From Terriglobia bacterium (GTDB taxonomy: Bacteria > Acidobacteriota > Terriglobia > Bryobacterales > Bryobacteraceae): DNA of 64,000 nt. The stretch spans positions 1 to 64,000 of the forward strand of contig JAIQEX010000011.1 in NCBI GenBank assembly GCA_020073615.1. The letters are read 5' to 3'. Below the pieces are notes generated by a model that was not told where the DNA came from, ran no database searches, and saw only the letters and a list, made by a program, of their open reading frames with translations. Made by a program: the position numbers and the translations under genes. Below are positions 1 to 64,000 of the stretch, in pieces. Positions within the stretch are counted from its first letter, which is position 1; every line of letters begins with the position of its first letter.

Positions 1-151
1 CCGCAGAACGAAACGGTCTCTCCCAAATGTCTCGCTCTCCAGCAGCAGCGGCACGATTCAGAAGCCGCCACGAGTAGGGTAGAGCATCTGGAAGAAAAAG
101 TCCAGCAAAATCTGACGCGCCAGCTTTACGGCGCAAATGGCCAATCTCCAG

Positions 152-174
152 GGGGCAGGCCTTCGGCCTGCCCC
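152..174. terminator. GC-rich hairpin downstream of the regulator gene
   Basis: A perfect 10-bp stem (152-161 with 165-174) closes on a 3-base TTC loop. A second nested palindrome follows at 230-271: GTTAGGC pairs with GCCTAAC, enclosing GCGCGC-TTC-GCGCGC. Both lie just past the stop of the minus-strand gene that ends at 276, so they may terminate its transcript, although no U-tract is seen. The remainder of bases 1-275 shows no convincing gene; short reading frames there have no family resemblance. Confidence 0.4.
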
Positions 175-275
175 ACCTATGCAATCAGGTCAACAGGCTG
201 CAGCAGGCCTTCAACCGTGCCCCCGCGCCGTTAGGCGCGCTTCGCGCGCTGGGCAGGCCTGGAGGCCTAACCCAC

Positions 276-1493
276 TCACCACACGTGCGTGGCCAGGATC
301 CTGGGGGGGCCCGACTTGCGGTCGATCACCTGCGTGGCCAGCACGGCCTCCACGTTCTTGCGGCTCCAACCCGCCGGCAGTTGTTTGGAGAGACCCTCCA
401 GGAACGCGGGGCTGGTGACAAATTCGCCCGCGGCGATAGTGCCGTTCTCGCCGATTCCGGCGACCACCACGATGGTCTCGCCGGTGGTGGCGTCGCGAAA
501 GCGGGCCACGATGGCGAAATCCTGGGTGAGCTGGGAGTAGGGCTCGCGGCATTCGACGAACCAGCCGCGCTGCGCCGGGTGGTTGCGGTCCTCGATGCCG
601 GCGCTCCCGTCGAAGCGCACGAAATGGAAACGCAGCGGATCGACCAGGCGCATGGTCCACGGGTTGTCGAAGCCGGCGATCAAAATCGTGGGACCACGCC
701 GCAGATCGGTAAGGGTGCTGGACAGGGCCCCTTGGAGCAAGTAATCGCGCCCCGCTTTCCCGAGGAATCCGGCGACGCGCGAGAGCGCAATGGCATCGGG
801 CAGCACGACGTGGTCGATGCTGCGGATGTAATCGCGGATGTTGAGGACGGCGGGATCCTGGGCAGGCTGGGCGACGGACTGCGGCTGCGCCCCGGTGGGC
901 TGGCCGATGGAGAGCAGGACGGGCCGCGAGGAATCGAGCACCGGACCCCAAAAACGGTCCATGGCGGAGTGGGGCCACAGGGCGGCCGCGGCGATGCCTA
1001 CGGCCGCCGCGCCGGTTACAACCAGGGCGAACAGCAGGCGGCGGGCTGAGCGGTGCGGGGCCAACACAGGCAGGGGCGCCAGTGCGGCCAGGGGCGCGGC
1101 GTCGAATGCAGGCCTCTGCGCGGGTGGTTGAAACTGCGGCGTATATGAGCCAGGAGGCAGGTCGATGCGCAACTCCGCATCGTGCTCGGCTTCGTGGTAG
1201 TACTGCGCGATGCGCTTGCGAACTTCGCCGGCGGTGGTGCGGACAATGGGATCGGCGTTGGTGTCGTATCCGGCGTCGCGGCCGAACACGGCCGCTCCCA
1301 GAGTGCGCTCCTTGAGCGGTTCCCCCTCGCTCGCCAGATGATGCTCTACCACGTAGCGCAGCAGGTTGAGGCAACGCTTGCTGCTCTTGAACGCCGGGTG
1401 TGCCAGCAGGCGTTCGAGCTGCTCCTGAATCGCCTCGCGCTCCGGCCGGGCTTCCGGCCTACGGTCTGTGACGAGCGACCCCATAATCCGCAT
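276..1493 (-). CDS. Membrane-anchored winged-helix-like regulatory protein
   Basis: About 405 residues. Residues about 21-121 form a domain common in acidobacterial signalling proteins (conserved core around HPAF, LLRYVV, LKERTLG, FGRD, YDTNADPIVR, PGSY), thought to be winged-helix-like and DNA-binding. One transmembrane segment follows at about residues 152-172. A roughly 230-residue C-terminal region of unknown fold would then lie outside the cytoplasm, giving a one-component sensor layout. The frame is open up to 1550, but a candidate promoter at 1531-1559 would place the transcript start near 1524, so I prefer the ATG at 1493 (next ATG at 1484). It is divergent from the TonB-dependent receptor, which it might control; that is inference. 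The specific target and ligand are unknown. Confidence 0.75.
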   Translation of the reverse strand: MRIMGSLVTDRRPEARPEREAIQEQLERLLAHPAFKSSKRCLNLLRYVVEHHLASEGEPLKERTLGAAVFGRDAGYDTNADPIVRTTAGEVRKRIAQYYHEAEHDAELRIDLPPGSYTPQFQPPAQRPAFDAAPLAALAPLPVLAPHRSARRLLFALVVTGAAAVGIAAAALWPHSAMDRFWGPVLDSSRPVLLSIGQPTGAQPQSVAQPAQDPAVLNIRDYIRSIDHVVLPDAIALSRVAGFLGKAGRDYLLQGALSSTLTDLRRGPTILIAGFDNPWTMRLVDPLRFHFVRFDGSAGIEDRNHPAQRGWFVECREPYSQLTQDFAIVARFRDATTGETIVVVAGIGENGTIAAGEFVTSPAFLEGLSKQLPAGWSRKNVEAVLATQVIDRKSGPPRILATHVW

Positions 1494-1530
1494 CCCCGCC
1501 GCCGCTCGGCGGCGCGCTATGCCTTGAGTA

Positions 1531-1559
1531 ACTTTGTCACCAAAAATCACCTAAGTCAA
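1531..1559 (-). promoter_or_regulatory. Candidate sigma-70-type promoter of the regulator gene
   Basis: On the minus strand TTGACT (1559-1554) and CAAAGT (1536-1531) are separated by exactly 17 bases. The -35 box is close to consensus and the -10 box is weak. The position supports the downstream start codon at 1493. Confidence 0.4.
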
Positions 1560-1728
1560 CCCTTTGTGCCGCAAGGGCCCCGCCCCCCGGTAGCGTACGC
1601 CGTTTCATACCGTAAAGCCCTTGTGTTACCTCCGCTGGCGGCGCATGATCCTCCGGTAACCATTGCCATGGGTCCGGGGCTCCTCGCTTAGCCCCGAGAG
1701 TAAACAAGAGTTAAAAAGGAGAGAAACC

Positions 1729-4700
1729 ATGAGGGGAGTTCGTCAGCTTCTAATCGCGACCATTGCTTTAGGTGCGGCCCTGTTGTGGTCCGTTCCCGTC
1801 CGTGCCCAGGTGACTACGGCCGATGTCGTCGGCCGTGTGACCGACCCCAGCGGCGCGGTGGTCCCCAACGCCAAGGTGACCATCCAGAACACCGGCACCG
1901 GTGCCGTCCGGTCCATGAACACCACCGAATCGGGCGACTACGTATTCAACCTGCTGCCCATCGGCAGCTACACCATCCACATCGAGGTGGCGAGCTTCCG
2001 CACCTTCACGCGGCAGGGCCTGGAACTGGCCGCCGGAGACCGCGTCCGCGTGGATACCCAGATGGAAGTGGGCACCACCTCGGAGAGCGTCATGGTGACG
2101 GCCGAAGCGCCCATGCTGCAAACCGACACCTCGAGCGTTTCCACCCTGATGAGCGGCAAGGCGGTGCAGGACATCCCGCTCAACGGCCGCAACTGGGTGC
2201 AGTTGGCGCAACTGGCGCCCGGGGTAACGCCGGGTCCGGGGAACGGCTTGTCCACCGGAACGCGGCCCGACGACCGGCGGCAGAACTCGTCGTTCTCGGT
2301 CAACGGCCAGGACCCGGTGGTCAACAACAACATGATTGACGGCATGGACAACAACGAGCGCGTCATCGGCACCATCGGCGTGAAGCCCTCCATCGACGCC
2401 ATCGCCGAGTTCACGGTGCAGATCAATATGTACAGCGCCGAGATCGGGCGCACTTCGGGCGGGGTGGTCAACATCCTCACCAAGTCCGGCAACAACCAGT
2501 TTCATGGCTCCCTGTTCGAGTACCTGCGCAACGACCTGTTCGACGCCAACCCGTTCTACAATTTCACCAACGTCGCCACCAATCCGCCCAAGCCGGAGTA
2601 CCGCCAGAACCAGTTTGGCGGCAGTATCGGCGGCCCCATCCGCAAGGACCGGACGTTCTTTTTCGGCGACTACGAAGAACTGCGGATCATCCAGGGGCAA
2701 CTGGTGGCCAACGGGGTGGTGGTGCCGACCGCCAAACAGCGCGCCGGCGATTTCTCCGAATCCTGCACCGCGGGCTTCGACAGCACCGGGCTGTGCGCCA
2801 ACCGGGCGCAGCAGATCAGCCTGGCGGCGGCGCTGGGCGGCGCGCCGGCCGGTGCGGTGCCATTCAACCGCCTCAACCAGGGCCCGTATAGCAACCTGCT
2901 TTCGCCCCTGGCGTTGAAGATTATCAACCTGGTTCCGCTTCCCAATGCGCCCGGAGTCACCAGCCCGAACTTCAACAACTTCGCCAACCGCGCGCAGACC
3001 GCGCGCACGTTCGATGCGCGCATCGATCACCACCTCAACGAAAAGACGACGGTGTATGGAAGGTATTCCTTCAACGACGTCACCACCCTGACGCCCACCG
3101 GCTTCCCCGATGCCGGCGATCTGAACCCCGGCGGCAATTTCAATGGATCTTTCCCCGGCCCGAACACCACCCGGGCGCAAAACGCGCAATTGAACCTGGT
3201 GCACGTGTTCCGGCCCGACCTGGTGCTGGAGCTGAAGGGGGGCTATACCAGGGCCGCCATGCAATCGCTGGGCATCAACGCCGGCAAAAACGCGGCCACC
3301 GAACTGGGCTTCCCCTGCAACGCGGCAAGCTGCATCAACACGGGGGACATCCAGACGTTCGGCCTGCCACAACTGAACATTCAGGGCTTCCAGGGGCTGG
3401 GCGACGCCACGTTTGTTCCCCTGCTGCAATTCGACAACACCTTCCAGTACAACGGCGCCCTCACCTGGACGCACAACTCGCACAACATCAAGTTCGGCGC
3501 GGCCCTCATCCGGCGCCAGTTCAGCATTGCGCAAAGCCAGACGGCGCGGGGCTCGTTCTCGTTCAACGGCTCCACCACCGCGGCGCCGGCGCCGGTGGTG
3601 AACGGCCTCCCGGGCACCGCGAATCCTTTTGCCTCCACCACCGACGGCACGGTGAACAACGCCAACAATTCCGGGGCGGGGCTGGCCAACTTCCTGCTGG
3701 GCGCGCCGGTCACCGTGGCGCGCAATGTGACACCGGGTCTGCCCGGGTACCGCTCGTGGGAGCCGGGCGTCTACGTGCAGGACGACTGGCGCGTGAACCG
3801 CTGGCTCACGCTCAACCTGGGAATGCGGTACGACATTTTCACCCCCAAGACCGAGGTGCACAACCGCGAGTCGAACTTCGACCCGGTGACGCGGCTGATG
3901 CTGCTGCCAGGCTCGAACGCGAGCGCGAGCGCCGGCGTCGCCACCGACTACGGCAACGTGGCCCCGCGCATCGGCTTCGCCGCCACCATCGGGCGCGGCA
4001 TGGTGCTGCGTGGCGGCTACGGCCTCACCTACTTCCCCGGCGACTACACCTCGCAGGCCTTCCTGAAGAACCCGCCGCTCACCTACGCGCTCAACTGTGG
4101 ATCTTCGACCACCGGCAACATCGTCAACACCGGCTGCCCGGCGGGCTTTGGCACGCTGGCGCAGGGAGTGCCGGTGCCCTCGACGACGTTCCCCACCACT
4201 TCGACGTCCACCGGGCCCACGCTCGACCTGACGCAATTGCCGATCACCGTGGGCCTGCGGGCCGTGGCCACCGATTTCCAGGCCAGCTACGAACACCAGT
4301 TCAATGTCACGCTGGAAAGACAGATCGGCAGCAACGTGGTGAGCGCCGGGTATATCGGTCAGCGCGGACGCGACCTGGTGATGGACCTTCCCGACATCAA
4401 CCGGGCGCTGCCGAGCGGCATTTCGACGCCCAACCCCAGGCCGTTTGCCAGTCTGAACAAGGTGAGCTCCATCGAATATCTGACCACGCACGGCACCTCC
4501 AGCTACAACGCCATGCAACTGAGTTTTCAGCGGCGCTTCAGCCGCGGGCTGTCACTGACCTCGGGTTACACGTACGCCCATGGCATTGACGACATCACCG
4601 CGCTGTCGACGGGGACGGGCGCGTACGGAACCGCCATCGGCCCAACCCTGGCGCAGGCGGTAGCCAACACCGCCATCAACGACCGGTCGACCAGCGACTT

Positions 4701-5250
4701 CAACATCCGGAACCGCTGGACCGTGGCCGCCAATTACGAGCTGCCGTTCGGCAAGAAGCTGAGCGGCGCGGCCGCGGAGTTTATCCGCGGCTGGCAGGTC
4801 AACGGGTCGGGATCCTGGCAGAACGGCCTGCCGTTCAACGTCACCAACCAGGCCAACGTGAGCGGGATCATCGGCATCGCGGGCGAACGGCCGGACCGCG
4901 TGAAGCCGGACTTGCTGGTGTCCAATCCCACGGCGGGCATTGGCGGGCAGTGGCTGGACCCCACCGCGTTCCACACGCAAGCGCCGTTTACTCTGGGAAA
5001 TGCCGCGCGCAACATCGTGTACGGCCCCAACTGGAGCACGCTGAACCTTTCCGTGTTCAAGAACTTCAAGCTGCGCGAGGGTTGGAACCTGCAATTCCGC
5101 GCGGAGAGCTTCAATTTCCTGAACCACCCGAACTTCGGGAATCCGAACGGCACGTTCGGCAGTCCCACTTTCGGCAAGATCACCACCAAGGCCCCGGGAA
5201 GTGCGGGCGACCCGCGGCAGCTTCAGTTTGCGCTAAAGTTGCTGTTCTAG
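1729..5250 (+). CDS. TonB-dependent receptor, Oar-like, with carboxypeptidase-regulatory-like domain
   Basis: About 1173 residues, an outer-membrane beta-barrel transporter. An N-terminal signal peptide ends near VRAQ. It is followed by a carboxypeptidase regulatory-like fold (VVGRVTDPSGAVVPNA), a plug domain (IPLNGRNW, SVNGQ, IDGMDNNE, GGVVNILTKSGNN) and a long barrel ending in LQFALKLLF with the usual terminal aromatic residue. This architecture is greatly expanded in Acidobacteria, where it is usually linked to uptake of polymers or oligosaccharides. The start is set by an AAGGAG ribosome site at 1716-1721, seven bases before the ATG; an in-frame start at 1663 lacks both a ribosome site and a signal peptide. 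A secreted GH3 enzyme follows, suggesting a carbohydrate substrate, though the substrate cannot be read from sequence. Confidence 0.93.
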   Translation: MRGVRQLLIATIALGAALLWSVPVRAQVTTADVVGRVTDPSGAVVPNAKVTIQNTGTGAVRSMNTTESGDYVFNLLPIGSYTIHIEVASFRTFTRQGLELAAGDRVRVDTQMEVGTTSESVMVTAEAPMLQTDTSSVSTLMSGKAVQDIPLNGRNWVQLAQLAPGVTPGPGNGLSTGTRPDDRRQNSSFSVNGQDPVVNNNMIDGMDNNERVIGTIGVKPSIDAIAEFTVQINMYSAEIGRTSGGVVNILTKSGNNQFHGSLFEYLRNDLFDANPFYNFTNVATNPPKPEYRQNQFGGSIGGPIRKDRTFFFGDYEELRIIQGQLVANGVVVPTAKQRAGDFSESCTAGFDSTGLCANRAQQISLAAALGGAPAGAVPFNRLNQGPYSNLLSPLALKIINLVPLPNAPGVTSPNFNNFANRAQTARTFDARIDHHLNEKTTVYGRYSFNDVTTLTPTGFPDAGDLNPGGNFNGSFPGPNTTRAQNAQLNLVHVFRPDLVLELKGGYTRAAMQSLGINAGKNAATELGFPCNAASCINTGDIQTFGLPQLNIQGFQGLGDATFVPLLQFDNTFQYNGALTWTHNSHNIKFGAALIRRQFSIAQSQTARGSFSFNGSTTAAPAPVVNGLPGTANPFASTTDGTVNNANNSGAGLANFLLGAPVTVARNVTPGLPGYRSWEPGVYVQDDWRVNRWLTLNLGMRYDIFTPKTEVHNRESNFDPVTRLMLLPGSNASASAGVATDYGNVAPRIGFAATIGRGMVLRGGYGLTYFPGDYTSQAFLKNPPLTYALNCGSSTTGNIVNTGCPAGFGTLAQGVPVPSTTFPTTSTSTGPTLDLTQLPITVGLRAVATDFQASYEHQFNVTLERQIGSNVVSAGYIGQRGRDLVMDLPDINRALPSGISTPNPRPFASLNKVSSIEYLTTHGTSSYNAMQLSFQRRFSRGLSLTSGYTYAHGIDDITALSTGTGAYGTAIGPTLAQAVANTAINDRSTSDFNIRNRWTVAANYELPFGKKLSGAAAEFIRGWQVNGSGSWQNGLPFNVTNQANVSGIIGIAGERPDRVKPDLLVSNPTAGIGGQWLDPTAFHTQAPFTLGNAARNIVYGPNWSTLNLSVFKNFKLREGWNLQFRAESFNFLNHPNFGNPNGTFGSPTFGKITTKAPGSAGDPRQLQFALKLLF

Positions 5251-5260
5251 CCACCCGGCC

Positions 5261-5292
5261 ACCCGGTAACCGCCGGGGCGCCGGGTTGTTTT
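5261..5292 (+). terminator. Rho-independent terminator after the TonB receptor
   Basis: ACCCGG (5261-5266) pairs with CCGGGT (5281-5286) and is followed by TGTTTT. It begins 11 bases past the receptor stop codon and sits upstream of the GH3 gene, so the two genes may be transcribed separately or by partial read-through. Confidence 0.55.
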
Positions 5293-5340
5293 ACGGCGCG
5301 CCCGGCGGTGAAGCAGCCGCAGTACGATAAGGAACCCACT

Positions 5341-7584
5341 ATGCGATGCGCAATCACAGCCGTTGTCCTGGCGGCTTTCATAACCGCTCCCGCAGGGGCA
5401 CAAAGTAGGCGCGGCAACGAGCCGCCAACGGTCGAAGGACCCTGGATGGATAAGTCCCTCTCGCCGGACCAGCGGGCCGACCTGCTGTTGGCGCAGATGA
5501 CCCTGGACGAGAAGATCCTGCTGGTGCACGGCAACGGCAGGCTCTTCGGGCCGCCCACGGCGGCGTCCTTGCTGTCCAACGGGGGGGCCGGTTACGTCGT
5601 GGGTATCCCGCGGCTGGGCATTCCCGCCCTGCAGATGGCGGATGCCGCGGTCGGGGTGACGCGCGGCGCCGCACGCGGCCGCTATTCCACAGCCCTGCCT
5701 TCCAACGTGGCGGAAGCCTCCTCGTGGGATCCGGCGCTGGCGTGCCAGTACGGCGCGTTGATCGGGCGCGAGCTGCGCGACCAGGGGTACACCATGTCGC
5801 TCGGCGGCGGCGTGAACCTGGCGCGCGAGCCGCGCAACGGGCGCACCTTCGAGTATAAGGGCGAGGATCCGATCCTGGCCGGCAGGCTGGCTGCGGAGGA
5901 GATGAAGTGCCTGCAGGCCCAGGGCGTGATTGGCGACATCAAGCATTTCGCGGCCAACGACCAGGAGACGGGGCGCAACATCGGCAACGTCATTCTGAGT
6001 AAGCGCGTGCTGCGCGAGACCGACCTGTTGCCCTTCGAGATCGCGCTCAAGCAGACGGAAATCGGCGGCGTGATGTGCTCCTACAACAAGGTCAACGGCG
6101 ATTGGGCGTGCGAGAACCAGTACCTGTTGAACGATTTCCTGAAACGGAATCTGGGGTTCAAGGGCTTCGTGGTGTCGGATTGGGGAGGGACGCACAGCAC
6201 CGCGAAGGCTGCCCTGGCGGGCCTGGACATGGAGCAGCCGGACAGCGAATACTACGGAGACAAATTGAAAGAGGCCGTGGCAAAGGGCGAGGTGCCCGCC
6301 GAGCGCCTGAACGACATGGTGAAGCGCATCCTGCGGGCGCAATTCGCCGCCGGCCAGTTCGACAACCGCGCGCCGGCGCGCGTGCCCGACGTATTCGGCG
6401 GCCTGGAGTTCGCCGCGCGGGTGGCCGAGCGCGGGACGGTGCTGCTGAAGAACGGCGGCAACCTGCTGCCGCTGAGTGCGGCGAAGCTGAAATCCATTGC
6501 GGTGATCGGTGCGCATGCCGACGTGGGGGTGCTCTCGGGCGGCGGGTCGGCGCAGGTGGACGCCGCCGGCGGAAACGCCGTGCCGCCACCGCCGCCGCCC
6601 CCTGGTACTTCGCCGCTCGATCGCATGCTCCGAACGCCGATGTGGCATCCGTCCTCGCCGCTGAAGGCGATCGCTGCCAAGGCGCCGCTCGCCAAGGTTC
6701 AATTCCACGATGGCGCGGATCCGGCGGCGGCCGCGGCGCTGGCCAAGGCGTCCGACGTGGCCATCGTGTTCGTGAACCAACCGGCCAGCGAAGGCCGCGA
6801 CCTGGCCACCCTGTCGCTGCCCGAGAATCAGGACCGGCTGGTGGAGGCGGTTGCGGCCGCCAATCCGCGCACCGTGGTGGTGCTCGAGACGGGCGGCGCG
6901 GTCACCATGCCGTGGATCGAGGGCGCAAGCTCCGTCTTGGAAGCCTGGTATCCGGGTATACGCGGAGGCGAAGCCATCGCGGCGATTCTTTTCGGCGAGG
7001 TGAATCCATCGGGCAAACTGGTACTCTCGTTTCCCAAGAGCGAGGCCGATCTGCCGCACGCGAAAGTGTTCGGTCCGGCGGAGGCGGCAACGCCCGCGCC
7101 CGCCGGAGGCACGCCCGATTTCCGGCGGCAGCTCCCTCCGTTCGACATCGTCTACAACGAAGGCTTGCAGGTGGGGTACAAGTGGTACGACGCGCAGGAC
7201 AAGGTGCCGCTGTTTCCCTTCGGCCACGGCCTCTCCTACACGACGTACGCGTACTCCGGCATGCACGCTTCGGGCGGGCGCAACCCCCAGGTGGTCTTCA
7301 CGCTGAAGAACACCGGCAAGCGCGCGGGCATTGAAGTGGCGCAGGTGTACGCCACGCTGCCGGCCGCCGCGGGCGAACCCCCGAAGCGCCTGGTGGCCTG
7401 GGAGCCGGTGGAGTTGCAGGCGGGAGAATCGAAGACGGTGACCATCGCCATTGATCCCTTCTACCTGTCGATTTTCAACGAGCAGAAAGACGCCTGGGAA
7501 CTGCCTCCGGGAGACTACAAGTTGTGGGTGGGTGCCTCCTCGCGCAACCTGCCGCTATCGGAGACGGTGCGCGCGGGGGAGTGA
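5341..7584 (+). CDS. Secreted glycoside hydrolase family 3 beta-glucosidase-like enzyme
   Basis: About 747 residues. A signal peptide ends near PAGAQ, so the enzyme is exported. The GH3 N-terminal TIM-barrel domain (residues about 30-320) carries the nucleophile motif VVSDWG with Asp280 and the substrate-binding KHFAAND. The alpha/beta sandwich domain (about 360-600) includes a proline-rich stretch near residue 417. The C-terminal region contains NEGLQVGYKWYD followed by a fibronectin-III-like domain typical of BglX-type enzymes. It should hydrolyse terminal beta-linked glucose or related sugars from oligosaccharides. The start at 5341 gives a clean signal peptide and has an AAGGA element upstream; the open frame extends to 5308 without either. 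It lies directly behind the receptor gene. Confidence 0.93.
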   Translation: MRCAITAVVLAAFITAPAGAQSRRGNEPPTVEGPWMDKSLSPDQRADLLLAQMTLDEKILLVHGNGRLFGPPTAASLLSNGGAGYVVGIPRLGIPALQMADAAVGVTRGAARGRYSTALPSNVAEASSWDPALACQYGALIGRELRDQGYTMSLGGGVNLAREPRNGRTFEYKGEDPILAGRLAAEEMKCLQAQGVIGDIKHFAANDQETGRNIGNVILSKRVLRETDLLPFEIALKQTEIGGVMCSYNKVNGDWACENQYLLNDFLKRNLGFKGFVVSDWGGTHSTAKAALAGLDMEQPDSEYYGDKLKEAVAKGEVPAERLNDMVKRILRAQFAAGQFDNRAPARVPDVFGGLEFAARVAERGTVLLKNGGNLLPLSAAKLKSIAVIGAHADVGVLSGGGSAQVDAAGGNAVPPPPPPPGTSPLDRMLRTPMWHPSSPLKAIAAKAPLAKVQFHDGADPAAAAALAKASDVAIVFVNQPASEGRDLATLSLPENQDRLVEAVAAANPRTVVVLETGGAVTMPWIEGASSVLEAWYPGIRGGEAIAAILFGEVNPSGKLVLSFPKSEADLPHAKVFGPAEAATPAPAGGTPDFRRQLPPFDIVYNEGLQVGYKWYDAQDKVPLFPFGHGLSYTTYAYSGMHASGGRNPQVVFTLKNTGKRAGIEVAQVYATLPAAAGEPPKRLVAWEPVELQAGESKTVTIAIDPFYLSIFNEQKDAWELPPGDYKLWVGASSRNLPLSETVRAGE

Positions 7585-7588
7585 GGAC

Positions 7589-8275
7589 TTACAGGCTGAG
7601 CGTCTCCCTCAGCCGCGTGGATTGCCGCCGCGACATCTCGATTACCGGGCCGCCTCGCAGTGTAACCGCCAGACCGCCGCCCAGGGCGACGTCCACCTTG
7701 GCGATCCACTTCAGGTTGATGATCTGTTTGCGGCCGGCGCGGAAAAACATGGCCGGGTCGAGCTGCTTTTCGAGCGCGTTCAGGGAGCGGCGGATGAGCG
7801 GCCGTTCGCCGCCGAAACAGACGCGCGTGTAGTTGCCCTCCGATTCCAGCAGGAAAATATCGGGCAGGCGGACAATCCAGCAGCGCTCGCCTTCGCGCAC
7901 GAAGACCTGCTCCAGGCGGGTGTGGGGAACGCCGGGACGGACCCTGGCCAGCGCGGCAGCCAGGCGGGCCGGGGCGATGGGCTTCAACAGGTAGTCGAGC
8001 GCATTCACCTCGAAGGCCTTGATGGCGTACTCGTCGTAGGCTGTGGTGAAGATCACCTGCGGCACGTCTTCCAGGCGTTCCAGAAGATCGAAGCCGGTCA
8101 TCCCCGGCATCTGGATATCGAGGAAAAGCAGATCCGGTGCGAGCCTGGCGATCAGCTCGCGAGCTTCTTCGGCGCCGCGGGCTTCGCCCGCGATCTCGAC
8201 TTCGGGATGCGCTGCCAACAGGCGGCGCAGCTCCAGGCGCGCCAGGCGTTCGTCGTCCACAATCAGAGCTTTCAT
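7589..8275 (-). CDS. LytTR-family response regulator
   Basis: 228 residues. The receiver domain (1 to about 118) has the acidic pair in VDDE, the phospho-acceptor Asp53 in FLDIQMPG and the conserved Lys98 in YLLKP. A LytTR DNA-binding domain follows (about 130-228). Its start overlaps the stop of the LytS-like kinase by four bases (ATGA at 8272-8275), so the two are translationally coupled and form a cognate pair. Targets are not apparent. Confidence 0.95.
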   Translation of the reverse strand: MKALIVDDERLARLELRRLLAAHPEVEIAGEARGAEEARELIARLAPDLLFLDIQMPGMTGFDLLERLEDVPQVIFTTAYDEYAIKAFEVNALDYLLKPIAPARLAAALARVRPGVPHTRLEQVFVREGERCWIVRLPDIFLLESEGNYTRVCFGGERPLIRRSLNALEKQLDPAMFFRAGRKQIINLKWIAKVDVALGGGLAVTLRGGPVIEMSRRQSTRLRETLSL

Positions 8276-9306
8276 GCCGACCTCGGAATGCGCACCGTGG
8301 CCACGACCGTACCGCCATTGCGGTTCGCCAGGTGCAGGCTGGCGCGCTCGCCGTACAGAATGCGCAGCCGCTCACGGACATTGGCCAGGCCGACCTGGGT
8401 AGCGCCGGCCTTGGGCTCGGCGAGCTGGCCGGAATTCTCGACCTCCACCACCACCGCATCCGGCTCCGCGGCGGCGTGTATGCGCAGGTCGCCGCCCGCC
8501 GGCAGGCTGGCGATGCCGTGCTTGAGCGCGTTCTCCACCAGGGTTTGCAGCAGCATCGCCGGGATGGGGACGCCGCCGGCGCCGGGGTCGATGGCCACCT
8601 GCACGCGCAGCCGCTCTTCGAAGCGCACCGATTCCAGCGCCAGGTAGTCGGCCACCACTTCCACCTCGGAGGCCAGCGGGACGGTGTGGGTGGCCCCGCG
8701 GTGCAGGTTGTAGCGCAGAATGTTGGCGAGCCGCGTAAGCATATCCTGGGCGAGCGGCGGGTTTTCGATCACCAGCGCGCGAATGGAATTGAGGCAGTTG
8801 AAAAGGAAGTGCGGATTGATCTGCGCTTCGAGCACGCGCAACTCCGCCTCGCGCAGCGCCAGTTGCAGTTGCAGCCCGTGGAGGCGCGACTCGCGGTAGT
8901 GGCGCGCCGCCGTCACCGCGACGTAGAGGAGGGTCCAGACGATGGCGACGCCGCACAGCGCCATCCAGAGGCCGATCATATCCATCGGCTTGGTGAAGTG
9001 GGTGGCGGCGTTGCCCGGCAGCAGGTGGGAAAACGCCACCACCAGGGCCGAGTCCACCGTGCCCACCAGAAGCGCGGCCGGCACCAGGCGCAGAAACGCA
9101 TGCCTGGTGGACGTTCCCAGCCACTGCCGCCGGCGGATCTCGCGGCGCAACAGGTGGGTCAGCGCAATGCTGTAACAGAAGAACAGAATGTAGCCGGCGA
9201 TTACGCCGGGCTGCGGGCCCACCGCGCGGACCGCGAACCAAAGGCCCACGGCCGAGTACGCGCCCCAGCCGCAGACCTGGCAGATCCAATAGGCGCGATT
9301 CTTCAT
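8272..9306 (-). CDS. LytS/YehU-type sensor histidine kinase
   Basis: 344 residues. The N-terminal half (about 1-135) has about four hydrophobic membrane segments. A short coiled linker leads to the His_kinase domain with the signature QINPHFLFN and phospho-acceptor His166, then an HATPase domain with an N-box (LVENALKHG) and glycine-rich boxes. There is no separate periplasmic domain, so sensing is probably within the membrane. It overlaps the upstream alpha/beta hydrolase gene and the downstream regulator by four bases each. Confidence 0.95.
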   Translation of the reverse strand: MKNRAYWICQVCGWGAYSAVGLWFAVRAVGPQPGVIAGYILFFCYSIALTHLLRREIRRRQWLGTSTRHAFLRLVPAALLVGTVDSALVVAFSHLLPGNAATHFTKPMDMIGLWMALCGVAIVWTLLYVAVTAARHYRESRLHGLQLQLALREAELRVLEAQINPHFLFNCLNSIRALVIENPPLAQDMLTRLANILRYNLHRGATHTVPLASEVEVVADYLALESVRFEERLRVQVAIDPGAGGVPIPAMLLQTLVENALKHGIASLPAGGDLRIHAAAEPDAVVVEVENSGQLAEPKAGATQVGLANVRERLRILYGERASLHLANRNGGTVVATVRIPRSA

Positions 9307-10172
9307 TTCGCGGACACGGTCTTGGCCCCCGCCAGGAAGCCGTCCAGCTTCCCGAACATCCAGGCCGGCTCGTCGAACATGATGAAGTGGCGCGCCGTGT
9401 CGCTCAGCTCAATCTGGACGCCGGCCAGCTTGGCGTACTGCGCCTTGAGATTGGCTTCGGTCTTGGCGCGGTCGGTGTATTCCTTGAAGCCGATCCAGGT
9501 GGCCAGCACCAGCGCGGGGCATTTGATGTTGGCGAGACCGTCGCGGAGGTCGGCGGTGAAAAGCTCCACCAGGGCATCGGTGACGGCGGTGCGGTCCGAG
9601 GCCAGGCCCCACGCGATGATGCGGTCGAGGTCGGAATCCTTAGTGACCATGGAGCGCGTCGACATGCCGGATTTGACGTAGCGCACGTAGTCGTCCTGCG
9701 ACTGCGCGCTCATGCCCTTGCGCATCTGCTCGGCGTTCTCCTTGGCCTTTTCGGGAGTGACATCGGGGCCGTACAGGCCGGCGAAGAAGGGATACGAATC
9801 GACGATGACGATCTTACCGGCAAGTTCGGGGTACTTGGACGCGAAGTCGAGGGCCACGAAGCCGCCGAGGCTGTGGCCCACGATGACGGGCTTGCCGAGC
9901 TTGTTCTTGCGGATGTAAGCCGCCAGGCCGTCGCGGACCTTATCGAGCATGGGGGCCGGCACGCGCGGCACGCCGGCGAACCCGGCGACCGTCAGGACGT
10001 GGCATTCGAAGCGGTCCTTATAATGAGCGACGGTGGTGTCCCAGGTCTCGCCCGAAGAGGAGAGGCCGGGGATCAGGATCATGGGTTGGCCGTGGCCGGA
10101 GACCTTGACCTGGAAAGGGTCCTGGGCCAGCAGGCCAGTGGCGAGTGCGAACGAAAGCAGGAAGAGTTTCAT
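9303..10172 (-). CDS. Exported alpha/beta hydrolase
   Basis: About 289 residues. The N-terminus (MKLFLLSFALATGLLAQ) is a clear signal peptide, which favours the ATG at 10172 over the in-frame one at 10190. The alpha/beta-hydrolase fold shows the oxyanion loop (LIPGLSSSG), nucleophile elbow GHSLGG with Ser101, and a late His in TARHFIMFD. The exact substrate is unknown; an ester or lactone is likely. It is the first gene of a coupled three-gene operon with the LytS-like kinase and LytTR regulator, so the enzyme product might feed the sensor; that is inference from context. Confidence 0.88.
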   Translation of the reverse strand: MKLFLLSFALATGLLAQDPFQVKVSGHGQPMILIPGLSSSGETWDTTVAHYKDRFECHVLTVAGFAGVPRVPAPMLDKVRDGLAAYIRKNKLGKPVIVGHSLGGFVALDFASKYPELAGKIVIVDSYPFFAGLYGPDVTPEKAKENAEQMRKGMSAQSQDDYVRYVKSGMSTRSMVTKDSDLDRIIAWGLASDRTAVTDALVELFTADLRDGLANIKCPALVLATWIGFKEYTDRAKTEANLKAQYAKLAGVQIELSDTARHFIMFDEPAWMFGKLDGFLAGAKTVSAK

Positions 10173-10254
10173 GAAACGATTGTGCGGCAAGGCGGCGCCG
10201 GCGGGTGGCAGATTGTGATGAGCAGCCCATTCGCGGGATGATCGGCAATGGGGA

Positions 10255-11511
10255 TCAGCGCCGGCAGACCACCCCTCCCTTCATCACGAAAGTCACCTTT
10301 TGCAACACGCCGATATCCTGCAACGGGTCGCCGGGGACGGCGATGACATCGGCCAGGTAGCCCGGCTTCAGCGCGCCCATCTGTCCCTCCCAGCCGAGCA
10401 GGCGCGCTCCGTTCAGCGTGCCGGCACGCACGGCGTCCAGCGGCGTCATGCCGTACTTCACCATCAGCACGAACTCGCGCGCCTGCGTGCCGTGGGGAAA
10501 CGGGCCGACGTCGGAACCCATCGCCACGGGCACGCCGGCGGCCAGTTGCTTGCGAAACTCCTGGACGTGCAAGTCGATCATCCGCCGTTCCAGCTCCGCC
10601 GCGGCAGGCGTAGCCGCATGATCCGCGAAATACTCGAAGATGGTGAAGGTCGGTACCGCGAAGATCTGCTTTTCGCGCATCAGGCGCATGGTTTCGCCGC
10701 CGAGCTGATTGGCGTGATCGATGGAGACCACACCCGCCCGCGCGGCAAACAGCGTGCCCGGTTCGCCGGTGGCATGCACCGCCACGTGCCGGCCCAGGCG
10801 GGCGGCCTCGCGCACCGCGGCGCGCAGCTCGTCCTCGGTGTACTGGTAGACGGTCGCGAATTTTCCATCCACCACCGAATCCGGTCCGGTCTCGTAGATC
10901 TTGATGAAATCGGCGCCCTCTTTGAACTGCTGGCGGATGGCGGCCACCAGTTCTTCGGCGTTGTTGGCCCGTGTGGCGTTGGAGAGCACGTGCTGTTCGG
11001 GGTTGAAGCGGTTGCCATCCTCGTGCCCGCCCAGGATGTCCACGGCGTTGCCGCTGATGCGCAGGCGCGGACCGGGGAACAGGCCGCGGTCGATGGCGTT
11101 GCGCACCGCCGTGTCGGCCGAGCCGGCGCCCTCGGTCCCCATGTCGCGCTCCGCCGTGAAGCCGGCCATCAGGTCGTCGCGCGCCGCCAGCACGGCCAGC
11201 AGCGTGCGGTGCGGCACCGACTCCTCCACCGTCTGCAGATCCTCGGCGCCGGGATGCAGAAACAGGTGAATATGCGCGTCGATCATCCCCGGCATGAGCG
11301 TGCGGTCGCCCAGTTCGATGATTTCCGCGCCCGCGGGATGCGTCACCGCCGCGCCCGCTTCCACAATCCGTTCGCCCGCGACCAACACCTCGCCGGGCGC
11401 CACCATCTTTCCGCTCTCGATATCCAGCAGACGCGCCGCGCGCAGCACAATCGCATGCCCCTGGCCCGACGCCGCCGGCGCCAGGACGCAGAACAGAAGA
11501 AACGCAGCCAG
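10255..11511 (-). CDS. Exported metal-dependent amidohydrolase, imidazolonepropionase-like
   Basis: About 418 residues from the signal-peptide-like stretch LAAFLLFCVLAPAASGQ. The amidohydrolase barrel has the HxH metal motif in DAHIHLF, further ligands in HATGEPG and SIDHANQ, and the conserved Asp in GSDVGPF. Family members act as cyclic imidases, prolidase-like dipeptidases or related hydrolases; the substrate is not predictable. The start is unsure. The frame is open to 11787, with ATG at 11664 and GTG at 11589, but that part overlaps repeat-like intergenic DNA. The hydrophobic segment begins at a CTG at 11511, which I give as a minimal limit. Confidence 0.85.
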   Translation of the reverse strand: MAAFLLFCVLAPAASGQGHAIVLRAARLLDIESGKMVAPGEVLVAGERIVEAGAAVTHPAGAEIIELGDRTLMPGMIDAHIHLFLHPGAEDLQTVEESVPHRTLLAVLAARDDLMAGFTAERDMGTEGAGSADTAVRNAIDRGLFPGPRLRISGNAVDILGGHEDGNRFNPEQHVLSNATRANNAEELVAAIRQQFKEGADFIKIYETGPDSVVDGKFATVYQYTEDELRAAVREAARLGRHVAVHATGEPGTLFAARAGVVSIDHANQLGGETMRLMREKQIFAVPTFTIFEYFADHAATPAAAELERRMIDLHVQEFRKQLAAGVPVAMGSDVGPFPHGTQAREFVLMVKYGMTPLDAVRAGTLNGARLLGWEGQMGALKPGYLADVIAVPGDPLQDIGVLQKVTFVMKGGVVCRR

Positions 11512-11845
11512 CTTACCTGAGTGGGGTTGGCCGGGGCGCCCTCCGGTCAGCCTGGCTCGCGCCGAAGGCGCGCTCCGCGTGCCGGCCACGGTTGAAAGCC
11601 TCGCCGTGTGGGGCGGGATGGAATCCTGCGGCGGGTTGGTAACCCGCCTTCTCGCGGCTTTCATCACCTTTGGTGGCCCTTCGGGCCATGGGGACAGGCC
11701 TGGAGGCCTACCAGGAGGCCTACTCCACGGAAAGCGGACATCTGAAATTGTGTGCCTGGCCATGGTGTTTGGGCGCCAGCATATCACGTCCGCTGAGCCA
11801 AAATTGTGCGCAACGTAAACGGTACAGAACGATTCCCGTCACGCA
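11512..11845. repeat. Intergenic region with several GC-rich palindromes
   Basis: This gap between divergent genes holds three short perfect hairpins: GGCGGGTT-GGT-AACCCGCC (11630-11648), TGGCCC-TTC-GGGCCA (11674-11688), and AGGCCTGGAGGCCT near 11696-11709. The last motif also occurs near 255-268, and a related GGCCT-rich form lies at 16396-16427, so these look like a dispersed intergenic repeat family. No gene of its own is supported, though the amidohydrolase start may extend into it. Confidence 0.45.
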
Positions 11846-11874
11846 TTGCACCCCCTGCTCTGAAAGCATATCCT
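11846..11874 (+). promoter_or_regulatory. Promoter of the hybrid kinase gene
   Basis: TTGCAC (11846-11851) and TATCCT (11869-11874) are separated by exactly 17 bases. The ATG at 11882 starts seven bases after the -10 box, so transcription would begin at or next to the start codon, giving a leaderless or nearly leaderless mRNA. No ribosome site is seen before the ATG. Confidence 0.55.
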
Positions 11875-11881
11875 GTAAGCG

Positions 11882-14800
11882 ATGAAGTCCAAGCCCAAAC
11901 GGACTGGAACCTCGCCCAAACGAAAAGCACCTGCGGAGCGAGAGCCCGCCACCGCGGCGTCCCCGCCGGCCGAAGAACACGGGCCGCCCGCCGATAATTT
12001 CACGGTAGTGGGCGTGGGCGCTTCGGCGGGTGGTCTCGAAGCGTTCACCGAGCTGTTGAAGCATCTGCCCGCCCAAACGGGGATGGCGTTTGTGCTGGTG
12101 CAGCACCTCGATCCCCACCACGAAAGCGCCCTCGCCGGGCTGCTCTCGGTCAAAACCCCGATGCCCGTGCTCCAGGTGCAGGGCGACACACCGGTGCAAC
12201 CCGACCGTATTTACGTGATTCCGCCCAATTCCCTCATGGTCATCGCGGATCGGGTGCTCAGCCTGAAACCGCGCGACGAGCGGGCCGATCATCACCTGCC
12301 CATCGATACTTTTTTCGCTTCGCTCGCCGAAGACCGGCGCACCAGCGCCATCGGTGTGGTTCTCTCGGGTACGGCGTCGGATGGCACGCTCGGCTTGAAA
12401 GCCATCAAGAACGAAGGCGGCATCACCTTCGCCCAGGACCACAGCGCCAAGTTCGACAGCATGCCGCGCAACGCCATCGCCGCGGGCGCGGTGGATTTCG
12501 TCCTTTCGCCCCGCTTGATCGCCAAAGAGCTGGCGGCCATTGCCCGCCACCCCTATCGGCGCCAGCCGCTGCCGGAACCGATGGGCAGCGCCACCGTCGT
12601 CCACAAGATGATGGTGCTGCTGCGCCACAACACGGGCGTCGATTTCACCCAATACAAAGAGCCCACCATCAGGCGCCGCCTCATGCGCCGCATGGTGCTG
12701 TGCAAAACCGAACGTCTCGAGGAGTACCTCGCCCTGCTGGAACGCGATTCCGCCGAGGTGCAGTCTTTATTCAACGACCTGCTGATCAACGTCACCGATT
12801 TCTTCCGCGATCCCCAGGTATTTGAAACGCTGAAGAACGTCGCTCTTCCCCTCATTCTGCGAGACCGCGGAAAGGACGATCCCATCCGCGTGTGGGTGCC
12901 GGGCTGTTCGTCGGGAGAAGAGGTGTATTCGCTCGCGATCGCGATCATCGAACATCTGGAAGACGCGAACCTCGATTACCCCATGCAGATGTTCGGGACC
13001 GATGTCAGCGAAGCCGCCATTGCCCGCGCCCGCGCCGGCGTCTACCCGGAAAGCGCGGTTTCCGCGATGGCCGCGGAACGCGTCCGCCGCTTCTTCGTGC
13101 GCACCGAATCCGGTTACCAGATCGGCCGCGGCATTCGGGAAACCTGCGTCTTCTCGCGGCACAATATCGCCAAGGATCCGCCCCTCTCGCACATGGATCT
13201 GATCAGTTGCCGGAACCTCCTCATCTATTTCGCCATGCCACTGCAGCGGCGCGTCATCGCCACTCTCGGTTATGCCTTGAAGCGCAGCGGGTGCCTGATG
13301 CTGGGCACGTCGGAAAGCCTGGGCGGCCTGAGCGACTACTTCGATACCCTCGATGCCGAGCACCGCATCTACTGCCGGAAACCCAATGTGGAGCCCGCCG
13401 GTTTCGAGATCACGGAGAGGCTCTCGGGCTACTCCCAGTTGCCGCGTTACCCCATGGCCGCGCCGCCGGAGCAAAGCCGGGATGCCGTGGCGCCGTTCCC
13501 CCCGCCGCCGGCGGCCGTTGCCCCACCGCCCGAAGCCATCGCCACCGACCCGGCACTCCGCATCGTCCAGATGGAACAGGAGCTGGTCTCCTCGCGCCAG
13601 TACCTGCAAACCATCATCGAGGAGCTCCGCTCCACCAACGAGGAAGCGCAATCCGCCAACGAAGAACTGCAAAGCACCAATGAAGAGCTGCAGACCGCCA
13701 AGGAAGAGCTGCAGTCCACCAACGAGGAGCTCAACACCATCAATGCCGAGATGGGCAGCCGCAACGCGGAGCTGGGCCAGCTCAACGACGATCTCACCAA
13801 CCTGCTCAGCTCCATGAACATGCCCGTCGTCATGTTGGGCAGCGACCTGTGCATCCGCCGCTTCACCCCCATGGCCGGCAAAGTCCTGCACGTGATTCCA
13901 GCCGATGTGGGCCGCCCCATCGGCGACCTCAAGCCGCGCGTCAATGTCGCCAGCCTGGAAGCGGCCCTCAAGGGCGTGCTGGAAACGCTCACCCCGTATG
14001 AGCAGGAGGTGCAGGACCAGGAAGGGCGATGGTACCTGATGCGCGTGCGTCCCTACCGGACCAGCGACAACCGCATCGATGGCGCCGTCCTGCAACTCCT
14101 CGACGTCAACGAGCTGAAGCGCAGCGTGGACGAGGTCCGGCAGGCGCGCGATTACGCCCAAGCCATCGTCGACACCGTGCGCGAACCGCTGGTGGTGCTG
14201 GATCAGGATCTTTCCATCCGCAACGCCAACCGCAGCTTCCACCAATGGTTCGACGTCTCCCCGGACGCCGCCGCCGGGCGCAACGTCTTCCGCATGGGCC
14301 GCGGCGAGCTGGATGTGCCCCGCGTCCACGAGCTTCTGGACCGCCTGCGCGACCGCGATGTCACGCTCTATGACCTGGAGGTCGAGCACAGCGCGCCGGA
14401 AGGCGGGAAGAAGTTCCTGCTGCTCAACGCCCGCCGTTTCGAGAGCCTCGACCGCAACTTGATCCTGCTGGCATTCGAAGACGTCACCGCGCAGAAACAA
14501 GCCGCCGAGGCCCGCTACCGCCGCCTGTTCGAGTCCGCCCGCGACGCCATTGTCATCGTCGATGCCGCCAGCGGCATGATCGACGATATCAATCCGGCGG
14601 TCGAAGAGATATTCGGATTCCCCCGCGATCGGATTGTCGGCCAGGTAGTCTGGGAAATCGAACCCCTGCGCGATGTTCCGCAGGTGCGGCCGGCGCTGGA
14701 GCGCATCCGCGATCAGGGCGTGGCCAATTTTCCGGAGCTGACGGTGCGGACCCGCGACGGGCGCGACGTGCTCACCGAAGTGGTGGCCAATGTCTACTCC

Positions 14801-16018
14801 GAGTCCGGCCGTACGGCCATTCAGTTCAATATTCGCGACCTTACCGAGCGCCGGAAATTCGAGCGCGAGCTGCAGCATACCCAGAGGCTGGAGAGCCTCG
14901 GCCTGCTGGCCGGCGGCATCGCGCACGACTTCAACAACCTGCTCACCGGCATCATGGGCAACGCCAGCCTGGCTTATGCCGATACCCCCCCCGACCAGCG
15001 CACCCGCACGCAACTGCGCGAGATCGTCAATGCCGCGGAGCGCGCCGCGCACCTGACCCGCCAGATGCTGGCCTATGCCGGAAAAGGGCAGTTCGTGATT
15101 CAGCACATCGACGTGGGCGAGCTGATTCGGGAAATCTCCACGCTCATCAAGACGTCCATCCCCAAGACGGTCGAGCTCAGCTTCGATATCGCCTCCGATC
15201 TGCCCGCCATCGAAGCGGACCCGGGCCAGATCCAGCAGCTCATCATGAACCTGGTGATCAACGGCGCCGAAGCCATCGGCGAGGACGAGCCCGGCAAGGT
15301 GGAGATCCAGGCCGGGGTGCGCAAACTCTCGGAGAAGGACGCTCGAGAGAGTTACGCCGCCGACCAGCTCACTGCCGGCGTCTACGTCTGGATCGAAGTC
15401 AAAGATAGCGGCTGCGGCATGGATGACGCCATCCGGGCGCGCATCTTCGATCCCTTCTACACCACCAAGTTCACCGGCCGCGGCCTGGGCCTCGCCGCCG
15501 TGCTGGGCATCGTCAAAGGCCATCGGGGCGCCATTCGCGTTTATAGCGCCGTGGGCGCGGGCAGTTCCTTCCAGGTCCTGATTCCCGCCTCCGCGCGCCC
15601 CGCCACCGCCGCGAATTCCCGGAAAGCGCGCCGCCTGGAGGGCGCCGGCGCAACCGTGCTGGTGATCGACGACGAGGATATCGTGCGCAACGTCGCCAAG
15701 ACGGTGCTCGAGCGCGCTGGATTCCGCGTTCTGACGGCCGACAACGGGCAGACCGGGTTGGAGCTGTTTCAACAGCACCACAGCCTGATCTCGCTGGTGA
15801 TTCTCGATCTGCTCATGCCCGTCCTGGGCGGCGAGGAAACCCTGGATCAGTTGCAGGCCATCGACTCCGCGGTTCCCGTGCTTCTGTCGAGCGGCCTCGA
15901 CCAAACCGAAGCCCGACGCCGATTCGGACAGAAGAGAGTGGCCGGATTCATCCAGAAACCCTACGACGTTTCACGCCTGCTGGACTCGATCGGCGACGCG
16001 CTTTCGCTCGGACAGTGA
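11882..16018 (+). CDS. CheB-CheR-PAS hybrid histidine kinase with C-terminal receiver
   Basis: 1378 residues in one polypeptide. In order: CheB methylesterase (about 40-215; Ser in GASAGG, His in VQHLDPHHES, Asp in LSGTASDGT); CheR methyltransferase (about 236-500; NVTDFFRDP, VPGCSSGEE, ISCRNLLIYF); a heptad-rich coiled coil of repeated STNEELQ units (about 563-643); at least three PAS-like domains (about 645-990); HisKA with phospho-acceptor in AHDFNNLL (near 1015); HATPase (about 1110-1240); and a receiver with the acceptor Asp in VILDLLMP near residue 1308. No chemoreceptor, CheA or CheW gene is nearby, so it probably serves a non-flagellar pathway. It has a leaderless-type promoter. Both CheB and CheR catalytic motifs look complete. 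Confidence 0.95.
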   Translation: MKSKPKRTGTSPKRKAPAEREPATAASPPAEEHGPPADNFTVVGVGASAGGLEAFTELLKHLPAQTGMAFVLVQHLDPHHESALAGLLSVKTPMPVLQVQGDTPVQPDRIYVIPPNSLMVIADRVLSLKPRDERADHHLPIDTFFASLAEDRRTSAIGVVLSGTASDGTLGLKAIKNEGGITFAQDHSAKFDSMPRNAIAAGAVDFVLSPRLIAKELAAIARHPYRRQPLPEPMGSATVVHKMMVLLRHNTGVDFTQYKEPTIRRRLMRRMVLCKTERLEEYLALLERDSAEVQSLFNDLLINVTDFFRDPQVFETLKNVALPLILRDRGKDDPIRVWVPGCSSGEEVYSLAIAIIEHLEDANLDYPMQMFGTDVSEAAIARARAGVYPESAVSAMAAERVRRFFVRTESGYQIGRGIRETCVFSRHNIAKDPPLSHMDLISCRNLLIYFAMPLQRRVIATLGYALKRSGCLMLGTSESLGGLSDYFDTLDAEHRIYCRKPNVEPAGFEITERLSGYSQLPRYPMAAPPEQSRDAVAPFPPPPAAVAPPPEAIATDPALRIVQMEQELVSSRQYLQTIIEELRSTNEEAQSANEELQSTNEELQTAKEELQSTNEELNTINAEMGSRNAELGQLNDDLTNLLSSMNMPVVMLGSDLCIRRFTPMAGKVLHVIPADVGRPIGDLKPRVNVASLEAALKGVLETLTPYEQEVQDQEGRWYLMRVRPYRTSDNRIDGAVLQLLDVNELKRSVDEVRQARDYAQAIVDTVREPLVVLDQDLSIRNANRSFHQWFDVSPDAAAGRNVFRMGRGELDVPRVHELLDRLRDRDVTLYDLEVEHSAPEGGKKFLLLNARRFESLDRNLILLAFEDVTAQKQAAEARYRRLFESARDAIVIVDAASGMIDDINPAVEEIFGFPRDRIVGQVVWEIEPLRDVPQVRPALERIRDQGVANFPELTVRTRDGRDVLTEVVANVYSESGRTAIQFNIRDLTERRKFERELQHTQRLESLGLLAGGIAHDFNNLLTGIMGNASLAYADTPPDQRTRTQLREIVNAAERAAHLTRQMLAYAGKGQFVIQHIDVGELIREISTLIKTSIPKTVELSFDIASDLPAIEADPGQIQQLIMNLVINGAEAIGEDEPGKVEIQAGVRKLSEKDARESYAADQLTAGVYVWIEVKDSGCGMDDAIRARIFDPFYTTKFTGRGLGLAAVLGIVKGHRGAIRVYSAVGAGSSFQVLIPASARPATAANSRKARRLEGAGATVLVIDDEDIVRNVAKTVLERAGFRVLTADNGQTGLELFQQHHSLISLVILDLLMPVLGGEETLDQLQAIDSAVPVLLSSGLDQTEARRRFGQKRVAGFIQKPYDVSRLLDSIGDALSLGQ

Positions 16019-16074
16019 GATAAGATAGGTTGACCCGCCCGGCGGAGCCAAAACTATTTTCGAGGTAGACAAGA

Positions 16075-16383
16075 ATGGCGAGAAAGCCCCCCAAGAAAGC
16101 AGCGAAGAAGGCTGTGAAGAAGGCCGTGAAGAAGGCCGCCCCGAAGAAGGCAGCCAAGAAAGCCGCGCCCAAAAAGGCGGCTCCCAAGAAGGTAGCTCCC
16201 AAGAAGGTAGCGAAGAAGGCCGCTCCCAAGAAAGCGGCAGCGAAAAAGCAGGCCCCCAAGAAGGCTGCGCCCAAAAAAGTTGTCGCGAAGACGGTCGCCG
16301 CACCGCCTCCGCCAGCGCCGCCCCCGGTGGCACCGCCGCCCGCCCCCGAACCGGAACCCGTCGTCACGCCCGACGTCGTCTAG
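16075..16383 (+). CDS. Lysine/alanine-rich histone-H1-like protein
   Basis: 102 residues. Residues 1 to about 70 are almost entirely repeats of KKAA and PKK type, very basic and like the C-terminal tail of histone H1 and of bacterial H1-like proteins (HctB or AlgP type). The last 30 residues are proline-rich and acidic at the end. It probably binds DNA without sequence specificity and compacts it. It starts 56 bases after the hybrid kinase with an ATG preceded by GAGG at 16061-16064. Low complexity makes homology hard to judge, but the clean frame and ribosome site support a real gene. Confidence 0.75.
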   Translation: MARKPPKKAAKKAVKKAVKKAAPKKAAKKAAPKKAAPKKVAPKKVAKKAAPKKAAAKKQAPKKAAPKKVVAKTVAAPPPPAPPPVAPPPAPEPEPVVTPDVV

Positions 16384-16388
16384 AGGCA

Positions 16389-16435
16389 AGTGGGGTGGGC
16401 CTCCTGGCCTGCCCAGGCGCAGGCCTACCCCACTT
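16389..16435. terminator. Bidirectional terminator-like inverted repeat
   Basis: AAGTGGGGT (16389-16397) pairs with ACCCCACTT (16427-16435), with internal GGCCT palindromes. It sits between the converging ends of the histone-like gene and the glycosyltransferase, and includes the latter's stop codon. Each strand ends in a short T-containing stretch. Confidence 0.45.
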
Positions 16436-17636
16436 TCCACTTACGCCCGGTCCACTCCTGCGCTGCGCGCAGCGCCAGATCGCTCGCGGCCCGCACCAGA
16501 ACCACCTCCACGTACTTTGCCAGGACCTCGGGCGGAGGCGTGTCCAATTGCCCGGCCTGCAAAACGGCCGGCTCGCCCGCGCGGGCCTGGCCGGGAAACA
16601 CCGCCACGTCGCCATTGGTCAGCGCCAGGAACAACTCTTCGGAATACTCCGGCGGATCGGCCGGGCCCCCGCCGAGGGCGATCCCCGCGGCCTTCCTCAG
16701 GGCATGCCGCGCCGCCGGGCTTCGGCCGGCGAGCAAGCGCAAACGGTCGAGCGCCTGGCTCCACAACCTGCGGAACAGGCGCGGGTCCGCTACCGCCCGC
16801 GCCAGAAACCGGAGATGGTTGGTTTCCAGAATCTGCTCGAGCTGCGGCTCGGTGAAGTATCGCGAGGTGGTGGCCCGGTGCCGGTGCTCCACCACCGCGC
16901 CGGCTACATACACGGTGGGCCAGCCGCGCTGCCACGCGCGATAGCCTAAATCGAGGTCCTCTACATACGCCGGCGCGTAAGCCTCGTCCACCGCGCCCAG
17001 AGCGCGCAGCCGGGCGGCGTCGTATAGCGAACAGCCGCCGCTGCCGTAGAGCACATAACTGCCGTCTTCGCCGGGAAACGGCTCGTCGCAGCGAATGGGG
17101 AAATCCTCGGGGGAAGTCTGCGCCATCACCGCCTTGCCCGTCTCCTGGCGGCGTACCCCTTCCGGAAAACGGATCTGCGCGGTGGCGCAGAAAAGATCGG
17201 GCACGCGCGCGAAGGGGCGTTCGAGCTCGCGAAAGAAGCCGGGCGCGATCGCCATATCGTTATTCAGTAGGCAGATGTGGCAGAACCGGGCGCGCGCGAT
17301 TCCGCGGTTCACCGCGCGGGCGAAGGACAGCGGCTCGGGCGAGAGTTCCACCAGCGCTTGCGGCCAGGCGCCGCGCAGCCACTCCGCGGTGCCGTCCTCC
17401 GAGCCGTTGTCCACGATGACGATCTCCGCGGCGAGCGGCTCCAGCTCGGCGGCAATCGCCGGCAGTTGCGCGGCGAGCAGGTGTCTACCATTGCGGGAGG
17501 GAATCACCACGGAGACCCCTTTTTCCGCCGCGCGCGCGGGCCATGGCCGGGCGCGCCACCGTCTCCGGCGCAGCTTCCCGGCAACTCGCGCCGCCCCGTG
17601 CCACCAGGCGATCTGGATTTCCCGCCGCAAGGTCAC
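16425..17636 (-). CDS. Glycosyltransferase family 2
   Basis: About 403 residues. The GT-A domain begins GVSVVIPSRNG, continues IVIVDNGSEDGT, and has a later DLDLGYRAWQRGWPTVYV segment and VEHRH, all typical of GT2 enzymes related to rhamnosyltransferases. It would transfer a sugar from a nucleotide donor onto a surface glycan. I place the start at the GTG at 17636 because it overlaps the upstream stop by four bases (GTGA), a normal coupling arrangement; an in-frame ATG at 17678 would overlap by 46 bases. It pairs with the six-hairpin-type gene upstream in one operon. Confidence 0.88.
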   Translation of the reverse strand: MTLRREIQIAWWHGAARVAGKLRRRRWRARPWPARAAEKGVSVVIPSRNGRHLLAAQLPAIAAELEPLAAEIVIVDNGSEDGTAEWLRGAWPQALVELSPEPLSFARAVNRGIARARFCHICLLNNDMAIAPGFFRELERPFARVPDLFCATAQIRFPEGVRRQETGKAVMAQTSPEDFPIRCDEPFPGEDGSYVLYGSGGCSLYDAARLRALGAVDEAYAPAYVEDLDLGYRAWQRGWPTVYVAGAVVEHRHRATTSRYFTEPQLEQILETNHLRFLARAVADPRLFRRLWSQALDRLRLLAGRSPAARHALRKAAGIALGGGPADPPEYSEELFLALTNGDVAVFPGQARAGEPAVLQAGQLDTPPPEVLAKYVEVVLVRAASDLALRAAQEWTGRKWKVG

Positions 17637-18703
17637 ATCGGAAAACCCGGCCGGGCAGGCGCCGGGCCGCCGCGGCACTCATCCCAGAGCGCCAGCGCTT
17701 CGATGGCGAAGGCCGTGGACACCGGGCTGAGGAAGGGCGCGAGGGCGCCGCCTTTGCGTCCGAAGTAGAAGCCGCCGGCGGTTCGGGTGTCGCCGCCTGC
17801 GGCCTGGAACCCGGCCAGCTTTTCGGCCTCGTCCCCCGCGGCGGCCCGGTCGAGCGGCGCCACGCCGGCCCCGTCCGCGTAAATCCGCATACGCAGCAAC
17901 TGCGCGTAGACATCGGAGCGCGCGAAATCCGGAGCGATCTCGTGGAGGTAATGGGCCGTGTGGCGGATGCCCTCGCACAGGGCCGCGGCGCACCGCTTGT
18001 CGGCCGCGCGCGGAAGCAGTCCCTCCAGGAAATAGAGGAAGGCATGCAGGCGGTCCATGACCATGTGCCGGTCCGGATGGCCGGGCAGAAAATCGCCCCA
18101 GGTACGCAGCGAGCTCTCCAAAAGGCGTTCGTATGGTTCGCGGAAGGAACTATCGCCGGTGGCGTCCGCCAGTTCCCACCATCCCAGCGCGGCCTTCAAC
18201 TGGTAGCAGCCTGCGGAGCGCGACCAGCGCTGCGGGTCCCGTTCCAGCGGCCGCTTGCCGGGAAGCGCGAGGATGGGGTGAAAGCTGCCGTCGGGGGCCG
18301 CGAAGTCGCATGCCATCGAGCGGCCGAGCGCGGTCGCCACCCCGAGCAGTTCCTCGCAGCCCGTGGCGCGCCACGCGGCCAGCAAGCCGCGAACCACGAT
18401 GCCGCAATCGAAAAAGTAGATGAATTCCGGCGGCGCCACTTCAAACGGCATGGCGCGCGCCGCCGGATCCCAGGCGGCGTCCACCAGAAAACGGGCCGCG
18501 GCGGCCGCGCGGTCGAGGTACCGCCGTTCGCCGGTGGCCGCATGCAGGTAGACCAGGGCGCTGGCGGCATAGGCCGTGATCTCGGTCGAAACGGCATGGT
18601 TGCGGCCCAGGTCGGCGCGGTAATAGCGGGCCACGCCGCCCGTCGGTTCTTGGATACCGGAGCGCAGAAACCACTCGCCGGCGTGGGAAAGCTGCGGGAG
18701 CAA
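17633..18703 (-). CDS. Six-hairpin (alpha/alpha)6-barrel protein of unknown specificity
   Basis: 356 residues, soluble, with no signal peptide. Regularly spaced helical motifs (ITAYAASALVYL, RYLDRAAAAARFLVDA, GCYQLKAALGWWELA, HLVMDRLHAFLYFLEGLL-like) suggest an (alpha/alpha)6 toroid as in glycoside hydrolases, epimerases and lyases of unsaturated uronates. No catalytic pair could be assigned with confidence. The start is a TTG at 18703, needed to keep the first helix; there is no nearby ATG. It is coupled to the GT2 gene, so a role in glycan synthesis or trimming is likely. Function unassigned. Confidence 0.7.
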   Translation of the reverse strand: MLPQLSHAGEWFLRSGIQEPTGGVARYYRADLGRNHAVSTEITAYAASALVYLHAATGERRYLDRAAAAARFLVDAAWDPAARAMPFEVAPPEFIYFFDCGIVVRGLLAAWRATGCEELLGVATALGRSMACDFAAPDGSFHPILALPGKRPLERDPQRWSRSAGCYQLKAALGWWELADATGDSSFREPYERLLESSLRTWGDFLPGHPDRHMVMDRLHAFLYFLEGLLPRAADKRCAAALCEGIRHTAHYLHEIAPDFARSDVYAQLLRMRIYADGAGVAPLDRAAAGDEAEKLAGFQAAGGDTRTAGGFYFGRKGGALAPFLSPVSTAFAIEALALWDECRGGPAPARPGFPM

Positions 18704-18733
18704 TCCGCTAGTTTAGCAGAGAAGCCCGGCGGC

Positions 18734-19936
18734 TCACCCCAGCAGCCAGACGCCCGCCGCCATGGTCGCTACCGTCAGCGGCACGCCCGCTTTGGCGTAC
18801 TCCCAAAACGTTATCTTCACTTCGCGCCGCGCCCGCTCCACCACGATCAGGTTAGCCACCGACCCCAACACCGTGAGGTTGCCTGCCAGGGTCGAGGACA
18901 TGGCCAGCGCCAGCCAGGCGTGCGTGGCGTCCGGCAGGCGCGCGATGAACCCTTTGAACACCAGGACGGCCGGCACGTTGCTCACCAGGTTGGAAAGTAA
19001 AGCGGCGAAAATACTCAAGGGCCCCGTGCGGTCCAGGTGGTAGCGCGACGCCGCGGCGAACAGGCGGGCCGGCAAGTCCGTCTTCTCCACGCCGGCGACT
19101 ACGATGAACAGCCCGATGAACAGCACCAGCAGGCTCCAATCGATTTCCCGGTACACTCTTTCCGGTTTCACCCGCCGCGTCAACAGCAGCAGCGCGCCGG
19201 CCACCACCGCCACCTTCGCCACCGGCCAGCCGGCGAAGAAGAACACGATCATGGCCGCCGCCACCGCCAGCGACTTCACCATCAGCGCGCGGTGCACGCG
19301 CACCGCGTGGTGTGCGACGCGCAGTTCATTCTCCAGGCGGAATTCAGCGCGATAAACCAGCGCGATAACCGCGACGGTCAATAACAGGCCCACGGCGGCC
19401 ACCGGCGCCAGTGCCCCGGCGAACGCCCGGTAGGGGATGTGCGAGAAGCTGCCGATCATCATGTTCTGCGGGTTGCCGGTGATGGTGGCGACGCTGCCGA
19501 TATTGGACGACATGGCCACCGCCAGCAGGTACGGAACCGGATTGCGGCGCAATCTTCCGGTGATCTCGACCACCAGCGGCGTCAACACCAGGCACATCGT
19601 GTCGTTTACAAAAAAGGCGGAGAAAACGCCCGAGACCACCACGATGCCGCACAGCAGGACCAGCGGGCGCCGCGCATGTTCCACCACCCAGGCGCTGGCC
19701 AGCGTAAAGAACCCGGAGAGCCGCAGGTTGGCCACGACGATCATCATGCCGAACAGCAGCATGATGGTGTCGTAATTGATGGCGGCATACGCCTCCTCCA
19801 CGGTCAGAATGTTGGCCGCGAGCATCAGGCTGGCGCCGATAATGGCCGCGCCGGTGCGGTCCACGCGAAAGCCGGGCAGGCGGCCGATGGCCAGCACCAG
19901 GTAAGTGGCGGCGAAGATCAGGTACGCCGTCAACAC
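18734..19936 (-). CDS. ArsB/NhaD-superfamily membrane permease
   Basis: 400 residues with about 10-12 hydrophobic segments and the paired-repeat pattern of the citrate-transporter/ArsB/NhaD group. Recognisable sequences are the first-half FVNDTMCLVLTPL and NIGSVATITGNPQNM, matched in the second half by NLVSNVPAVLV and STLAGNLTVLGSVANLIV. Such proteins move anions or exchange sodium for protons; the substrate here cannot be told. There is no arsenic-resistance gene beside it, which argues against calling it ArsB. It is followed 30 bases later by the six-hairpin gene on the same strand. Confidence 0.88.
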   Translation of the reverse strand: MLTAYLIFAATYLVLAIGRLPGFRVDRTGAAIIGASLMLAANILTVEEAYAAINYDTIMLLFGMMIVVANLRLSGFFTLASAWVVEHARRPLVLLCGIVVVSGVFSAFFVNDTMCLVLTPLVVEITGRLRRNPVPYLLAVAMSSNIGSVATITGNPQNMMIGSFSHIPYRAFAGALAPVAAVGLLLTVAVIALVYRAEFRLENELRVAHHAVRVHRALMVKSLAVAAAMIVFFFAGWPVAKVAVVAGALLLLTRRVKPERVYREIDWSLLVLFIGLFIVVAGVEKTDLPARLFAAASRYHLDRTGPLSIFAALLSNLVSNVPAVLVFKGFIARLPDATHAWLALAMSSTLAGNLTVLGSVANLIVVERARREVKITFWEYAKAGVPLTVATMAAGVWLLG

Positions 19937-20037
19937 GCGCGCCTCCGCCCCATTCTCGCATCGTTGCGGCGTGCTGCTGTCCGGACTACGCGGCGGGAAG
20001 GGCCTGATATGATCTATGGACCAGATGGGAGGCGAGT

Positions 20038-20475
20038 GTGGGCATAGGCATACCTCAGAAAAAAGAGGAAAAGTTCAAGTGGGCCCTCGGCTCCGCGGCC
20101 GCGCTGCTAATCGTCGTTCTCGTTCTCCTGGTGAAATGGTGGGACGACCTCGCGGCGCTCTCGGCGGTTTTCGGAGCCGCACTCGGTTGGGCGGCAGGCA
20201 CACTCAGCTCGCCCTACGGGAAGAAAGAGCAGCACCAGTTTGGATCCTTTGGCAAGGTCGTTTCCGCTTTCGCGACCGGGTTCCTGTTGAGCAAAATCGA
20301 CCGCGTTTTCGATCTGGCCATCTCCGAAAAATATCAACCGCTGCTCTTTGACGAAAGGTTTATCAGAAGACTGCTGGTGGGCGCGACCTGCTTCCTGATT
20401 GCGATGATGGTGGTGTTCATCGCGCGACAGTATTACCCCATAGAGGTGCCGGACTCGACCGCGAAGCGGGACTGA
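20038..20475 (+). CDS. Small membrane protein, uncharacterised
   Basis: 145 residues with three likely membrane segments: about 15-33, a weaker one about 38-58, and 110-130. The sequence between is amphipathic. The GTG start at 20038 is preceded by GGGAGGCGAG at 20026-20035, a strong ribosome site. Its stop overlaps the next ATG (TGATG), so it is translated together with the glycosyltransferase that follows. I do not recognise the family; position suggests a membrane partner of that enzyme. Confidence 0.7.
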   Translation: MGIGIPQKKEEKFKWALGSAAALLIVVLVLLVKWWDDLAALSAVFGAALGWAAGTLSSPYGKKEQHQFGSFGKVVSAFATGFLLSKIDRVFDLAISEKYQPLLFDERFIRRLLVGATCFLIAMMVVFIARQYYPIEVPDSTAKRD

Positions 20476-21596
20476 TGAAGAAGCTCGACTTCATCTTTTT
20501 CGACGCCGGCGGCGGGCACCGCTCCGCGGCCAACGCGCTGCGGCAGGTGATGGCCGAGCAGGGGCGGCCCTTTGAAATCCGCATGGTGAATCTCCAGGAG
20601 CTGCTCGATGCGCTGGACATCTTCCGTAAACTCACCGGGCTGCGGCTGCAGGACGTTTACAACCTCATGCTCAAGAAGGGCTGGACGCTCGGCTCGCCGC
20701 AGCTCATGGCGGCGATGCACGCGGTCATCCGCCTGTTCCATGCGCAGCAGGTGCGCGCGCTCGCCGGGTTCTGGCGCCAGAGCCGGCCCGACCTGGTGGT
20801 GTCGCTGGTGCCCAACTTCAACCGCGCCTTGGGCGAGAGCCTGCGGAGCGCGCTCCCCGGCGTGCCGCTGGTCACCATCCTGACCGACCTCGCCGATTAT
20901 CCGCCACACTTCTGGATCGAACGGCAGGAGCAGCATTTCATCTGCGGCTCGGACCGGGCAGTGGAGCAGGCGCTCGCCATGGGCCACGCGGAATCGCGCG
21001 TGCACCGCGTATCGGGCATGATCCTGAATCCGCGGTTCTACGGGATCGAGCCGCTCCGGCCCGATGAGCGCAACCAGGCGCGCGCGAGTCTCGGGTTCGA
21101 CCCCGCGCTGCCGGTGGGGCTAGTGCTGTTCGGCGGGGAAGGCTCGATGACGATGTTCAAGATCGCCGCTAGCCTCGCGGGCCGCCAGCTCCTGATCGTC
21201 TGCGGGCACAACGATAAGCTGCGCGCCGCGTTGCAGGCCCGGCCGCACGCCGCGCCGCTGTTTGTGGAGGGCTTCACCAGGGAGGTGCCGCGTTACATGC
21301 AGCTCGCCGACTATTTCATCGGCAAGCCGGGTCCGGGCAGCATCAGCGAAGCCGTGGCCATGCGGCTGCCGCTGATCGTGGAGTGCAATGCCTGGACGCT
21401 TCCCCAGGAGCGCTACAACGCCGCGTGGGTCCGCGAACAGGGCGTGGGCATCGTGCTGCCGAATTTCCGCGCCATCGCGCGGGCCGTGGACGAACTGCTC
21501 GAGCCGGCCGCGTATGCGCGGTTTCGCGCCGCCACGGAACGGAATCACAACCGCGCTGTCTTTGAGATCCCGGACATCCTGGAAAAGCTGGCTTGA
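20475..21596 (+). CDS. MGDG-synthase/MurG-like glycosyltransferase (GT28 type)
   Basis: 373 residues with a GT-B fold. The N-terminal domain opens with FFDAGGGHRSAANAL, the glycine-rich acceptor-side loop of monogalactosyldiacylglycerol synthases and MurG. The C-terminal domain has VLFGGEGSM and the donor-binding KPGPGSISEAVAMRLPLIVE. It probably adds a hexose to a lipid acceptor at the inner membrane. It is coupled to the small membrane protein upstream and followed by a ROK sugar kinase. Confidence 0.82.
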   Translation: MKKLDFIFFDAGGGHRSAANALRQVMAEQGRPFEIRMVNLQELLDALDIFRKLTGLRLQDVYNLMLKKGWTLGSPQLMAAMHAVIRLFHAQQVRALAGFWRQSRPDLVVSLVPNFNRALGESLRSALPGVPLVTILTDLADYPPHFWIERQEQHFICGSDRAVEQALAMGHAESRVHRVSGMILNPRFYGIEPLRPDERNQARASLGFDPALPVGLVLFGGEGSMTMFKIAASLAGRQLLIVCGHNDKLRAALQARPHAAPLFVEGFTREVPRYMQLADYFIGKPGPGSISEAVAMRLPLIVECNAWTLPQERYNAAWVREQGVGIVLPNFRAIARAVDELLEPAAYARFRAATERNHNRAVFEIPDILEKLA

Positions 21597-21648
21597 GCCG
21601 GCGGGACGTTCCGGTATGAGCCGCCGCCATTTCCATTAGAATGTGCCC

Positions 21649-22593
21649 ATGGTGTTATTAGGCATCGATATCGGCGGGGCCCAGATCAAGGCGGGGATGG
21701 TGGACGAAAAGGGGGCGATCCTGGCCTCGCGCACCATCGAGACGCCAGGCGACCTGGACAGCTTTCTGCCCGCGCTGCACGACGCGATCCGCTGGCTGCT
21801 GGAGGCCACGGCGCTGCCCGCCGGGGTGGGCGTGGGCTGCAAGGGCCTGATCAACCCGGACAGCACGCAGGTGGAGATTCTGCCGGGGGTGCTGCATTAC
21901 CTGGAGGGGCTGCGGCTCAGCGACCTGATCGGGCTGCCCCTGGACGTGCCGGTTTTCGCCGACAACGACGCGCGCGTGGCCATGGCCGGCGAGATGGTAT
22001 GGGGCGCCGCGCGCGGCCACTCCGATGTCGTGATGCTGACGCTGGGCATGGGCGTGGGCGGCGCGGTCATCGCCAACGGGCATCTGCTGCGCGGCCATAG
22101 CGGCATGGCCGGCCACCTGGGCCATGTGACCATCGATGCCGACGGGCCGCTGTGCGCCTGCGGCAATCGCGGATGCCTGGCCACGGCTTTCTCGGCGCGC
22201 GCCATCGAAGGCGAGGCCTGGTCCGCCGTGCATCGCGGCTGCGCCTCCACGCTCACGCGGCTCTTCCGGGAACAGCCCCAGCTCGCCACCTGCCGCACGG
22301 TGTTTCAGGCGGCCAGCGAAGGCGACGAGCTTTCGCACGCCATCGTCTCCAAGGCCATTCATAAACTGGCCGCCGCCATCGCCGGCCTCCTGCACGTGTT
22401 CGATCCCGAGATCGTGATCCTGGGAGGCCACGTGGCCGATGCCGGCGCAGATCTGCTGCTTCCCCTGCAAGAGGAGGTCTGGAATCGCTCGCGTGGATTG
22501 CTGGGCCGCGAAGTGCCGCTGGTGGAGCAGCAGGTCGCGGACAAATCCGGTATTGTGGGGGCGGCCGGCCTGGTGATGGCCCCGCGCGAGTAG
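21649..22593 (+). CDS. ROK-family sugar kinase (glucokinase-like)
   Basis: About 314 residues. It has the phosphate-binding GIDIGGAQIKAG, the catalytic-region FADNDARVA, MGVGGAVI, and the ROK zinc site GHLGHVTIDADG plus CACGNRGC. The Glu that normally follows the cysteine cluster (GCxE) is replaced in GCLATAF. It should phosphorylate glucose or another hexose with ATP, or act as a ROK protein without a DNA-binding domain. The GTG at 21643 is also possible; I prefer the ATG at 21649 because it abuts the first strand. No clear ribosome site is seen. Confidence 0.87.
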   Translation: MVLLGIDIGGAQIKAGMVDEKGAILASRTIETPGDLDSFLPALHDAIRWLLEATALPAGVGVGCKGLINPDSTQVEILPGVLHYLEGLRLSDLIGLPLDVPVFADNDARVAMAGEMVWGAARGHSDVVMLTLGMGVGGAVIANGHLLRGHSGMAGHLGHVTIDADGPLCACGNRGCLATAFSARAIEGEAWSAVHRGCASTLTRLFREQPQLATCRTVFQAASEGDELSHAIVSKAIHKLAAAIAGLLHVFDPEIVILGGHVADAGADLLLPLQEEVWNRSRGLLGREVPLVEQQVADKSGIVGAAGLVMAPRE

Positions 22594-22623
22594 GGCGGCG
22601 CGGGGCGGGCAGGCAGCGTTCAA

Positions 22624-24519
22624 CTACGGCTCGCTCCACAGGAGTAATGCCGCGGCAAACTCGGCGCTGCACCAGGAGAGCGGCGACGCCGGGCTGCAAT
22701 CGCTTTCGTCCAGGTGGATGCGTTCGGGCATCAAGCCATATACGTTCGTATTGCGGAGCATCCAGTCGATAAAGTCCTTCGCGGCGGACTTACTTCCATA
22801 GAGACATTCGTATTGCGCGGCAGCGGCGGTGGTAAAGAAAAAGACGTCATGTCCGTAGGCTGCCAGGCCGGGGTCGGGCGTGTCAAAATACTGCATGCCG
22901 CCCCCCACCTTCACGGTGTTCTTCGCATAGAAGAGATTCGACTGTCCCATGGCGGGATGATTCGGATAACCCCAAATGACGCCGACGTTGGCCGTGGTAT
23001 CCCAGAGATACACTTTCTCGCCGGACTGGCCGGCCAGGCTCTCGCCGTGCTCGCCCTTTTTCCCGGTGAAGCGTACATCGGCGTAAGTATTCTGCCGCTC
23101 ATCGAACATCTGGGGCAGCGCCGCGGAAATCCGCTGTGCCGCTTCGGCATATGCCTTGCTCTTCTCCTGGTTGCCGAACTCACGCGCCATTTGGGCGGCG
23201 GCTTGTAGAGCGGCGGCGCAGATCATGTTGGTTGCGGGCAGATACCCGGTCCATTCGACGATGCCACCTTCGTACAGTAGACCGTTGGGACTGATGTGAC
23301 TGACCAGAAAGTCGGCCAATTCAAAGATGAGCTTCTGGTCTGCCAGCCAGACACCTGTCTTGAGGTGATACTGATTGAGTAAGTAGAGGTAATATCCGTT
23401 CGCATCCCACTCCGGCTCGTCGAAGCGCGCTCCGCTTCCGGCATCCACGGCCTGCGCATGTGCGTCATAGCGGGCGTACCACTCGCCAGGCGTCTTCATG
23501 GGAATCCGGTGATTGCCCCAGAACTCGATGACCTGCCTGGCCTCCCCGGTGTGGCCGGTCAGCAGCAGGACGCGCGCGCACATCATGGCATCGCGCGGGT
23601 AGAGTTGCGGCATGTTGTTGGTAACGAATTGTCCGGTAATGTCCGCCGGGATCTGCCCGTTGAGATTGGCCGACTTCACCGTATACAGGTTTCGCCGGTA
23701 CGCTTCGAGATACCGAGCTTCGCGATCGCCGGCGCTCTTGAAGAGCGGCTGCCTGCCCGCGTTCATCCAGGAGTCCCAATAGCGCTTCGCCCCGGCCGCC
23801 AGGTCTTTCTCCCGCAGGCCGCGAAGTTTTGAGCGGGCTTCGGCGGGGGACGATGCGGGGACCAGCAGCACCTCCCGGCGAGCCGTGCCGCCGCCCAGGC
23901 TTCCGGTCACCAAGACGGACGATCCGTTCACGGCGGCCTTGTCCCGCGCAGATACGGGCGCGATCGCCAACACGGCCCCATTCGACCAGACCGCGAGCGC
24001 GACGTTGCCCTCCTGCTGAAGCGAAGTCAGAGTGACGGTGCGGTCCGTTTGAATCTCCTTTCTCATGAGAGCCTCAAACTTGTAAGTGGCCCCGCCGCCC
24101 GCCCCATGAGCAGCTACCGAGAGTACGACTGCGTCATTGGGGTGGACGAAACACAAGACCGACCGGGAAGAGCCGTGGGCGAGATGCGTCTCAGTCCTGG
24201 TGGTGAAGAAATTCTCCATTCCGGCGTTGTCCGGGCCGGCCGGATCGAGCGTCTTGCCGTTGCGGTCCAGTAAGTCAAAGGACGTGGAAGCAACATAGTC
24301 GGCCGCATAGTCCGTGAAATAGAAGTGCTGTATCCCTTTGGCGTGGGTCAAGGCGGAGATACGGCTGTCATCCGAGTAAACGGCGGTGAGATGACCGTTG
24401 CCGAGTATGGCGTATCCCTTCCAGGGACGCTTCGGATCGAGCGGCTGCGCCTGGCAGAAGGCGCGGGACGGAAAGGCCAGCAGGATTATCAGGCCGTATA
24501 TAGTACGTACTGTCCACAT
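22624..24519 (-). CDS. Exported six-hairpin glycoside-hydrolase-like protein
   Basis: About 631 residues. The signal peptide (MWTVRTIYGLIILLAFPSRAFCQ) fixes the start at 24519; the open frame reaches 24648. The N-terminal part (about 25-260) looks like a beta-sandwich with GNGHLTAVYSDD. The C-terminal part (about 270-630) is helical with NNMPQLYPRDAMMCARVLL, WDANGYYLYLLNQY and LWDTTANVGVIWGYPNH, the pattern of GH15/GH63/GH78-like (alpha/alpha)6 catalytic barrels. Probable exo-acting glycosidase in the periplasm. The acid/base pair was not assigned. Confidence 0.78.
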   Translation of the reverse strand: MWTVRTIYGLIILLAFPSRAFCQAQPLDPKRPWKGYAILGNGHLTAVYSDDSRISALTHAKGIQHFYFTDYAADYVASTSFDLLDRNGKTLDPAGPDNAGMENFFTTRTETHLAHGSSRSVLCFVHPNDAVVLSVAAHGAGGGATYKFEALMRKEIQTDRTVTLTSLQQEGNVALAVWSNGAVLAIAPVSARDKAAVNGSSVLVTGSLGGGTARREVLLVPASSPAEARSKLRGLREKDLAAGAKRYWDSWMNAGRQPLFKSAGDREARYLEAYRRNLYTVKSANLNGQIPADITGQFVTNNMPQLYPRDAMMCARVLLLTGHTGEARQVIEFWGNHRIPMKTPGEWYARYDAHAQAVDAGSGARFDEPEWDANGYYLYLLNQYHLKTGVWLADQKLIFELADFLVSHISPNGLLYEGGIVEWTGYLPATNMICAAALQAAAQMAREFGNQEKSKAYAEAAQRISAALPQMFDERQNTYADVRFTGKKGEHGESLAGQSGEKVYLWDTTANVGVIWGYPNHPAMGQSNLFYAKNTVKVGGGMQYFDTPDPGLAAYGHDVFFFTTAAAAQYECLYGSKSAAKDFIDWMLRNTNVYGLMPERIHLDESDCSPASPLSWCSAEFAAALLLWSEP

Positions 24520-24587
24520 GCGAGGATTGTAACCTGCCTTGGCGAGCGGTGGCGGCGACGGCGGCGCCTGGCCGCCGGGCGGGCATA

Positions 24588-24593
24588 TATAAT
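24588..24593 (+). promoter_or_regulatory. Consensus -10 box of the dienelactone hydrolase gene
   Basis: A perfect TATAAT ends six bases before the ATG at 24600. Initiation would fall on or beside the start codon, implying a leaderless mRNA. No good -35 box or ribosome site is visible. Confidence 0.45.
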
Positions 24594-24599
24594 TAGCCC

Positions 24600-25388
24600 A
24601 TGAGAATTGCACTGCTCGTTTGCTGTCTGGCAACGGCCGCATCCGCACAGGATTGGGCCAAGCAGAAGCTGGAGAAGTCTCCGCACCATGGGGAATGGGT
24701 GCAAGTGAAGCACGACGGGCGCACGGTGGAGGCGTTCGTGGTTTATCCGGAATCGAAGAGCAAGACCCCGGCGGTGGTGGTGATCCACGAGAACATGGGG
24801 CTCACGGACTGGGTGCGCGATCTGGCCGACCAGGTGGCGGAGGCGGGCTACATCGCGATTGCGCCCGACCTGCTCTCGGGCGCCGGCCCGAATGGGGGCA
24901 AGACGAGCGATTTCGCGGGCATGGACGAAGCGCGCGCGGCCATCGGCAAACTGCCGCCCGAGCAGGTGACGGCCGACCTGAACGCGGTGGCGGATTATGC
25001 CAGGAAACTGCCCGCGGCGAATGGCAAACTGGCGGTGGTGGGCTTCTGCTGGGGCGGCAGCAACAGCTTCCGGTTTGCGACCAACCGGCCGGATCTTTCC
25101 GCGGCGTTCGTGTTCTACGGAACGGCGCCCGATTCGGCCGATGCCCTGGCGCGCATCAAGGCGCCGGTCTATGGATTTTACGGCGGCAGCGACGCGCGCG
25201 TGGACGCCACCATCCCCAAGACCGGGGAGATGATGAAAGCCGCGGGCAAGAGCTACCAGCCGGTGACCTATGAAGGAGCGGGTCACGGCTTCATGCGGGC
25301 CGGGGAGGACCCTGCCGGAACCGAGCCAAACAAACGCGCGCGGACCGAAGCCTGGGCCCGGATGACGGAGTTGCTGAAGAAGATGTGA
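24600..25388 (+). CDS. Exported dienelactone-hydrolase-family enzyme
   Basis: 262 residues with a signal peptide (MRIALLVCCLATAASA). The alpha/beta-hydrolase core has HENMGL, the cysteine nucleophile elbow GFCWGG, the Asp in GGSDARVD and the His in GAGHGF, which is the Cys-Asp-His triad of dienelactone hydrolases. The physiological substrate may be a lactone or an ester, not necessarily dienelactone. It is divergent from the six-hairpin hydrolase and convergent with the STAS gene across a large inverted repeat. Confidence 0.9.
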   Translation: MRIALLVCCLATAASAQDWAKQKLEKSPHHGEWVQVKHDGRTVEAFVVYPESKSKTPAVVVIHENMGLTDWVRDLADQVAEAGYIAIAPDLLSGAGPNGGKTSDFAGMDEARAAIGKLPPEQVTADLNAVADYARKLPAANGKLAVVGFCWGGSNSFRFATNRPDLSAAFVFYGTAPDSADALARIKAPVYGFYGGSDARVDATIPKTGEMMKAAGKSYQPVTYEGAGHGFMRAGEDPAGTEPNKRARTEAWARMTELLKKM

Positions 25389-25397
25389 GCGGGAAAC

Positions 25398-25517
25398 AGG
25401 GGCTGGGGGCCAGGGGCCAGGGAAAGGCTGGCTCGCTTCGCTCGCAGCGTTCTGGATAAGACGCGAGCGAAGCGAGCCTGCCTTTCCCCGGCCCCCGGCC
25501 CCCGGCCCCCAGCCCCT
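25398..25517. repeat. Large inverted repeat between convergent genes
   Basis: The outer arms AGGGGCTGGGGGCC (25398-25411) and GGCCCCCAGCCCCT (25504-25517) are perfect complements. The inner arms 25430-25445 and 25463-25478 are a perfect 16-base pair (built on CTCGCTTCGCTCG). The 17-base centre could loop out. It fills nearly the whole gap between the ends of two facing genes and could stop transcription from both sides, or be a non-autonomous palindromic element. Confidence 0.7.
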
Positions 25518-25522
25518 CTCCT

Positions 25523-25885
25523 TCACGCGCCGGCCGCATCCGCCGCAAAGCTCCGCAGCGCTTCCGCTTCTTCGGAGTAGGTGCCGAACACGGTGTAAAG
25601 CTTGGTCACCTGGAGGAGGTCTGTGACTTTGGAATGGACGTTCAGCAGCTTGATCTGTCCGTGAGTGCTGGAGACGCTGGCGTAAGCGCCCACCATCTCG
25701 CCCAGGCCCGAGCTATCGATGTAGTTCACATCCTTCAGGTTCAGCAGAATGTTCTTCTCGCCGGCGGCGATCAGCTCCTTGATGGTGTTGCGGATCAGCC
25801 CCGATCCGTCTCCCAGCGTGATGCGGCCCGACAGATCGACAATGGCCACGTTTCCGGCATGGCGCACGGCAGCTTTCAAACTCAT
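25523..25885 (-). CDS. STAS-domain anti-sigma factor antagonist
   Basis: 120 residues forming a single STAS domain. The phosphorylatable serine pair is in YIDSSGLGEM, as in SpoIIAA and RsbV. Such proteins bind an anti-sigma kinase when unphosphorylated and so free a sigma factor; no partner kinase or sigma gene is beside it. The ATG at 25885 is preceded by a G-rich stretch at five bases. A GTG at 25891 is also in frame. Three GTACA motifs at a 10-base period lie just upstream. Confidence 0.9.
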   Translation of the reverse strand: MSLKAAVRHAGNVAIVDLSGRITLGDGSGLIRNTIKELIAAGEKNILLNLKDVNYIDSSGLGEMVGAYASVSSTHGQIKLLNVHSKVTDLLQVTKLYTVFGTYSEEAEALRSFAADAAGA

Positions 25886-25910
25886 GTACACCCCCGTACA
25901 ATTATGTACA
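25886..25910. promoter_or_regulatory. Triple GTACA motif upstream of the STAS gene
   Basis: GTACA occurs at 25886, 25896 and 25906, exactly ten bases apart, one helical turn. On the minus strand the interval includes CATAAT (25906-25901), a possible -10 box. This may be an operator overlapping the promoter. Confidence 0.4.
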
Positions 25911-25995
25911 ATCGGACGGCAATGTGCATGCCGGCGGCAAACGGTCTCTGCCCGTCTGGTTCTCTATCGGGTTGTTTGGCTAGAATTACTTTCAT

Positions 25996-27522
25996 ATGAT
26001 TCGCTCCTCGCTGGTAGCCCTCCTCGCCCTTGCCTTCCGTCTCACCGCCGCCATCGACGACCCGGTACGCGTGGATAGTGGATTGCTCTCCGGCATCGCG
26101 GGCTCGAGTCCCGAGGTCAGGGTGTTCAAAGGGATTCCGTTCGCCGCTCCGCCCGTGGGCGATCTGCGCTGGCGCCCGCCGCAGGCGCCCGCCCCGTGGC
26201 AGGGCGTGCGCGCGGCCGGGAAATTCTCCGGCGAGTGCATGCAGACGCCGTACCCCGAGGGCTCGATCTTCCACTCCGCGGCGCAGCCCATGAGCGAGGA
26301 CTGCCTCTACCTGAACGTGTGGACGGCGGCGAGATCGGCGGGCGAGCGGCGTCCGGTGATGGTGTGGATTCACGGCGGCGCACTGACCCGCGGCTCCGGC
26401 TCGATTCCCACCTACGACGGCGAGGAACCCGCCCGCAAGGGCGTGGTGCTGGTGACTATCAACTATCGCCTGGGGGTGTTCGGTTTTCTGGCCCATCCGG
26501 AGCTGACCAGGGAATCGCCCCATCACTCATCGGGCGCCTACGGATTTCTGGACCAAGTGGCGGCGCTCGAGTGGGTCCACCGCAATATCGCGCAATTCGG
26601 CGGCGACCCGGCGCGGGTGACCATCTTCGGCGAATCCGCCGGGTCCTGGAGCGTGAACGTGCTCGTGGCCACGCCGCTCGCCAAGGGGCTGTTCCAGCGC
26701 GCCATCGGGGAAAGCGGCGGCTGTTTCGGCCGCACTCCGAAACTCGCCCGCATGGAGGAGGCCGGGGTGCGGATCGCGCAATCGGCCGGAGCGGATTCGC
26801 TGAGCGCGCTGCGCGCCAAGCCCGCCGATGAACTCCTCAAGGTGCAGGGCGGCTTCGTGGCTGGTGAGGACGGGTGGGTGTTGCCTAAAGATGTCCATGC
26901 GATCTTCGCCGCGGGCAAGCAGAACGACGTGCCGCTGCTCATCGGGTCCAACGCCGGCGAAGGAACCGCGTTTACCCAGCCGTCGGTCACGGCCGAGTCG
27001 TTCCGTGAGCGGGCCAAGGGTTTCGGCGCGATGACGGACGCTTTTCTGAAACTCTATCCGGCCGGGTCCGACCATGAGGCCTGGGACTCGCAGGCCGCCG
27101 TCATCCGCGACCAGACTTTCGGTTGGGAGATGCGCACCTGGGCCCGCATGCAAACCGCTACCGGGAAATCCAAAGTGTATCTTTACTATTTCAGCCGCGT
27201 CCCTCCCGGCCCGGGCAGCGCCCGTTACGGCGCGTATCACGCCTCCGAGATCCCTTACGTGTTTCATAATCTGAACCCCGGCCGCCGCCCCTGGGAAGCC
27301 GTGGACCGCGCGCTTGCCGATACCGTTTCGTCATTCTGGGTGAACTTCGCCGCCACCGGCGACCCCAACGGCAAAGGCCTGCCGGAGTGGCCGGCCTACC
27401 AGGGGAAGAGCGATCTCGCGCTCGAGTTGGGAGACCACGTCGAGCCGCGCGCAACCCCACACAAAGCCGCGCTCGATTTCTTCGACGCCTGGTTCAGCAG
27501 TCTTCGCAAAGCCAACCAGTAA
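25996..27522 (+). CDS. Exported type-B carboxylesterase
   Basis: 508 residues with a short signal peptide. The carboxylesterase/lipase fold has the family motifs FKGIPFAAPPVG, SEDCLYLNVW, WIHGGAL and the nucleophile elbow FGESAG with Ser214. The catalytic acid is probably in GSNAGEGT and the His in YGAYHASEIPY. It hydrolyses carboxylic esters; the specific substrate is unknown. It is divergent from the STAS gene. Confidence 0.93.
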   Translation: MIRSSLVALLALAFRLTAAIDDPVRVDSGLLSGIAGSSPEVRVFKGIPFAAPPVGDLRWRPPQAPAPWQGVRAAGKFSGECMQTPYPEGSIFHSAAQPMSEDCLYLNVWTAARSAGERRPVMVWIHGGALTRGSGSIPTYDGEEPARKGVVLVTINYRLGVFGFLAHPELTRESPHHSSGAYGFLDQVAALEWVHRNIAQFGGDPARVTIFGESAGSWSVNVLVATPLAKGLFQRAIGESGGCFGRTPKLARMEEAGVRIAQSAGADSLSALRAKPADELLKVQGGFVAGEDGWVLPKDVHAIFAAGKQNDVPLLIGSNAGEGTAFTQPSVTAESFRERAKGFGAMTDAFLKLYPAGSDHEAWDSQAAVIRDQTFGWEMRTWARMQTATGKSKVYLYYFSRVPPGPGSARYGAYHASEIPYVFHNLNPGRRPWEAVDRALADTVSSFWVNFAATGDPNGKGLPEWPAYQGKSDLALELGDHVEPRATPHKAALDFFDAWFSSLRKANQ

Positions 27523-27555
27523 CGTGAGTGCACCTCAGGCCCGCGTCGGTATAAA

Positions 27556-27669
27556 CCGCCGAGACGCCGAGGCGCCGAGGAAGCATAACCGCGAAGTCCC
27601 GAGAGCGCCGAGCCGGCGGAGAGCGCCGAGTAATCCCAAACAATTCTCGGCGTCTCGGCGTCTCGGCGG
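27556..27669. repeat. Inverted repeat with GCCGAGAC-type arms
   Basis: The 24-base arm at 27556-27579 and its partner at 27646-27669 are complementary with one mismatch, and each is itself built of eight-base units of CGCCGAGA/CGCCGAGG type. Between them lie further GCGCCGAG copies. The element fills most of the gap between the convergent carboxylesterase and OmpA-like genes. Similar arms are, from memory, seen scattered in genomes of several soil phyla. Confidence 0.7.
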
Positions 27670-27687
27670 TGGAATAGAACTTGACTG

Positions 27688-28431
27688 CTACCGCGCTTCC
27701 ATAGCGCCCGTGACCTGGTCCGCGCTGAAGACCCTCACCTCTACGCGGCGATTCTTGGCCTGCGCCGCGCGGCCGCGCGCCTCCTCGACCGGCTTCTCCT
27801 GGCCCAGCCCGATGCGGTGGATGCGATACAGCGGGATGTCGTGTTTGGTAACCAGGTACTGCACCACTGTTTCGGCGCGCCGGCGGCTCAGGACCTCGTT
27901 GTACTCCTTGGATCCGGTAGTGTCGGTATAGCCCTCGACGGTGATCAGGAAACGCTTGTCCGATTTGGCTTGCTGGGCGAGCTGGTCCAGGTCCTTCCTG
28001 CCGTCGTCGGTGAGCGTGAACCTGCCGAATGAGAAGAACACCGTCGCCGAGGTCTGCAGCTTGTAGTCGTCGATGTTGGACACGGCTCGCGTCAGGCCCT
28101 GCAGCGCCTGCGTATTCTGCTGCGCCACCTGCGCCACCTGGTTGGCCTTATCCATCGCTTCGCCGGCATGCTGGTCGGCGGCGGCCGCATGCCGGTCCGC
28201 GGCCGCGGCGCGCTCCTGGGCGGCGCTGATGCCGTTCTGCGCCCGCTCGTCAACCTGTTTCACCTGGTTGTGTGTATCTTCGATCTGCTGGGAATTCTGC
28301 GTGGCCTGCTGGCCAACCTGGTCCGCCTTGGCTTGAATGGGGGCGGCGGTGTCGCGAACATACTTCTTGGTCGCGCATCCTCCGCCGAGCAGGGCGCCGA
28401 GGATGGCAATGAGAGATAGCTGGAATCGCAT
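27688..28431 (-). CDS. OmpA-family outer-membrane lipoprotein
   Basis: 247 residues. A lipoprotein signal ends in LLGGGC. A long alanine/glutamine-rich coiled coil (about 25-115), similar to Lpp or to OmpA-linked stalks, is followed by the OmpA C-terminal peptidoglycan-binding domain (about 125-240) with the motif YTDTTGSKEYNEVLSRRRAETV and RRVEVRV. It should tether the outer membrane to the cell wall. AGAGG lies upstream of the ATG. Confidence 0.92.
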   Translation of the reverse strand: MRFQLSLIAILGALLGGGCATKKYVRDTAAPIQAKADQVGQQATQNSQQIEDTHNQVKQVDERAQNGISAAQERAAAADRHAAAADQHAGEAMDKANQVAQVAQQNTQALQGLTRAVSNIDDYKLQTSATVFFSFGRFTLTDDGRKDLDQLAQQAKSDKRFLITVEGYTDTTGSKEYNEVLSRRRAETVVQYLVTKHDIPLYRIHRIGLGQEKPVEEARGRAAQAKNRRVEVRVFSADQVTGAMEAR

Positions 28432-28561
28432 GGTGTATCGCCTCTGATCACTCTAAGAATACACGAGCCATGCGGCATCCGCTCCCCTTACCGTGGCGAA
28501 CAGGAATGGTTTATCATCACAGCCGAGGGCCGGGAAGCCAGCCATTGGGGAGGGTCGGAAA

Positions 28562-31084
28562 TTGTCTCTGAGCGTCGATACTTTGCTGTCGCCGGTGGAA
28601 CCACTGCGCGTGCCCTACGACCGGGAACGTCTGGAAGATATCGGGTACATGACCTGCATGACCCTGGTCCTGCTGGGCAATTACGCCCAGACGGGCCATT
28701 TCGGCGGGCCCCTGGCATACACGCCGTACAACGTCGCGGCGCACCTGGCCGGCCCCGAGTTGGGCGGTTTGCGCTACGACTACCGCCGGCCGAAACATCC
28801 GTACGCGGACAAGTTCATGCTCGCCGCGGGACACAGCATCCCCACCTGCTATGCCCTGTGGATGATTCTGGGCCAGGCGCTCGAGCGCCGCTACCAGGCC
28901 ACGGGCGACCCGCGCTACTATGCCGATCCGAAGCTGGCCGTGCTGCCCGTCGATGCGCTGGGATTCCGGCGCGGCGCCGGCGCCCTGGCCACGCTGCTGC
29001 AGGATGCCGGCCTGGCGGACCATCCGCTGTTCGCGCAAGCCAAAGCGCGCGGCATCCGCTCCCTCGCCGGCCATGCCGAAGCCACCGATGTCACCAACGA
29101 CGTCAACGGCGGCCCTTCCGGAATCGGCATCGCCACCGCGGCGGGAAAGGCGGCGTTCTGGGATTTCATCGGCGCTCCCGCTTCACCGAAAGTCATCGCG
29201 CTCGAAGGGGAGTTCGCCCTCACCGAGGGCCACGCGCAGGAACTGAAAACGCAGGCCCTGGCTTTGCAGGTGGGCAAGCGCCTGCGCGTCATGCTCTCGG
29301 ACAACAACGCCGGCATTGACGACAGCCTGCTGGGCGGCGTGATCAACGCCAAATACGACCGCTACCGCCTGCTCGATCAGTGGACCTCATACGGTTGGAA
29401 TGTCTTCGCGCTCGACCACGGGAACGATTACGGGCAGGTGGTGGCGGCCCTCAAGGCCATGGAGGATTGGGACCCCGCCGACCGCCGCCCCATGATCGTC
29501 ATCGGCAAAACCACCAAGGGATACTGGCCCGCCGCCGCCGACGGCAAGATCCCGGGCTACGGCGATCAGTTGGCCGGATACAAAAGTCATCCGTACGCGT
29601 TGAAAATGAACTCCGAGTACTTTGTCGCGTTGGCGCGCACGTTCGAGGAACATTACGGAGTGGAGTTCGCCGGCATCCGCCAGGGACCGGTCACCGATCC
29701 GCGCGAGCGGCTCATCCAGTTCAAGACCAATATCGACGTGGCGATGTCGGTGCTCGACCGCAACGGCCTGGGCGATTGGCTGGCGGACCGCCTGGTGGCC
29801 ATCGGCGAGACAGTTGCCGGCCATGTTCCGCTGCGCATCGCGGCCGATCGCGATCCGTTCCTGGACGACCGCCTGCGCGTGGACAATCTCCCCGTGGAAC
29901 CGCAAAAGGTCACGGTGAGGAATCGCGTCTCGGGCGCGGAAAAGCAGGTGGACATCGCGCTCTTCCGCAAACCCGGCGAGGCGGCTGGGGCGCGGCGCGC
30001 CGTCTCGGAGATCGTCAAGTGGATGAACTACGTGACGGAAAACCGCTTCTTCACCATCGCCGCCGATCTCTCCGAATCCATCAACGTGGAGCACGGCAGC
30101 CTGTGGGGCCATTACGATCCGGTGTCCAATCCGCTGGGCACGCGCCTCAAGGCGGCAATCCAGGAAGCCGGCAACGTTTCGACGGCCATCGGACTGGTGT
30201 CGCAGAGCGCCTCGGTGGACCCCGCCACGTTTGCCGGCGTGTGGGCGCTGAGCGGCACGTATGGCGCCTTCACGCCGCTGATGTATACGCCGGCCCGCGT
30301 GTGGAGCCAGCAGAACCAGGACAGCCGGTTCCGCGTGGGCGTGCTGCACATTCTGGCGGCCCACTCGGGACCGGAGACCGCCGCCGACGCGCGCACGCAC
30401 TTCGGCATCTTCGCGCCGCAGGTGTGGAAGCTGTTCCCGCGCGGGCAGGCCATCCATCTGAGCTTTTGGGACTACAACGACGTGGCGCCGGGCTATTTTG
30501 CGGCTGCCGAAATTGCCGCGCGCGATCCCAAGGTGGGCATCATTATTATCGAGGTGGCGCGGCCCGATGCCGCGGTGGCCGACCGCAGCCGCTTCGCCGA
30601 CGCCGATCGCAAAGCGGCCGCCAAAGGGCTCTACGTGATTCGCGATTTCGCGCCCGCCCAGCCGCGCCACGGCTACGTCCTCGCGCAGGGGTCGAGCGCC
30701 ACCATCAACCTGGTGAAGCAACTGCCGCGCCTGGAAGAGGCGGGGATCAATGTGAAGGCAATTGCCGCGGTGAGCGAAGAGTTGTTCGACCGGCAGCCGG
30801 AAGCGTATCGCCATGCCGTGCTGCCGCCGGAAGCGTGCTACGACCTGATGGTGATTTCCACCGGCTCGCGGCGCGTCTGGCCGATTCGCGGGCTGGGACC
30901 GCTCACCGATGCCTATTCGTTGACCTCCGACTGGGGCGACCGCTGGCTCACCGGCGGGCTGGAGGCGGAAGTGATCGCCGAGGCGCATCTCGATCCAGCG
31001 TCGATTTTCGCCGGCGTCGAGCGTTTCGCCCGCGAGCGCGCGCAACGCCTGGAGAGCCAGCGGGCCATGTTGGCGTCGCTGTAG
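28562..31084 (+). CDS. Transketolase-like thiamine-diphosphate enzyme
   Basis: About 840 residues, longer than the usual 650-700. The N-terminal ThDP domain shows TGHFGGPLAYTPYNVAAHL and DKFMLAAGHSIPTCYAL, matching transketolase. Where transketolases have the metal-binding GDG, this protein has GEF, followed by a normal TEGHAQE and SDNNAGID. The pyrimidine-binding domain (SINVEHGSLWGHYDP, ILAAHSGPETAADARTHFG) and a C-terminal domain follow. It may transfer two-carbon units in the pentose phosphate pathway or act on a related substrate. I prefer a TTG start at 28562 because GGGGAGGG lies eight bases upstream; a GTG at 28493 in the same frame lacks a ribosome site. Confidence 0.83.
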   Translation: MSLSVDTLLSPVEPLRVPYDRERLEDIGYMTCMTLVLLGNYAQTGHFGGPLAYTPYNVAAHLAGPELGGLRYDYRRPKHPYADKFMLAAGHSIPTCYALWMILGQALERRYQATGDPRYYADPKLAVLPVDALGFRRGAGALATLLQDAGLADHPLFAQAKARGIRSLAGHAEATDVTNDVNGGPSGIGIATAAGKAAFWDFIGAPASPKVIALEGEFALTEGHAQELKTQALALQVGKRLRVMLSDNNAGIDDSLLGGVINAKYDRYRLLDQWTSYGWNVFALDHGNDYGQVVAALKAMEDWDPADRRPMIVIGKTTKGYWPAAADGKIPGYGDQLAGYKSHPYALKMNSEYFVALARTFEEHYGVEFAGIRQGPVTDPRERLIQFKTNIDVAMSVLDRNGLGDWLADRLVAIGETVAGHVPLRIAADRDPFLDDRLRVDNLPVEPQKVTVRNRVSGAEKQVDIALFRKPGEAAGARRAVSEIVKWMNYVTENRFFTIAADLSESINVEHGSLWGHYDPVSNPLGTRLKAAIQEAGNVSTAIGLVSQSASVDPATFAGVWALSGTYGAFTPLMYTPARVWSQQNQDSRFRVGVLHILAAHSGPETAADARTHFGIFAPQVWKLFPRGQAIHLSFWDYNDVAPGYFAAAEIAARDPKVGIIIIEVARPDAAVADRSRFADADRKAAAKGLYVIRDFAPAQPRHGYVLAQGSSATINLVKQLPRLEEAGINVKAIAAVSEELFDRQPEAYRHAVLPPEACYDLMVISTGSRRVWPIRGLGPLTDAYSLTSDWGDRWLTGGLEAEVIAEAHLDPASIFAGVERFARERAQRLESQRAMLASL

Positions 31085-31088
31085 TCCG

Positions 31089-31862
31089 CTACGCCTCGAA
31101 GAGCAGGCTCGAGCAGGTAAGCCCCGCTTCCGCTTTCATCAATTCCGAAACATCCAGCGTGCGCACGTCCCGCCCCAGGCGCTCGAGCGCGCGTGCCGTC
31201 GCGGGAAAGCACGCGGCGATCACCACCGTGTTGCCGATGGCGAGCACGTTGGCGGCCCGCGGCTCTTCGGGCGCGACATCGACTATGCGAAAGTTGCCGA
31301 ACGGAGCGGTGTCGAACCACGCGCGGTTGGCCAGGATCGTTTCGCCGCCGGCATAGCAGCAGGCGGTCTTCAGGTGCAGGCAGCCGCGGACTTCGACCGG
31401 CACCACGGTATATCCCAGCGGCGCAAGTGCGGCCGTCAACTGGCGGATGCCCTCCCGGTTGGTGCGCGCCGAAAGCCCCACGAACAGCGTGGCGCCGATG
31501 CGCAGCACGTCGCCGCCTTCGAGCGTGGCCGGCTCCCGCAGCCAGTCGAGCGGCCGGAAAGTCGCCAGCGCCTGCGCCAGGCTCTCCGCTTCCCGGCGCC
31601 GCGACGCCGCGCCCATGCGGGCCATCACCGCGAGTTCGTCCACCACCACCGCCGGATCCTCCACGAACACGGCATCCGGCAACTCGGGCTCGGCGGCGAG
31701 CGAAACCACCGACGCGCCCAGCGCCCGCAGGCAGTCCTCGTACCGCTGGTGCTGCTCCGCGGCCTTCGCAATATCGATCTCCTGCCGCGGCAGGTATCCC
31801 AGCTCGCAACGGTTCAGCGACGGGCTGACGGCGCGCGTAATGGCGGTCAACATCTCTTGCAT
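31089..31862 (-). CDS. Dimethylarginine dimethylaminohydrolase-like protein
   Basis: 257 residues with the guanidino-modifying fold. Signatures are the acidic pair in VFVEDPAVV, LEGGDVL, the catalytic His in GCLHLKTAC and the catalytic Cys near the C-terminus in GLTCSSLLF. These match DDAH, which hydrolyses methylated arginine to citrulline and methylamine; other amidinohydrolase-type activities are possible. No arginine-catabolism genes are adjacent. It is divergent from the ABC permease, 33 bases away. Confidence 0.88.
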   Translation of the reverse strand: MQEMLTAITRAVSPSLNRCELGYLPRQEIDIAKAAEQHQRYEDCLRALGASVVSLAAEPELPDAVFVEDPAVVVDELAVMARMGAASRRREAESLAQALATFRPLDWLREPATLEGGDVLRIGATLFVGLSARTNREGIRQLTAALAPLGYTVVPVEVRGCLHLKTACCYAGGETILANRAWFDTAPFGNFRIVDVAPEEPRAANVLAIGNTVVIAACFPATARALERLGRDVRTLDVSELMKAEAGLTCSSLLFEA

Positions 31863-31895
31863 TCTACGCGTTCCTGCGCCATACTTCCCTGCAAG

Positions 31896-34337
31896 ATGCG
31901 AGCCTTTCGCCAGCTGGAAGTTTTGTGGCAGGATCTGCGCTACGCCGCGCGCATGCTGCGGCGGAGTCCCGCATTTACTGCGGTCGCGGTGCTCACGCTC
32001 GCGCTCGGCATCGGCGCCAACACGGCCATTTTCAGCGTCGTGAACGCGGTCCTGCTCTGTCCGCTGCCGTACCGGGAGCCGGGACGCCTGGTCGAGTTGT
32101 GGGGCAATGTGAAGCGCGCCACTGTGGAGCGGCGCGGCGCCTCATACCCCGATTACCAGGACTGGCGCGGCCAGAGCCGCTCCTTCGAAACCATGGCCGC
32201 GTTTGACGGCGCCAGTTTCACGCTGACCGGCGTGGACGAACCCGAGCGTCTCGCCGGGGAGTACGTTTCGCAGCCGTATTTCGCGCTGCTCGGAGTGAAC
32301 CCGGCCGTGGGCCGCGCCTTCCGCCCCGAAGAGGACCGCGTGCCCGAGCGCGATGCCGTCGTCATCCTGAGCGACAGCTTGTGGAAGCGCCGCTTCGGCG
32401 CGGACCCCGCCATTGCCGGACGCGCCATCGCGCTGGGCGGCCGCGGCTACACTGTCATCGGCGTGATGCCGCCCTGGTTCCGCGGCGTCACCGATACGGC
32501 CGATGTGTGGGTGCCGTTCCTCATGTCCGGCACGGCCGAGGACCTGGCGGAGCGCGGCAACCGCGGTTTCGTAGCGCTGGCGCGCCTCAAGCCCGGAGTC
32601 TCGCAGGCGCGGGCACAGGCCGAGCTGGACGGCATTTCCAAACGCCTGGAAAAAGCCTGGCCCGCGACCAACGAGGGCCGCGCGGTGGAGTTGAGCCCGC
32701 TGGCGACGGAGATCTTCGGCGATCTCCGCCAGCCGCTTATGGTGCTGCTCGCCGCCGTGGCCTTCGTCCTGCTGATCGCGTGCACCAATGTGGCCAACCT
32801 GTTGCTGGCGCGCTCGGAAGCGAGGCAGAGGGAAATCGCGCTGCGCATCGCCCTGGGCGCTGGCCGCGGGCGCGTGCTTGGCCAACTGATCACGGAAAGC
32901 TGCCTGCTCGCATTCGTGGGCGCCGCGGCGGGAATCCTGCTGGCCGGCTGGGGTGTGCGCGCGCTGATGGCCGCCAGCCCGGTGACCTTTCCCAGTTACA
33001 TTCATCCCGGCCTGGACCCGCGGGTCGCTTGGTTCACGATGCTGATCTCGGCCGCCGCCGGACTTGCGCTCGGGCTTGCGCCCGCCGCGCAGGTGCGCCC
33101 CGGAAATCTGCACGAGGCGTTCAAGCAGGCTTCCAGCCACGCCGCGCAAAACCGCGGCGGGCGCCAGTTCCGCAACCTGCTGGTGGTGGCCGAGGTGGCC
33201 TTCGCGATGCTGCTGCTGGTGAGCGCGGGCCTGCTCATCCGCAGCGTGCAGCAACTCGCCGCCATACATCCGGGGTACGATCCCGATCGTCTGCTGACGC
33301 TGCGCATCAGCCTGCCGGGCCCGGCGCAGGATGGGCGCGCCATCGTGTCCGCGCGCGAGATTTTGCGGCGCGTGGCGCAGATTCCGTCCGTCGCGTCGGC
33401 CGCCGCCGGGTCCGACATACCGCTCGGCGGCTCCAGCGCTATCTTCTACAGCGCCGAGGGGCAACCGCCCGTCAACGCCGCCAGCACGCCGCGCGCGTAT
33501 ATCCATCGCGCGACCCCCGATTTTTTCAAAACGCTGCGCATCCGCCTGGTGGCCGGACGCACCTTCACCGAAACCGAGATGCAGGGCAACTCGAACGTGG
33601 CGATCGTCAGCGAAAACGTCGCGAAGCGGTTCTGGCCGCGCCAGGACCCGATTGGAAAGCGCGTCAAGGGCGGCGGTCCCGCGTCACCGAGCCCCTGGTT
33701 GACGATCGTGGGCGTCGTCAATGAGATGAAGTACCGCGGGCTGCCCAACAACCCCACCGCCGATCCCGATCTCTTCCTTCCATTCGCCGAGCGCCAGCGC
33801 ACCTTCTCGCTGCTGGTGCGCACGCCGCTCGAACCGGCTTCGCTGGCCCCATCGGTGCGCAAGGTGCTGCGTGAAGCGGAACCGTCGGCGGTGGTGTTCA
33901 ACGTCTCCACCATGGCGGAATTCGTTTCCCGCGAAACCTCGCGTTCGCGCTTCACCGGGTGGCTGATGGGCATCTTCGCCTCGGCCGCGCTACTGCTGGC
34001 GATGATTGGCATCTACGGGGTGATGTCCTACGTGGTTTCGCGCCGCACGCAGGAGATCGGCGTGCGCATGGCGCTGGGCGCGGCGCGCGCCGACGTGCTC
34101 CGCATGGTGGTAGGCCGCGGCATGGGTCTCATTGCCATCGGCCTCGGGCTGGGTGTAGCCGGCGCGCTGGCCTTCACGCGCCTCATCGGCAGCCTGCTCT
34201 ACGGCGTCACCGCGACCGACCTGACGACCTTCGCCGCCGCCGCCCTGGCGCTCGCCGCCGTGGCGCTGGCGGCGTGCCTCATCCCCGCCGCCCGCGCCAG
34301 CCGCATCGATCCGGCGGTCGCGCTGCGGAATGAATGA
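31896..34337 (+). CDS. MacB/FtsX-type ABC transporter permease (ADOP class)
   Basis: About 813 residues. It begins with the short region LWQDLRYAARMLRRSPAFTAVAVLTLALGIGANTAIFSVVNAV typical of acidobacterial duplicated orphan permeases. It has a MacB periplasmic core domain, an FtsX domain (about 280-400), a second periplasmic core and a second FtsX domain at the C-terminus (YVVSRRTQEIGVRMALGA). No ATP-binding subunit is encoded nearby, as usual for the class. It probably takes part in efflux or envelope signalling. The open frame extends 174 codons upstream, but the ATG at 31896 is where homology begins. Confidence 0.93.
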   Translation: MRAFRQLEVLWQDLRYAARMLRRSPAFTAVAVLTLALGIGANTAIFSVVNAVLLCPLPYREPGRLVELWGNVKRATVERRGASYPDYQDWRGQSRSFETMAAFDGASFTLTGVDEPERLAGEYVSQPYFALLGVNPAVGRAFRPEEDRVPERDAVVILSDSLWKRRFGADPAIAGRAIALGGRGYTVIGVMPPWFRGVTDTADVWVPFLMSGTAEDLAERGNRGFVALARLKPGVSQARAQAELDGISKRLEKAWPATNEGRAVELSPLATEIFGDLRQPLMVLLAAVAFVLLIACTNVANLLLARSEARQREIALRIALGAGRGRVLGQLITESCLLAFVGAAAGILLAGWGVRALMAASPVTFPSYIHPGLDPRVAWFTMLISAAAGLALGLAPAAQVRPGNLHEAFKQASSHAAQNRGGRQFRNLLVVAEVAFAMLLLVSAGLLIRSVQQLAAIHPGYDPDRLLTLRISLPGPAQDGRAIVSAREILRRVAQIPSVASAAAGSDIPLGGSSAIFYSAEGQPPVNAASTPRAYIHRATPDFFKTLRIRLVAGRTFTETEMQGNSNVAIVSENVAKRFWPRQDPIGKRVKGGGPASPSPWLTIVGVVNEMKYRGLPNNPTADPDLFLPFAERQRTFSLLVRTPLEPASLAPSVRKVLREAEPSAVVFNVSTMAEFVSRETSRSRFTGWLMGIFASAALLLAMIGIYGVMSYVVSRRTQEIGVRMALGAARADVLRMVVGRGMGLIAIGLGLGVAGALAFTRLIGSLLYGVTATDLTTFAAAALALAAVALAACLIPAARASRIDPAVALRNE

Positions 34338-34340
34338 CCT

Positions 34341-37300
34341 CTACTTTTGGTAGTTCGGATAGCTGGGGCGCTTGCCGTAATTCACGGGCGATTTCTTGAG
34401 CTGTTCCAACACGATTTCGACGGCCTTCTCGAGTTGGGGATCGTGACCCTCGCGCACGAGTTTCGGGTTCATCTCGACTTCGTAGTCGGGGGAGACGCCG
34501 TGATTCTCCACGTCCCATGCCCCTTCGAGATTATAGAAGGCGAGGTCGGGCGTTCCGACGTTGCCGCCATCGATCAGATCGCCCGGTCCGGTATAGTGGC
34601 CGACAAGACCACCCCAGGTGCGCATTCCGACCAGGGGGCCGATTCCCGATTTGCGGAAGAGCCAGGGCATGGCGTCGCCGCCCGATCCGGCCATTTCGTT
34701 GACGATCATCACCTTGGGACCGAAAATTCCGGCCATGGGAACGGTGATGTCTTCGCCCTCGCGCATGGTGAACCGGCCCATGATCGGCCGCCGCAGGTAA
34801 TCGATGATGTAGTCGGCGATGCTTCCGCCGCCGTTGAACCGCTCGTCGATGACGACGGCGTCTTTGCCGACCTGACTGAAGAAGTAGCGGTTGAAATTCG
34901 TGTAGCCGCCGCCGGCGGTATTCGGCAGGTAAACGTATCCCACGCGTCCGCCGGTGAGCTGGTCGACTTTGCGGCGGTTGTCTTCGATCCAGGCGAAGTT
35001 GCGAAGGCCGGTCTCGCTGGCCACGGGAACCACGGTGACGTCCCGCGCATTAGCGCCGTTGGGGTCCGGACCGACGCGAATGACGATGGACTTGCCGGCG
35101 GTTTCCTCGAAGAAGCTGTAGAGGTTGGCCGGCGGACGGACTTCGCGGCCCTGCACCGCGAGCAGGTATTCGCCCGCGACCACGTTGACGCCGGGTTGCG
35201 TCAGCGGCGCGTTGAGGCTCGGATTCCAGTTCTCTCCGTTGTAGACGCGCGAGAAACGGTAGCGCCCGTTCTCGATCGTGTAATCGGCGCCGAGCAGGCC
35301 ACCGGTAACACGCTTGACCTCCGGCCTGTCGCCGCCTCCGATGAACATGTGGCCGACGGTCATTTCACCGAGCATCTCCTCGAACAGGTAGTTCAGGTCG
35401 TCGCGGCTGGCGAGGTTGGCCAGATACGGTTCGTACTTCTTCTCGATGACCTCTTTATTGAGGCCGTGCAGGCCGGGGTCGTAGAAGAAGTCGCGCTCGT
35501 CCCGCCACACCTGGTGGTACATGTGCTGCCACTCAGCGGGGGGATCGACCCAGGCTTCCATGCCGTCGAGGCGCAGCGGTCCGCCTCCCTGTCCGGGCGG
35601 TGGCGGTGTGGCGGGGGCTTTGGCCGCCGCCGCGATGAAGTATTGCTGGCCCTGGCGGTAGAGCATCTTTTCGCCGTTCGCGGAGAGGACAAACGAGTTG
35701 ATGCCTTCGCGGATTTTGTCGGTCTTGCGGGTCTTGAGATCGAACAGGTGCAGGGTGAGCCCTTCGCCGGGACCGGTGATGGACGCAACCATGGGCGCCT
35801 CCACCAGGAAGAGCACGCCGGTTTTGCCGGCCGACATGGACACGTAATTTCGCGCCGGAACGGGGAGGGCGAGAATGCGCTGGCCGATGTTCTCGAGATC
35901 GATGCGGACGGGAATTTCCTTTTTGGCGGCGTCTTCCGGTTTCTTGGCGTCGGGCACCGCGGGGGGCTTCTCTTCATCGCTTTCGGGCGCGAGCGGAGAC
36001 GGCAGATCCTTGGCGAGCACGGCCACGTAAACGCTGCGCGTGACGGGGCGCTGGATGCTCGACATATCGAGCCAGCCCGAGGACAACGCGGTATCGGTGC
36101 TGGCGGTGAAGTAGAGGTACTTGCCTTCCTTGTCGAACTGCGCGTTGGCGGAGTCGCTCATGCCGTCGGTGAGCTGGAATGTCTTATTCTGGTCGAGCGA
36201 ATAGACGAAGACGGCGTGGAGGTGGCTTTTGAGCTTGCGCGTGTACGCAATCCATTTGCTGTCGGGCGACCAGGCGGGGCTGAGCGCCATGGGGCCGGCG
36301 TAGGTATCGGTGTCGATGCGCACGGGCGCACCCTTTTCCAGGTCCACGTAGCAGACGTTGAGCGTCTTGTCGGTGTAAGCGATCTTCCTGCTGTCGGGCG
36401 ACCAGCGAGGAGCGTACGGGAACGAAGGCGGATTGCCGAGACCGATGCGCCGCGGCTCACCCAGGCCGTTCTGGTCGCGAACCTCGAGGGCATATTCGCC
36501 CGAAGCATCGGAAAAATAGGCAATGGACTTGCCGTCCGGCGACCACGCGGGCTCCCGGTCTTCGGCGGCGGGCGAGTTGGTCAGGTTGCGGATGTCGCCC
36601 TTTTCGGCGGGCACGGTGAAGACCTCGCCGTGTGCGACGAAGACGGCCCTGGCGCCGGTGGGGGAAATGCCGGCGCTGCGAATCTCGTTGGGTGCGATCT
36701 TGCGAAAATGCGGGCGAATCTCGGGAAGGTCGCCGGTAAGCCGCACGGCGACCTCGCGGGTCTGGCGGGTCTTCAGGTCGTAAATGTGGATCGCGCCGAA
36801 CTGTTCATAGACGATGGCATCGGGGCCTGCGCTGGCGGACTTGAAATCCAGGCCGGCGTTCTTGACCGCTTCGGTGACCTGCTTCGATTTGGTGTCGTAG
36901 GCGAACAGCGACACCGGGCCGTTGCGGTCGGAGAGGAAGTAGACGGTATCGCCGACCCACAGGGGATTGAAGTCGTTCGAATTGTTGCGCGGGATTTTCA
37001 CGACGCTCGAATCGGAGAGCGTGGCCAGCCAGATGGGAGTGGTCTGGCCGCCGCGGTAACGCTTCCAGGCCCTCTGCCACTGGTCGTTGGGCACGTAGGC
37101 AAGCCTGCCGCCGTCTGGCGAGTACGAGCCCTGTACGGCGCGGTCCAGCGGAAGCTGCGTTTCGGGGCCGCCCTCGGCGGGGACGGTGAAGAGGCGGCTG
37201 AAGTTGGAGTAGCTCGTGCGGCCGGACGAGAAGAGCACCTGCTTGCCATCGGGGGTCCAACCGATAGCGCGGTCCGGCGCGGGATGGTAAGTGAGGCGTT

Positions 37301-37610
37301 TGGGCGTGCCGCCCGCGGCGGGCATGACGAAGACATCGGTATTGCCGTCATACTCTCCGGTGAAAGCGATCTGCGAGCCGTCGGGCGAAAAGATCGGGTC
37401 GGTTTCCACGCCAATGCCGGTGGTGAGGCGGAGGGCATCGCCGCCGTCGCGGCTGACGCTCCAGAGGTCGCTTGCGAAGGTGAAGACGATGCGCGTGCGG
37501 CTGATGGTGGGATGGCGCAGCAGCAGCGGTTTTTCGTTGGCAGCGGCGCACCAGGCAACCTGGGCGGAAAACACCGAGAGCAAAAACGCGATGAGTTTAC
37601 GGGACCACAT
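34341..37610 (-). CDS. Exported tricorn-like S41 protease
   Basis: About 1089 residues with a signal peptide (ATG at 37610; an upstream in-frame ATG at 37676 has none). In order: WD40-like/TolB beta-propellers (about 30-560; repeated FSPDGSQIAF and WSPDGKSIAY units), the tricorn C1 domain (EWQHMYHQVWRDERDFFY), a PDZ domain (about 800-900; LLAVQGREV), and the S41 catalytic domain with Ser976 in AGSGGD and a later PDYEVEMNP. Tricorn-type proteases degrade peptides, and in bacteria are often periplasmic. It converges with the ABC permease with only three bases between. Confidence 0.93.
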   Translation of the reverse strand: MWSRKLIAFLLSVFSAQVAWCAAANEKPLLLRHPTISRTRIVFTFASDLWSVSRDGGDALRLTTGIGVETDPIFSPDGSQIAFTGEYDGNTDVFVMPAAGGTPKRLTYHPAPDRAIGWTPDGKQVLFSSGRTSYSNFSRLFTVPAEGGPETQLPLDRAVQGSYSPDGGRLAYVPNDQWQRAWKRYRGGQTTPIWLATLSDSSVVKIPRNNSNDFNPLWVGDTVYFLSDRNGPVSLFAYDTKSKQVTEAVKNAGLDFKSASAGPDAIVYEQFGAIHIYDLKTRQTREVAVRLTGDLPEIRPHFRKIAPNEIRSAGISPTGARAVFVAHGEVFTVPAEKGDIRNLTNSPAAEDREPAWSPDGKSIAYFSDASGEYALEVRDQNGLGEPRRIGLGNPPSFPYAPRWSPDSRKIAYTDKTLNVCYVDLEKGAPVRIDTDTYAGPMALSPAWSPDSKWIAYTRKLKSHLHAVFVYSLDQNKTFQLTDGMSDSANAQFDKEGKYLYFTASTDTALSSGWLDMSSIQRPVTRSVYVAVLAKDLPSPLAPESDEEKPPAVPDAKKPEDAAKKEIPVRIDLENIGQRILALPVPARNYVSMSAGKTGVLFLVEAPMVASITGPGEGLTLHLFDLKTRKTDKIREGINSFVLSANGEKMLYRQGQQYFIAAAAKAPATPPPPGQGGGPLRLDGMEAWVDPPAEWQHMYHQVWRDERDFFYDPGLHGLNKEVIEKKYEPYLANLASRDDLNYLFEEMLGEMTVGHMFIGGGDRPEVKRVTGGLLGADYTIENGRYRFSRVYNGENWNPSLNAPLTQPGVNVVAGEYLLAVQGREVRPPANLYSFFEETAGKSIVIRVGPDPNGANARDVTVVPVASETGLRNFAWIEDNRRKVDQLTGGRVGYVYLPNTAGGGYTNFNRYFFSQVGKDAVVIDERFNGGGSIADYIIDYLRRPIMGRFTMREGEDITVPMAGIFGPKVMIVNEMAGSGGDAMPWLFRKSGIGPLVGMRTWGGLVGHYTGPGDLIDGGNVGTPDLAFYNLEGAWDVENHGVSPDYEVEMNPKLVREGHDPQLEKAVEIVLEQLKKSPVNYGKRPSYPNYQK

Positions 37611-37674
37611 AGCGCGGTATTCTACCACCGATGGGTCCAGGCCGGCGCGGAGCGACCGGCAGTAGAATAGATCC

Positions 37675-37854
37675 ATGGAACGGGATGCGGCAGAGGATCA
37701 GCCGGTCGACACTGCCGCGGAAGAAACCTGGCGCGAGGAGATCTACCGGCGTCTTCAGCAGATCGACAGCGGAGCCGTTCCTCTCATCCCCTGGAATAAG
37801 GCGCGCCGCCGCCTACGTCCCGGCTGGAGCCGTGAGCAAGGACATGGGAATTAG
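37675..37854 (+). CDS. Small antitoxin-like protein (addiction-module component type)
   Basis: 59 residues. The central motif WREEIYRRLQQIDSGAVPLIPW resembles the putative addiction-module component family (PF09720), small antitoxins usually paired with RelE/ParE toxins. A TAGAAT -10-like box at 37663-37668 ends six bases before the ATG, suggesting a leaderless transcript. The stop overlaps the next gene by 11 bases. The partner gene does not resemble RelE or ParE, so the pair is atypical. Confidence 0.65.
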   Translation: MERDAAEDQPVDTAAEETWREEIYRRLQQIDSGAVPLIPWNKARRRLRPGWSREQGHGN

Positions 37855-38320
37855 AACCGGCGACAGCTCACGAGCCTGGCAAGCACTGAGTGCGCCCCAT
37901 CAAATCGACGCGCTAATGGATTTGTTCGGGCACTTTCACGACGCCTGCGTGCGAAAAATTCACGTGGCCACGGGGCACTATGTGGTTCAGGATCTATCGA
38001 TGAGCGTGGACTGGCGCACGAGTGTTCACCTGCTGGTTCAAAGACAGTTCCCGAACCCGTCCGCTGTCGAGTTGCGCTTCGAGGAGGTGGTGGGATTGAA
38101 GGTATCTCCCCCGCCGCCCGACTGTGAATCAATTGTCCTTCGTGTTGCATTCTTCCTGCGAGACCGAGTTTTCTACTGGGCAGAAAACAGCGATTGGAGT
38201 CCGGAATCGACGGTTCGGGATGAAATCACTTGGGTGGCGGCCAGACGAGCATGGTGGCGAGATGCGAGCGAATGGATGGGGCCCGATCTCCGCTACCGCG
38301 AAGAGCTCCGATCGGCCTGA
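37844..38320 (+). CDS. Uncharacterised protein coupled to an antitoxin-like gene
   Basis: 158 residues with no signal peptide or membrane segment. Motifs include LFGHFHDACVRKIHVATGHYV, SVHLLVQRQFPNPSAVELRFEEV and FYWAENSDW. I recall similar hypothetical proteins in acidobacterial genomes, with no assigned function. The start at 37844 overlaps the preceding small gene by 11 bases and implies coupling. It could be a toxin, an immunity protein or unrelated; no catalytic motif is evident. Confidence 0.65.
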   Translation: MGIRTGDSSRAWQALSAPHQIDALMDLFGHFHDACVRKIHVATGHYVVQDLSMSVDWRTSVHLLVQRQFPNPSAVELRFEEVVGLKVSPPPPDCESIVLRVAFFLRDRVFYWAENSDWSPESTVRDEITWVAARRAWWRDASEWMGPDLRYREELRSA

Positions 38321-38401
38321 TCGAAGATCCACGAGCCAGTGAGCCAGTGATCCGCTCCCCGCCCGGCATTGACCATTCCGCGTAGAATGGGGTGATCCCT
38401 T

Positions 38402-41400
38402 ATGTGGCTCGTACGGTCTGCCATGCGGCGGCCGGTCACCATCTTGGTGGCCGTCGTGGCCGTCGCGTTGTGCTCGCTGCTCGCGCTGGCGCGCATGCCG
38501 GTGGATATCTTCCCCAACCTGGGCGCGCCCGCGGTCTATGTGGCGCAGCCTTATAGCGGTATGGACCCGGCGCAGATGGAAGGGTTTCTCACTTACTACT
38601 ACGAGTATCACTTCCTCTACATCACGGGTATCGAGCACGTGGAGTCGCGCAACATACAGGGCGCCGCGCTCATGAAACTGGTGTTTCATCCGGGCACCGA
38701 CATGAGCCAGGCGATGGCGCAGGTGGTCGGCTACGTGAACCGCGCGCGCTCCTTCATGCCCACCGGCGTGGTGCCGCCGTTCATCGTGCGCTACGACGCG
38801 GGCAGCGTACCGGTCGGGCAACTGGTCTTCTCCAGCCCCATACGCAGCCCGGGTGAGATGCAGAACATCGCGCTCAACCAGGTGCGGCCACTGTTCGCCG
38901 TGCTGCCGGGCGTCTCCGCGCCGCCGCCCTTCGGCGGTAACCAGCGCACCATCGTGGTGCGGCTCGACCCGGAACGTCTCGGCGCTTATCGCATCTCGCC
39001 CGAAGAAGCCATCGCGGCGGTGAACCGCGCCACGCTCGTCATGCCGTCGGGCAATGTGCGCATCGGCGATCTCACGCGCATTGCGTCCTCCAACGCATCG
39101 CTGGGCGGCAACCTCGCGGAGCTGGGCGCGGCGCCCATACGCACCGGCAGCGGTCCCACGGTCTACCTGCGCGACATCGGCGTGGTGGAAAACGGCACCG
39201 ACATCGTTTCCGGCTACGCGCACGTCAACGGGCGGCGCACGGTCTACATTCCGGTCACCAAGCGCGCCGACGCCTCCACGCTGGACGTCATTAAGCGGGT
39301 GCGCGCCGCCATCCCGACCTTTAGGAACGCGGTGCCGGAGGATGTGGACATCCGCCTGGAGTTCGACCAGTCGGGTTTCGTGGTCAACTCCATCCGGGGC
39401 CTGCTCACCGAGGGAGCGCTGGGCGCGCTGCTCACCGGGCTCATGGTGCTGCTGTTCCTGCGCGACTGGCGCAGCTCGTTCATCGTCATCACCACCATCC
39501 CCTTCGCGCTGCTGGCGGCGGTGGTGTGGCTGTGGGCCGCGGGGCAGACCGTGAATATCATGACGCTGGGCGGCCTCGCGCTCGCGGTCGGTGTGCTGGT
39601 GGACGAGGCCACGGTGGAAATCGAAAACATCCACACGCACATGGCCGGCGGCCTCGGGCGCGCCCGCGCGGTGCTCGACGCCTGCCGCAAAACCGCCATC
39701 CCGCGGCTGCTCTCCATGTTGTGCGTGCTCTCGGTCTTCGTGCCATCCTTCTTTATGGTGGGCGTGGGGCGCCAGTTGTTCGTGCCGCTGTCGCTGGCGG
39801 TGGGCTTCGCCATGGTTTCGTCGTACGTGCTTTCGAGTACGCTGGTGCCCGTGCTCTCCACCTGGCTGATGCGGCAGTCGCGCGGCGAGAGCGAGCAGGG
39901 AGCGCTACGCCGCGCATACGCAGCGACGCTCCGCCGCCTGCTGCGTTTCCGTTGGGTCGTGGCTGCCGGCTATGCGGCGGGCGCGGCCCTGCTGCTGTTT
40001 CTGCTGCTGCCCCGCCTTTCGCTCGAGATCTTTCCCGCCGCCGACAGCGGCGAGTTTCAGTTGCGGCTGCGCGCGCCCACCGGGACGCGCATCGAGCGCA
40101 CGGAGCTGATGGCGCTCCAGGCGCTCGATCTCATCAAGCAGGAAGTGGGCCCCGCGAACGTGCGCATCTCGACCGATTTCGTAGGCGTACAGCCGGCCAG
40201 CTACCCGATCAACACCATCTACCTGTTCACCAGCGGGCCGCAGGAGGCGGTGCTCAAAGTGGCGCTCGAGCGCGGCGCCACGCTGCGCGGCGAGGAGCTG
40301 CAGGAGCGGCTGCGGCACAAGTTCGCCGAAGCGCTTCCCGGCGTCGCGGTATCTTTTGAGGCGGGCGATATCGTGAGCCAGGTGATGTCCTTCGGCTCGC
40401 CCACACCCATCGAAGTCGCCGTTCAGGGCGCCAGCCTGGCGGCCGACCGCGCCTTCGCCGAAAGACTCCGCGCCGAGCTGGCGAAAGTCTCTTCGCTGCG
40501 CGACCTGCAATACGGGCAGCCGCTGGACTATCCCACGGTGCAGGTGGCCATTGACCGCGACCGCGCCGGGCAGTTCGGGCTGAACATGTCCAATGTGGCG
40601 AAATCGCTGGTGGCGGCGACTTCCTCGAGCCGCTTCATCGAGCCGAATTATTGGCGCGATCCGGTGAGCGGCAACGGGTTCCAGATCCAGGTGGAGATCC
40701 CGCAGCACAAGATGGCGTCGCTCGAGGACGTAGGCAACATCCCGGTGATGGAGGACGGCGAACCGCGCCCGCTGCTCAGCGACGTGGCCAGCGTGGCGTA
40801 CGGCACCACCGTGGGCGAAGTGGACCGCTACAACATGCAGCGCGTGGTATCGCTCACCGCCAACATTCACGGCAAGGTGCTGGGGGACGCCGCGCGGGAA
40901 GTGCGCGCCGCACTGGCCCGGGTTGGTGCTCCGCCTCGCGGGTTGACGGTGAGCGTGCGCGGTCAGTTGCCGCCGCTCGAAGATACCGTTGCCGGCCTGC
41001 GCATCGGCCTGCTGCTGGCGATCGCCGTGATCTTCCTTCTGCTGGCGGCGAATTTTCAGTCGGTGCGGCTGGCCTTCGCCGTGTTGTGTACCGTGCCGGC
41101 GGTGCTGTGCGGGGTGGCGGCGATGCTGCTCGTCACCGGGACTACGCTCAACGTGCAATCGTTCATGGGGGCGATCATGGCCATAGGGGTGGCGGTGGCC
41201 AACGCGATTCTGTTCGTGACCTTCGCCGAGATGCGCCGGCACGAAGGCGCGGACCATCTGGATGCGGCGTTGCACGGAGGTCGCAGCCGCCTGCGCGCGA
41301 TTCTGATGACCGCGGTGGCCATGATCGCCGGCATGACGCCCATGGCGCTGGGGCTGGGAGAGAGCGGGCGGCAGACGGCGCCGCTGGGACGCGCGGTGAT

Positions 41401-41539
41401 CGGCGGGTTGGCCGCGGCCACGCTGGCGACGCTGTTCATTCTGCCCTCGATCTATGCCATCCTCGAAAGGCGGGCGCGCGTGGCTTCGCCATCGTTAGAC
41501 CCCGACGATCCCGCGAGCCGATATTATGAACGTGCGTAA
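38402..41539 (+). CDS. RND-family efflux transporter, inner-membrane pump
   Basis: 1045 residues with the 12-segment RND plan: one N-terminal helix, a large periplasmic pore domain (about 35-330), six helices, a second pore domain and five final helices. The proton-relay region reads [18 protein letters not shown], where the second Asp of the usual DD pair is Glu, as in many heavy-metal or HAE-like members. Probable multidrug or metabolite export. The membrane-fusion gene overlaps its end by 14 bases; no TolC-like channel gene is adjacent. Confidence 0.94.
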
Positions 41540-42617
41540 CAGGCTGCCGGCGTTACTGATGGTCATGACGGCGCTGATGAGCGCGCAGCAGCCGGTCGAG
41601 CTGACGCCCGTCGTGTCGAAGCCCATCGAGCGCAAGCTGGCGCTGCCCGGCGAGCTCATGCCGTATCAGGAGGTGGCCATCCACGCCAAGGTCACCGGCT
41701 TTCTCGACCGCGTGCTGGTGGACCGCGGCTCGCTGGTGAAGAAGGACCAGTTGCTGGCCACGCTCGACGTTCCGGAGCTGGCCGCGCAACGCGCCGAAGC
41801 CGAGGCCAAAGTGCAAGCCGCGGAGGCGCAGCGAGCCGCGGCCGAGGCGCGGCTGGCGTCGGAACAGGGCACCTACGAGCGCCTGCAAGCCGCCTCGGCC
41901 ACGCCGGGCGCCATTTCGGGTAATGAGCTCACCATCGCCGCGAAAACCGTGGATGCGGCGCGTGCGCAAGTGCTGGCCGTGGAGTCGTCCATCAAAGCCG
42001 CGCGGGCCGCCGCCAAGGCCGTCCAGGATATGGAGCAATACCTGCAAGTCACCGCGCCCTTCGACGGCATAATTACCGAGCGCAACGTGCACCCCGGCGC
42101 GCTGGTGGGTCCATCGGGCGATCAGGGGCAGGAGCCCCTGTTCCGCCTGGAGCAAAACACCAAATTGCGCCTGGTGGTGGCGGTCCCGGAGGTGGATGTT
42201 TCGGGCATCGAAGTCAACGCGCACGTCACCTTCACGGTTCCGGCATGGCCTGGAGGAACGTTCAACGGCGCGGTCGCGCGTGTGGGGCACTCGGTGGATG
42301 CGAAGACGCGCTCCATGGCTGTGGAACTTGACGTCGCCAACGCGCGCGGCCAACTCGCGCCGGGCATGTACGCCACGGTGAACTGGCCGGTGCGCCGCGC
42401 GAGGCCTTCGCTGATCGTGCCGGCGTCGGCCGTGGTAACTACCACCGAGCGCACGTTCGTCATCCGGGCGAACAACGGCGCCGCCGAGTGGGTGGACGTA
42501 GCGAAGGGCGCTTCGGCCGGCCCGGACACGCTCGAAGTGACCGGCGCGCTCATGCCCGGCGACCGGATTGTGAAACGCGCCAGCGACGAAATCCGCGAAG
42601 GGGCGCGGCTGAAATAG
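41526..42617 (+). CDS. RND efflux membrane-fusion protein
   Basis: 363 residues with a signal peptide. A biotinyl/lipoyl-like half ([42 protein letters not shown]), a coiled-coil hairpin rich in Ala and Glu (about 85-165), the second lipoyl half ([19 protein letters not shown]), then beta-barrel and membrane-proximal domains. It links the inner-membrane pump to an outer-membrane channel. Its ATG lies within the pump gene, giving coupled translation. Confidence 0.93.
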
Positions 42618-42628
42618 TATCCTGTTAG

Positions 42629-43936
<1,308 letters not shown>

Positions 43937-43949
43937 GGGCGCGCGCCGC

Positions 43950-45560
43950 ATGGCCAAACGCAAGGCGGGCCGTCCGCCGGCGCCCCCGCCAGGCCGCCGG
44001 TTTCCCGAGTGGTTTCCGCACGCCCTGGGGCTTGCGGTGCTGGCCATTGCGATCTATGCCAACAGCGTCCCCAACGGGTTCGTGGGCGACGATCAATTCC
44101 AGCTTCTGCGGAACCCCCTGATTACCGATCCTGGCAAGATCCCGCAGATTCTGGGGTCGAGCGTTTGGGCGTTCCTGGGACTTCCCGGGAATTATTACCG
44201 GCCGCTGCAGTTCCTGGTCTACCTGCTGCTGTACCAGTGCGCGGGCTTTCATGCGGCCGCATTTCACCTGTTCATGGTTTTGCTGCACGCCGGCAACACG
44301 GTACTGCTGTTTCTCTTAGTGCGTCGCCTGGCGGCAGGGCGCGTGGCCTTGGCTGCGGCGGCGCTGTTTGCCGCGCATCCTATCCACACCGAGGTGGTCG
44401 ATTGGATCGCCGCTCTCCCCGACCTGATGCTCACCACGCTGGTGCTGGCGGGCGTGCTGGTATTGGTGCGCCAAGGAGCCGCGCCGCGCGGGTGGCAGAT
44501 TTTCGGGCACTGCGCCTGTTACCTGCTGGCGCTGCTGACGAAGGAAACGGGCGTCATGCTGCTGCCGCTCTATGCCGGGTTCGGCTTCTTCTACCTTGGC
44601 CGGCGTTGGAGCGAGTTCCGGCGCAACGCGGGACTCTATGCGGCGATGATGGCGGCCTTCGGCGTCTATCTCGCGATGCGCGGAAATGCCCTGGGCGGCC
44701 TGGCGCCGGGGCAGCAGTCGTTCATTCATCTCGGCCCGGAGGGGTTTGCGCTGAGCGTGGTAGTCACAGCGGCGCAGTATGTTGCGGCATTGTTATTCCC
44801 GGCGGATCTCAACTATTTCCATGTTTTCCATCCCACCCATGCCGTCACCGTGGAGTTTCTGTTTTCCGCAATGGCCCTGGCCGCGCTCGCCGCGCTCCTT
44901 CTGCGCTCGCGGACGCCGCTCATCGCGTACGGAGTATTTTGGATGGCGGCGGCCATAGCACCGCCCCTGAACCTGACCGGCGTCGGGCCGAACGTGTTTG
45001 CCGAGCGCTATTTGTATCTGCCTTCCGCGGGATTCTGCTGGATCGCCGGATGGGCCTGGGACTGGCTGGCCGGACGCCGGTTGCTATGGGCGAGAACGGT
45101 GGGCGCCGTTGTTCTGTTGGCCTGCGCGCTGAAAGCGATGGCGCGCAATCGCGACTGGCGGGACAACTTCACCATGGTGCAGATCACCGTGCGGCAATCG
45201 CCCACGGCCGGCTGGGTGCACGACGCGCTGGCGTCGGAATACGTGGAGCGCGATGCCTTCGACCAGGCTCTGGAACATGAGCGGCTGGCCGTCCGGTACG
45301 ACCCGGACGTGGCGCTCTTCCAGATGAAACTGGGGTATCTGCTGATGCGCAACGATCCGCGCGCGGCCATTGCGGCATTCGAAAAAGTAGTCGCGCTCGA
45401 ACCCGCGGCGGCGAAAGGTCACTGCGATCTGGGGATGGCGTTCGAGGCCGCGGGCGATCTCCAGCAAGCGGCGCGCGAATACGAGAGAGCCTTGCAGTTA
45501 CAGCCGCAACTCCGGGAAGCGCAGGAGGGATATCGGCGCGCGAGTGCGGGGCTGCGGTAG
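43950..45560 (+). CDS. GT-C-like multi-spanning membrane protein with C-terminal TPRs
   Basis: 536 residues. Residues about 25-400 contain around ten membrane segments with the early luminal loop FVGDDQFQLLRNPLI and NYYRPLQFLVYLLLY, the pattern of protein O-mannosyltransferase-like and TMTC-like enzymes. Residues about 430-535 form about three tetratricopeptide repeats (DPRAAIAAFEKVVALEPAAAKGHCDLGMAFEAAGDLQQAAREYERALQLQP-like). It probably transfers a sugar from a lipid carrier on the outer face of the membrane. It is the last gene before the CRISPR locus. Confidence 0.82.
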   Translation: MAKRKAGRPPAPPPGRRFPEWFPHALGLAVLAIAIYANSVPNGFVGDDQFQLLRNPLITDPGKIPQILGSSVWAFLGLPGNYYRPLQFLVYLLLYQCAGFHAAAFHLFMVLLHAGNTVLLFLLVRRLAAGRVALAAAALFAAHPIHTEVVDWIAALPDLMLTTLVLAGVLVLVRQGAAPRGWQIFGHCACYLLALLTKETGVMLLPLYAGFGFFYLGRRWSEFRRNAGLYAAMMAAFGVYLAMRGNALGGLAPGQQSFIHLGPEGFALSVVVTAAQYVAALLFPADLNYFHVFHPTHAVTVEFLFSAMALAALAALLLRSRTPLIAYGVFWMAAAIAPPLNLTGVGPNVFAERYLYLPSAGFCWIAGWAWDWLAGRRLLWARTVGAVVLLACALKAMARNRDWRDNFTMVQITVRQSPTAGWVHDALASEYVERDAFDQALEHERLAVRYDPDVALFQMKLGYLLMRNDPRAAIAAFEKVVALEPAAAKGHCDLGMAFEAAGDLQQAAREYERALQLQPQLREAQEGYRRASAGLR

Positions 45561-45671
45561 CATCTCCGAGCCGGGCGCCGGGGCCGCCTCTGCCCAGAAA
45601 CAACAGATCTGAGACTGATGCTATGCCTCGCGGGCCGTTTGTGCTAAGGTTCCTTATCGAGGTCCAGGACG

Positions 45672-46622
45672 TTGCGCCCCGTTCTGAATTCGCTGCGAGT
45701 CAGTCCGCTTTGCTTCCGGCTTGAGACTCTCGGTCCATTCCGCGTTCCCGAATATAAGGGCGCGTTGTTTCGGGGCGGATTCGGACAGTACTTTCGGGAG
45801 ATGGTCTGTGTAACCGGAGCACCGGTGTGCACAAATTGCCCGCACTTAGCCACGTGCCCGTATTCGACGGTTTTCGAGACTCCGGTAATTCCCGACCAGT
45901 TCACAGTGTTGCGGAAGTATCCGAACGCGCCGCATCCGTTCGTACTGGTGCCGCCGTTGGATCAGCGGACCGCGCTGCCGCCGGGAACGCCCCTGGAGTT
46001 GGGAATAACATTGATCGGCCGGGGAATCGAGTACTTACCGCACTTCATCCAGGTGTTTGAGGGAATGGGACGGGACGGGCGGTATGGAGGGCGATTCCGG
46101 CTGCGCAGTGTAGTCTCGGCGGTGGAATCGGAGCGACTGGTTTATGACGGGATGACCAGCCGGTTCGCGGCGGAGCCTGTGTTGTGGCAGCCGGCAGAGA
46201 CCTCGCAACCGGTCGGCCGTATGTCGCTGGAGTTCCTGACGCCCCTACGGATACGAACAGAAGGCCGGTACAACCTCCGGCCCGACTTCGTGGCAATCAC
46301 GCAGGCATTGCTGCGGCGCATTCACCTGCTGATCGCGATCTATGGCGATAGAGAAGCGTCTGGCGAGATGGATTGGGTGCACGACCTGCTTCGCCGCGCA
46401 GATCGGGTGAAGACCCGGCGGGCGGAGTTCCGGCTTTATGCCTGGGACCGGATGAGCGGCCGGCAAGGGCGGCGGGTACAGATGGACGGCGTGATCGGGA
46501 CGCTGGAGGCGGAAGGCGAGTTGTCGGAGTTAGCGGCGTATTTTCGAGCGGGGGAGTGGGTGAGCGTGGGTTCGGGGACGAGTATGGGAATGGGAAGGTA
46601 TCGGATGGAGGTAGGCGGATGA
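45672..46622 (+). CDS. cas6: Cas6 pre-crRNA endoribonuclease
   Basis: 316 residues. It begins in Cas6 style (LRVSPLCFRLET, KGALFRGGFGQYFRE), carries a four-cysteine cluster CVTGAPVCTNCPHLATC near residues 46-62, and ends with the glycine-rich SVGSGTSMGMGRYRM of repeat-associated RAMP proteins (PF10040 group). It would cut each repeat transcript to leave an 8-base ATTGAAAC 5' tag on the crRNA. The start is a TTG at 45672 with GAGG nine bases upstream; there is no usable ATG. Its stop overlaps the CARF gene by four bases (ATGA). First gene of the locus. Confidence 0.9.
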   Translation: MRPVLNSLRVSPLCFRLETLGPFRVPEYKGALFRGGFGQYFREMVCVTGAPVCTNCPHLATCPYSTVFETPVIPDQFTVLRKYPNAPHPFVLVPPLDQRTALPPGTPLELGITLIGRGIEYLPHFIQVFEGMGRDGRYGGRFRLRSVVSAVESERLVYDGMTSRFAAEPVLWQPAETSQPVGRMSLEFLTPLRIRTEGRYNLRPDFVAITQALLRRIHLLIAIYGDREASGEMDWVHDLLRRADRVKTRRAEFRLYAWDRMSGRQGRRVQMDGVIGTLEAEGELSELAAYFRAGEWVSVGSGTSMGMGRYRMEVGG

Positions 46623-47323
46623 AGAACTTCCTTTTCGTGACACTGGGAACCTCCGCGCTGGACGCGCCCAGGCGAATTCCCGTAGTCAATCCTGCGCGCA
46701 GAGCAGAACTGGAACCGCTGGCGCAAAGGGTGAGAGAGTTCAAGAAAGACCAGAGCGCCGGCAAGGAGATTGAGGCCGAGGCACTTTTCAAGCCGCTCCT
46801 GGCGCTTCACCTCGGCTTCTGGACACAGTCGAGTATTCCGAAGGACACAGAGAGCCGGCGGCAGACTTCGGCGGAACTTCTGACCACCGTTGTCTTGCTG
46901 AACCAGTTGGCCCACGACACCGACGTTTTCGTTGACCGGGTTGTCTTATTGATACCGGAGACAACAGAAGGGATGCTATCGGGCCGCATCGTCACGAAGG
47001 TGATGGAGTCGCCGGAATACAGGGGTCACGGCCCCATTCCAGAGGTTCGCACGCGGGTAATACCGGGGATTGCGGAGAAAGAAAAAGTCCCGCTGTTGCC
47101 GGGTGCTTTGCTCTCCGCCGTGGATGAAAACCGGGAATCCGAAGCCGACCGGATCATTTTCAACGCCACGGCCGGGTATGGGGCCGTGCAGATCCTGATC
47201 GGAATGCTCGCGCTCCGGTACGGCTTCCGCATCTACTACCAGCATGACAGCATGCCAGAGCCGATTTTCGTCTCCCAGAACCTCGACATTGGTTGGTCCC
47301 CGCGAACATGGATAGTTTCCTGA
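46619..47323 (+). CDS. Stand-alone CARF-like protein of a type III CRISPR system
   Basis: 234 residues. The N-terminus MKNFLFVTLGTSALD and the later ADRIIFNATAGYGAVQILIGMLALRYGFRIYYQHD match the two ligand-loop regions of CARF (Rossmann-like) domains of the APE2256/Csm6 N-terminal type, with GTS and NATAG as the likely nucleotide-binding turns. No HEPN, nuclease or membrane domain is attached, so it could be a cyclic-oligoadenylate sensor subunit or a ring nuclease that removes the signal. It overlaps cas6 by four bases and the membrane-protein gene by 16. Confidence 0.8.
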   Translation: MKNFLFVTLGTSALDAPRRIPVVNPARRAELEPLAQRVREFKKDQSAGKEIEAEALFKPLLALHLGFWTQSSIPKDTESRRQTSAELLTTVVLLNQLAHDTDVFVDRVVLLIPETTEGMLSGRIVTKVMESPEYRGHGPIPEVRTRVIPGIAEKEKVPLLPGALLSAVDENRESEADRIIFNATAGYGAVQILIGMLALRYGFRIYYQHDSMPEPIFVSQNLDIGWSPRTWIVS

Positions 47324-48132
47324 ATTACGTTACTACGCATAATGCGCCGGCCTGGCGGGATGAGATCTTTGCTACGTTGCGACATCCCGACCCGCCGGGT
47401 GCCAAGAACGTGAGGGGCGAGTGGAGCCTGGAGCACGAAAGGGATTTGGAGCGAATCCGCCTTTGGATTCGAGAAGCTGTGAACCCTGCATCAGACCTCG
47501 CACAGGTTTACCGCAAGCTCCAACCCGGCCTGGATCTTGAGGAGGACATTCTGACGGGCCTGCCGGCTTTCGAGAGGACTCCGGGTCTCGGGCCCCTGGA
47601 AGCCCACTACTCTTTGCGCATGCTGTGGCGGGTGCTGCTGCGGCGTCACGCGATCCGTGAGGCAAAGCAGGCGGGCGCCCTTCTCGCGGCAGGGGAGGGC
47701 CGAGCATGGCGCTGCGCAAGGCGCTTGAGCTATTATTACCCACGGCTGCTCGTCGGCGTGCTACTCGGTTTCTTCACGCTTGGAGCAAGTAGCGGCGTCG
47801 CAAGTGCCATCGAGACGTTACGTTTCCATGCGTGGTGGCCAGTCCCCGTAGGGTCCATCGTACTGGTTGCTTTTCTGGCCGTTGCGGACGTGGAGCGCCG
47901 GGTCGGCCGCGTCCCCGGAAAGACGATTTTGGCCCGGGCGCTTCGGGTCTTGGCATTCGGGATCGTGTACGCGGCGTTGCTTGCGGGGATCGCGTACCGG
48001 GTGGCTGCGGCAGTCGGTCTTACGGCATGCCACTATGGCCCAGTGCCAGTGATGTGGGGCAGCGTAGCCCTGGTGCTGGGTTTTGTGTTTCAACTCTTCT
48101 GGCAGGAGCGGTCGATCGGAGAACCGTTATGA
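47308..48132 (+). CDS. Four-helix membrane protein in the CRISPR operon, candidate effector
   Basis: 274 residues. Residues 1 to about 140 are soluble, charged and mostly helical. Four hydrophobic segments follow at about 146-168, 177-193, 210-235 and 245-265, ending in FQLFWQERSIG. I do not recognise the family, and no CARF motif is visible within it. The ATG at 47308 is preferred over an in-frame TTG at 47293. It overlaps the CARF gene upstream and cas10 downstream (ATGA), so it is produced with the interference complex. By analogy with CARF-linked membrane effectors such as Cam1 and Csx23, it may disturb the membrane on activation; this is inference. Confidence 0.78.
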   Translation: MDSFLNYVTTHNAPAWRDEIFATLRHPDPPGAKNVRGEWSLEHERDLERIRLWIREAVNPASDLAQVYRKLQPGLDLEEDILTGLPAFERTPGLGPLEAHYSLRMLWRVLLRRHAIREAKQAGALLAAGEGRAWRCARRLSYYYPRLLVGVLLGFFTLGASSGVASAIETLRFHAWWPVPVGSIVLVAFLAVADVERRVGRVPGKTILARALRVLAFGIVYAALLAGIAYRVAAAVGLTACHYGPVPVMWGSVALVLGFVFQLFWQERSIGEPL

Positions 48133-49625
48133 ACGAGAGACTGTACGTGGCCGGTGAGTTCTACGGAATTCAAAAATATGTGCTCGGTATTACCGCTGCG
48201 GGAGGCGGTCAGGCCAAGCGACTGCGGGCGCGTTCTTTCGTTGTACAGGCCCTGGAGCAGATCGTAGTCGAGGAACTCCGCGCTCTCGGCTCGTCCGAAC
48301 TGATCATGGCGGGAGGCGGCCAGTTCGTGCTGGCGCTGGAAAACTCGCAGGCTGCGCAACCGCGCCTTCTCGAATTCCGGCGGGAGTTGCAGGAGCGGCT
48401 TTTCAAGGAATTGGGCGGCGAGCTCAGCTTCAATCTCGGCTGGTCGGATTCGATTGAACAAGCGCGGCACGCGCGGGAACTGGAAAGACGGCGCCCCTGG
48501 GCCGAATACATGACCGGCCCCAACGGCTGGGCGCACGAACGAATGCGTCTGGGCAACATCTACCCCCCTTGCGATATCTGCGGCAAACGCCGGGAGACGG
48601 TAACGTGGTCCTCAGATGGGCCGCCCGAGAGCGTATGCGAACGGTGCAACTCAGACAGGAGTATCGGGACGCAGATTCCGCACGTGCAAGGCGTGGAACT
48701 GGCGGAGCACGACTCCGATATCCAGCTTCTCGGACGCGGCCTGCGGTTCCGCCATGCAAGCTCAGGGGCGGCCGTGGGGGACGGCGGCCGCGCGCTTCAC
48801 AGGTATGTACCGGTGCAAGACGACCGAAAGACCCTCCTCACCTTCGAGGAGATCGCAGCGAAGGCGGAAGGCGACGAACTGCTGGGCATCCTGAAAGCGG
48901 ATGTGGACAGTTTTGGCCGGCTTATTGCGAAGCACACAAAGGAGGGAACTCTGGACGCGCTGGAGAGGGTCAGCAAGGATCTCGACGGCTTTTTCAGCAT
49001 CACGTTGCAGCGGGCGATCAGTGAGAACGCGGAATGGAAATACATCTATACCGTATTCTCCGGCGGCGACGACCTCCTGCTGGTGGGCCCCTGGAGCGTT
49101 ATGTTGGACTTCGCCGCTACGGTAGAAAGCATGTTCTCGTCCGGGCCAGGCCGGCAATACGGCCTGAGTCTGAGCGCCGCGGTATCGTTCATGCCGCCCA
49201 GGATTCCAATCCGCCACGGTGTGCACCGGGCCGAAACAGACCTCAAGCAGGCTAAAGGGGGAAGCAAGAACCACTGCGCGACTCTGGGCGGAGTTTGGGA
49301 TTGGGAGGACTTTCGGCGCATCCTGGGCAAAGGACGGCAATTGGTCAAGTGGTGGACTTGCGGCGTGAAGAAGGCCCTGCTGCGCCGTTTGTACCACATC
49401 GCAGCCTCGGCCGAGCCCGGCGCCCAACTGTGGGCGTGGGAGTTGGGCCGGAATTTTCCACCCCGGAACTCGCCACATGACGAGCTGCGCCTGTTCCGCG
49501 AGTGGGGTGACCGGGTACTCGCCAATTGGGAGGCGGGAACCATGAACGAGACAAGGGCGGCGCTGCTGTACGCGCTGACCGCAACCAGAATGATAAGGAG
49601 CAAGGATGAGCGACGCGGACGATGA
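48129..49625 (+). CDS. cas10: Cas10 (Csm1), HD-less, with intact GGDD cyclase motif
   Basis: 498 residues; typical Csm1 is about 750-850. It starts directly in the first palm domain (VAGEFYGIQKYVLG, LRARSFVV), so the N-terminal HD nuclease is absent. A zinc finger has Cys148, Cys151, Cys170 and Cys173. The second palm has LGILKADVDSFGRLI and the catalytic GGDD at residues 312-315, followed by a helical C-terminal domain. It should make cyclic oligoadenylate on target-RNA binding but lack HD-type DNase activity. The start overlaps the membrane-protein stop by four bases; the frame is open to 47832, but that region is the membrane-protein gene in another frame. Confidence 0.95.
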   Translation: MNERLYVAGEFYGIQKYVLGITAAGGGQAKRLRARSFVVQALEQIVVEELRALGSSELIMAGGGQFVLALENSQAAQPRLLEFRRELQERLFKELGGELSFNLGWSDSIEQARHARELERRRPWAEYMTGPNGWAHERMRLGNIYPPCDICGKRRETVTWSSDGPPESVCERCNSDRSIGTQIPHVQGVELAEHDSDIQLLGRGLRFRHASSGAAVGDGGRALHRYVPVQDDRKTLLTFEEIAAKAEGDELLGILKADVDSFGRLIAKHTKEGTLDALERVSKDLDGFFSITLQRAISENAEWKYIYTVFSGGDDLLLVGPWSVMLDFAATVESMFSSGPGRQYGLSLSAAVSFMPPRIPIRHGVHRAETDLKQAKGGSKNHCATLGGVWDWEDFRRILGKGRQLVKWWTCGVKKALLRRLYHIAASAEPGAQLWAWELGRNFPPRNSPHDELRLFREWGDRVLANWEAGTMNETRAALLYALTATRMIRSKDERRGR

Positions 49626-50013
49626 TGGATCGTTTTTCGAACAAAGCGGCGGTTTGAAGGTCCGATTTGTGGACCGCGAGCACATGGAGCCACAGGCTGA
49701 GGCCATGGCCAGGGACGGCCTGAACATGAACCAGTTGAACCGCTTTTTTCGACACTGCCGCCGGATCGAATTCCGCTTGAGACGGAAAGAAACCGGATGG
49801 GACCAGGAAAAATCGGAGGTGGACCTCCTCTCCGCCCATGCCGCCGATGCCTATGGGAAAGGGGAGAAGATACCCGCGTCGTTCAAGCGATTCATCGACG
49901 ACAACGTGAAGCGAACTCGTACGGAAGGCGATTTCGCAAAAGGGTTCATGAAGCACTTCGAGGCTCTCATGGGATTCGCCAGCCTCTACGCGAAGAAGGG
50001 GCAGAGAGGATAA
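49606..50013 (+). CDS. csm2: Csm2 small subunit
   Basis: 135 residues, basic and helical, with the RRIEFRLRRK and FMKHFEALMGFASLYAKK pattern of Csm2, the inner filament subunit of type III-A complexes that contacts crRNA and target RNA. It overlaps the end of cas10 by 20 bases and precedes csm3, as in other csm operons. Confidence 0.88.
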   Translation: MSDADDDGSFFEQSGGLKVRFVDREHMEPQAEAMARDGLNMNQLNRFFRHCRRIEFRLRRKETGWDQEKSEVDLLSAHAADAYGKGEKIPASFKRFIDDNVKRTRTEGDFAKGFMKHFEALMGFASLYAKKGQRG

Positions 50014-50017
50014 CACG

Positions 50018-50686
50018 ATGAAACGGATGTCGCGCCACATCATTGAAGGAACGATCAACTGCGTCAGCGGGCTGCACGTGGGAGGAGCCGACGATCAGCT
50101 TGAGATCGGCGGACTCGATCTGCCCGTGATCAAACACCCGGATACGAAGGAGCCGTATATCCCCGGGTCCTCGCTCAAAGGCCGCATGCGATCCGAGCTG
50201 GAGCATAAGCTCGGAAAATACAGCGGCAAATCGGCGAACGAACCGTGCGGGTGTTGCCTCGCGGACTGTCCCATCTGCCGCGTTTTCGGGCCGCACAAGT
50301 TCGATCCCCGGCACCCTCCAGGGGCCGGCCACCCCGGCCCCACTCGTTTGCTGGTACGAGACGCCCAAGCGATAGGCGCTCTGGCCCTGGAGCTCAAAAC
50401 CGAGAGCGGCAACGACCGCGCGACCGGGCAGGCCGGCAACCCGCGCCAATTGGAGCGCGTAGCTGCCGGCGCCAAATTCCACTTGCGCCTGATGCTCCAG
50501 GTATTCGATACCGACGACAAGTTCAAATACGCCGGCAAGACCGGAAAGGACGCTCTCCTGGCTGTCGTTTGCGAGGCACTCGGTTACGTCCAAAGCAGTG
50601 GAATCGGCGGCGGTATCAGCCGCGGCTCGGGCGAGGTCCGGATTGACGGCATGACCCTCGACGACAAGCCATGGCCATGCAACTGA
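50018..50686 (+). CDS. csm3: Csm3 (Cas7-type) backbone subunit and RNase
   Basis: 222 residues. A RAMP fold opens IIEGTINCVSGLHVGG, then GGLDLPVIK with Asp34 in the position of the catalytic Asp that cuts target RNA every six bases, and PYIPGSSLKGRMRSELE, the crRNA-binding stretch. A cysteine cluster CGCCLADCPIC (about residues 76-86) and the C-terminal GIGGGISRGSGEVRI complete the signature. AGAGAGGA lies upstream of the ATG at 50018. Its end overlaps csm4. Confidence 0.95.
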   Translation: MKRMSRHIIEGTINCVSGLHVGGADDQLEIGGLDLPVIKHPDTKEPYIPGSSLKGRMRSELEHKLGKYSGKSANEPCGCCLADCPICRVFGPHKFDPRHPPGAGHPGPTRLLVRDAQAIGALALELKTESGNDRATGQAGNPRQLERVAAGAKFHLRLMLQVFDTDDKFKYAGKTGKDALLAVVCEALGYVQSSGIGGGISRGSGEVRIDGMTLDDKPWPCN

Positions 50687-51630
50687 TCCGCTTCCGGCTT
50701 AAGCCCAGGACGCCGTGGATGACGCCCTGGCAAGCCGACACCATCGGCGGCATGCTGGCGGCGCTTTACGCGCGCGTCAAGCCGAAGGAAGCGGAGGAGG
50801 AGTTGATCCGGCCCTGGCAGGAGGGACAGCCCAACCTGGTGGTATCGGATGCGTTTCCGGGCGACCTGCTTCCCGCGCCGGCCAATCTGGCCCTTTGGCC
50901 AGAGATGCAGGAGCGGGACCCGAAAGAGGTCCGGGCCGCGGCGTGGCTTACCCCGGAAGAGTTTCGCTCGATGCAACGCGGAACGCTGCCGCCATTGTTC
51001 AAAGGGGAGCGCCAAGACCCTTACCGCCAGGCGGTCCGCCTGCGGAACTCCATCGACCGCGGCGTGAATTCGACCGGCGAATCAGGCGAGCTGTACGAGG
51101 CTGCCGGGCAATTGCTCGCCACTCCTGGCGGGACCCTCACGATTTTTGCGCGCGTTGCCGATAACCGCGTGGCGTGGGCCGCCGGTCTTTTCGCCCTTCT
51201 GGCCGAATACGGCTTTGGCGCGGACGCACCCGTGGGCGCGGGCGAGGTGGAGATGGCCGGGGAGCCAGAGGTCGTCGGCGATTTGGACCCGGCCGACACT
51301 ACCGGCGGTTGGATGTCCCTCTCCAGCTTCCAGCCCGCGCAACGCGACCCGACCGAAGGCTACTGGCGCTCGTTTGTCAAGTACGGGAAACTGGGGCCGG
51401 ACCTGGCGGTCACGTCGGTGTTCAAGCGTCCCCAGTGGATGCTCCGTGCGGGCGCGTGCTTCCGCGATTCCGGTCCGAGGCGGGACTGGTACGGCCGCTG
51501 GATCGGCGCCGAAGACCTGCTGCCGGACCGGGCGCGCCGCGAACTGAAGGCGGCCGGCATTCAGCCGGGGCAGCCGGCATACGCGTTGGCCGTGCCGCTG
51601 CGCTGGGTTGAGGTTGGCGTGGCACTGTGA
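50671..51630 (+). CDS. csm4: Csm4 (Cas5-type) subunit
   Basis: 319 residues (317 if ATG 50677 is used). It has TPWQADTIGGMLAALY, LVVSDAFPGDLLPAP, YGFGADAPVGAGEVE and, near the end, DPTEGYWRSFVKYGKLG with FKRPQWMLRAGACFR, all typical of Csm4, which caps the crRNA 5' tag next to Cas10. It overlaps csm3 by 16 bases and the reverse transcriptase by four. The csm5 gene that normally follows is missing. Confidence 0.92.
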   Translation: MAMQLIRFRLKPRTPWMTPWQADTIGGMLAALYARVKPKEAEEELIRPWQEGQPNLVVSDAFPGDLLPAPANLALWPEMQERDPKEVRAAAWLTPEEFRSMQRGTLPPLFKGERQDPYRQAVRLRNSIDRGVNSTGESGELYEAAGQLLATPGGTLTIFARVADNRVAWAAGLFALLAEYGFGADAPVGAGEVEMAGEPEVVGDLDPADTTGGWMSLSSFQPAQRDPTEGYWRSFVKYGKLGPDLAVTSVFKRPQWMLRAGACFRDSGPRRDWYGRWIGAEDLLPDRARRELKAAGIQPGQPAYALAVPLRWVEVGVAL

Positions 51631-52580
51631 CACCGTACATGAGCGCAACCGCCCTGCGCCGTGCCTTCCTGCGCGTCAACGAGAACCACGGGTGCGCGGG
51701 CGCCGACGACGTTTCGCTGGCGGGGTTTGAGAGCGGGCTCGACGGGCAGGTCGACCTGCTGCGGCGCATGGTGGAGGATGGGTCCTACTTCGCCTGGCCG
51801 CTGCGGAAGATCGAGGTGGAAAAAGCGCCGGGGTCGGCGGAGCGGCGGACTTTGCTGGTGCCGGCGGTGCGCGACCGCGTGTTGCAGACGGCGGCCGCGG
51901 CTTACATGGAGCCGTTTCTCGAAGCCGAGTTCGACGAGTGCAGCTTTGCCTACCGGCGGGGACGAAGCGTGCGGATGGCGGTCGAGCGGGTCTATCAGCT
52001 CTACCAGCAAGGGTATTGCTGGCTGCTCGACGCCGATATTCAAAGCTTCTTCGGGACCGTTGATAGGGAAATCGCGATCGGGCGGCTGGCGACGCTGGTG
52101 CCCGACGAAACCGTGGTGCGGCTGGCGCGGCTGTGGCTGGACTCGGCGGTGTGGGATGGGCTCCACCTGACCCGGCCGACTTTAGGCCTTCCGGAAGGGG
52201 CCGTGATTTCGCCCATGCTGGCCAATCTGTGCCTGGATGTGCTGGACGACCGGCTGCTGGCGGAGGGGATCAAGATGGTGCGGTATGCCGACGATTTCGT
52301 GGTGCTGACTAAAGGACGCAAGGCCGCGGAACAAGCGCAGGCGCTCACCGAGGAGGTGCTGGCCGGCTTGCGCCTGCGGCTCAACCAGGGGAAGACGCGG
52401 ATCGTCCGTTTTTCGGAAGGGTTCAAGTTTTTGGGGATCATCTTCCTGAAGGATCTCCTGCTGCAGCCGTGGAAGCCGGGACGCAAGCGTCTGAAAGTGC
52501 TTTCCGTGGCGCCTCCCTTGCCGGAAAGCTTCTTCCCGCAGAGCGAACGGCGGCCGTTGCGCCGGTATCGGGTGGTGTGA
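51627..52580 (+). CDS. CRISPR-associated stand-alone reverse transcriptase
   Basis: 317 residues with the RT motifs in order: LLVPAVRDRVLQTA and CSFAYRRGRS (RT2), LLDADIQSFFGTVD (RT3, first catalytic Asp), LGLPEGAVISPMLANLCLD (RT4), RYADDFVVL (RT5, YADD at 220-223), LNQGKTRIV (RT6) and FKFLGIIF (RT7). It is of group-II-intron lineage but has no room for full maturase or endonuclease domains. It is not fused to cas1, which starts three bases after its stop. The start is a GTG overlapping the csm4 stop (GTGA); an ATG at 51639 is possible. Likely role: cDNA synthesis during spacer acquisition from RNA. Confidence 0.93.
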   Translation: MTPYMSATALRRAFLRVNENHGCAGADDVSLAGFESGLDGQVDLLRRMVEDGSYFAWPLRKIEVEKAPGSAERRTLLVPAVRDRVLQTAAAAYMEPFLEAEFDECSFAYRRGRSVRMAVERVYQLYQQGYCWLLDADIQSFFGTVDREIAIGRLATLVPDETVVRLARLWLDSAVWDGLHLTRPTLGLPEGAVISPMLANLCLDVLDDRLLAEGIKMVRYADDFVVLTKGRKAAEQAQALTEEVLAGLRLRLNQGKTRIVRFSEGFKFLGIIFLKDLLLQPWKPGRKRLKVLSVAPPLPESFFPQSERRPLRRYRVV

Positions 52581-52583
52581 GCC

Positions 52584-53582
52584 ATGGCCGTGGTTTATGT
52601 GAAGGAACAGGGCGCCATCATCCGCAAGCACGGCGGCCGCATCCTGGTGGAGAAAGACGAGGCGCTCCTGCTGGAGATCCCCCTGCGGCAGACCGACAGC
52701 GTCGCCGTATTCGGGAATGTCCAGGTGACCACCCAGGCGCTGTCGGAGCTGCTCGACCGGGGCATTCCGCTGGCGCTGTACACCCGTTACGGGCGCTTGA
52801 AAGGGCACCTGGTTCCGGACCTGTCGAAGAACGTCCCGCTGCGCGTGGCGCAGTACCGGGCGGCATTGGACGCAGAGGCATCGCTGGAATTCGCCAAGGC
52901 CGTGGTTGGCGCGAAACTGCGGAACGCGGGCAGGCTGCTGGCGGACTACCGGAGCAATTATCCCTCGGACTTGCTGGCCTCGGCCGGTGAGGCGCTGCGG
53001 AACGCGGTGGAGCGCGCGGCGGCAGCGGCGAACCACGGCGAGCTGCTGGGCTACGAAGGTTCGGCGGCGGCCGCCTATTTTGGCGCCTTCGCGGCCATGA
53101 ACCGCAGCCCACTGCCGTTCGACGGGCGGCGCAAGCACCCGGCAACCGACCCCATCAACGCGCTCCTGAGCCTGGGATACACGCTGGTGATGAACGAGAT
53201 TCGCGCGGCGGCGGAGGGCGCGGGCATGGAGCCGCACCTGGGCTTCCTGCACAAGGTGGATTATGGGCGTCCGTCGCTGGCCCTGGATTTGCTGGAGCCG
53301 TTCCGTTCCCCGGTGGTGGACCGTCTGACTCTGCGCCTGGTGAACGAGAGAATCCTCACCGCCGAGGACTTCGCCACGCGGCAAGCGGGCGGCACGCCGG
53401 GCAGCGTAATCCTGTTGCCCGACTCCTTTCGGAAATACCTGGAGGCCTACGAGGCGGCCGTAAGCGAACCTCGCGAGCGCGCTCCCACGGGGTTGCGGGA
53501 CGCCTGGCGCGCCGACGTGGAGCGACTGGCCGCTGCGATTCGGGATGGCGGCGGGTTCGCGCCCTACTGCGAGGGGGAGTGA
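52584..53582 (+). CDS. cas1: Cas1 integrase
   Basis: 332 residues. An N-terminal beta domain (VKEQGAIIRKHGGRILVEKD) and a helical catalytic domain with Glu158 in YEGSAAAAYF, His223 in GFLHKVDYGRPSLALDLLEP and Glu238 in the same stretch, the metal-binding triad. It inserts new spacers at the leader end of the array with Cas2. Its stop overlaps the cas2 start by one base (TGATG). Confidence 0.97.
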   Translation: MAVVYVKEQGAIIRKHGGRILVEKDEALLLEIPLRQTDSVAVFGNVQVTTQALSELLDRGIPLALYTRYGRLKGHLVPDLSKNVPLRVAQYRAALDAEASLEFAKAVVGAKLRNAGRLLADYRSNYPSDLLASAGEALRNAVERAAAAANHGELLGYEGSAAAAYFGAFAAMNRSPLPFDGRRKHPATDPINALLSLGYTLVMNEIRAAAEGAGMEPHLGFLHKVDYGRPSLALDLLEPFRSPVVDRLTLRLVNERILTAEDFATRQAGGTPGSVILLPDSFRKYLEAYEAAVSEPRERAPTGLRDAWRADVERLAAAIRDGGGFAPYCEGE

Positions 53583-53857
53583 TGCTGTACCTGGTTTCCT
53601 ACGACATAACGGACGATACGCGGCGGCGGCACGTGATGGAGGCGCTGAAAGATTTTGGGCGCCGCGTGCAGTACAGCGTCTTCGAGTGTAACCTGGACGA
53701 GGGCGCGCTGACGGAGTTGCTGGGGCGGCTGGAATTCGCGATTGATGGACAGACGGATTCGTGCCGGCTATACCGGTTGTGCGAGCGATGCGCTCCGGAG
53801 GTGCGGATTCTGGGTAAAGGAGACCGCTACCAGGAGCCGGATTTTGTGATTATTTGA
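53582..53857 (+). CDS. cas2: Cas2
   Basis: 91 residues of ferredoxin-like fold: MLYLVSYDITDDTRRRHVMEAL, RVQYSVFECNL and CRLYRLC. The N-terminal Asp in YDI is present. I use the ATG at 53582, which has GAGGGGGAG just upstream; a GTG at 53579 is also in frame. It forms the Cas1-Cas2 integration complex and ends the cas operon. Confidence 0.95.
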   Translation: MLYLVSYDITDDTRRRHVMEALKDFGRRVQYSVFECNLDEGALTELLGRLEFAIDGQTDSCRLYRLCERCAPEVRILGKGDRYQEPDFVII

Positions 53858-54067
53858 GCGTAACCGGCTGATTTTAGAGGCTTTGGCGTGGATGAAAAAA
53901 AGGGGCGCGAGGAGGAGCAGGTTACGGAGCGGTTGATTCGACTGGAGTTTGCCCGGATCGTGGGGCGGAAACCGGTGCCCGACGATGGGTGGCCGCCGGA
54001 CAAAAACAGGGGGTTACGGTAACGGCTATGTGATCTACAATGTTGTCAAGGGCTTGGCGCGGCGGCT
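53858..54067 (+). promoter_or_regulatory. CRISPR leader
   Basis: This 210-base stretch lies between cas2 and the first repeat. Repeat orientation (ending ATTGAAAC) and the adaptation genes upstream mark it as the leader side. A TACAAT at 54036-54041 could be the -10 box of the array promoter, but no good -35 box is seen. It is less AT-rich than usual leaders and contains a short reading frame (53888-54022). Confidence 0.6.
53888..54022 (+). CDS. Possible small protein in the CRISPR leader
   Basis: A 44-codon frame starting at a GTG with AGAGG seven bases upstream. The product is highly charged (DEKKGREEEQVTERLIRLEF followed by ARIVGRKPVPDDGW). It lies 30 bases after cas2 and ends 45 bases before the first repeat. 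No family is recognised. It may be chance coding within the leader. Confidence 0.3.
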   Translation: MDEKKGREEEQVTERLIRLEFARIVGRKPVPDDGWPPDKNRGLR

Positions 54068-56705
54068 GCAGGAAGGGATTCGCTGACGAAGAAGCGATTG
54101 AAACTACGCGAACGCCAAAAGAGAAGTCCGGCGAATGCAAGCAGGAAGGGATTCGCTGACGAAGAAGCGATTGAAACATGATAAACCGGCAGATTCGTGG
54201 GTCCAAATAGCGGGGCAGGAAGGGATTCGCTGACGAAGAAGCGATTGAAACTCGTGGCCAGCGTATAATCTACCACCGGCGGGGTCGTTGCAGGAAGGGA
54301 TTCGCTGACGAAGAAGCGATTGAAACTGAACGAAATGAGTGCGTCTGATCGTCTTTATGATCTGCAGGAAGGGATTCGCTGACGAAGAAGCGATTGAAAC
54401 CTCGGTGGCCGCTTGCTGAACAGCGGTCCAGTCTGCAGCGCAGGAAGGGATTCGCTGACGAAGAAGCGATTGAAACCCGCAGGCGTCTTGAGCTTCCAGC
54501 CTGGATAGAATAAAGCAGGAAGGGATTCGCTGACGAAGAAGCGATTGAAACCTTTCTGTCGGGCGATCACCCAGTCAAAGTACTTTAGGGCAGGAAGGGA
54601 TTCGCTGACGAAGAAGCGATTGAAACTTCTTGTTGGCGGGGTTACCGCCTCCTTCGTCGCATGCAGGAAGGGATTCGCTGACGAAGAAGCGATTGAAACG
54701 TCCGAAATGGATTCCTGGTGCGAGTGTGTCTGCCTGTGCAGGAAGGGATTCGCTGACGAAGAAGCGATTGAAACTTCCCCGATGAAACTTATCCGCGCGA
54801 GGGTCGCGCTGCAGGAAGGGATTCGCTGACGAAGAAGCGATTGAAACTCTGACGAGCTACTTCTTCCGTTACCGGCTTATTCATTGCGGGCAGGAAGGGA
54901 TTCGCTGACGAAGAAGCGATTGAAACGACAGAGTGACGGTGCAGTTGAGCCCGTCCCCCTGAAAGCAGGAAGGGATTCGCTGACGAAGAAGCGATTGAAA
55001 CTCGATGCTTCGAGACCGGATATGGCGTGCTTCTGTGCAGGAAGGGATTCGCTGACGAAGAAGCGATTGAAACTGGGATGCGGACTGCTTGGCGAGATCC
55101 TCGAGGGACAGCAGGAAGGGATTCGCTGACGAAGAAGCGATTGAAACCGCAGCAGCTCGATTTCTTCGGTGAGTCGCCGCTTGGCAGGAAGGGATTCGCT
55201 GACGAAGAAGCGATTGAAACTCTCTATGGCTGTTTCGCAAGGAGCAAGCCCGCCGCGCGCAGGAAGGGATTCGCTGACGAAGAAGCGATTGAAACCATAT
55301 TGGTCCGACGGCCGCGCGATAAGAGCCCATTCTGCGCAGGAAGGGATTCGCTGACGAAGAAGCGATTGAAACAGGAAAACCCACGAAGCATCCACTCTGA
55401 TAGACAACGCAGGAAGGGATTCGCTGACGAAGAAGCGATTGAAACTTATAGGAACAGAAGAAGTACCCAATAATGTACTGTGCAGGAAGGGATTCGCTGA
55501 CGAAGAAGCGATTGAAACGAGTTGTTGATGTCCTCGTAGATCGCCACCTTGCAATGGGCAGGAAGGGATTCGCTGACGAAGAAGCGATTGAAACGCTACT
55601 TGTTCGACCATACGTTGCGTCTCCTTTTTGGGCGGGAAGGGATTCGCTGACGAAGAAGCGATTGAAACTCCGAAGCGAACTGCGGGATGCACCCGGAAAC
55701 TTCCGGCGGGAAGGGATTCGCTGACGAAGAAGCGATTGAAACGTGAAAGCTACGTGCGGGCCGGATGGCAGCGGCAGTGCGGGAAGGGATTCGCTGACGA
55801 AGAAGCGATTGAAACATGGTCTTCCCTTTCGAGTCTTGAGTTAGGATGCTTTCCGCGGGAAGGGATTCGCTGACGAAGAAGCGATTGAAACAGGTCTTGG
55901 CGCCCGAGATGAGCAATTCCGTTGCGGCGGGAAGGGATTCGCTGACGAAGAAGCGATTGAAACCCTGCTCGGCCAGCCGTTCGGGGCCACTCACATCGTC
56001 GCGGGAAGGGATTCGCTGACGAAGAAGCGATTGAAACGGAGATTGGTCGTTCCAAGCGAGACGTACAGGTCAAGCGGGAAGGGATTCGCTGACGAAGAAG
56101 CGATTGAAACTTGATAAGCGCTCCCGCGATCGTGTCGATCTCTGCGCGGGAAGGGATTCGCTGACGAAGAAGCGATTGAAACCTTACTCAACACACCGCA
56201 TAGCCCGAGTACCAGGCTGCGGGAAGGGATTCGCTGACGAAGAAGCGATTGAAACTCTGAGGTTGAACGGCAGGTTGAGTGGCGTCTCGTTGCCGCGGGA
56301 AGGGATTCGCTGACGAAGAAGCGATTGAAACTTCATCATAACAAAGGGCGTCGGGGGTTGGTCATTCGGGGCGGGAAGGGATTCGCTGACGAAGAAGCGA
56401 TTGAAACTCCAACTTCTGAGCATCATCCTGGATCAGGCTCAAGCGCGGGAAGGGATTCGCTGACGAAGAAGCGATTGAAACTCAAGTTGGATTACTCTCG
56501 GCCGAGGCCTTAGAGTGCGGGAAGGGATTCGCTGACGAAGAAGCGATTGAAACTGATACTGCCCGGCGGCGTCCGGGATCGGGCTTTGGATGAAGCGGGA
56601 AGGGATTCGCTGACGAAGAAGCGATTGAAACGCTGACAACCACCTCGGTCACGCATGCCCCAATCACCGCGGGAAGGGATTCGCTGACGAAGAAGCGATT
56701 GAAAC
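54068..56705 (+). CRISPR. CRISPR array, 36 repeats and 35 spacers
   Basis: The repeat is 37 bases, starting GCAGGAAGGG or GCGGGAAGGG and ending GCGATTGAAAC. I counted 36 copies, the first at 54068-54104 and the last at 56669-56705, with 35 spacers of 35-42 bases, mostly 36-38. Copies 1-21 have A at position 3 and copies 22-36 (from 55632) have G; no other repeat change was noticed. TCGCT and AGCGA inside the repeat can pair to form a small hairpin for Cas6, leaving the 8-base ATTGAAAC tag. The array is co-directional with the cas operon; the leader side is on the left. The last repeat is not degenerate. Confidence 0.99.
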
Positions 56706-56716
56706 GGCAGCAGCAT

Positions 56717-56733
56717 CGGCAGCAGTGCTGCCG
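56717..56733 (+). terminator. Short palindrome after the CRISPR array
   Basis: CGGCAGCAGTGCTGCCG starts 12 bases past the last repeat and can form a six-base stem with a five-base loop. It has no U-tract. It might end the array transcript before miaB. The rest of the 84-base gap holds the miaB promoter region. Confidence 0.3.
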
Positions 56734-56776
56734 GAGGATGGCGCCCACCGCTCCCGTATGGTCGCGGCTCCTCAAC

Positions 56777-56782
56777 TACAAT
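56777..56782 (+). promoter_or_regulatory. Candidate -10 box of miaB
   Basis: TACAAT ends seven bases before the GTG start at 56790, again suggesting a leaderless or very short leader. No -35 box is obvious. Confidence 0.35.
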
Positions 56783-56789
56783 ATATACA

Positions 56790-58118
56790 GTGTCTGGGAA
56801 AACCTTCTACATCGAAACCTTCGGCTGCCAGATGAATGTGCACGATTCCGAAAAGGTGATCGGCACGCTCCTGGCGCAGGGCTACGCGCAGGTGGAGGCG
56901 CCCGAGGCTGCCCACCTCGTGCTCTACAACACGTGCAGCATCCGCGATAAGGCCGAGCAGAAGGTGTTCAACCGCCTGCAGAACTTCAAGCGCGACGCCG
57001 GCAAAGGGAAAATCTTCGGCGTGCTGGGCTGCGTGGCGCAGCAGGAAGGCGAGAAGATTTTTGACCGCGCGCCGCACGTGAGCCTGGTGTGCGGCTCGGC
57101 CAGCTATACGCGGCTGGGCGAGATGCTGGTGCAGTTGGAAGCGGGCAACCGGCACGTCACCGGGCTGAGCCTGGATACGGACGAGACCTTCGACACCCCC
57201 TTCACGCGCCGCGACAACCCGCACCGCGCGTATATCACCATCATCGAAGGCTGCGACAAGAGCTGCGCCTATTGCGTGGTGCCGTTCACGCGCGGTCCGG
57301 AGCGCAGCCGCACCAGCGAAAGCGTGATGGCGGAGGCGCGGCGGCTGGCCGCCGAGGGCTACAGCGAGATCCAGTTGCTGGGGCAGAACGTGAACAGCTA
57401 CCGCGACCCGTCGCCCGCCGGCTGGGACTTCGCGTCGCTGCTCGCGCGCGTCGCCGAAATCCCCGGCATTCGCCGCGTGCGCTACACCACCTCGCATCCG
57501 CGCGATTTCGTGCGCGCGATCGTGGACGCCATGGATGCCAACGCGGTGCTGTGCGATCACGTGCATCTTCCCGTGCAGTCGGGCTCGACCAGGATGCTGG
57601 CGGCCATGGACCGGCTGTATACGCGCGACGATTACATGCGGCGCATCGAGTGGCTCAAGACGGCACGGCGCAGGTACTCCATCACCACCGACATCATCGT
57701 GGGCTTCCCCGGCGAGACGGAGGAGGATTTCGCGCAGACGCTCGACCTCCTGGACCAGGTTGAGTACGATTCGCTGTTCAGCTTCAAGTACTCGCCGCGC
57801 CCCAACACGGCGGCGCTGGCTATGAGCGACCGCGTGCCCGACGAAGAGAAGCAGCGCCGCCTCGTCATCTTGCAGGAGAAGCAGCGCGCCATACAGATCC
57901 GCCGCAATGCGGAGCTGATCGGCGCCGTGCGGGAAGTCCTGGTGGAAGGCCGCAACCAGTCGCTCGGGCAGTGGATCGGCCGCACCTCCGACAACCGCAC
58001 GCTCAACTTCACGCATCCCGATGCCAACGGCGATTCGCTCGAGGGTAAGTACCTGCCGGTGCGGGTCACGCGGAGCGGCCCGAACTCCTTGGTGGGCGAG
58101 AGCGCAACTGTGGTGTAA
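56790..58118 (+). CDS. miaB: MiaB tRNA methylthiotransferase
   Basis: 442 residues. An N-terminal UPF0004 domain has three cysteines (FGCQMN, NTCSIRD, LGCVAQ) for one iron-sulfur cluster. The radical-SAM domain has CDKSCAYC for the second. A C-terminal TRAM domain follows (VLVEGRNQ, LVGESATV). It adds a methylthio group to i6A37 of tRNA. The start is a GTG, fixed by the conserved FYIETFGCQMN near the N-terminus. Confidence 0.96.
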   Translation: MSGKTFYIETFGCQMNVHDSEKVIGTLLAQGYAQVEAPEAAHLVLYNTCSIRDKAEQKVFNRLQNFKRDAGKGKIFGVLGCVAQQEGEKIFDRAPHVSLVCGSASYTRLGEMLVQLEAGNRHVTGLSLDTDETFDTPFTRRDNPHRAYITIIEGCDKSCAYCVVPFTRGPERSRTSESVMAEARRLAAEGYSEIQLLGQNVNSYRDPSPAGWDFASLLARVAEIPGIRRVRYTTSHPRDFVRAIVDAMDANAVLCDHVHLPVQSGSTRMLAAMDRLYTRDDYMRRIEWLKTARRRYSITTDIIVGFPGETEEDFAQTLDLLDQVEYDSLFSFKYSPRPNTAALAMSDRVPDEEKQRRLVILQEKQRAIQIRRNAELIGAVREVLVEGRNQSLGQWIGRTSDNRTLNFTHPDANGDSLEGKYLPVRVTRSGPNSLVGESATVV

Positions 58119-58137
58119 TGAAAACTGGAGGGGTCTC

Positions 58138-58623
58138 ATGGAAGTCGAAATGAAGATCCGCGGTCTCATGATGGATCCCGTAACCAACATGCCCATCGTC
58201 ATTCTCAAGGACGTCAATGGGAACACCGTGCTTCCCATCTGGGTGGGCGTTTACGAGGCCAATGCCATCGCCCTCGAGATCGAAAAAGTTTCGACTCCAA
58301 GGCCCATGACCCACGATCTCATCAAGAGCCTGCTGCTGGGCCTCAACACGGCCCTGCGCAAGGTGGTGGTGAGCGAGCTCAAGGACGACACCTTCTACGC
58401 CGTGATCTGGCTCGACCGCGAGGGCGACCTGATCAGCGTGGATTCGCGGCCGAGCGATGCCCTGGCCCTGGCGCTGCGGCTCGATTGCCCCATCTACGTG
58501 GAAGATGCCGTGCTCAAGAGCTCGAAGCTGGCGGCCACCGTTTCCGACAAAGTGAACAACGAAGAGCTGCGGCGCTGGCTCGAGGGACTCAACGACGAGG
58601 ACCTCGGCCGCTACAAGATGTGA
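58138..58623 (+). CDS. DUF151 / bifunctional nuclease family protein
   Basis: 161 residues. It has the typical N-terminal half ([51 protein letters not shown]) and [12 protein letters not shown], followed by a UVR-like tail ([21 protein letters not shown]). Members are called bifunctional nucleases on limited evidence. GGAGGGG lies upstream of the ATG at 58138. It sits 19 bases after miaB and is coupled to the small gene that follows. Confidence 0.9.
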
Positions 58624-58922
58624 CCTCCGCACTCGCCGCGCGTCTGGCCAGCCTGGACATTCAGCTCATGGCGGAAGCCGCGGCTTACAGCCTGTTCGTG
58701 CGCGGCGCCTGCCTGGCGCTCGTCCACCGCGCCGCGGAGGAGTTCGATTCCATCGGCGCCTCGGCTATCATGACGGAAAACGGCCCGGCTTACCTGGTGT
58801 GGCGCGATGGTGCGCCGCGGCTGGCGGCCAAGGGCGGAGAGTTGCCCGCCACGCCGGAGCAGGTGGAGACCATCCGCCGGTTCTCCGCAGATTTGAAAGC
58901 GGCGCTCGAAGTAACGGAATGA
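58620..58922 (+). CDS. Small uncharacterised protein between DUF151 and tyrS
   Basis: 100 residues with no signal peptide or membrane span. Motifs [33 protein letters not shown] and [19 protein letters not shown] suggest a compact alpha/beta fold. Family not recognised. The start is a GTG overlapping the DUF151 stop (GTGA), and its own stop overlaps the tyrS start (ATGA). This tight coupling supports a real gene despite the lack of homology. Confidence 0.65.
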
Positions 58923-60115
58923 CACTCGACCAACAACTCGACTACCTGCGCAAAGGGATGGCGGAGATCATCCGCGAAGAAGACCTGCGCGAGCGGCTTA
59001 CCGCGGCTGCGAAGACCGGCCGGCCGCTGCGCGTGAAGGCCGGCTTCGACCCTACGGCGCCCGATCTGCACCTGGGCCACACCGTCCTGCTGCGCAAGAT
59101 GAAACATTTTCAGGACCTGGGCCACACTGTAATTTTTGTGGTGGGCGACATGACGGCCATGATCGGCGACCCCTCCGGCCGCAACGTCACGCGCCCGCCC
59201 ATGACGCGCGAAGCCATACAGGCCAACGCCGAAACCTACATGGCGCAGGTGTTCAAGATCCTCGACCGGGAAAAAACGGAAGTTCGTTTCAACAGCCAGT
59301 GGCTGGGAGAATTGCGCTTCGAGGGCTTGATCCGGCTCTTCTCGAAGTACACCGTGGCGCGCATTCTGGAGCGCGACGATTTCGCCAAACGCTACAAGGA
59401 AGGCGTGCCGATTTCGCTCCACGAGCTGATGTACCCGCTGGCGCAGGCGTACGATTCGGTGGCCGTGGAATGCGACGTGGAGATGGGCGGCACAGACCAG
59501 AGGTTCAACCTGCTGGTGGGCCGCGAGATTCAGAAGGACTTCGGGCAGCCGCCGCAGATCGTAGCGCTGACGCCGCTGCTCGAGGGCCTCGACGGCGTCA
59601 ACAAGATGTCCAAATCGCTGGGCAACTACATCGGCATCACGGAACCGCCCGAGGTGATGTACCGCAAGGTCATGCAGATTTCCGACGACCTGATGTTCCG
59701 CTATTACGAGCTGCTCACCGACCGGAGCATCGCCGAAATCCAGGCGCTCCGCGCGCAGATCCACCCCATGGAGGCCAAGATGGCGCTGGCGCGGCTGATC
59801 GTGAGCGATTACCACACCGCGGCCGACGCCGCGCGCGCCGGCGAGGTGTTCAACAGCGTGGTGCGCCGCAAGGAAGTGCCCGCCGATCTCGAAACCGTGC
59901 CTCTGCCGGAGGGGGTGTCGGTGGCCAACGGCATCCGCGTGGACAAGCTTCTGGCCAGAATCGGGCTCACCGGATCGGTGAGCGACGCGGTGCGCAAGAT
60001 CAAAGCGGGCGCCGTCGAGATCAACGGCGAGCGGGTGAAGGAACTGGTGCTGGCGGACGCGACGCCGGAGATGGTGATCCAGGTGGGGAAGAACTGGCGC
60101 AAGGTTGTGCGGTGA
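58919..60115 (+). CDS. tyrS: Tyrosyl-tRNA synthetase
   Basis: 398 residues of class I. The HIGH-type motif is [10 protein letters not shown], the KMSKS loop is [12 protein letters not shown], and the C-terminus (about 335-395) is an S4 RNA-binding domain ([12 protein letters not shown]-like). [13 protein letters not shown] and [12 protein letters not shown] are typical of the long-insertion TyrZ-like lineage. It charges tRNA-Tyr with tyrosine. The stop overlaps the folP start. Confidence 0.97.
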
Positions 60116-60954
60116 GAAAACTCTTCTACTGGAAGCTCAAGGAACGCGAGATCAAGCTGGGCGAGAGCACCGTCCTGATGGGGGTGCTGAACGTGACGCC
60201 CGATTCGTTTTCCGACGGCGGCAAATACTCCGACCCCGACCGCGCCTTCGCGCGCGCTCTGGAAATGGAGGAGCAGGGGGCGGACATCATCGACGTGGGC
60301 GCAGAATCCACCAAGCCCGGTTCGGCGCGCATTTCGGCGGCCGAGGAATTGCGGCGCCTCATCCCCGTTCTGAAGCGGCTGAAAGGCCGGCTGGGCGTGC
60401 CGGTTTCCGTCGACACCTACAAAGCGGAAGTGGCCGAGCGCGCGCTCGAGCTCGGCGTCGAGATCATCAACGACCCCTCCGGCCTGACCTTCGAGCCGCA
60501 CCTGGCGCGCATCGTTTCCAACCACGATGCCGGGCTGGTGCTGAACCACATGCGCGGCCGGCCGGAGACGTGGGCCAAGCTGCCTCCGCTGCCGGACCCC
60601 ATAGGCACCATCGCGCGCGACCTGGAAGCCACCATCAGCCGCGCCCGCCACGAGGGCGTAGACAAGTCGCGGATGGCCATCGATCCCGGCCTCGGCTTCG
60701 GCAAGCGCAAGGAGCAGAATTCGCTGATCCTCGGCCGGCTGGGCGAGCTCGCCGCGCTGGACCTGCCCATCATGATCGGCCCCTCGCGCAAACACTTTCT
60801 GGCCCATGACGATCCGGGAGAGACCCGGTTCGCCACGGCCGCGGCGGTGGCCGCCGGGGTGCTGGCCGGAGCGCACATCGTGCGCGTTCACGACGTGCGC
60901 GAGATGCGCGCCGCCGCGGGCGTAGCCGACGAGATTCTGCGCAACCGGGTTTAG
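60112..60954 (+). CDS. folP: Dihydropteroate synthase
   Basis: 280 residues. The pterin- and pABA-binding loops are [48 protein letters not shown] and [14 protein letters not shown], with the late IGPSRKHFL. It condenses p-aminobenzoate with dihydropterin diphosphate in folate synthesis. The GTG start overlaps the tyrS stop by four bases (GTGA). Last gene of the miaB-DUF151-tyrS-folP run. Confidence 0.96.
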
Positions 60955-60955
60955 G

Positions 60956-60973
60956 GCAGGCGGCACCGCCTGC
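60956..60973 (+). terminator. Hairpin after folP
   Basis: GCAGGCGG and CCGCCTGC are perfect complements directly behind the folP stop. The two-base centre means a stem of about seven pairs with a four-base loop. There is no strong U-tract, so this may be a pause or Rho-linked site. Confidence 0.35.
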
Positions 60974-61017
60974 GAATGTTGCAACCGGGCACTGAATTTT
61001 CCGTCTAAGTCTGTGCT

Positions 61018-64000
61018 ATGAAGCGAGCACTTTCAGCCCTTTTTCTGATGGTATTCGCGGGATTCGGCCGCGCGCAAGGCCGCCTGGAATACGCGCTGGT
61101 TCTGGAGGATGCTCCGGTAGCTCAAAAGAGCCAGTCGCGCTTGGCCCTTCGGAGCGCGGAGTCGCTAGCCCAATTGCAGCGGGTGCGCAACGCGCAGTCA
61201 GGCGTTCTCTCGGAGCTGAAGCGCCGCAAGGTGGCGGTCACGGGGACGGCGCAGACGCTGGTGAACGCCATCTTCGTGAACACTACGCGCGAGGCCGCGG
61301 CGGAGCTGCGCAACATTCCGGGCGTGGTGCGCGTGCAATACCTGCCGCCGGTGAAGCGCGACCTCAACACCGCCGTGGACCTGGTAAACGCGCAGGCGGC
61401 GTGGAGTGCGGTGGGCGGACCGGCGAACGCCGGCGCGGGCATCAAGATCGGGATCATCGATACGGGGATCGATATCGGCCACCCCGGGTTCAACGACGCG
61501 GGCTTTCAGGCGCCCAGCCTGCCCGCCGACGCCGACCCCAGCGCCCCGCGCAACCCGGCCTTCCAGAATAATAAGGTGATCGTAGCGCGCAGCTACGTCC
61601 CGCTGGTGGCGGTGGGATTCAACCCGGTTGCCGGCCAGCCGGAGATCACTTCGCGGCCGGACGATGTTTCGCCGCGCGACCGCGTGGGGCACGGCACGGC
61701 TATCGCCATGATCGCCGCCGGCGTGCGGAACACGGGTCCGCAGGGCGACATACAGGGGCTGGCGCCCAAGGCGTTTCTGGGCAACTACAAGGTGTTCGGT
61801 TCGCCCGGCGTGAACGATTTTTCGAACGATGCGGCGGTGATTCAAGCGCTCGAAGACGCACTCGCCGATGGCATGGACGTGGTGACGCTCTCGCTGAACG
61901 AGGGGGACCCGGCGGGATTCGGCCCGCTCGATATCGATCTGGACCCCAACAGTTGCGGCGGCCAGTGCGACGTGCGCGCCCAGGCCGTGGAGAATGCCGT
62001 GGCGCAAGGCTTGGTGGTGGTGGCTTCGGCGGGCAACGACGGCAACGCGGGAACGCTCGGCGCCACGCTCAACACGATCCACACGCCGGGCACGGCGCCG
62101 CACGCCATCACCGTGGGCGCATCCACCAACGCCCACGTGCTGTCGCAATCGGTACACCTGACCGGCGCGAACGCGCCCTCGAATCTTCAAAACATCGCCG
62201 CGCGGTTCGGCGACGGGCCGCATGTGGCCTCGCCCCTGAGCGGGCGGGTAGTGGATATCACGCAATTGCAGAATGACGGCCAGGCTTGCTCGGCGCTTCC
62301 AGCGGGGTCGCTCAATGGGGCCATTGCACTGGTCGAGCAGGGCACGTGCATCTTCGCCAATAAGATCGTCAACGCGGAGAACGCCGGCGCCAAAGGGGTC
62401 ATCATCTATCGGACCAGCGGGTCGGACCACATATTCGGAGTGCAGAATACGGGCATTCCCGCGGTCATGATCGGTAACCGCGACGGGCTGGCATTGAAAG
62501 CGTTCGCCGATTCCAACCCCGGCGCCAACGTATCGCTCGACCCGGCACTCACCGCGCCCGTCAGCAGCGCACCAGACACGGTGGCGCCTTTTTCCTCGCG
62601 CGGGCCGGCGATTGGCATCACGGCCGTGACGCAGACTTTCGACATCAAGCCCGAGCTGGTAGCCCCCGGCGACAATATCTATACCGCCGCGCAGAAGCTG
62701 GACCCCAACGGCGAAAACTACAATGCCAGCGGCTATGCCGTGGTCTCTGGGACCAGTTATGCCGTGGGCATGGTGGCGGGCGCAGTAGCGCTGGTGAAGC
62801 AGGCCATGCAGCCCGTAGCCGGAAAGCTGACGGCGCCGCAACTGGCCGCGAGCCTGAAATCGGCGGTGGTAAATACCGCCGACAGCATACTGGATTCCGG
62901 CGTCACGGCGCGCGTGAACGCGGCCGGCGCAGGCCGGTTGAACGCAGGCAAAGCGGTGAGCGTCGCGGCCACGCTCGACCCGCCCACCATCTGTTTCGGC
63001 GCCATCGCGTCGATCTCGACAGCGCCGAAACGCACGCTGAATATCACCAACCTCGGCAACGCCGCCGCCACCTTCAGTTTCGCCGTGCAGCCATCTACCA
63101 GTTCCAGCGCCAGCGTGACGCTTTCGCAGGCCACCCTGACCTTGCAGCCCGGCCAGCAGAACAGCGTGACGGTCAGCCTGACGGGCACCCGCCCCGGCGC
63201 GGGAAGTTACGAGGGATTCATCGCCGTCACCAGCGGCACGGGCACTAACTTGCGCGTGCCCTACCTGTACCTGGTGGGCGACAACGTACCGCGCGATATC
63301 TTCCCGGTGGCTAATGGACTTTTCGCCGGCGCCGGCGATTCGGCGGACAACCAGAAGGCTGCCTTTGTCGGGTTCAAGGTGATCGACCAGTTCGGCGTGC
63401 CGGTCGCACTTCCCCCTGGCGGCGTGCGGTTCAACGCGGTGAAAGGCGGGTCGATCGCGCTGGGGGACACCGGCACCGACCGTGTCGGCGACGCCTTTGC
63501 CGAAATCAACCTCGGCACGGGCGACCAGGTGATCACGGCCACCGCAGGCGGGCTCAGCATCGAATTCGACGGCTTCGCGCGCGCGTATCCTTCGATTGCC
63601 GGCGCCAACAACGCGGCATCGGGCGACATCGGGCAAGGGCTGGCGCCTGGCTCCTATATTTCGATTTATGGCACGGCGCTGGCGGACGTGGTCCAGGTGG
63701 AATCCACGTCGTCCCTGCCCGTTTCCCTCTCCTGGGTGAGCGTGAGCTTCGACGACGGCGGTCTCAGCGTGCCCGGCCATCTCCACTTTGTGAGCCCCGG
63801 CCAGATCAACGTGCAGATCCCTTGGGAGTTTCAGGGGCACTCATCGGTGGCCATGAAGGTGACCGCCAGCTATTTGCCCAGCGCGGTCTTTACCGTACCG
63901 CTGGCCACTTACTCGCCCGGTATTCTGGAGTATAGTGACAGCGGCACGTCATCCGCCCTCGTGCAGGATATCAATTTCGTTCTGGTAAGCCACAGCAACC
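61018..64000 (+). CDS. Secreted subtilisin-family (S8) protease with PA and TIGR03437-like domains, cut by window end
   Basis: At least 994 residues; no stop before the window edge. It begins with a signal peptide ending near GRAQ, then an I9-like propeptide (about 20-115). The S8 catalytic domain has Asp148 in IIDTGID, His225 in GHGTAIA and Ser580 in VSGTSYAVGM. A protease-associated (PA) domain (about 400-500; CSALPAGSLNGAIALVEQGTC) is inserted between His and Ser. Fibronectin-like modules follow (about 660-760). The end matches the TIGR03437 pattern of Solibacter proteins (FVSPGQINVQIPWE, TYSPGIL, SALVQD). An exported protease, probably cell-surface bound. Confidence 0.93.
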   Translation, partial: MKRALSALFLMVFAGFGRAQGRLEYALVLEDAPVAQKSQSRLALRSAESLAQLQRVRNAQSGVLSELKRRKVAVTGTAQTLVNAIFVNTTREAAAELRNIPGVVRVQYLPPVKRDLNTAVDLVNAQAAWSAVGGPANAGAGIKIGIIDTGIDIGHPGFNDAGFQAPSLPADADPSAPRNPAFQNNKVIVARSYVPLVAVGFNPVAGQPEITSRPDDVSPRDRVGHGTAIAMIAAGVRNTGPQGDIQGLAPKAFLGNYKVFGSPGVNDFSNDAAVIQALEDALADGMDVVTLSLNEGDPAGFGPLDIDLDPNSCGGQCDVRAQAVENAVAQGLVVVASAGNDGNAGTLGATLNTIHTPGTAPHAITVGASTNAHVLSQSVHLTGANAPSNLQNIAARFGDGPHVASPLSGRVVDITQLQNDGQACSALPAGSLNGAIALVEQGTCIFANKIVNAENAGAKGVIIYRTSGSDHIFGVQNTGIPAVMIGNRDGLALKAFADSNPGANVSLDPALTAPVSSAPDTVAPFSSRGPAIGITAVTQTFDIKPELVAPGDNIYTAAQKLDPNGENYNASGYAVVSGTSYAVGMVAGAVALVKQAMQPVAGKLTAPQLAASLKSAVVNTADSILDSGVTARVNAAGAGRLNAGKAVSVAATLDPPTICFGAIASISTAPKRTLNITNLGNAAATFSFAVQPSTSSSASVTLSQATLTLQPGQQNSVTVSLTGTRPGAGSYEGFIAVTSGTGTNLRVPYLYLVGDNVPRDIFPVANGLFAGAGDSADNQKAAFVGFKVIDQFGVPVALPPGGVRFNAVKGGSIALGDTGTDRVGDAFAEINLGTGDQVITATAGGLSIEFDGFARAYPSIAGANNAASGDIGQGLAPGSYISIYGTALADVVQVESTSSLPVSLSWVSVSFDDGGLSVPGHLHFVSPGQINVQIPWEFQGHSSVAMKVTASYLPSAVFTVPLATYSPGILEYSDSGTSSALVQDINFVLVSHSN

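Follow-up and report, generated by a model that had tools for sequence, protein, structure and literature searches.

Organization of the locus

The window analyzed here is a stretch of 64,000 nucleotides from a Terriglobia bacterium (contig JAIQEX010000011.1); the host of the locus is a soil bacterium. All genes discussed are on the forward strand. The series begins with cas6 (45672..46622; CRISPR_Cas6, 1.1e-16; PADLOC Cas6, 2.2e-81) and a gene for a CARF7 or Csm6-like sensor protein (46619..47323, start set from the ORF reading; PF09651, 5.4e-11; PADLOC Csm6, 3.6e-16). The latter is paired with a gene (47293..48132) whose product is hydrophobic in its C-terminal half, as judged by eye, and has no family match in NCBIfam, Pfam or PADLOC; similar proteins are found in loci L045, L046, and L052, as is the CARF gene. 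Four type III-A effector genes are present: cas10/csm1 (48129..49625, start also set from the ORF reading; TIGR02578, 8e-73), csm2 (49606..50013; TIGR01870, 9e-8; PF03750, 7.4e-9), csm3 (50018..50686; TIGR02582, 1.2e-44), and csm4 (50671..51630; TIGR01903, 6.3e-15; PADLOC Csm4, 2.5e-51). Cas10 retains GGDD; its match to TIGR02578 begins only at profile position 230 of 753, so that the HD part seems to be absent. No Csm5 was found among the 10 operon proteins scanned, the sole matches being weak cross-hits of csm3, and the effector is therefore termed III-A-like.

The preliminary description placed a stand-alone reverse transcriptase (RT) between csm4 and cas1-cas2, and ORFs and family matches confirm this arrangement. 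Both of its borders were also correctly described: a 4-bp overlap with csm4, which ends at 51630 where the RT starts at 51627, and a stop 3 bp before cas1 (TGA at 52578-52580, GCC at 52581..52583, cas1 ATG at 52584). The interval assigned to it, 51627-53857, has the right start but covers three genes: the RT alone (51627..52580), cas1 (52584..53582; PF01867, 4.6e-86), and cas2 (53579..53857; PF09827, 1.3e-22). By family matches, trees, and predicted fold, it is near certain that the RT is a stand-alone CRISPR RT.

From its position and sequence, the interval between cas2 and the first repeat (53858..54067) is presumed to be the leader. The array that follows (54068..56705) has 36 repeats of 37 nt and 35 spacers of 35-42 nt, none duplicated. 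The 21 leader-side repeats carry GCAGG and the 15 distal ones GCGGG, which suggests growth at the leader end; if the first repeat is the template for each new unit, the array would by our count have gained some 20 units since the A/G change. Spacer orientation is consistent with RNA targeting. The sole phage protospacer match is weak (spacer 11, 31 of 42 nt, E=0.02) and lies antisense to the ClpP-like protease gene of Vibrio phage vB_VhaS_MAG7. No plasmid protospacers were found; four of the 35 spacers, searched as exact 21-23-base cores, had no match in viral_contigs; and no protospacer was accepted from a comparison of the array DNA with 237 family genomes, because by our reading of the coordinates the listed matches outside the window array all contain repeat bases.

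The reverse transcriptase

The RT gene has a GTG start; L045, L046, and L047 have Met codons at the corresponding alignment position, which supports it. The gene encodes a group II intron-like protein of 317 aa. It matches RVT_1 (1.5e-31), PADLOC RT (4.4e-77), and group_II_RT_mat (6.4e-73, but below the curated cut-off, with 245.9 of 300 bits). Its AF2 model (pLDDT 92.9, pTM 0.88) is closest among solved folds to the GsI-IIC RT (6ar1; Z 32.0, rmsd 2.3 over 285 residues).

The YADD motif is at residues 220-223, as first reported. The broader claim that all RT motifs are present holds for the aspartates D137, D222, and D223, which we take to be catalytic and which are invariant across a 30-row alignment, but not for motif B, which reads LPEG, with Glu190 where PQG has Gln. 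Each of the 35 fused relatives in which the motif can be read keeps this Gln; within the window lineage, L045 and L046 have it and L047 has Leu. The position presumably touches the incoming nucleotide, like Q151 of HIV-1 RT, and with Glu in the window and Leu in L047, RT activity may be altered. The Gln is a typical RT feature, not a defining one for CARTs. By our alignment, with numbering anchored on FADD, K256 corresponds to K574 of the Thiomicrospira Cas6-RT-Cas1, mutation of which abolished RT activity and reduced RNA ligation by >80%, according to the available text of PMC8102632. This lysine is part of general RT motif 6, and many RTs that lack cas1 retain it, so its presence is no specific sign of Cas1 docking.

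The dN/dS ratios of the window RT to those of L045, L046, and L047 are 0.075, 0.168, and 0.145, and those for cas1 are 0.132 (94 codons), 0.221, and 0.215; the RT of L047 gives higher values against L045 and L046 (0.295 and 0.252). All are rough, because most dS values are near or above 1. By these estimates the RT is under purifying selection.

The RT-cas1 junction and the history of fusion

RT and cas1 are in one reading frame, and for this reason a split fusion, a sequencing error, and readthrough were tested. A stop codon intervenes, so the two are not a single polypeptide as read, and a single-chain model with the RT read through into Cas1 (pTM 0.53) has no defined RT-Cas1 arrangement. 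The RT is separate from cas1, and within 0.9 kb of it, in all four lineage members with a complete RT, the window RT being 62-81% identical to the others; its place beside cas1/cas2 is conserved in L045 (where the contig ends inside cas1), L046, and L047.

Relatives for the trees were gathered with two peptide patterns, so other published clades are under-sampled. The preliminary description proposed phylogenetic placement as a check. In the RT tree (66 rows, with its deeper forks only moderately supported at 80/42 and 83/76), the window RT falls among CRISPR RTs, separated from most of the RTs that lack cas1 and outside the sampled Chloroflexi RTs. Support for the window lineage is 100/100 both here and in the RT+Cas1 tree, and in the Cas1 and concatenated trees its sister group consists of 13 RT-Cas1 fusions from Acidobacteria. 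A topology that unites all sampled fusions in one clade is rejected (p=0.0002). L091, a tree member labelled as unfused, probably represents a fused gene that is broken; L085, L097, and L083 are long branches. Most parsimoniously, the window lineage would be a pre-fusion branch, and RT-Cas1 fusion would have arisen twice. Of the five genomes in which the lineage was found, three have a fused RT-Cas1 gene as well, none of these three being plainly intact, as though the unfused module were able to replace the fused one.

Two other histories would make the separate RT a derived or only apparent state. The common frame, interrupted by a single TGA plus one extra codon, could come from a sequencing error that cut a fused gene, or could still yield a fused protein by readthrough. 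This is scarcely credible: the window junction is TGA+GCC+ATG, but that of L045 is TGA+CT+ATG and that of L046 TGATG, while L047 has a whole CRISPR array between RT and cas1, and a conserved tail, FFPxxExRxLRxY, closes the RT in all four. Because the junctions differ in spacing and frame, the artefact is refuted for the lineage, and single-stop fission, sequencing error, and TGA readthrough were ruled out together. Older secondary fission, with a fused ancestor split in the window lineage and separately in that of L048/L049/L062, is a more serious possibility, though one we are inclined to doubt. Secondary fissions are proposed in the available part of PMC5513706, and the frame is still common in the window. 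A linker pattern, [TSKV]x[MILV]xx[AE][FL]x[ERKQSAT][AV], is present in the linkers of 6 of 14 acidobacterial fusions and of 9 of 21 others (shuffled-linker means 0.07 and 0.15, maxima 2 and 3) and in none of 12 unfused tails, among them those of the broken genes L091 and L099; a homologous linker would imply one fusion. However, the motif was spotted by eye in the same sequences in which it was later tested, L045 and L046 do not keep the frame, and on the RT+Cas1 tree fission requires three changes where two fusions require two. For the common ancestor of the window lineage and the acidobacterial fusions, the maximum likelihood probability of the fused state is 0.14 with equal rates and 0.00 with free rates. 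Fission would leave the present state and likely function unchanged; only the history would differ.

With two fusions as the most parsimonious history, the fullest reading, offered tentatively and with slightly less than even confidence, is of an undescribed acidobacterial CRISPR-RT lineage that pre-dates the local fusion, with at least two independent fusions overall and RNA capture by an RT that can dissociate and has undergone drift in motif B. The lineage bears on whether there was a single fusion, as the available text of PMC5513706 has it, or more than one (PMC6013744).

Spacer strands

Absence of a transcript-strand bias among spacers was initially put forward as a refutation of RNA-derived acquisition, and this proves not to be decisive. 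Of 111 arrays found, 84 were oriented via an ATTGA-type 3' end, and some proteobacterial fused arrays by a similar motif. Duplicate spacers and arrays of loci without an assigned class were dropped; window spacers carried three repeat bases. PF22335, used to find Cas10, matched in 201 of the 237 genomes; most matches were judged by length and number to be GGDEF-type proteins, and only the best-scoring loci were therefore taken. Type I classes were named from repeat and Cas1 frame, as distinct from effector searches. The strand classifier used first had been trained on longest ORFs and was right in only 56-59% of cases; it was given up despite p=0.0003. Its replacement is about 70% right on training-gene fragments and 60-67% on genes outside training, so the sense-like fractions are approximate.

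Spacers of the window lineage tend to be coding-antisense (21 of 67 sense-like, p=0.003), and type III arrays without RT are equally so (36/103, p=0.003; three loci, one of which supplies 71 of the spacers). I-C-like arrays do not have this tendency (84/169). Cas4-Cas1 loci are 155/346 sense-like (p=0.06), or 153/346 under the host model (p=0.036), and proteobacterial fused loci under the host model 62/140, which is not significant (p=0.2). Arrays of unknown class were kept apart (L229, 4/13; L236, 21/66). Because RT-less type III arrays share the bias, it is not diagnostic of an RT; by this control, an antisense tendency among type III spacers carries no information about an RT. According to the accessible portion of one review, type III systems with an active RT show no strand bias in acquisition, except at rRNA genes (PMC9048733).

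Possible function

The preliminary description envisaged a co-translated, unfused RT-Cas1-Cas2 module taking up spacers from RNA. The module is indeed unfused and conserved, with the RT under selection; co-translation is probable. RNA uptake by the window module is plausible, and we consider RNA- or cDNA-assisted acquisition by an unfused module more likely than not. The RT would be translated together with csm4, cas1, and cas2, dock on Cas1-Cas2 in trans without a covalent link, and make, from pieces of foreign transcripts (and DNA), cDNA that Cas1-Cas2 would insert next to the leader as spacers of ~37 bp. The array would then direct a III-A-like Csm complex, without csm5 but with a GGDD Cas10, together with an effector pair of CARF and membrane proteins. 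In the Thiomicrospira Cas6-RT-Cas1 structure, as presented in the available text, RT meets Cas1 through an RT helix and the linker is merely flexible, so that docking need not be covalent.

That the RT is impaired or otherwise employed, with DNA as the module's main source of spacers, is unlikely. The motif B substitutions in the window and L047, at a position that the fused relatives hold constant, speak for it, but the active-site Asp and other motifs are intact, the window dN/dS values are low (0.075-0.168), and L045 and L046 retain the Gln. Far less probable is that a passing retroelement, or a separate RT with an anti-phage role, came to lie in the operon. The fold is of the group II intron RT type and the genome holds other RTs; against this, Pfam sees an RT domain only, the tree places the RT with CRISPR RTs, and its proximity to cas1 is constant in the lineage. 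Rfam includes group II intron models, and at gathering scores neither these nor any other Rfam family matched within the window.

For fused RT-Cas1 proteins, in vivo acquisition of spacers from RNA has been reported (PMC9048733 and PMC5541045, as far as their available text goes). The window enzyme remains unfused across the small acidobacterial lineage that holds it, and a conserved unfused lineage sister to a fused one is a natural test of whether RNA memories need the covalent link.

Comparison with known systems

The separate-RT layout is already known: stand-alone CRISPR RTs are a published architecture (PMC5541045, PMC5513706, and PMC10415136, in their available portions). They include RT-CRISPR-9 of Chloroflexi, clade 13, some of clades 4, 5, and 7, and archaeal clade 1 (PMC5541045, PMC6013744, PMC10415136), and like the window have a group II intron-like RT as its own gene in CRISPR loci; published clades 1-13, including 13 and 4, were compared with the window lineage by description only. 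Three sampled Chloroflexi RTs, taken as clade 9 by taxon and layout, are also unfused, but separate from the window lineage in the trees. Acidobacteria are unnamed in the taxon list of Table 1 of PMC5541045, where clade 4 has “no-rank phyla”; judging by titles and the starts of abstracts, no acidobacterial literature on the topic was found. Compared with the GsI-IIC RT, the window RT is ~100 residues shorter (317 vs. 417) and therefore lacks a thumb/X domain of that length.

The acidobacterial RT-Cas1 fusions (L050, L052, L056, L057, L064, L069, L071, and others) have 38-49% RT and 40-51% Cas1 identity to the window, and most of their repeats likewise end in ATTGA[AG]AC. They differ in having RT and Cas1 joined by a linker of ~32-45 aa, in keeping the motif B Gln, and in the repeat stem, mostly CCCC/GGGG as against TCGCT-like with AGCGA in the window lineage. 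RT+Cas1 of the window matches the Cas6-RT-Cas1 structure PDB 7kft at 8e-134; this entry was found by sequence profile and is not among the matches listed by Foldseek / VIA. The Thiomicrospira and Marinomonas Cas6-RT-Cas1 systems, for the latter of which RNA acquisition has been reported, share with the window a type III RT-Cas1-Cas2 adaptation module, but what is one protein in these is encoded in the window by three genes, cas6, RT, and cas1.

The RT Gene and Its Operon

The gene for the stand-alone reverse transcriptase (RT) lies where the preliminary description placed it, as an ORF of 317 aa with a GTG start at 51627–52580; its 4-base overlap with csm4, the 3-base gap to cas1, and the YADD motif at residues 220–223 were all found again. 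Family searches give the operon as cas6, a CARF7/Csm6-like gene, a gene for an unknown protein, cas10/csm1, csm2, csm3, csm4, RT, cas1, and cas2 (the last two overlapping by 4 bases), with no Csm5 among the 10 operon proteins scanned. The 48129–51630 stretch is a III-A-like operon without csm5. The match to the Cas10 profile starts no earlier than position 230 of 753; its HD part therefore seems to be absent. At 46619–48132, the CARF7 gene is accompanied by one whose product matches no family and is hydrophobic in its C-terminal half. The pair recurs at the relative loci L045, L046, and L052, of which L052 is a fused RT-Cas1 locus, and may form a two-gene membrane effector in type III signaling.

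In the CRISPR array (54068–56705), 36 repeats, each of 37 nt, alternate with 35 spacers, all different and 35–42 nt long. Its repeats are of two variants, 21 on the leader side with GCAGG and 15 distal ones with GCGGG, a layout which suggests that the array gained new units by copying at its leader end.

Separation of RT from cas1

RT and cas1 share a reading frame, with only TGA, GCC, and ATG in between, and relatives were therefore examined for the same split. A scan of genome contigs yielded 58 loci encoding relatives of the window RT. The near lineage comprises five sequences: the window's, L045 (81% identity), L046 (79%), L047 (62%), and L059 (84% over 139 residues, its RT gene being cut by a contig end). 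RT is separate from cas1 in all four members with a complete RT, by TGA plus 3 nt in the window, TGA plus 2 nt in L045, an overlapping TGATG in L046, and a CRISPR array in L047. These four also end in a similar tail, FFPxxExRxLRxY, absent from the fused relatives listed. Because all four are separate, with differing junctions and a common tail, the split is on sequence evidence real and conserved, and sequencing error or TGA readthrough was rejected as its origin. The predicted fold of the RT read through into Cas1 has two good domains in no fixed arrangement (pTM 0.53; residues 309–318 with pLDDT <50).

At 7500–11100 of L036 (genome G044; taken as the same locus as L047), cas1 and cas2 are surrounded by three arrays of related repeats, including the one that separates RT from cas1. 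In L037 (genome G007, 10365–11456), RT continues in frame directly into Cas2, the next 2.5 kb downstream contain no cas1, and the arrays on either side share one repeat type. RT may be fused to Cas2 here, or a deletion may have gone through cas1.

Origin of the Stand-Alone State

In the RT tree (66 rows), the window lineage forms a 100/100 clade whose members are all unfused and which stands away from most RTs lacking cas1; RT alone does not settle its sister (support 80/42). The Cas1 tree (42 rows) places the lineage (3 rows) as sister to 13 acidobacterial fused Cas1 sequences, with support of 98/95. In a concatenated RT and Cas1 tree of 43 rows, with the root placed on two Chloroflexi RTs, a second unfused lineage (L048, L049, and L062) branches first, the window lineage groups with the 13 acidobacterial fusions (98/96), and the other fusions make up a second group of 20 (96/98). 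As aligned, L048, L049, and L062, which come from other groups, have no Lys-Thr pair in motif 6; the tail AYLLKKKKGW is common to L048 and L049.

A single RT-Cas1 fusion with later fissions is suggested by a linker pattern common to both fused groups (6/14 and 9/21, against 0.07 and 0.15 in shuffles and 0/12 unfused tails). Constraining all 33 fused rows to a single clade lowers the log likelihood by 33 units (p-AU 0.00017); one clade of the 7 non-Chloroflexi unfused rows was not rejected (p = 0.278). Against fission, maximum likelihood gives the ancestor that the window lineage shares with its fused sisters a probability of having been fused of 0.14 with equal rates and 0.00 with free rates, where loss is estimated at zero. 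These results favor two fusions, with the stand-alone state retained, and we lean toward retention over fission.

An RT this close (E ≤ 1e-55) occurs in 19/257 genomes of the order, five of which, spanning five genus codes and two families, carry the stand-alone lineage. Fused and unfused designs co-occur: a fused RT-Cas1 gene is present as well in three of the five (those of the window, L046, and L059), and the other two have a single RT match each (E ≤ 1e-20). The window genome's fused gene (L041, contig C228, ~11536–16228, minus strand) adjoins its own array of at least nine repeats, and its RT part is interrupted by an inserted element that encodes a serine recombinase of 749 aa, with matches to Resolvase, Recombinase, and Zn ribbon. 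In L046's genome, the fused RT (L079, contig of A14_bin-2537, 9923–11300) has an in-frame insertion of ~120–130 residues near residue 66–74 in window RT numbering. Both designs were seen plainly intact in none of the five genomes; of the three fused genes, that of L059's genome included, none is plainly intact.

Integrity of the RT

The dN/dS values of the window RT against L045, L046, and L047 are 0.075, 0.168, and 0.145, with 0.295 for L047 against L045, 0.252 for L047 against L046, and 0.132–0.221 for cas1; all are rough, since most dS values are near or above 1. The AF2 model (pLDDT 92.9, pTM 0.88) best matches, among solved folds, the group II intron RT 6ar1 (Z 32.0, rmsd 2.3, 285 residues), and the active-site Asp residues are present. 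Motif B has Glu190 at a site that is Gln in 35/35 fused relatives; the 12 unfused rows have seven Gln, two Leu, one Glu, and two unreadable, and the 32 RTs without cas1 have 22 Gln, three another letter, and seven unreadable. By our reading of the alignment, K256 corresponds to K574 of the Thiomicrospira Cas6-RT-Cas1 protein (PDB 7kft). K574 is described as directed into the active site of Cas1, and both RNA ligation and RT activity as depending on it (PMC8102632). K256 is retained in the four complete window-lineage members and missing from L048, L049, and L062 as aligned; because the site belongs to a general RT motif, its retention is weak evidence.

Spacers

Strand bias of spacers had been proposed as a sign of RNA-derived acquisition by the unfused module. 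Strands were called with a codon-usage classifier that is ~70% correct on its own training genes and 60–67% on others. Sense-like calls number 21/67 in the window lineage (p = 0.003), 75/199 in acidobacterial (p = 0.0006) and 54/140 in proteobacterial (p = 0.009) fused loci, 36/103 in three type III loci without RT (p = 0.003), 84/169 in I-C-like loci (p = 1), and 155/346 in Cas4-Cas1 loci (p = 0.06). As type III loci without RT are biased too, the test cannot tell RNA acquisition apart from selection. Whether or not RT is present, the crRNA strand in type III arrays shows a tendency toward antisense orientation relative to coding sequence, which is what RNA targeting needs. One weak phage protospacer match (E = 0.02) is likewise antisense. 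Mean spacer length is 36–41 nt beside acidobacterial RT modules vs. 31–34 nt in four type III loci without RT.

Comparison with Known Systems

Judged by titles and the starts of abstracts, a literature search for acidobacterial CRISPR RTs and cas1 returned nothing on this subject, nor did a narrower one. The effectors beside RT-cas1-cas2 differ, a csm5-less III-A-like set in the window and a III-D-like set with Csx10 in L046; free combining of RT-containing adaptation modules with type III effectors is already reported (PMC5513706). Stand-alone CRISPR RTs, too, are published, as 14/110 records in Table 1 of PMC5541045 and among those treated in PMC6013744 and PMC10415136. The window RT, placed here among the sampled relatives, joins these, with no new clade claimed for it.
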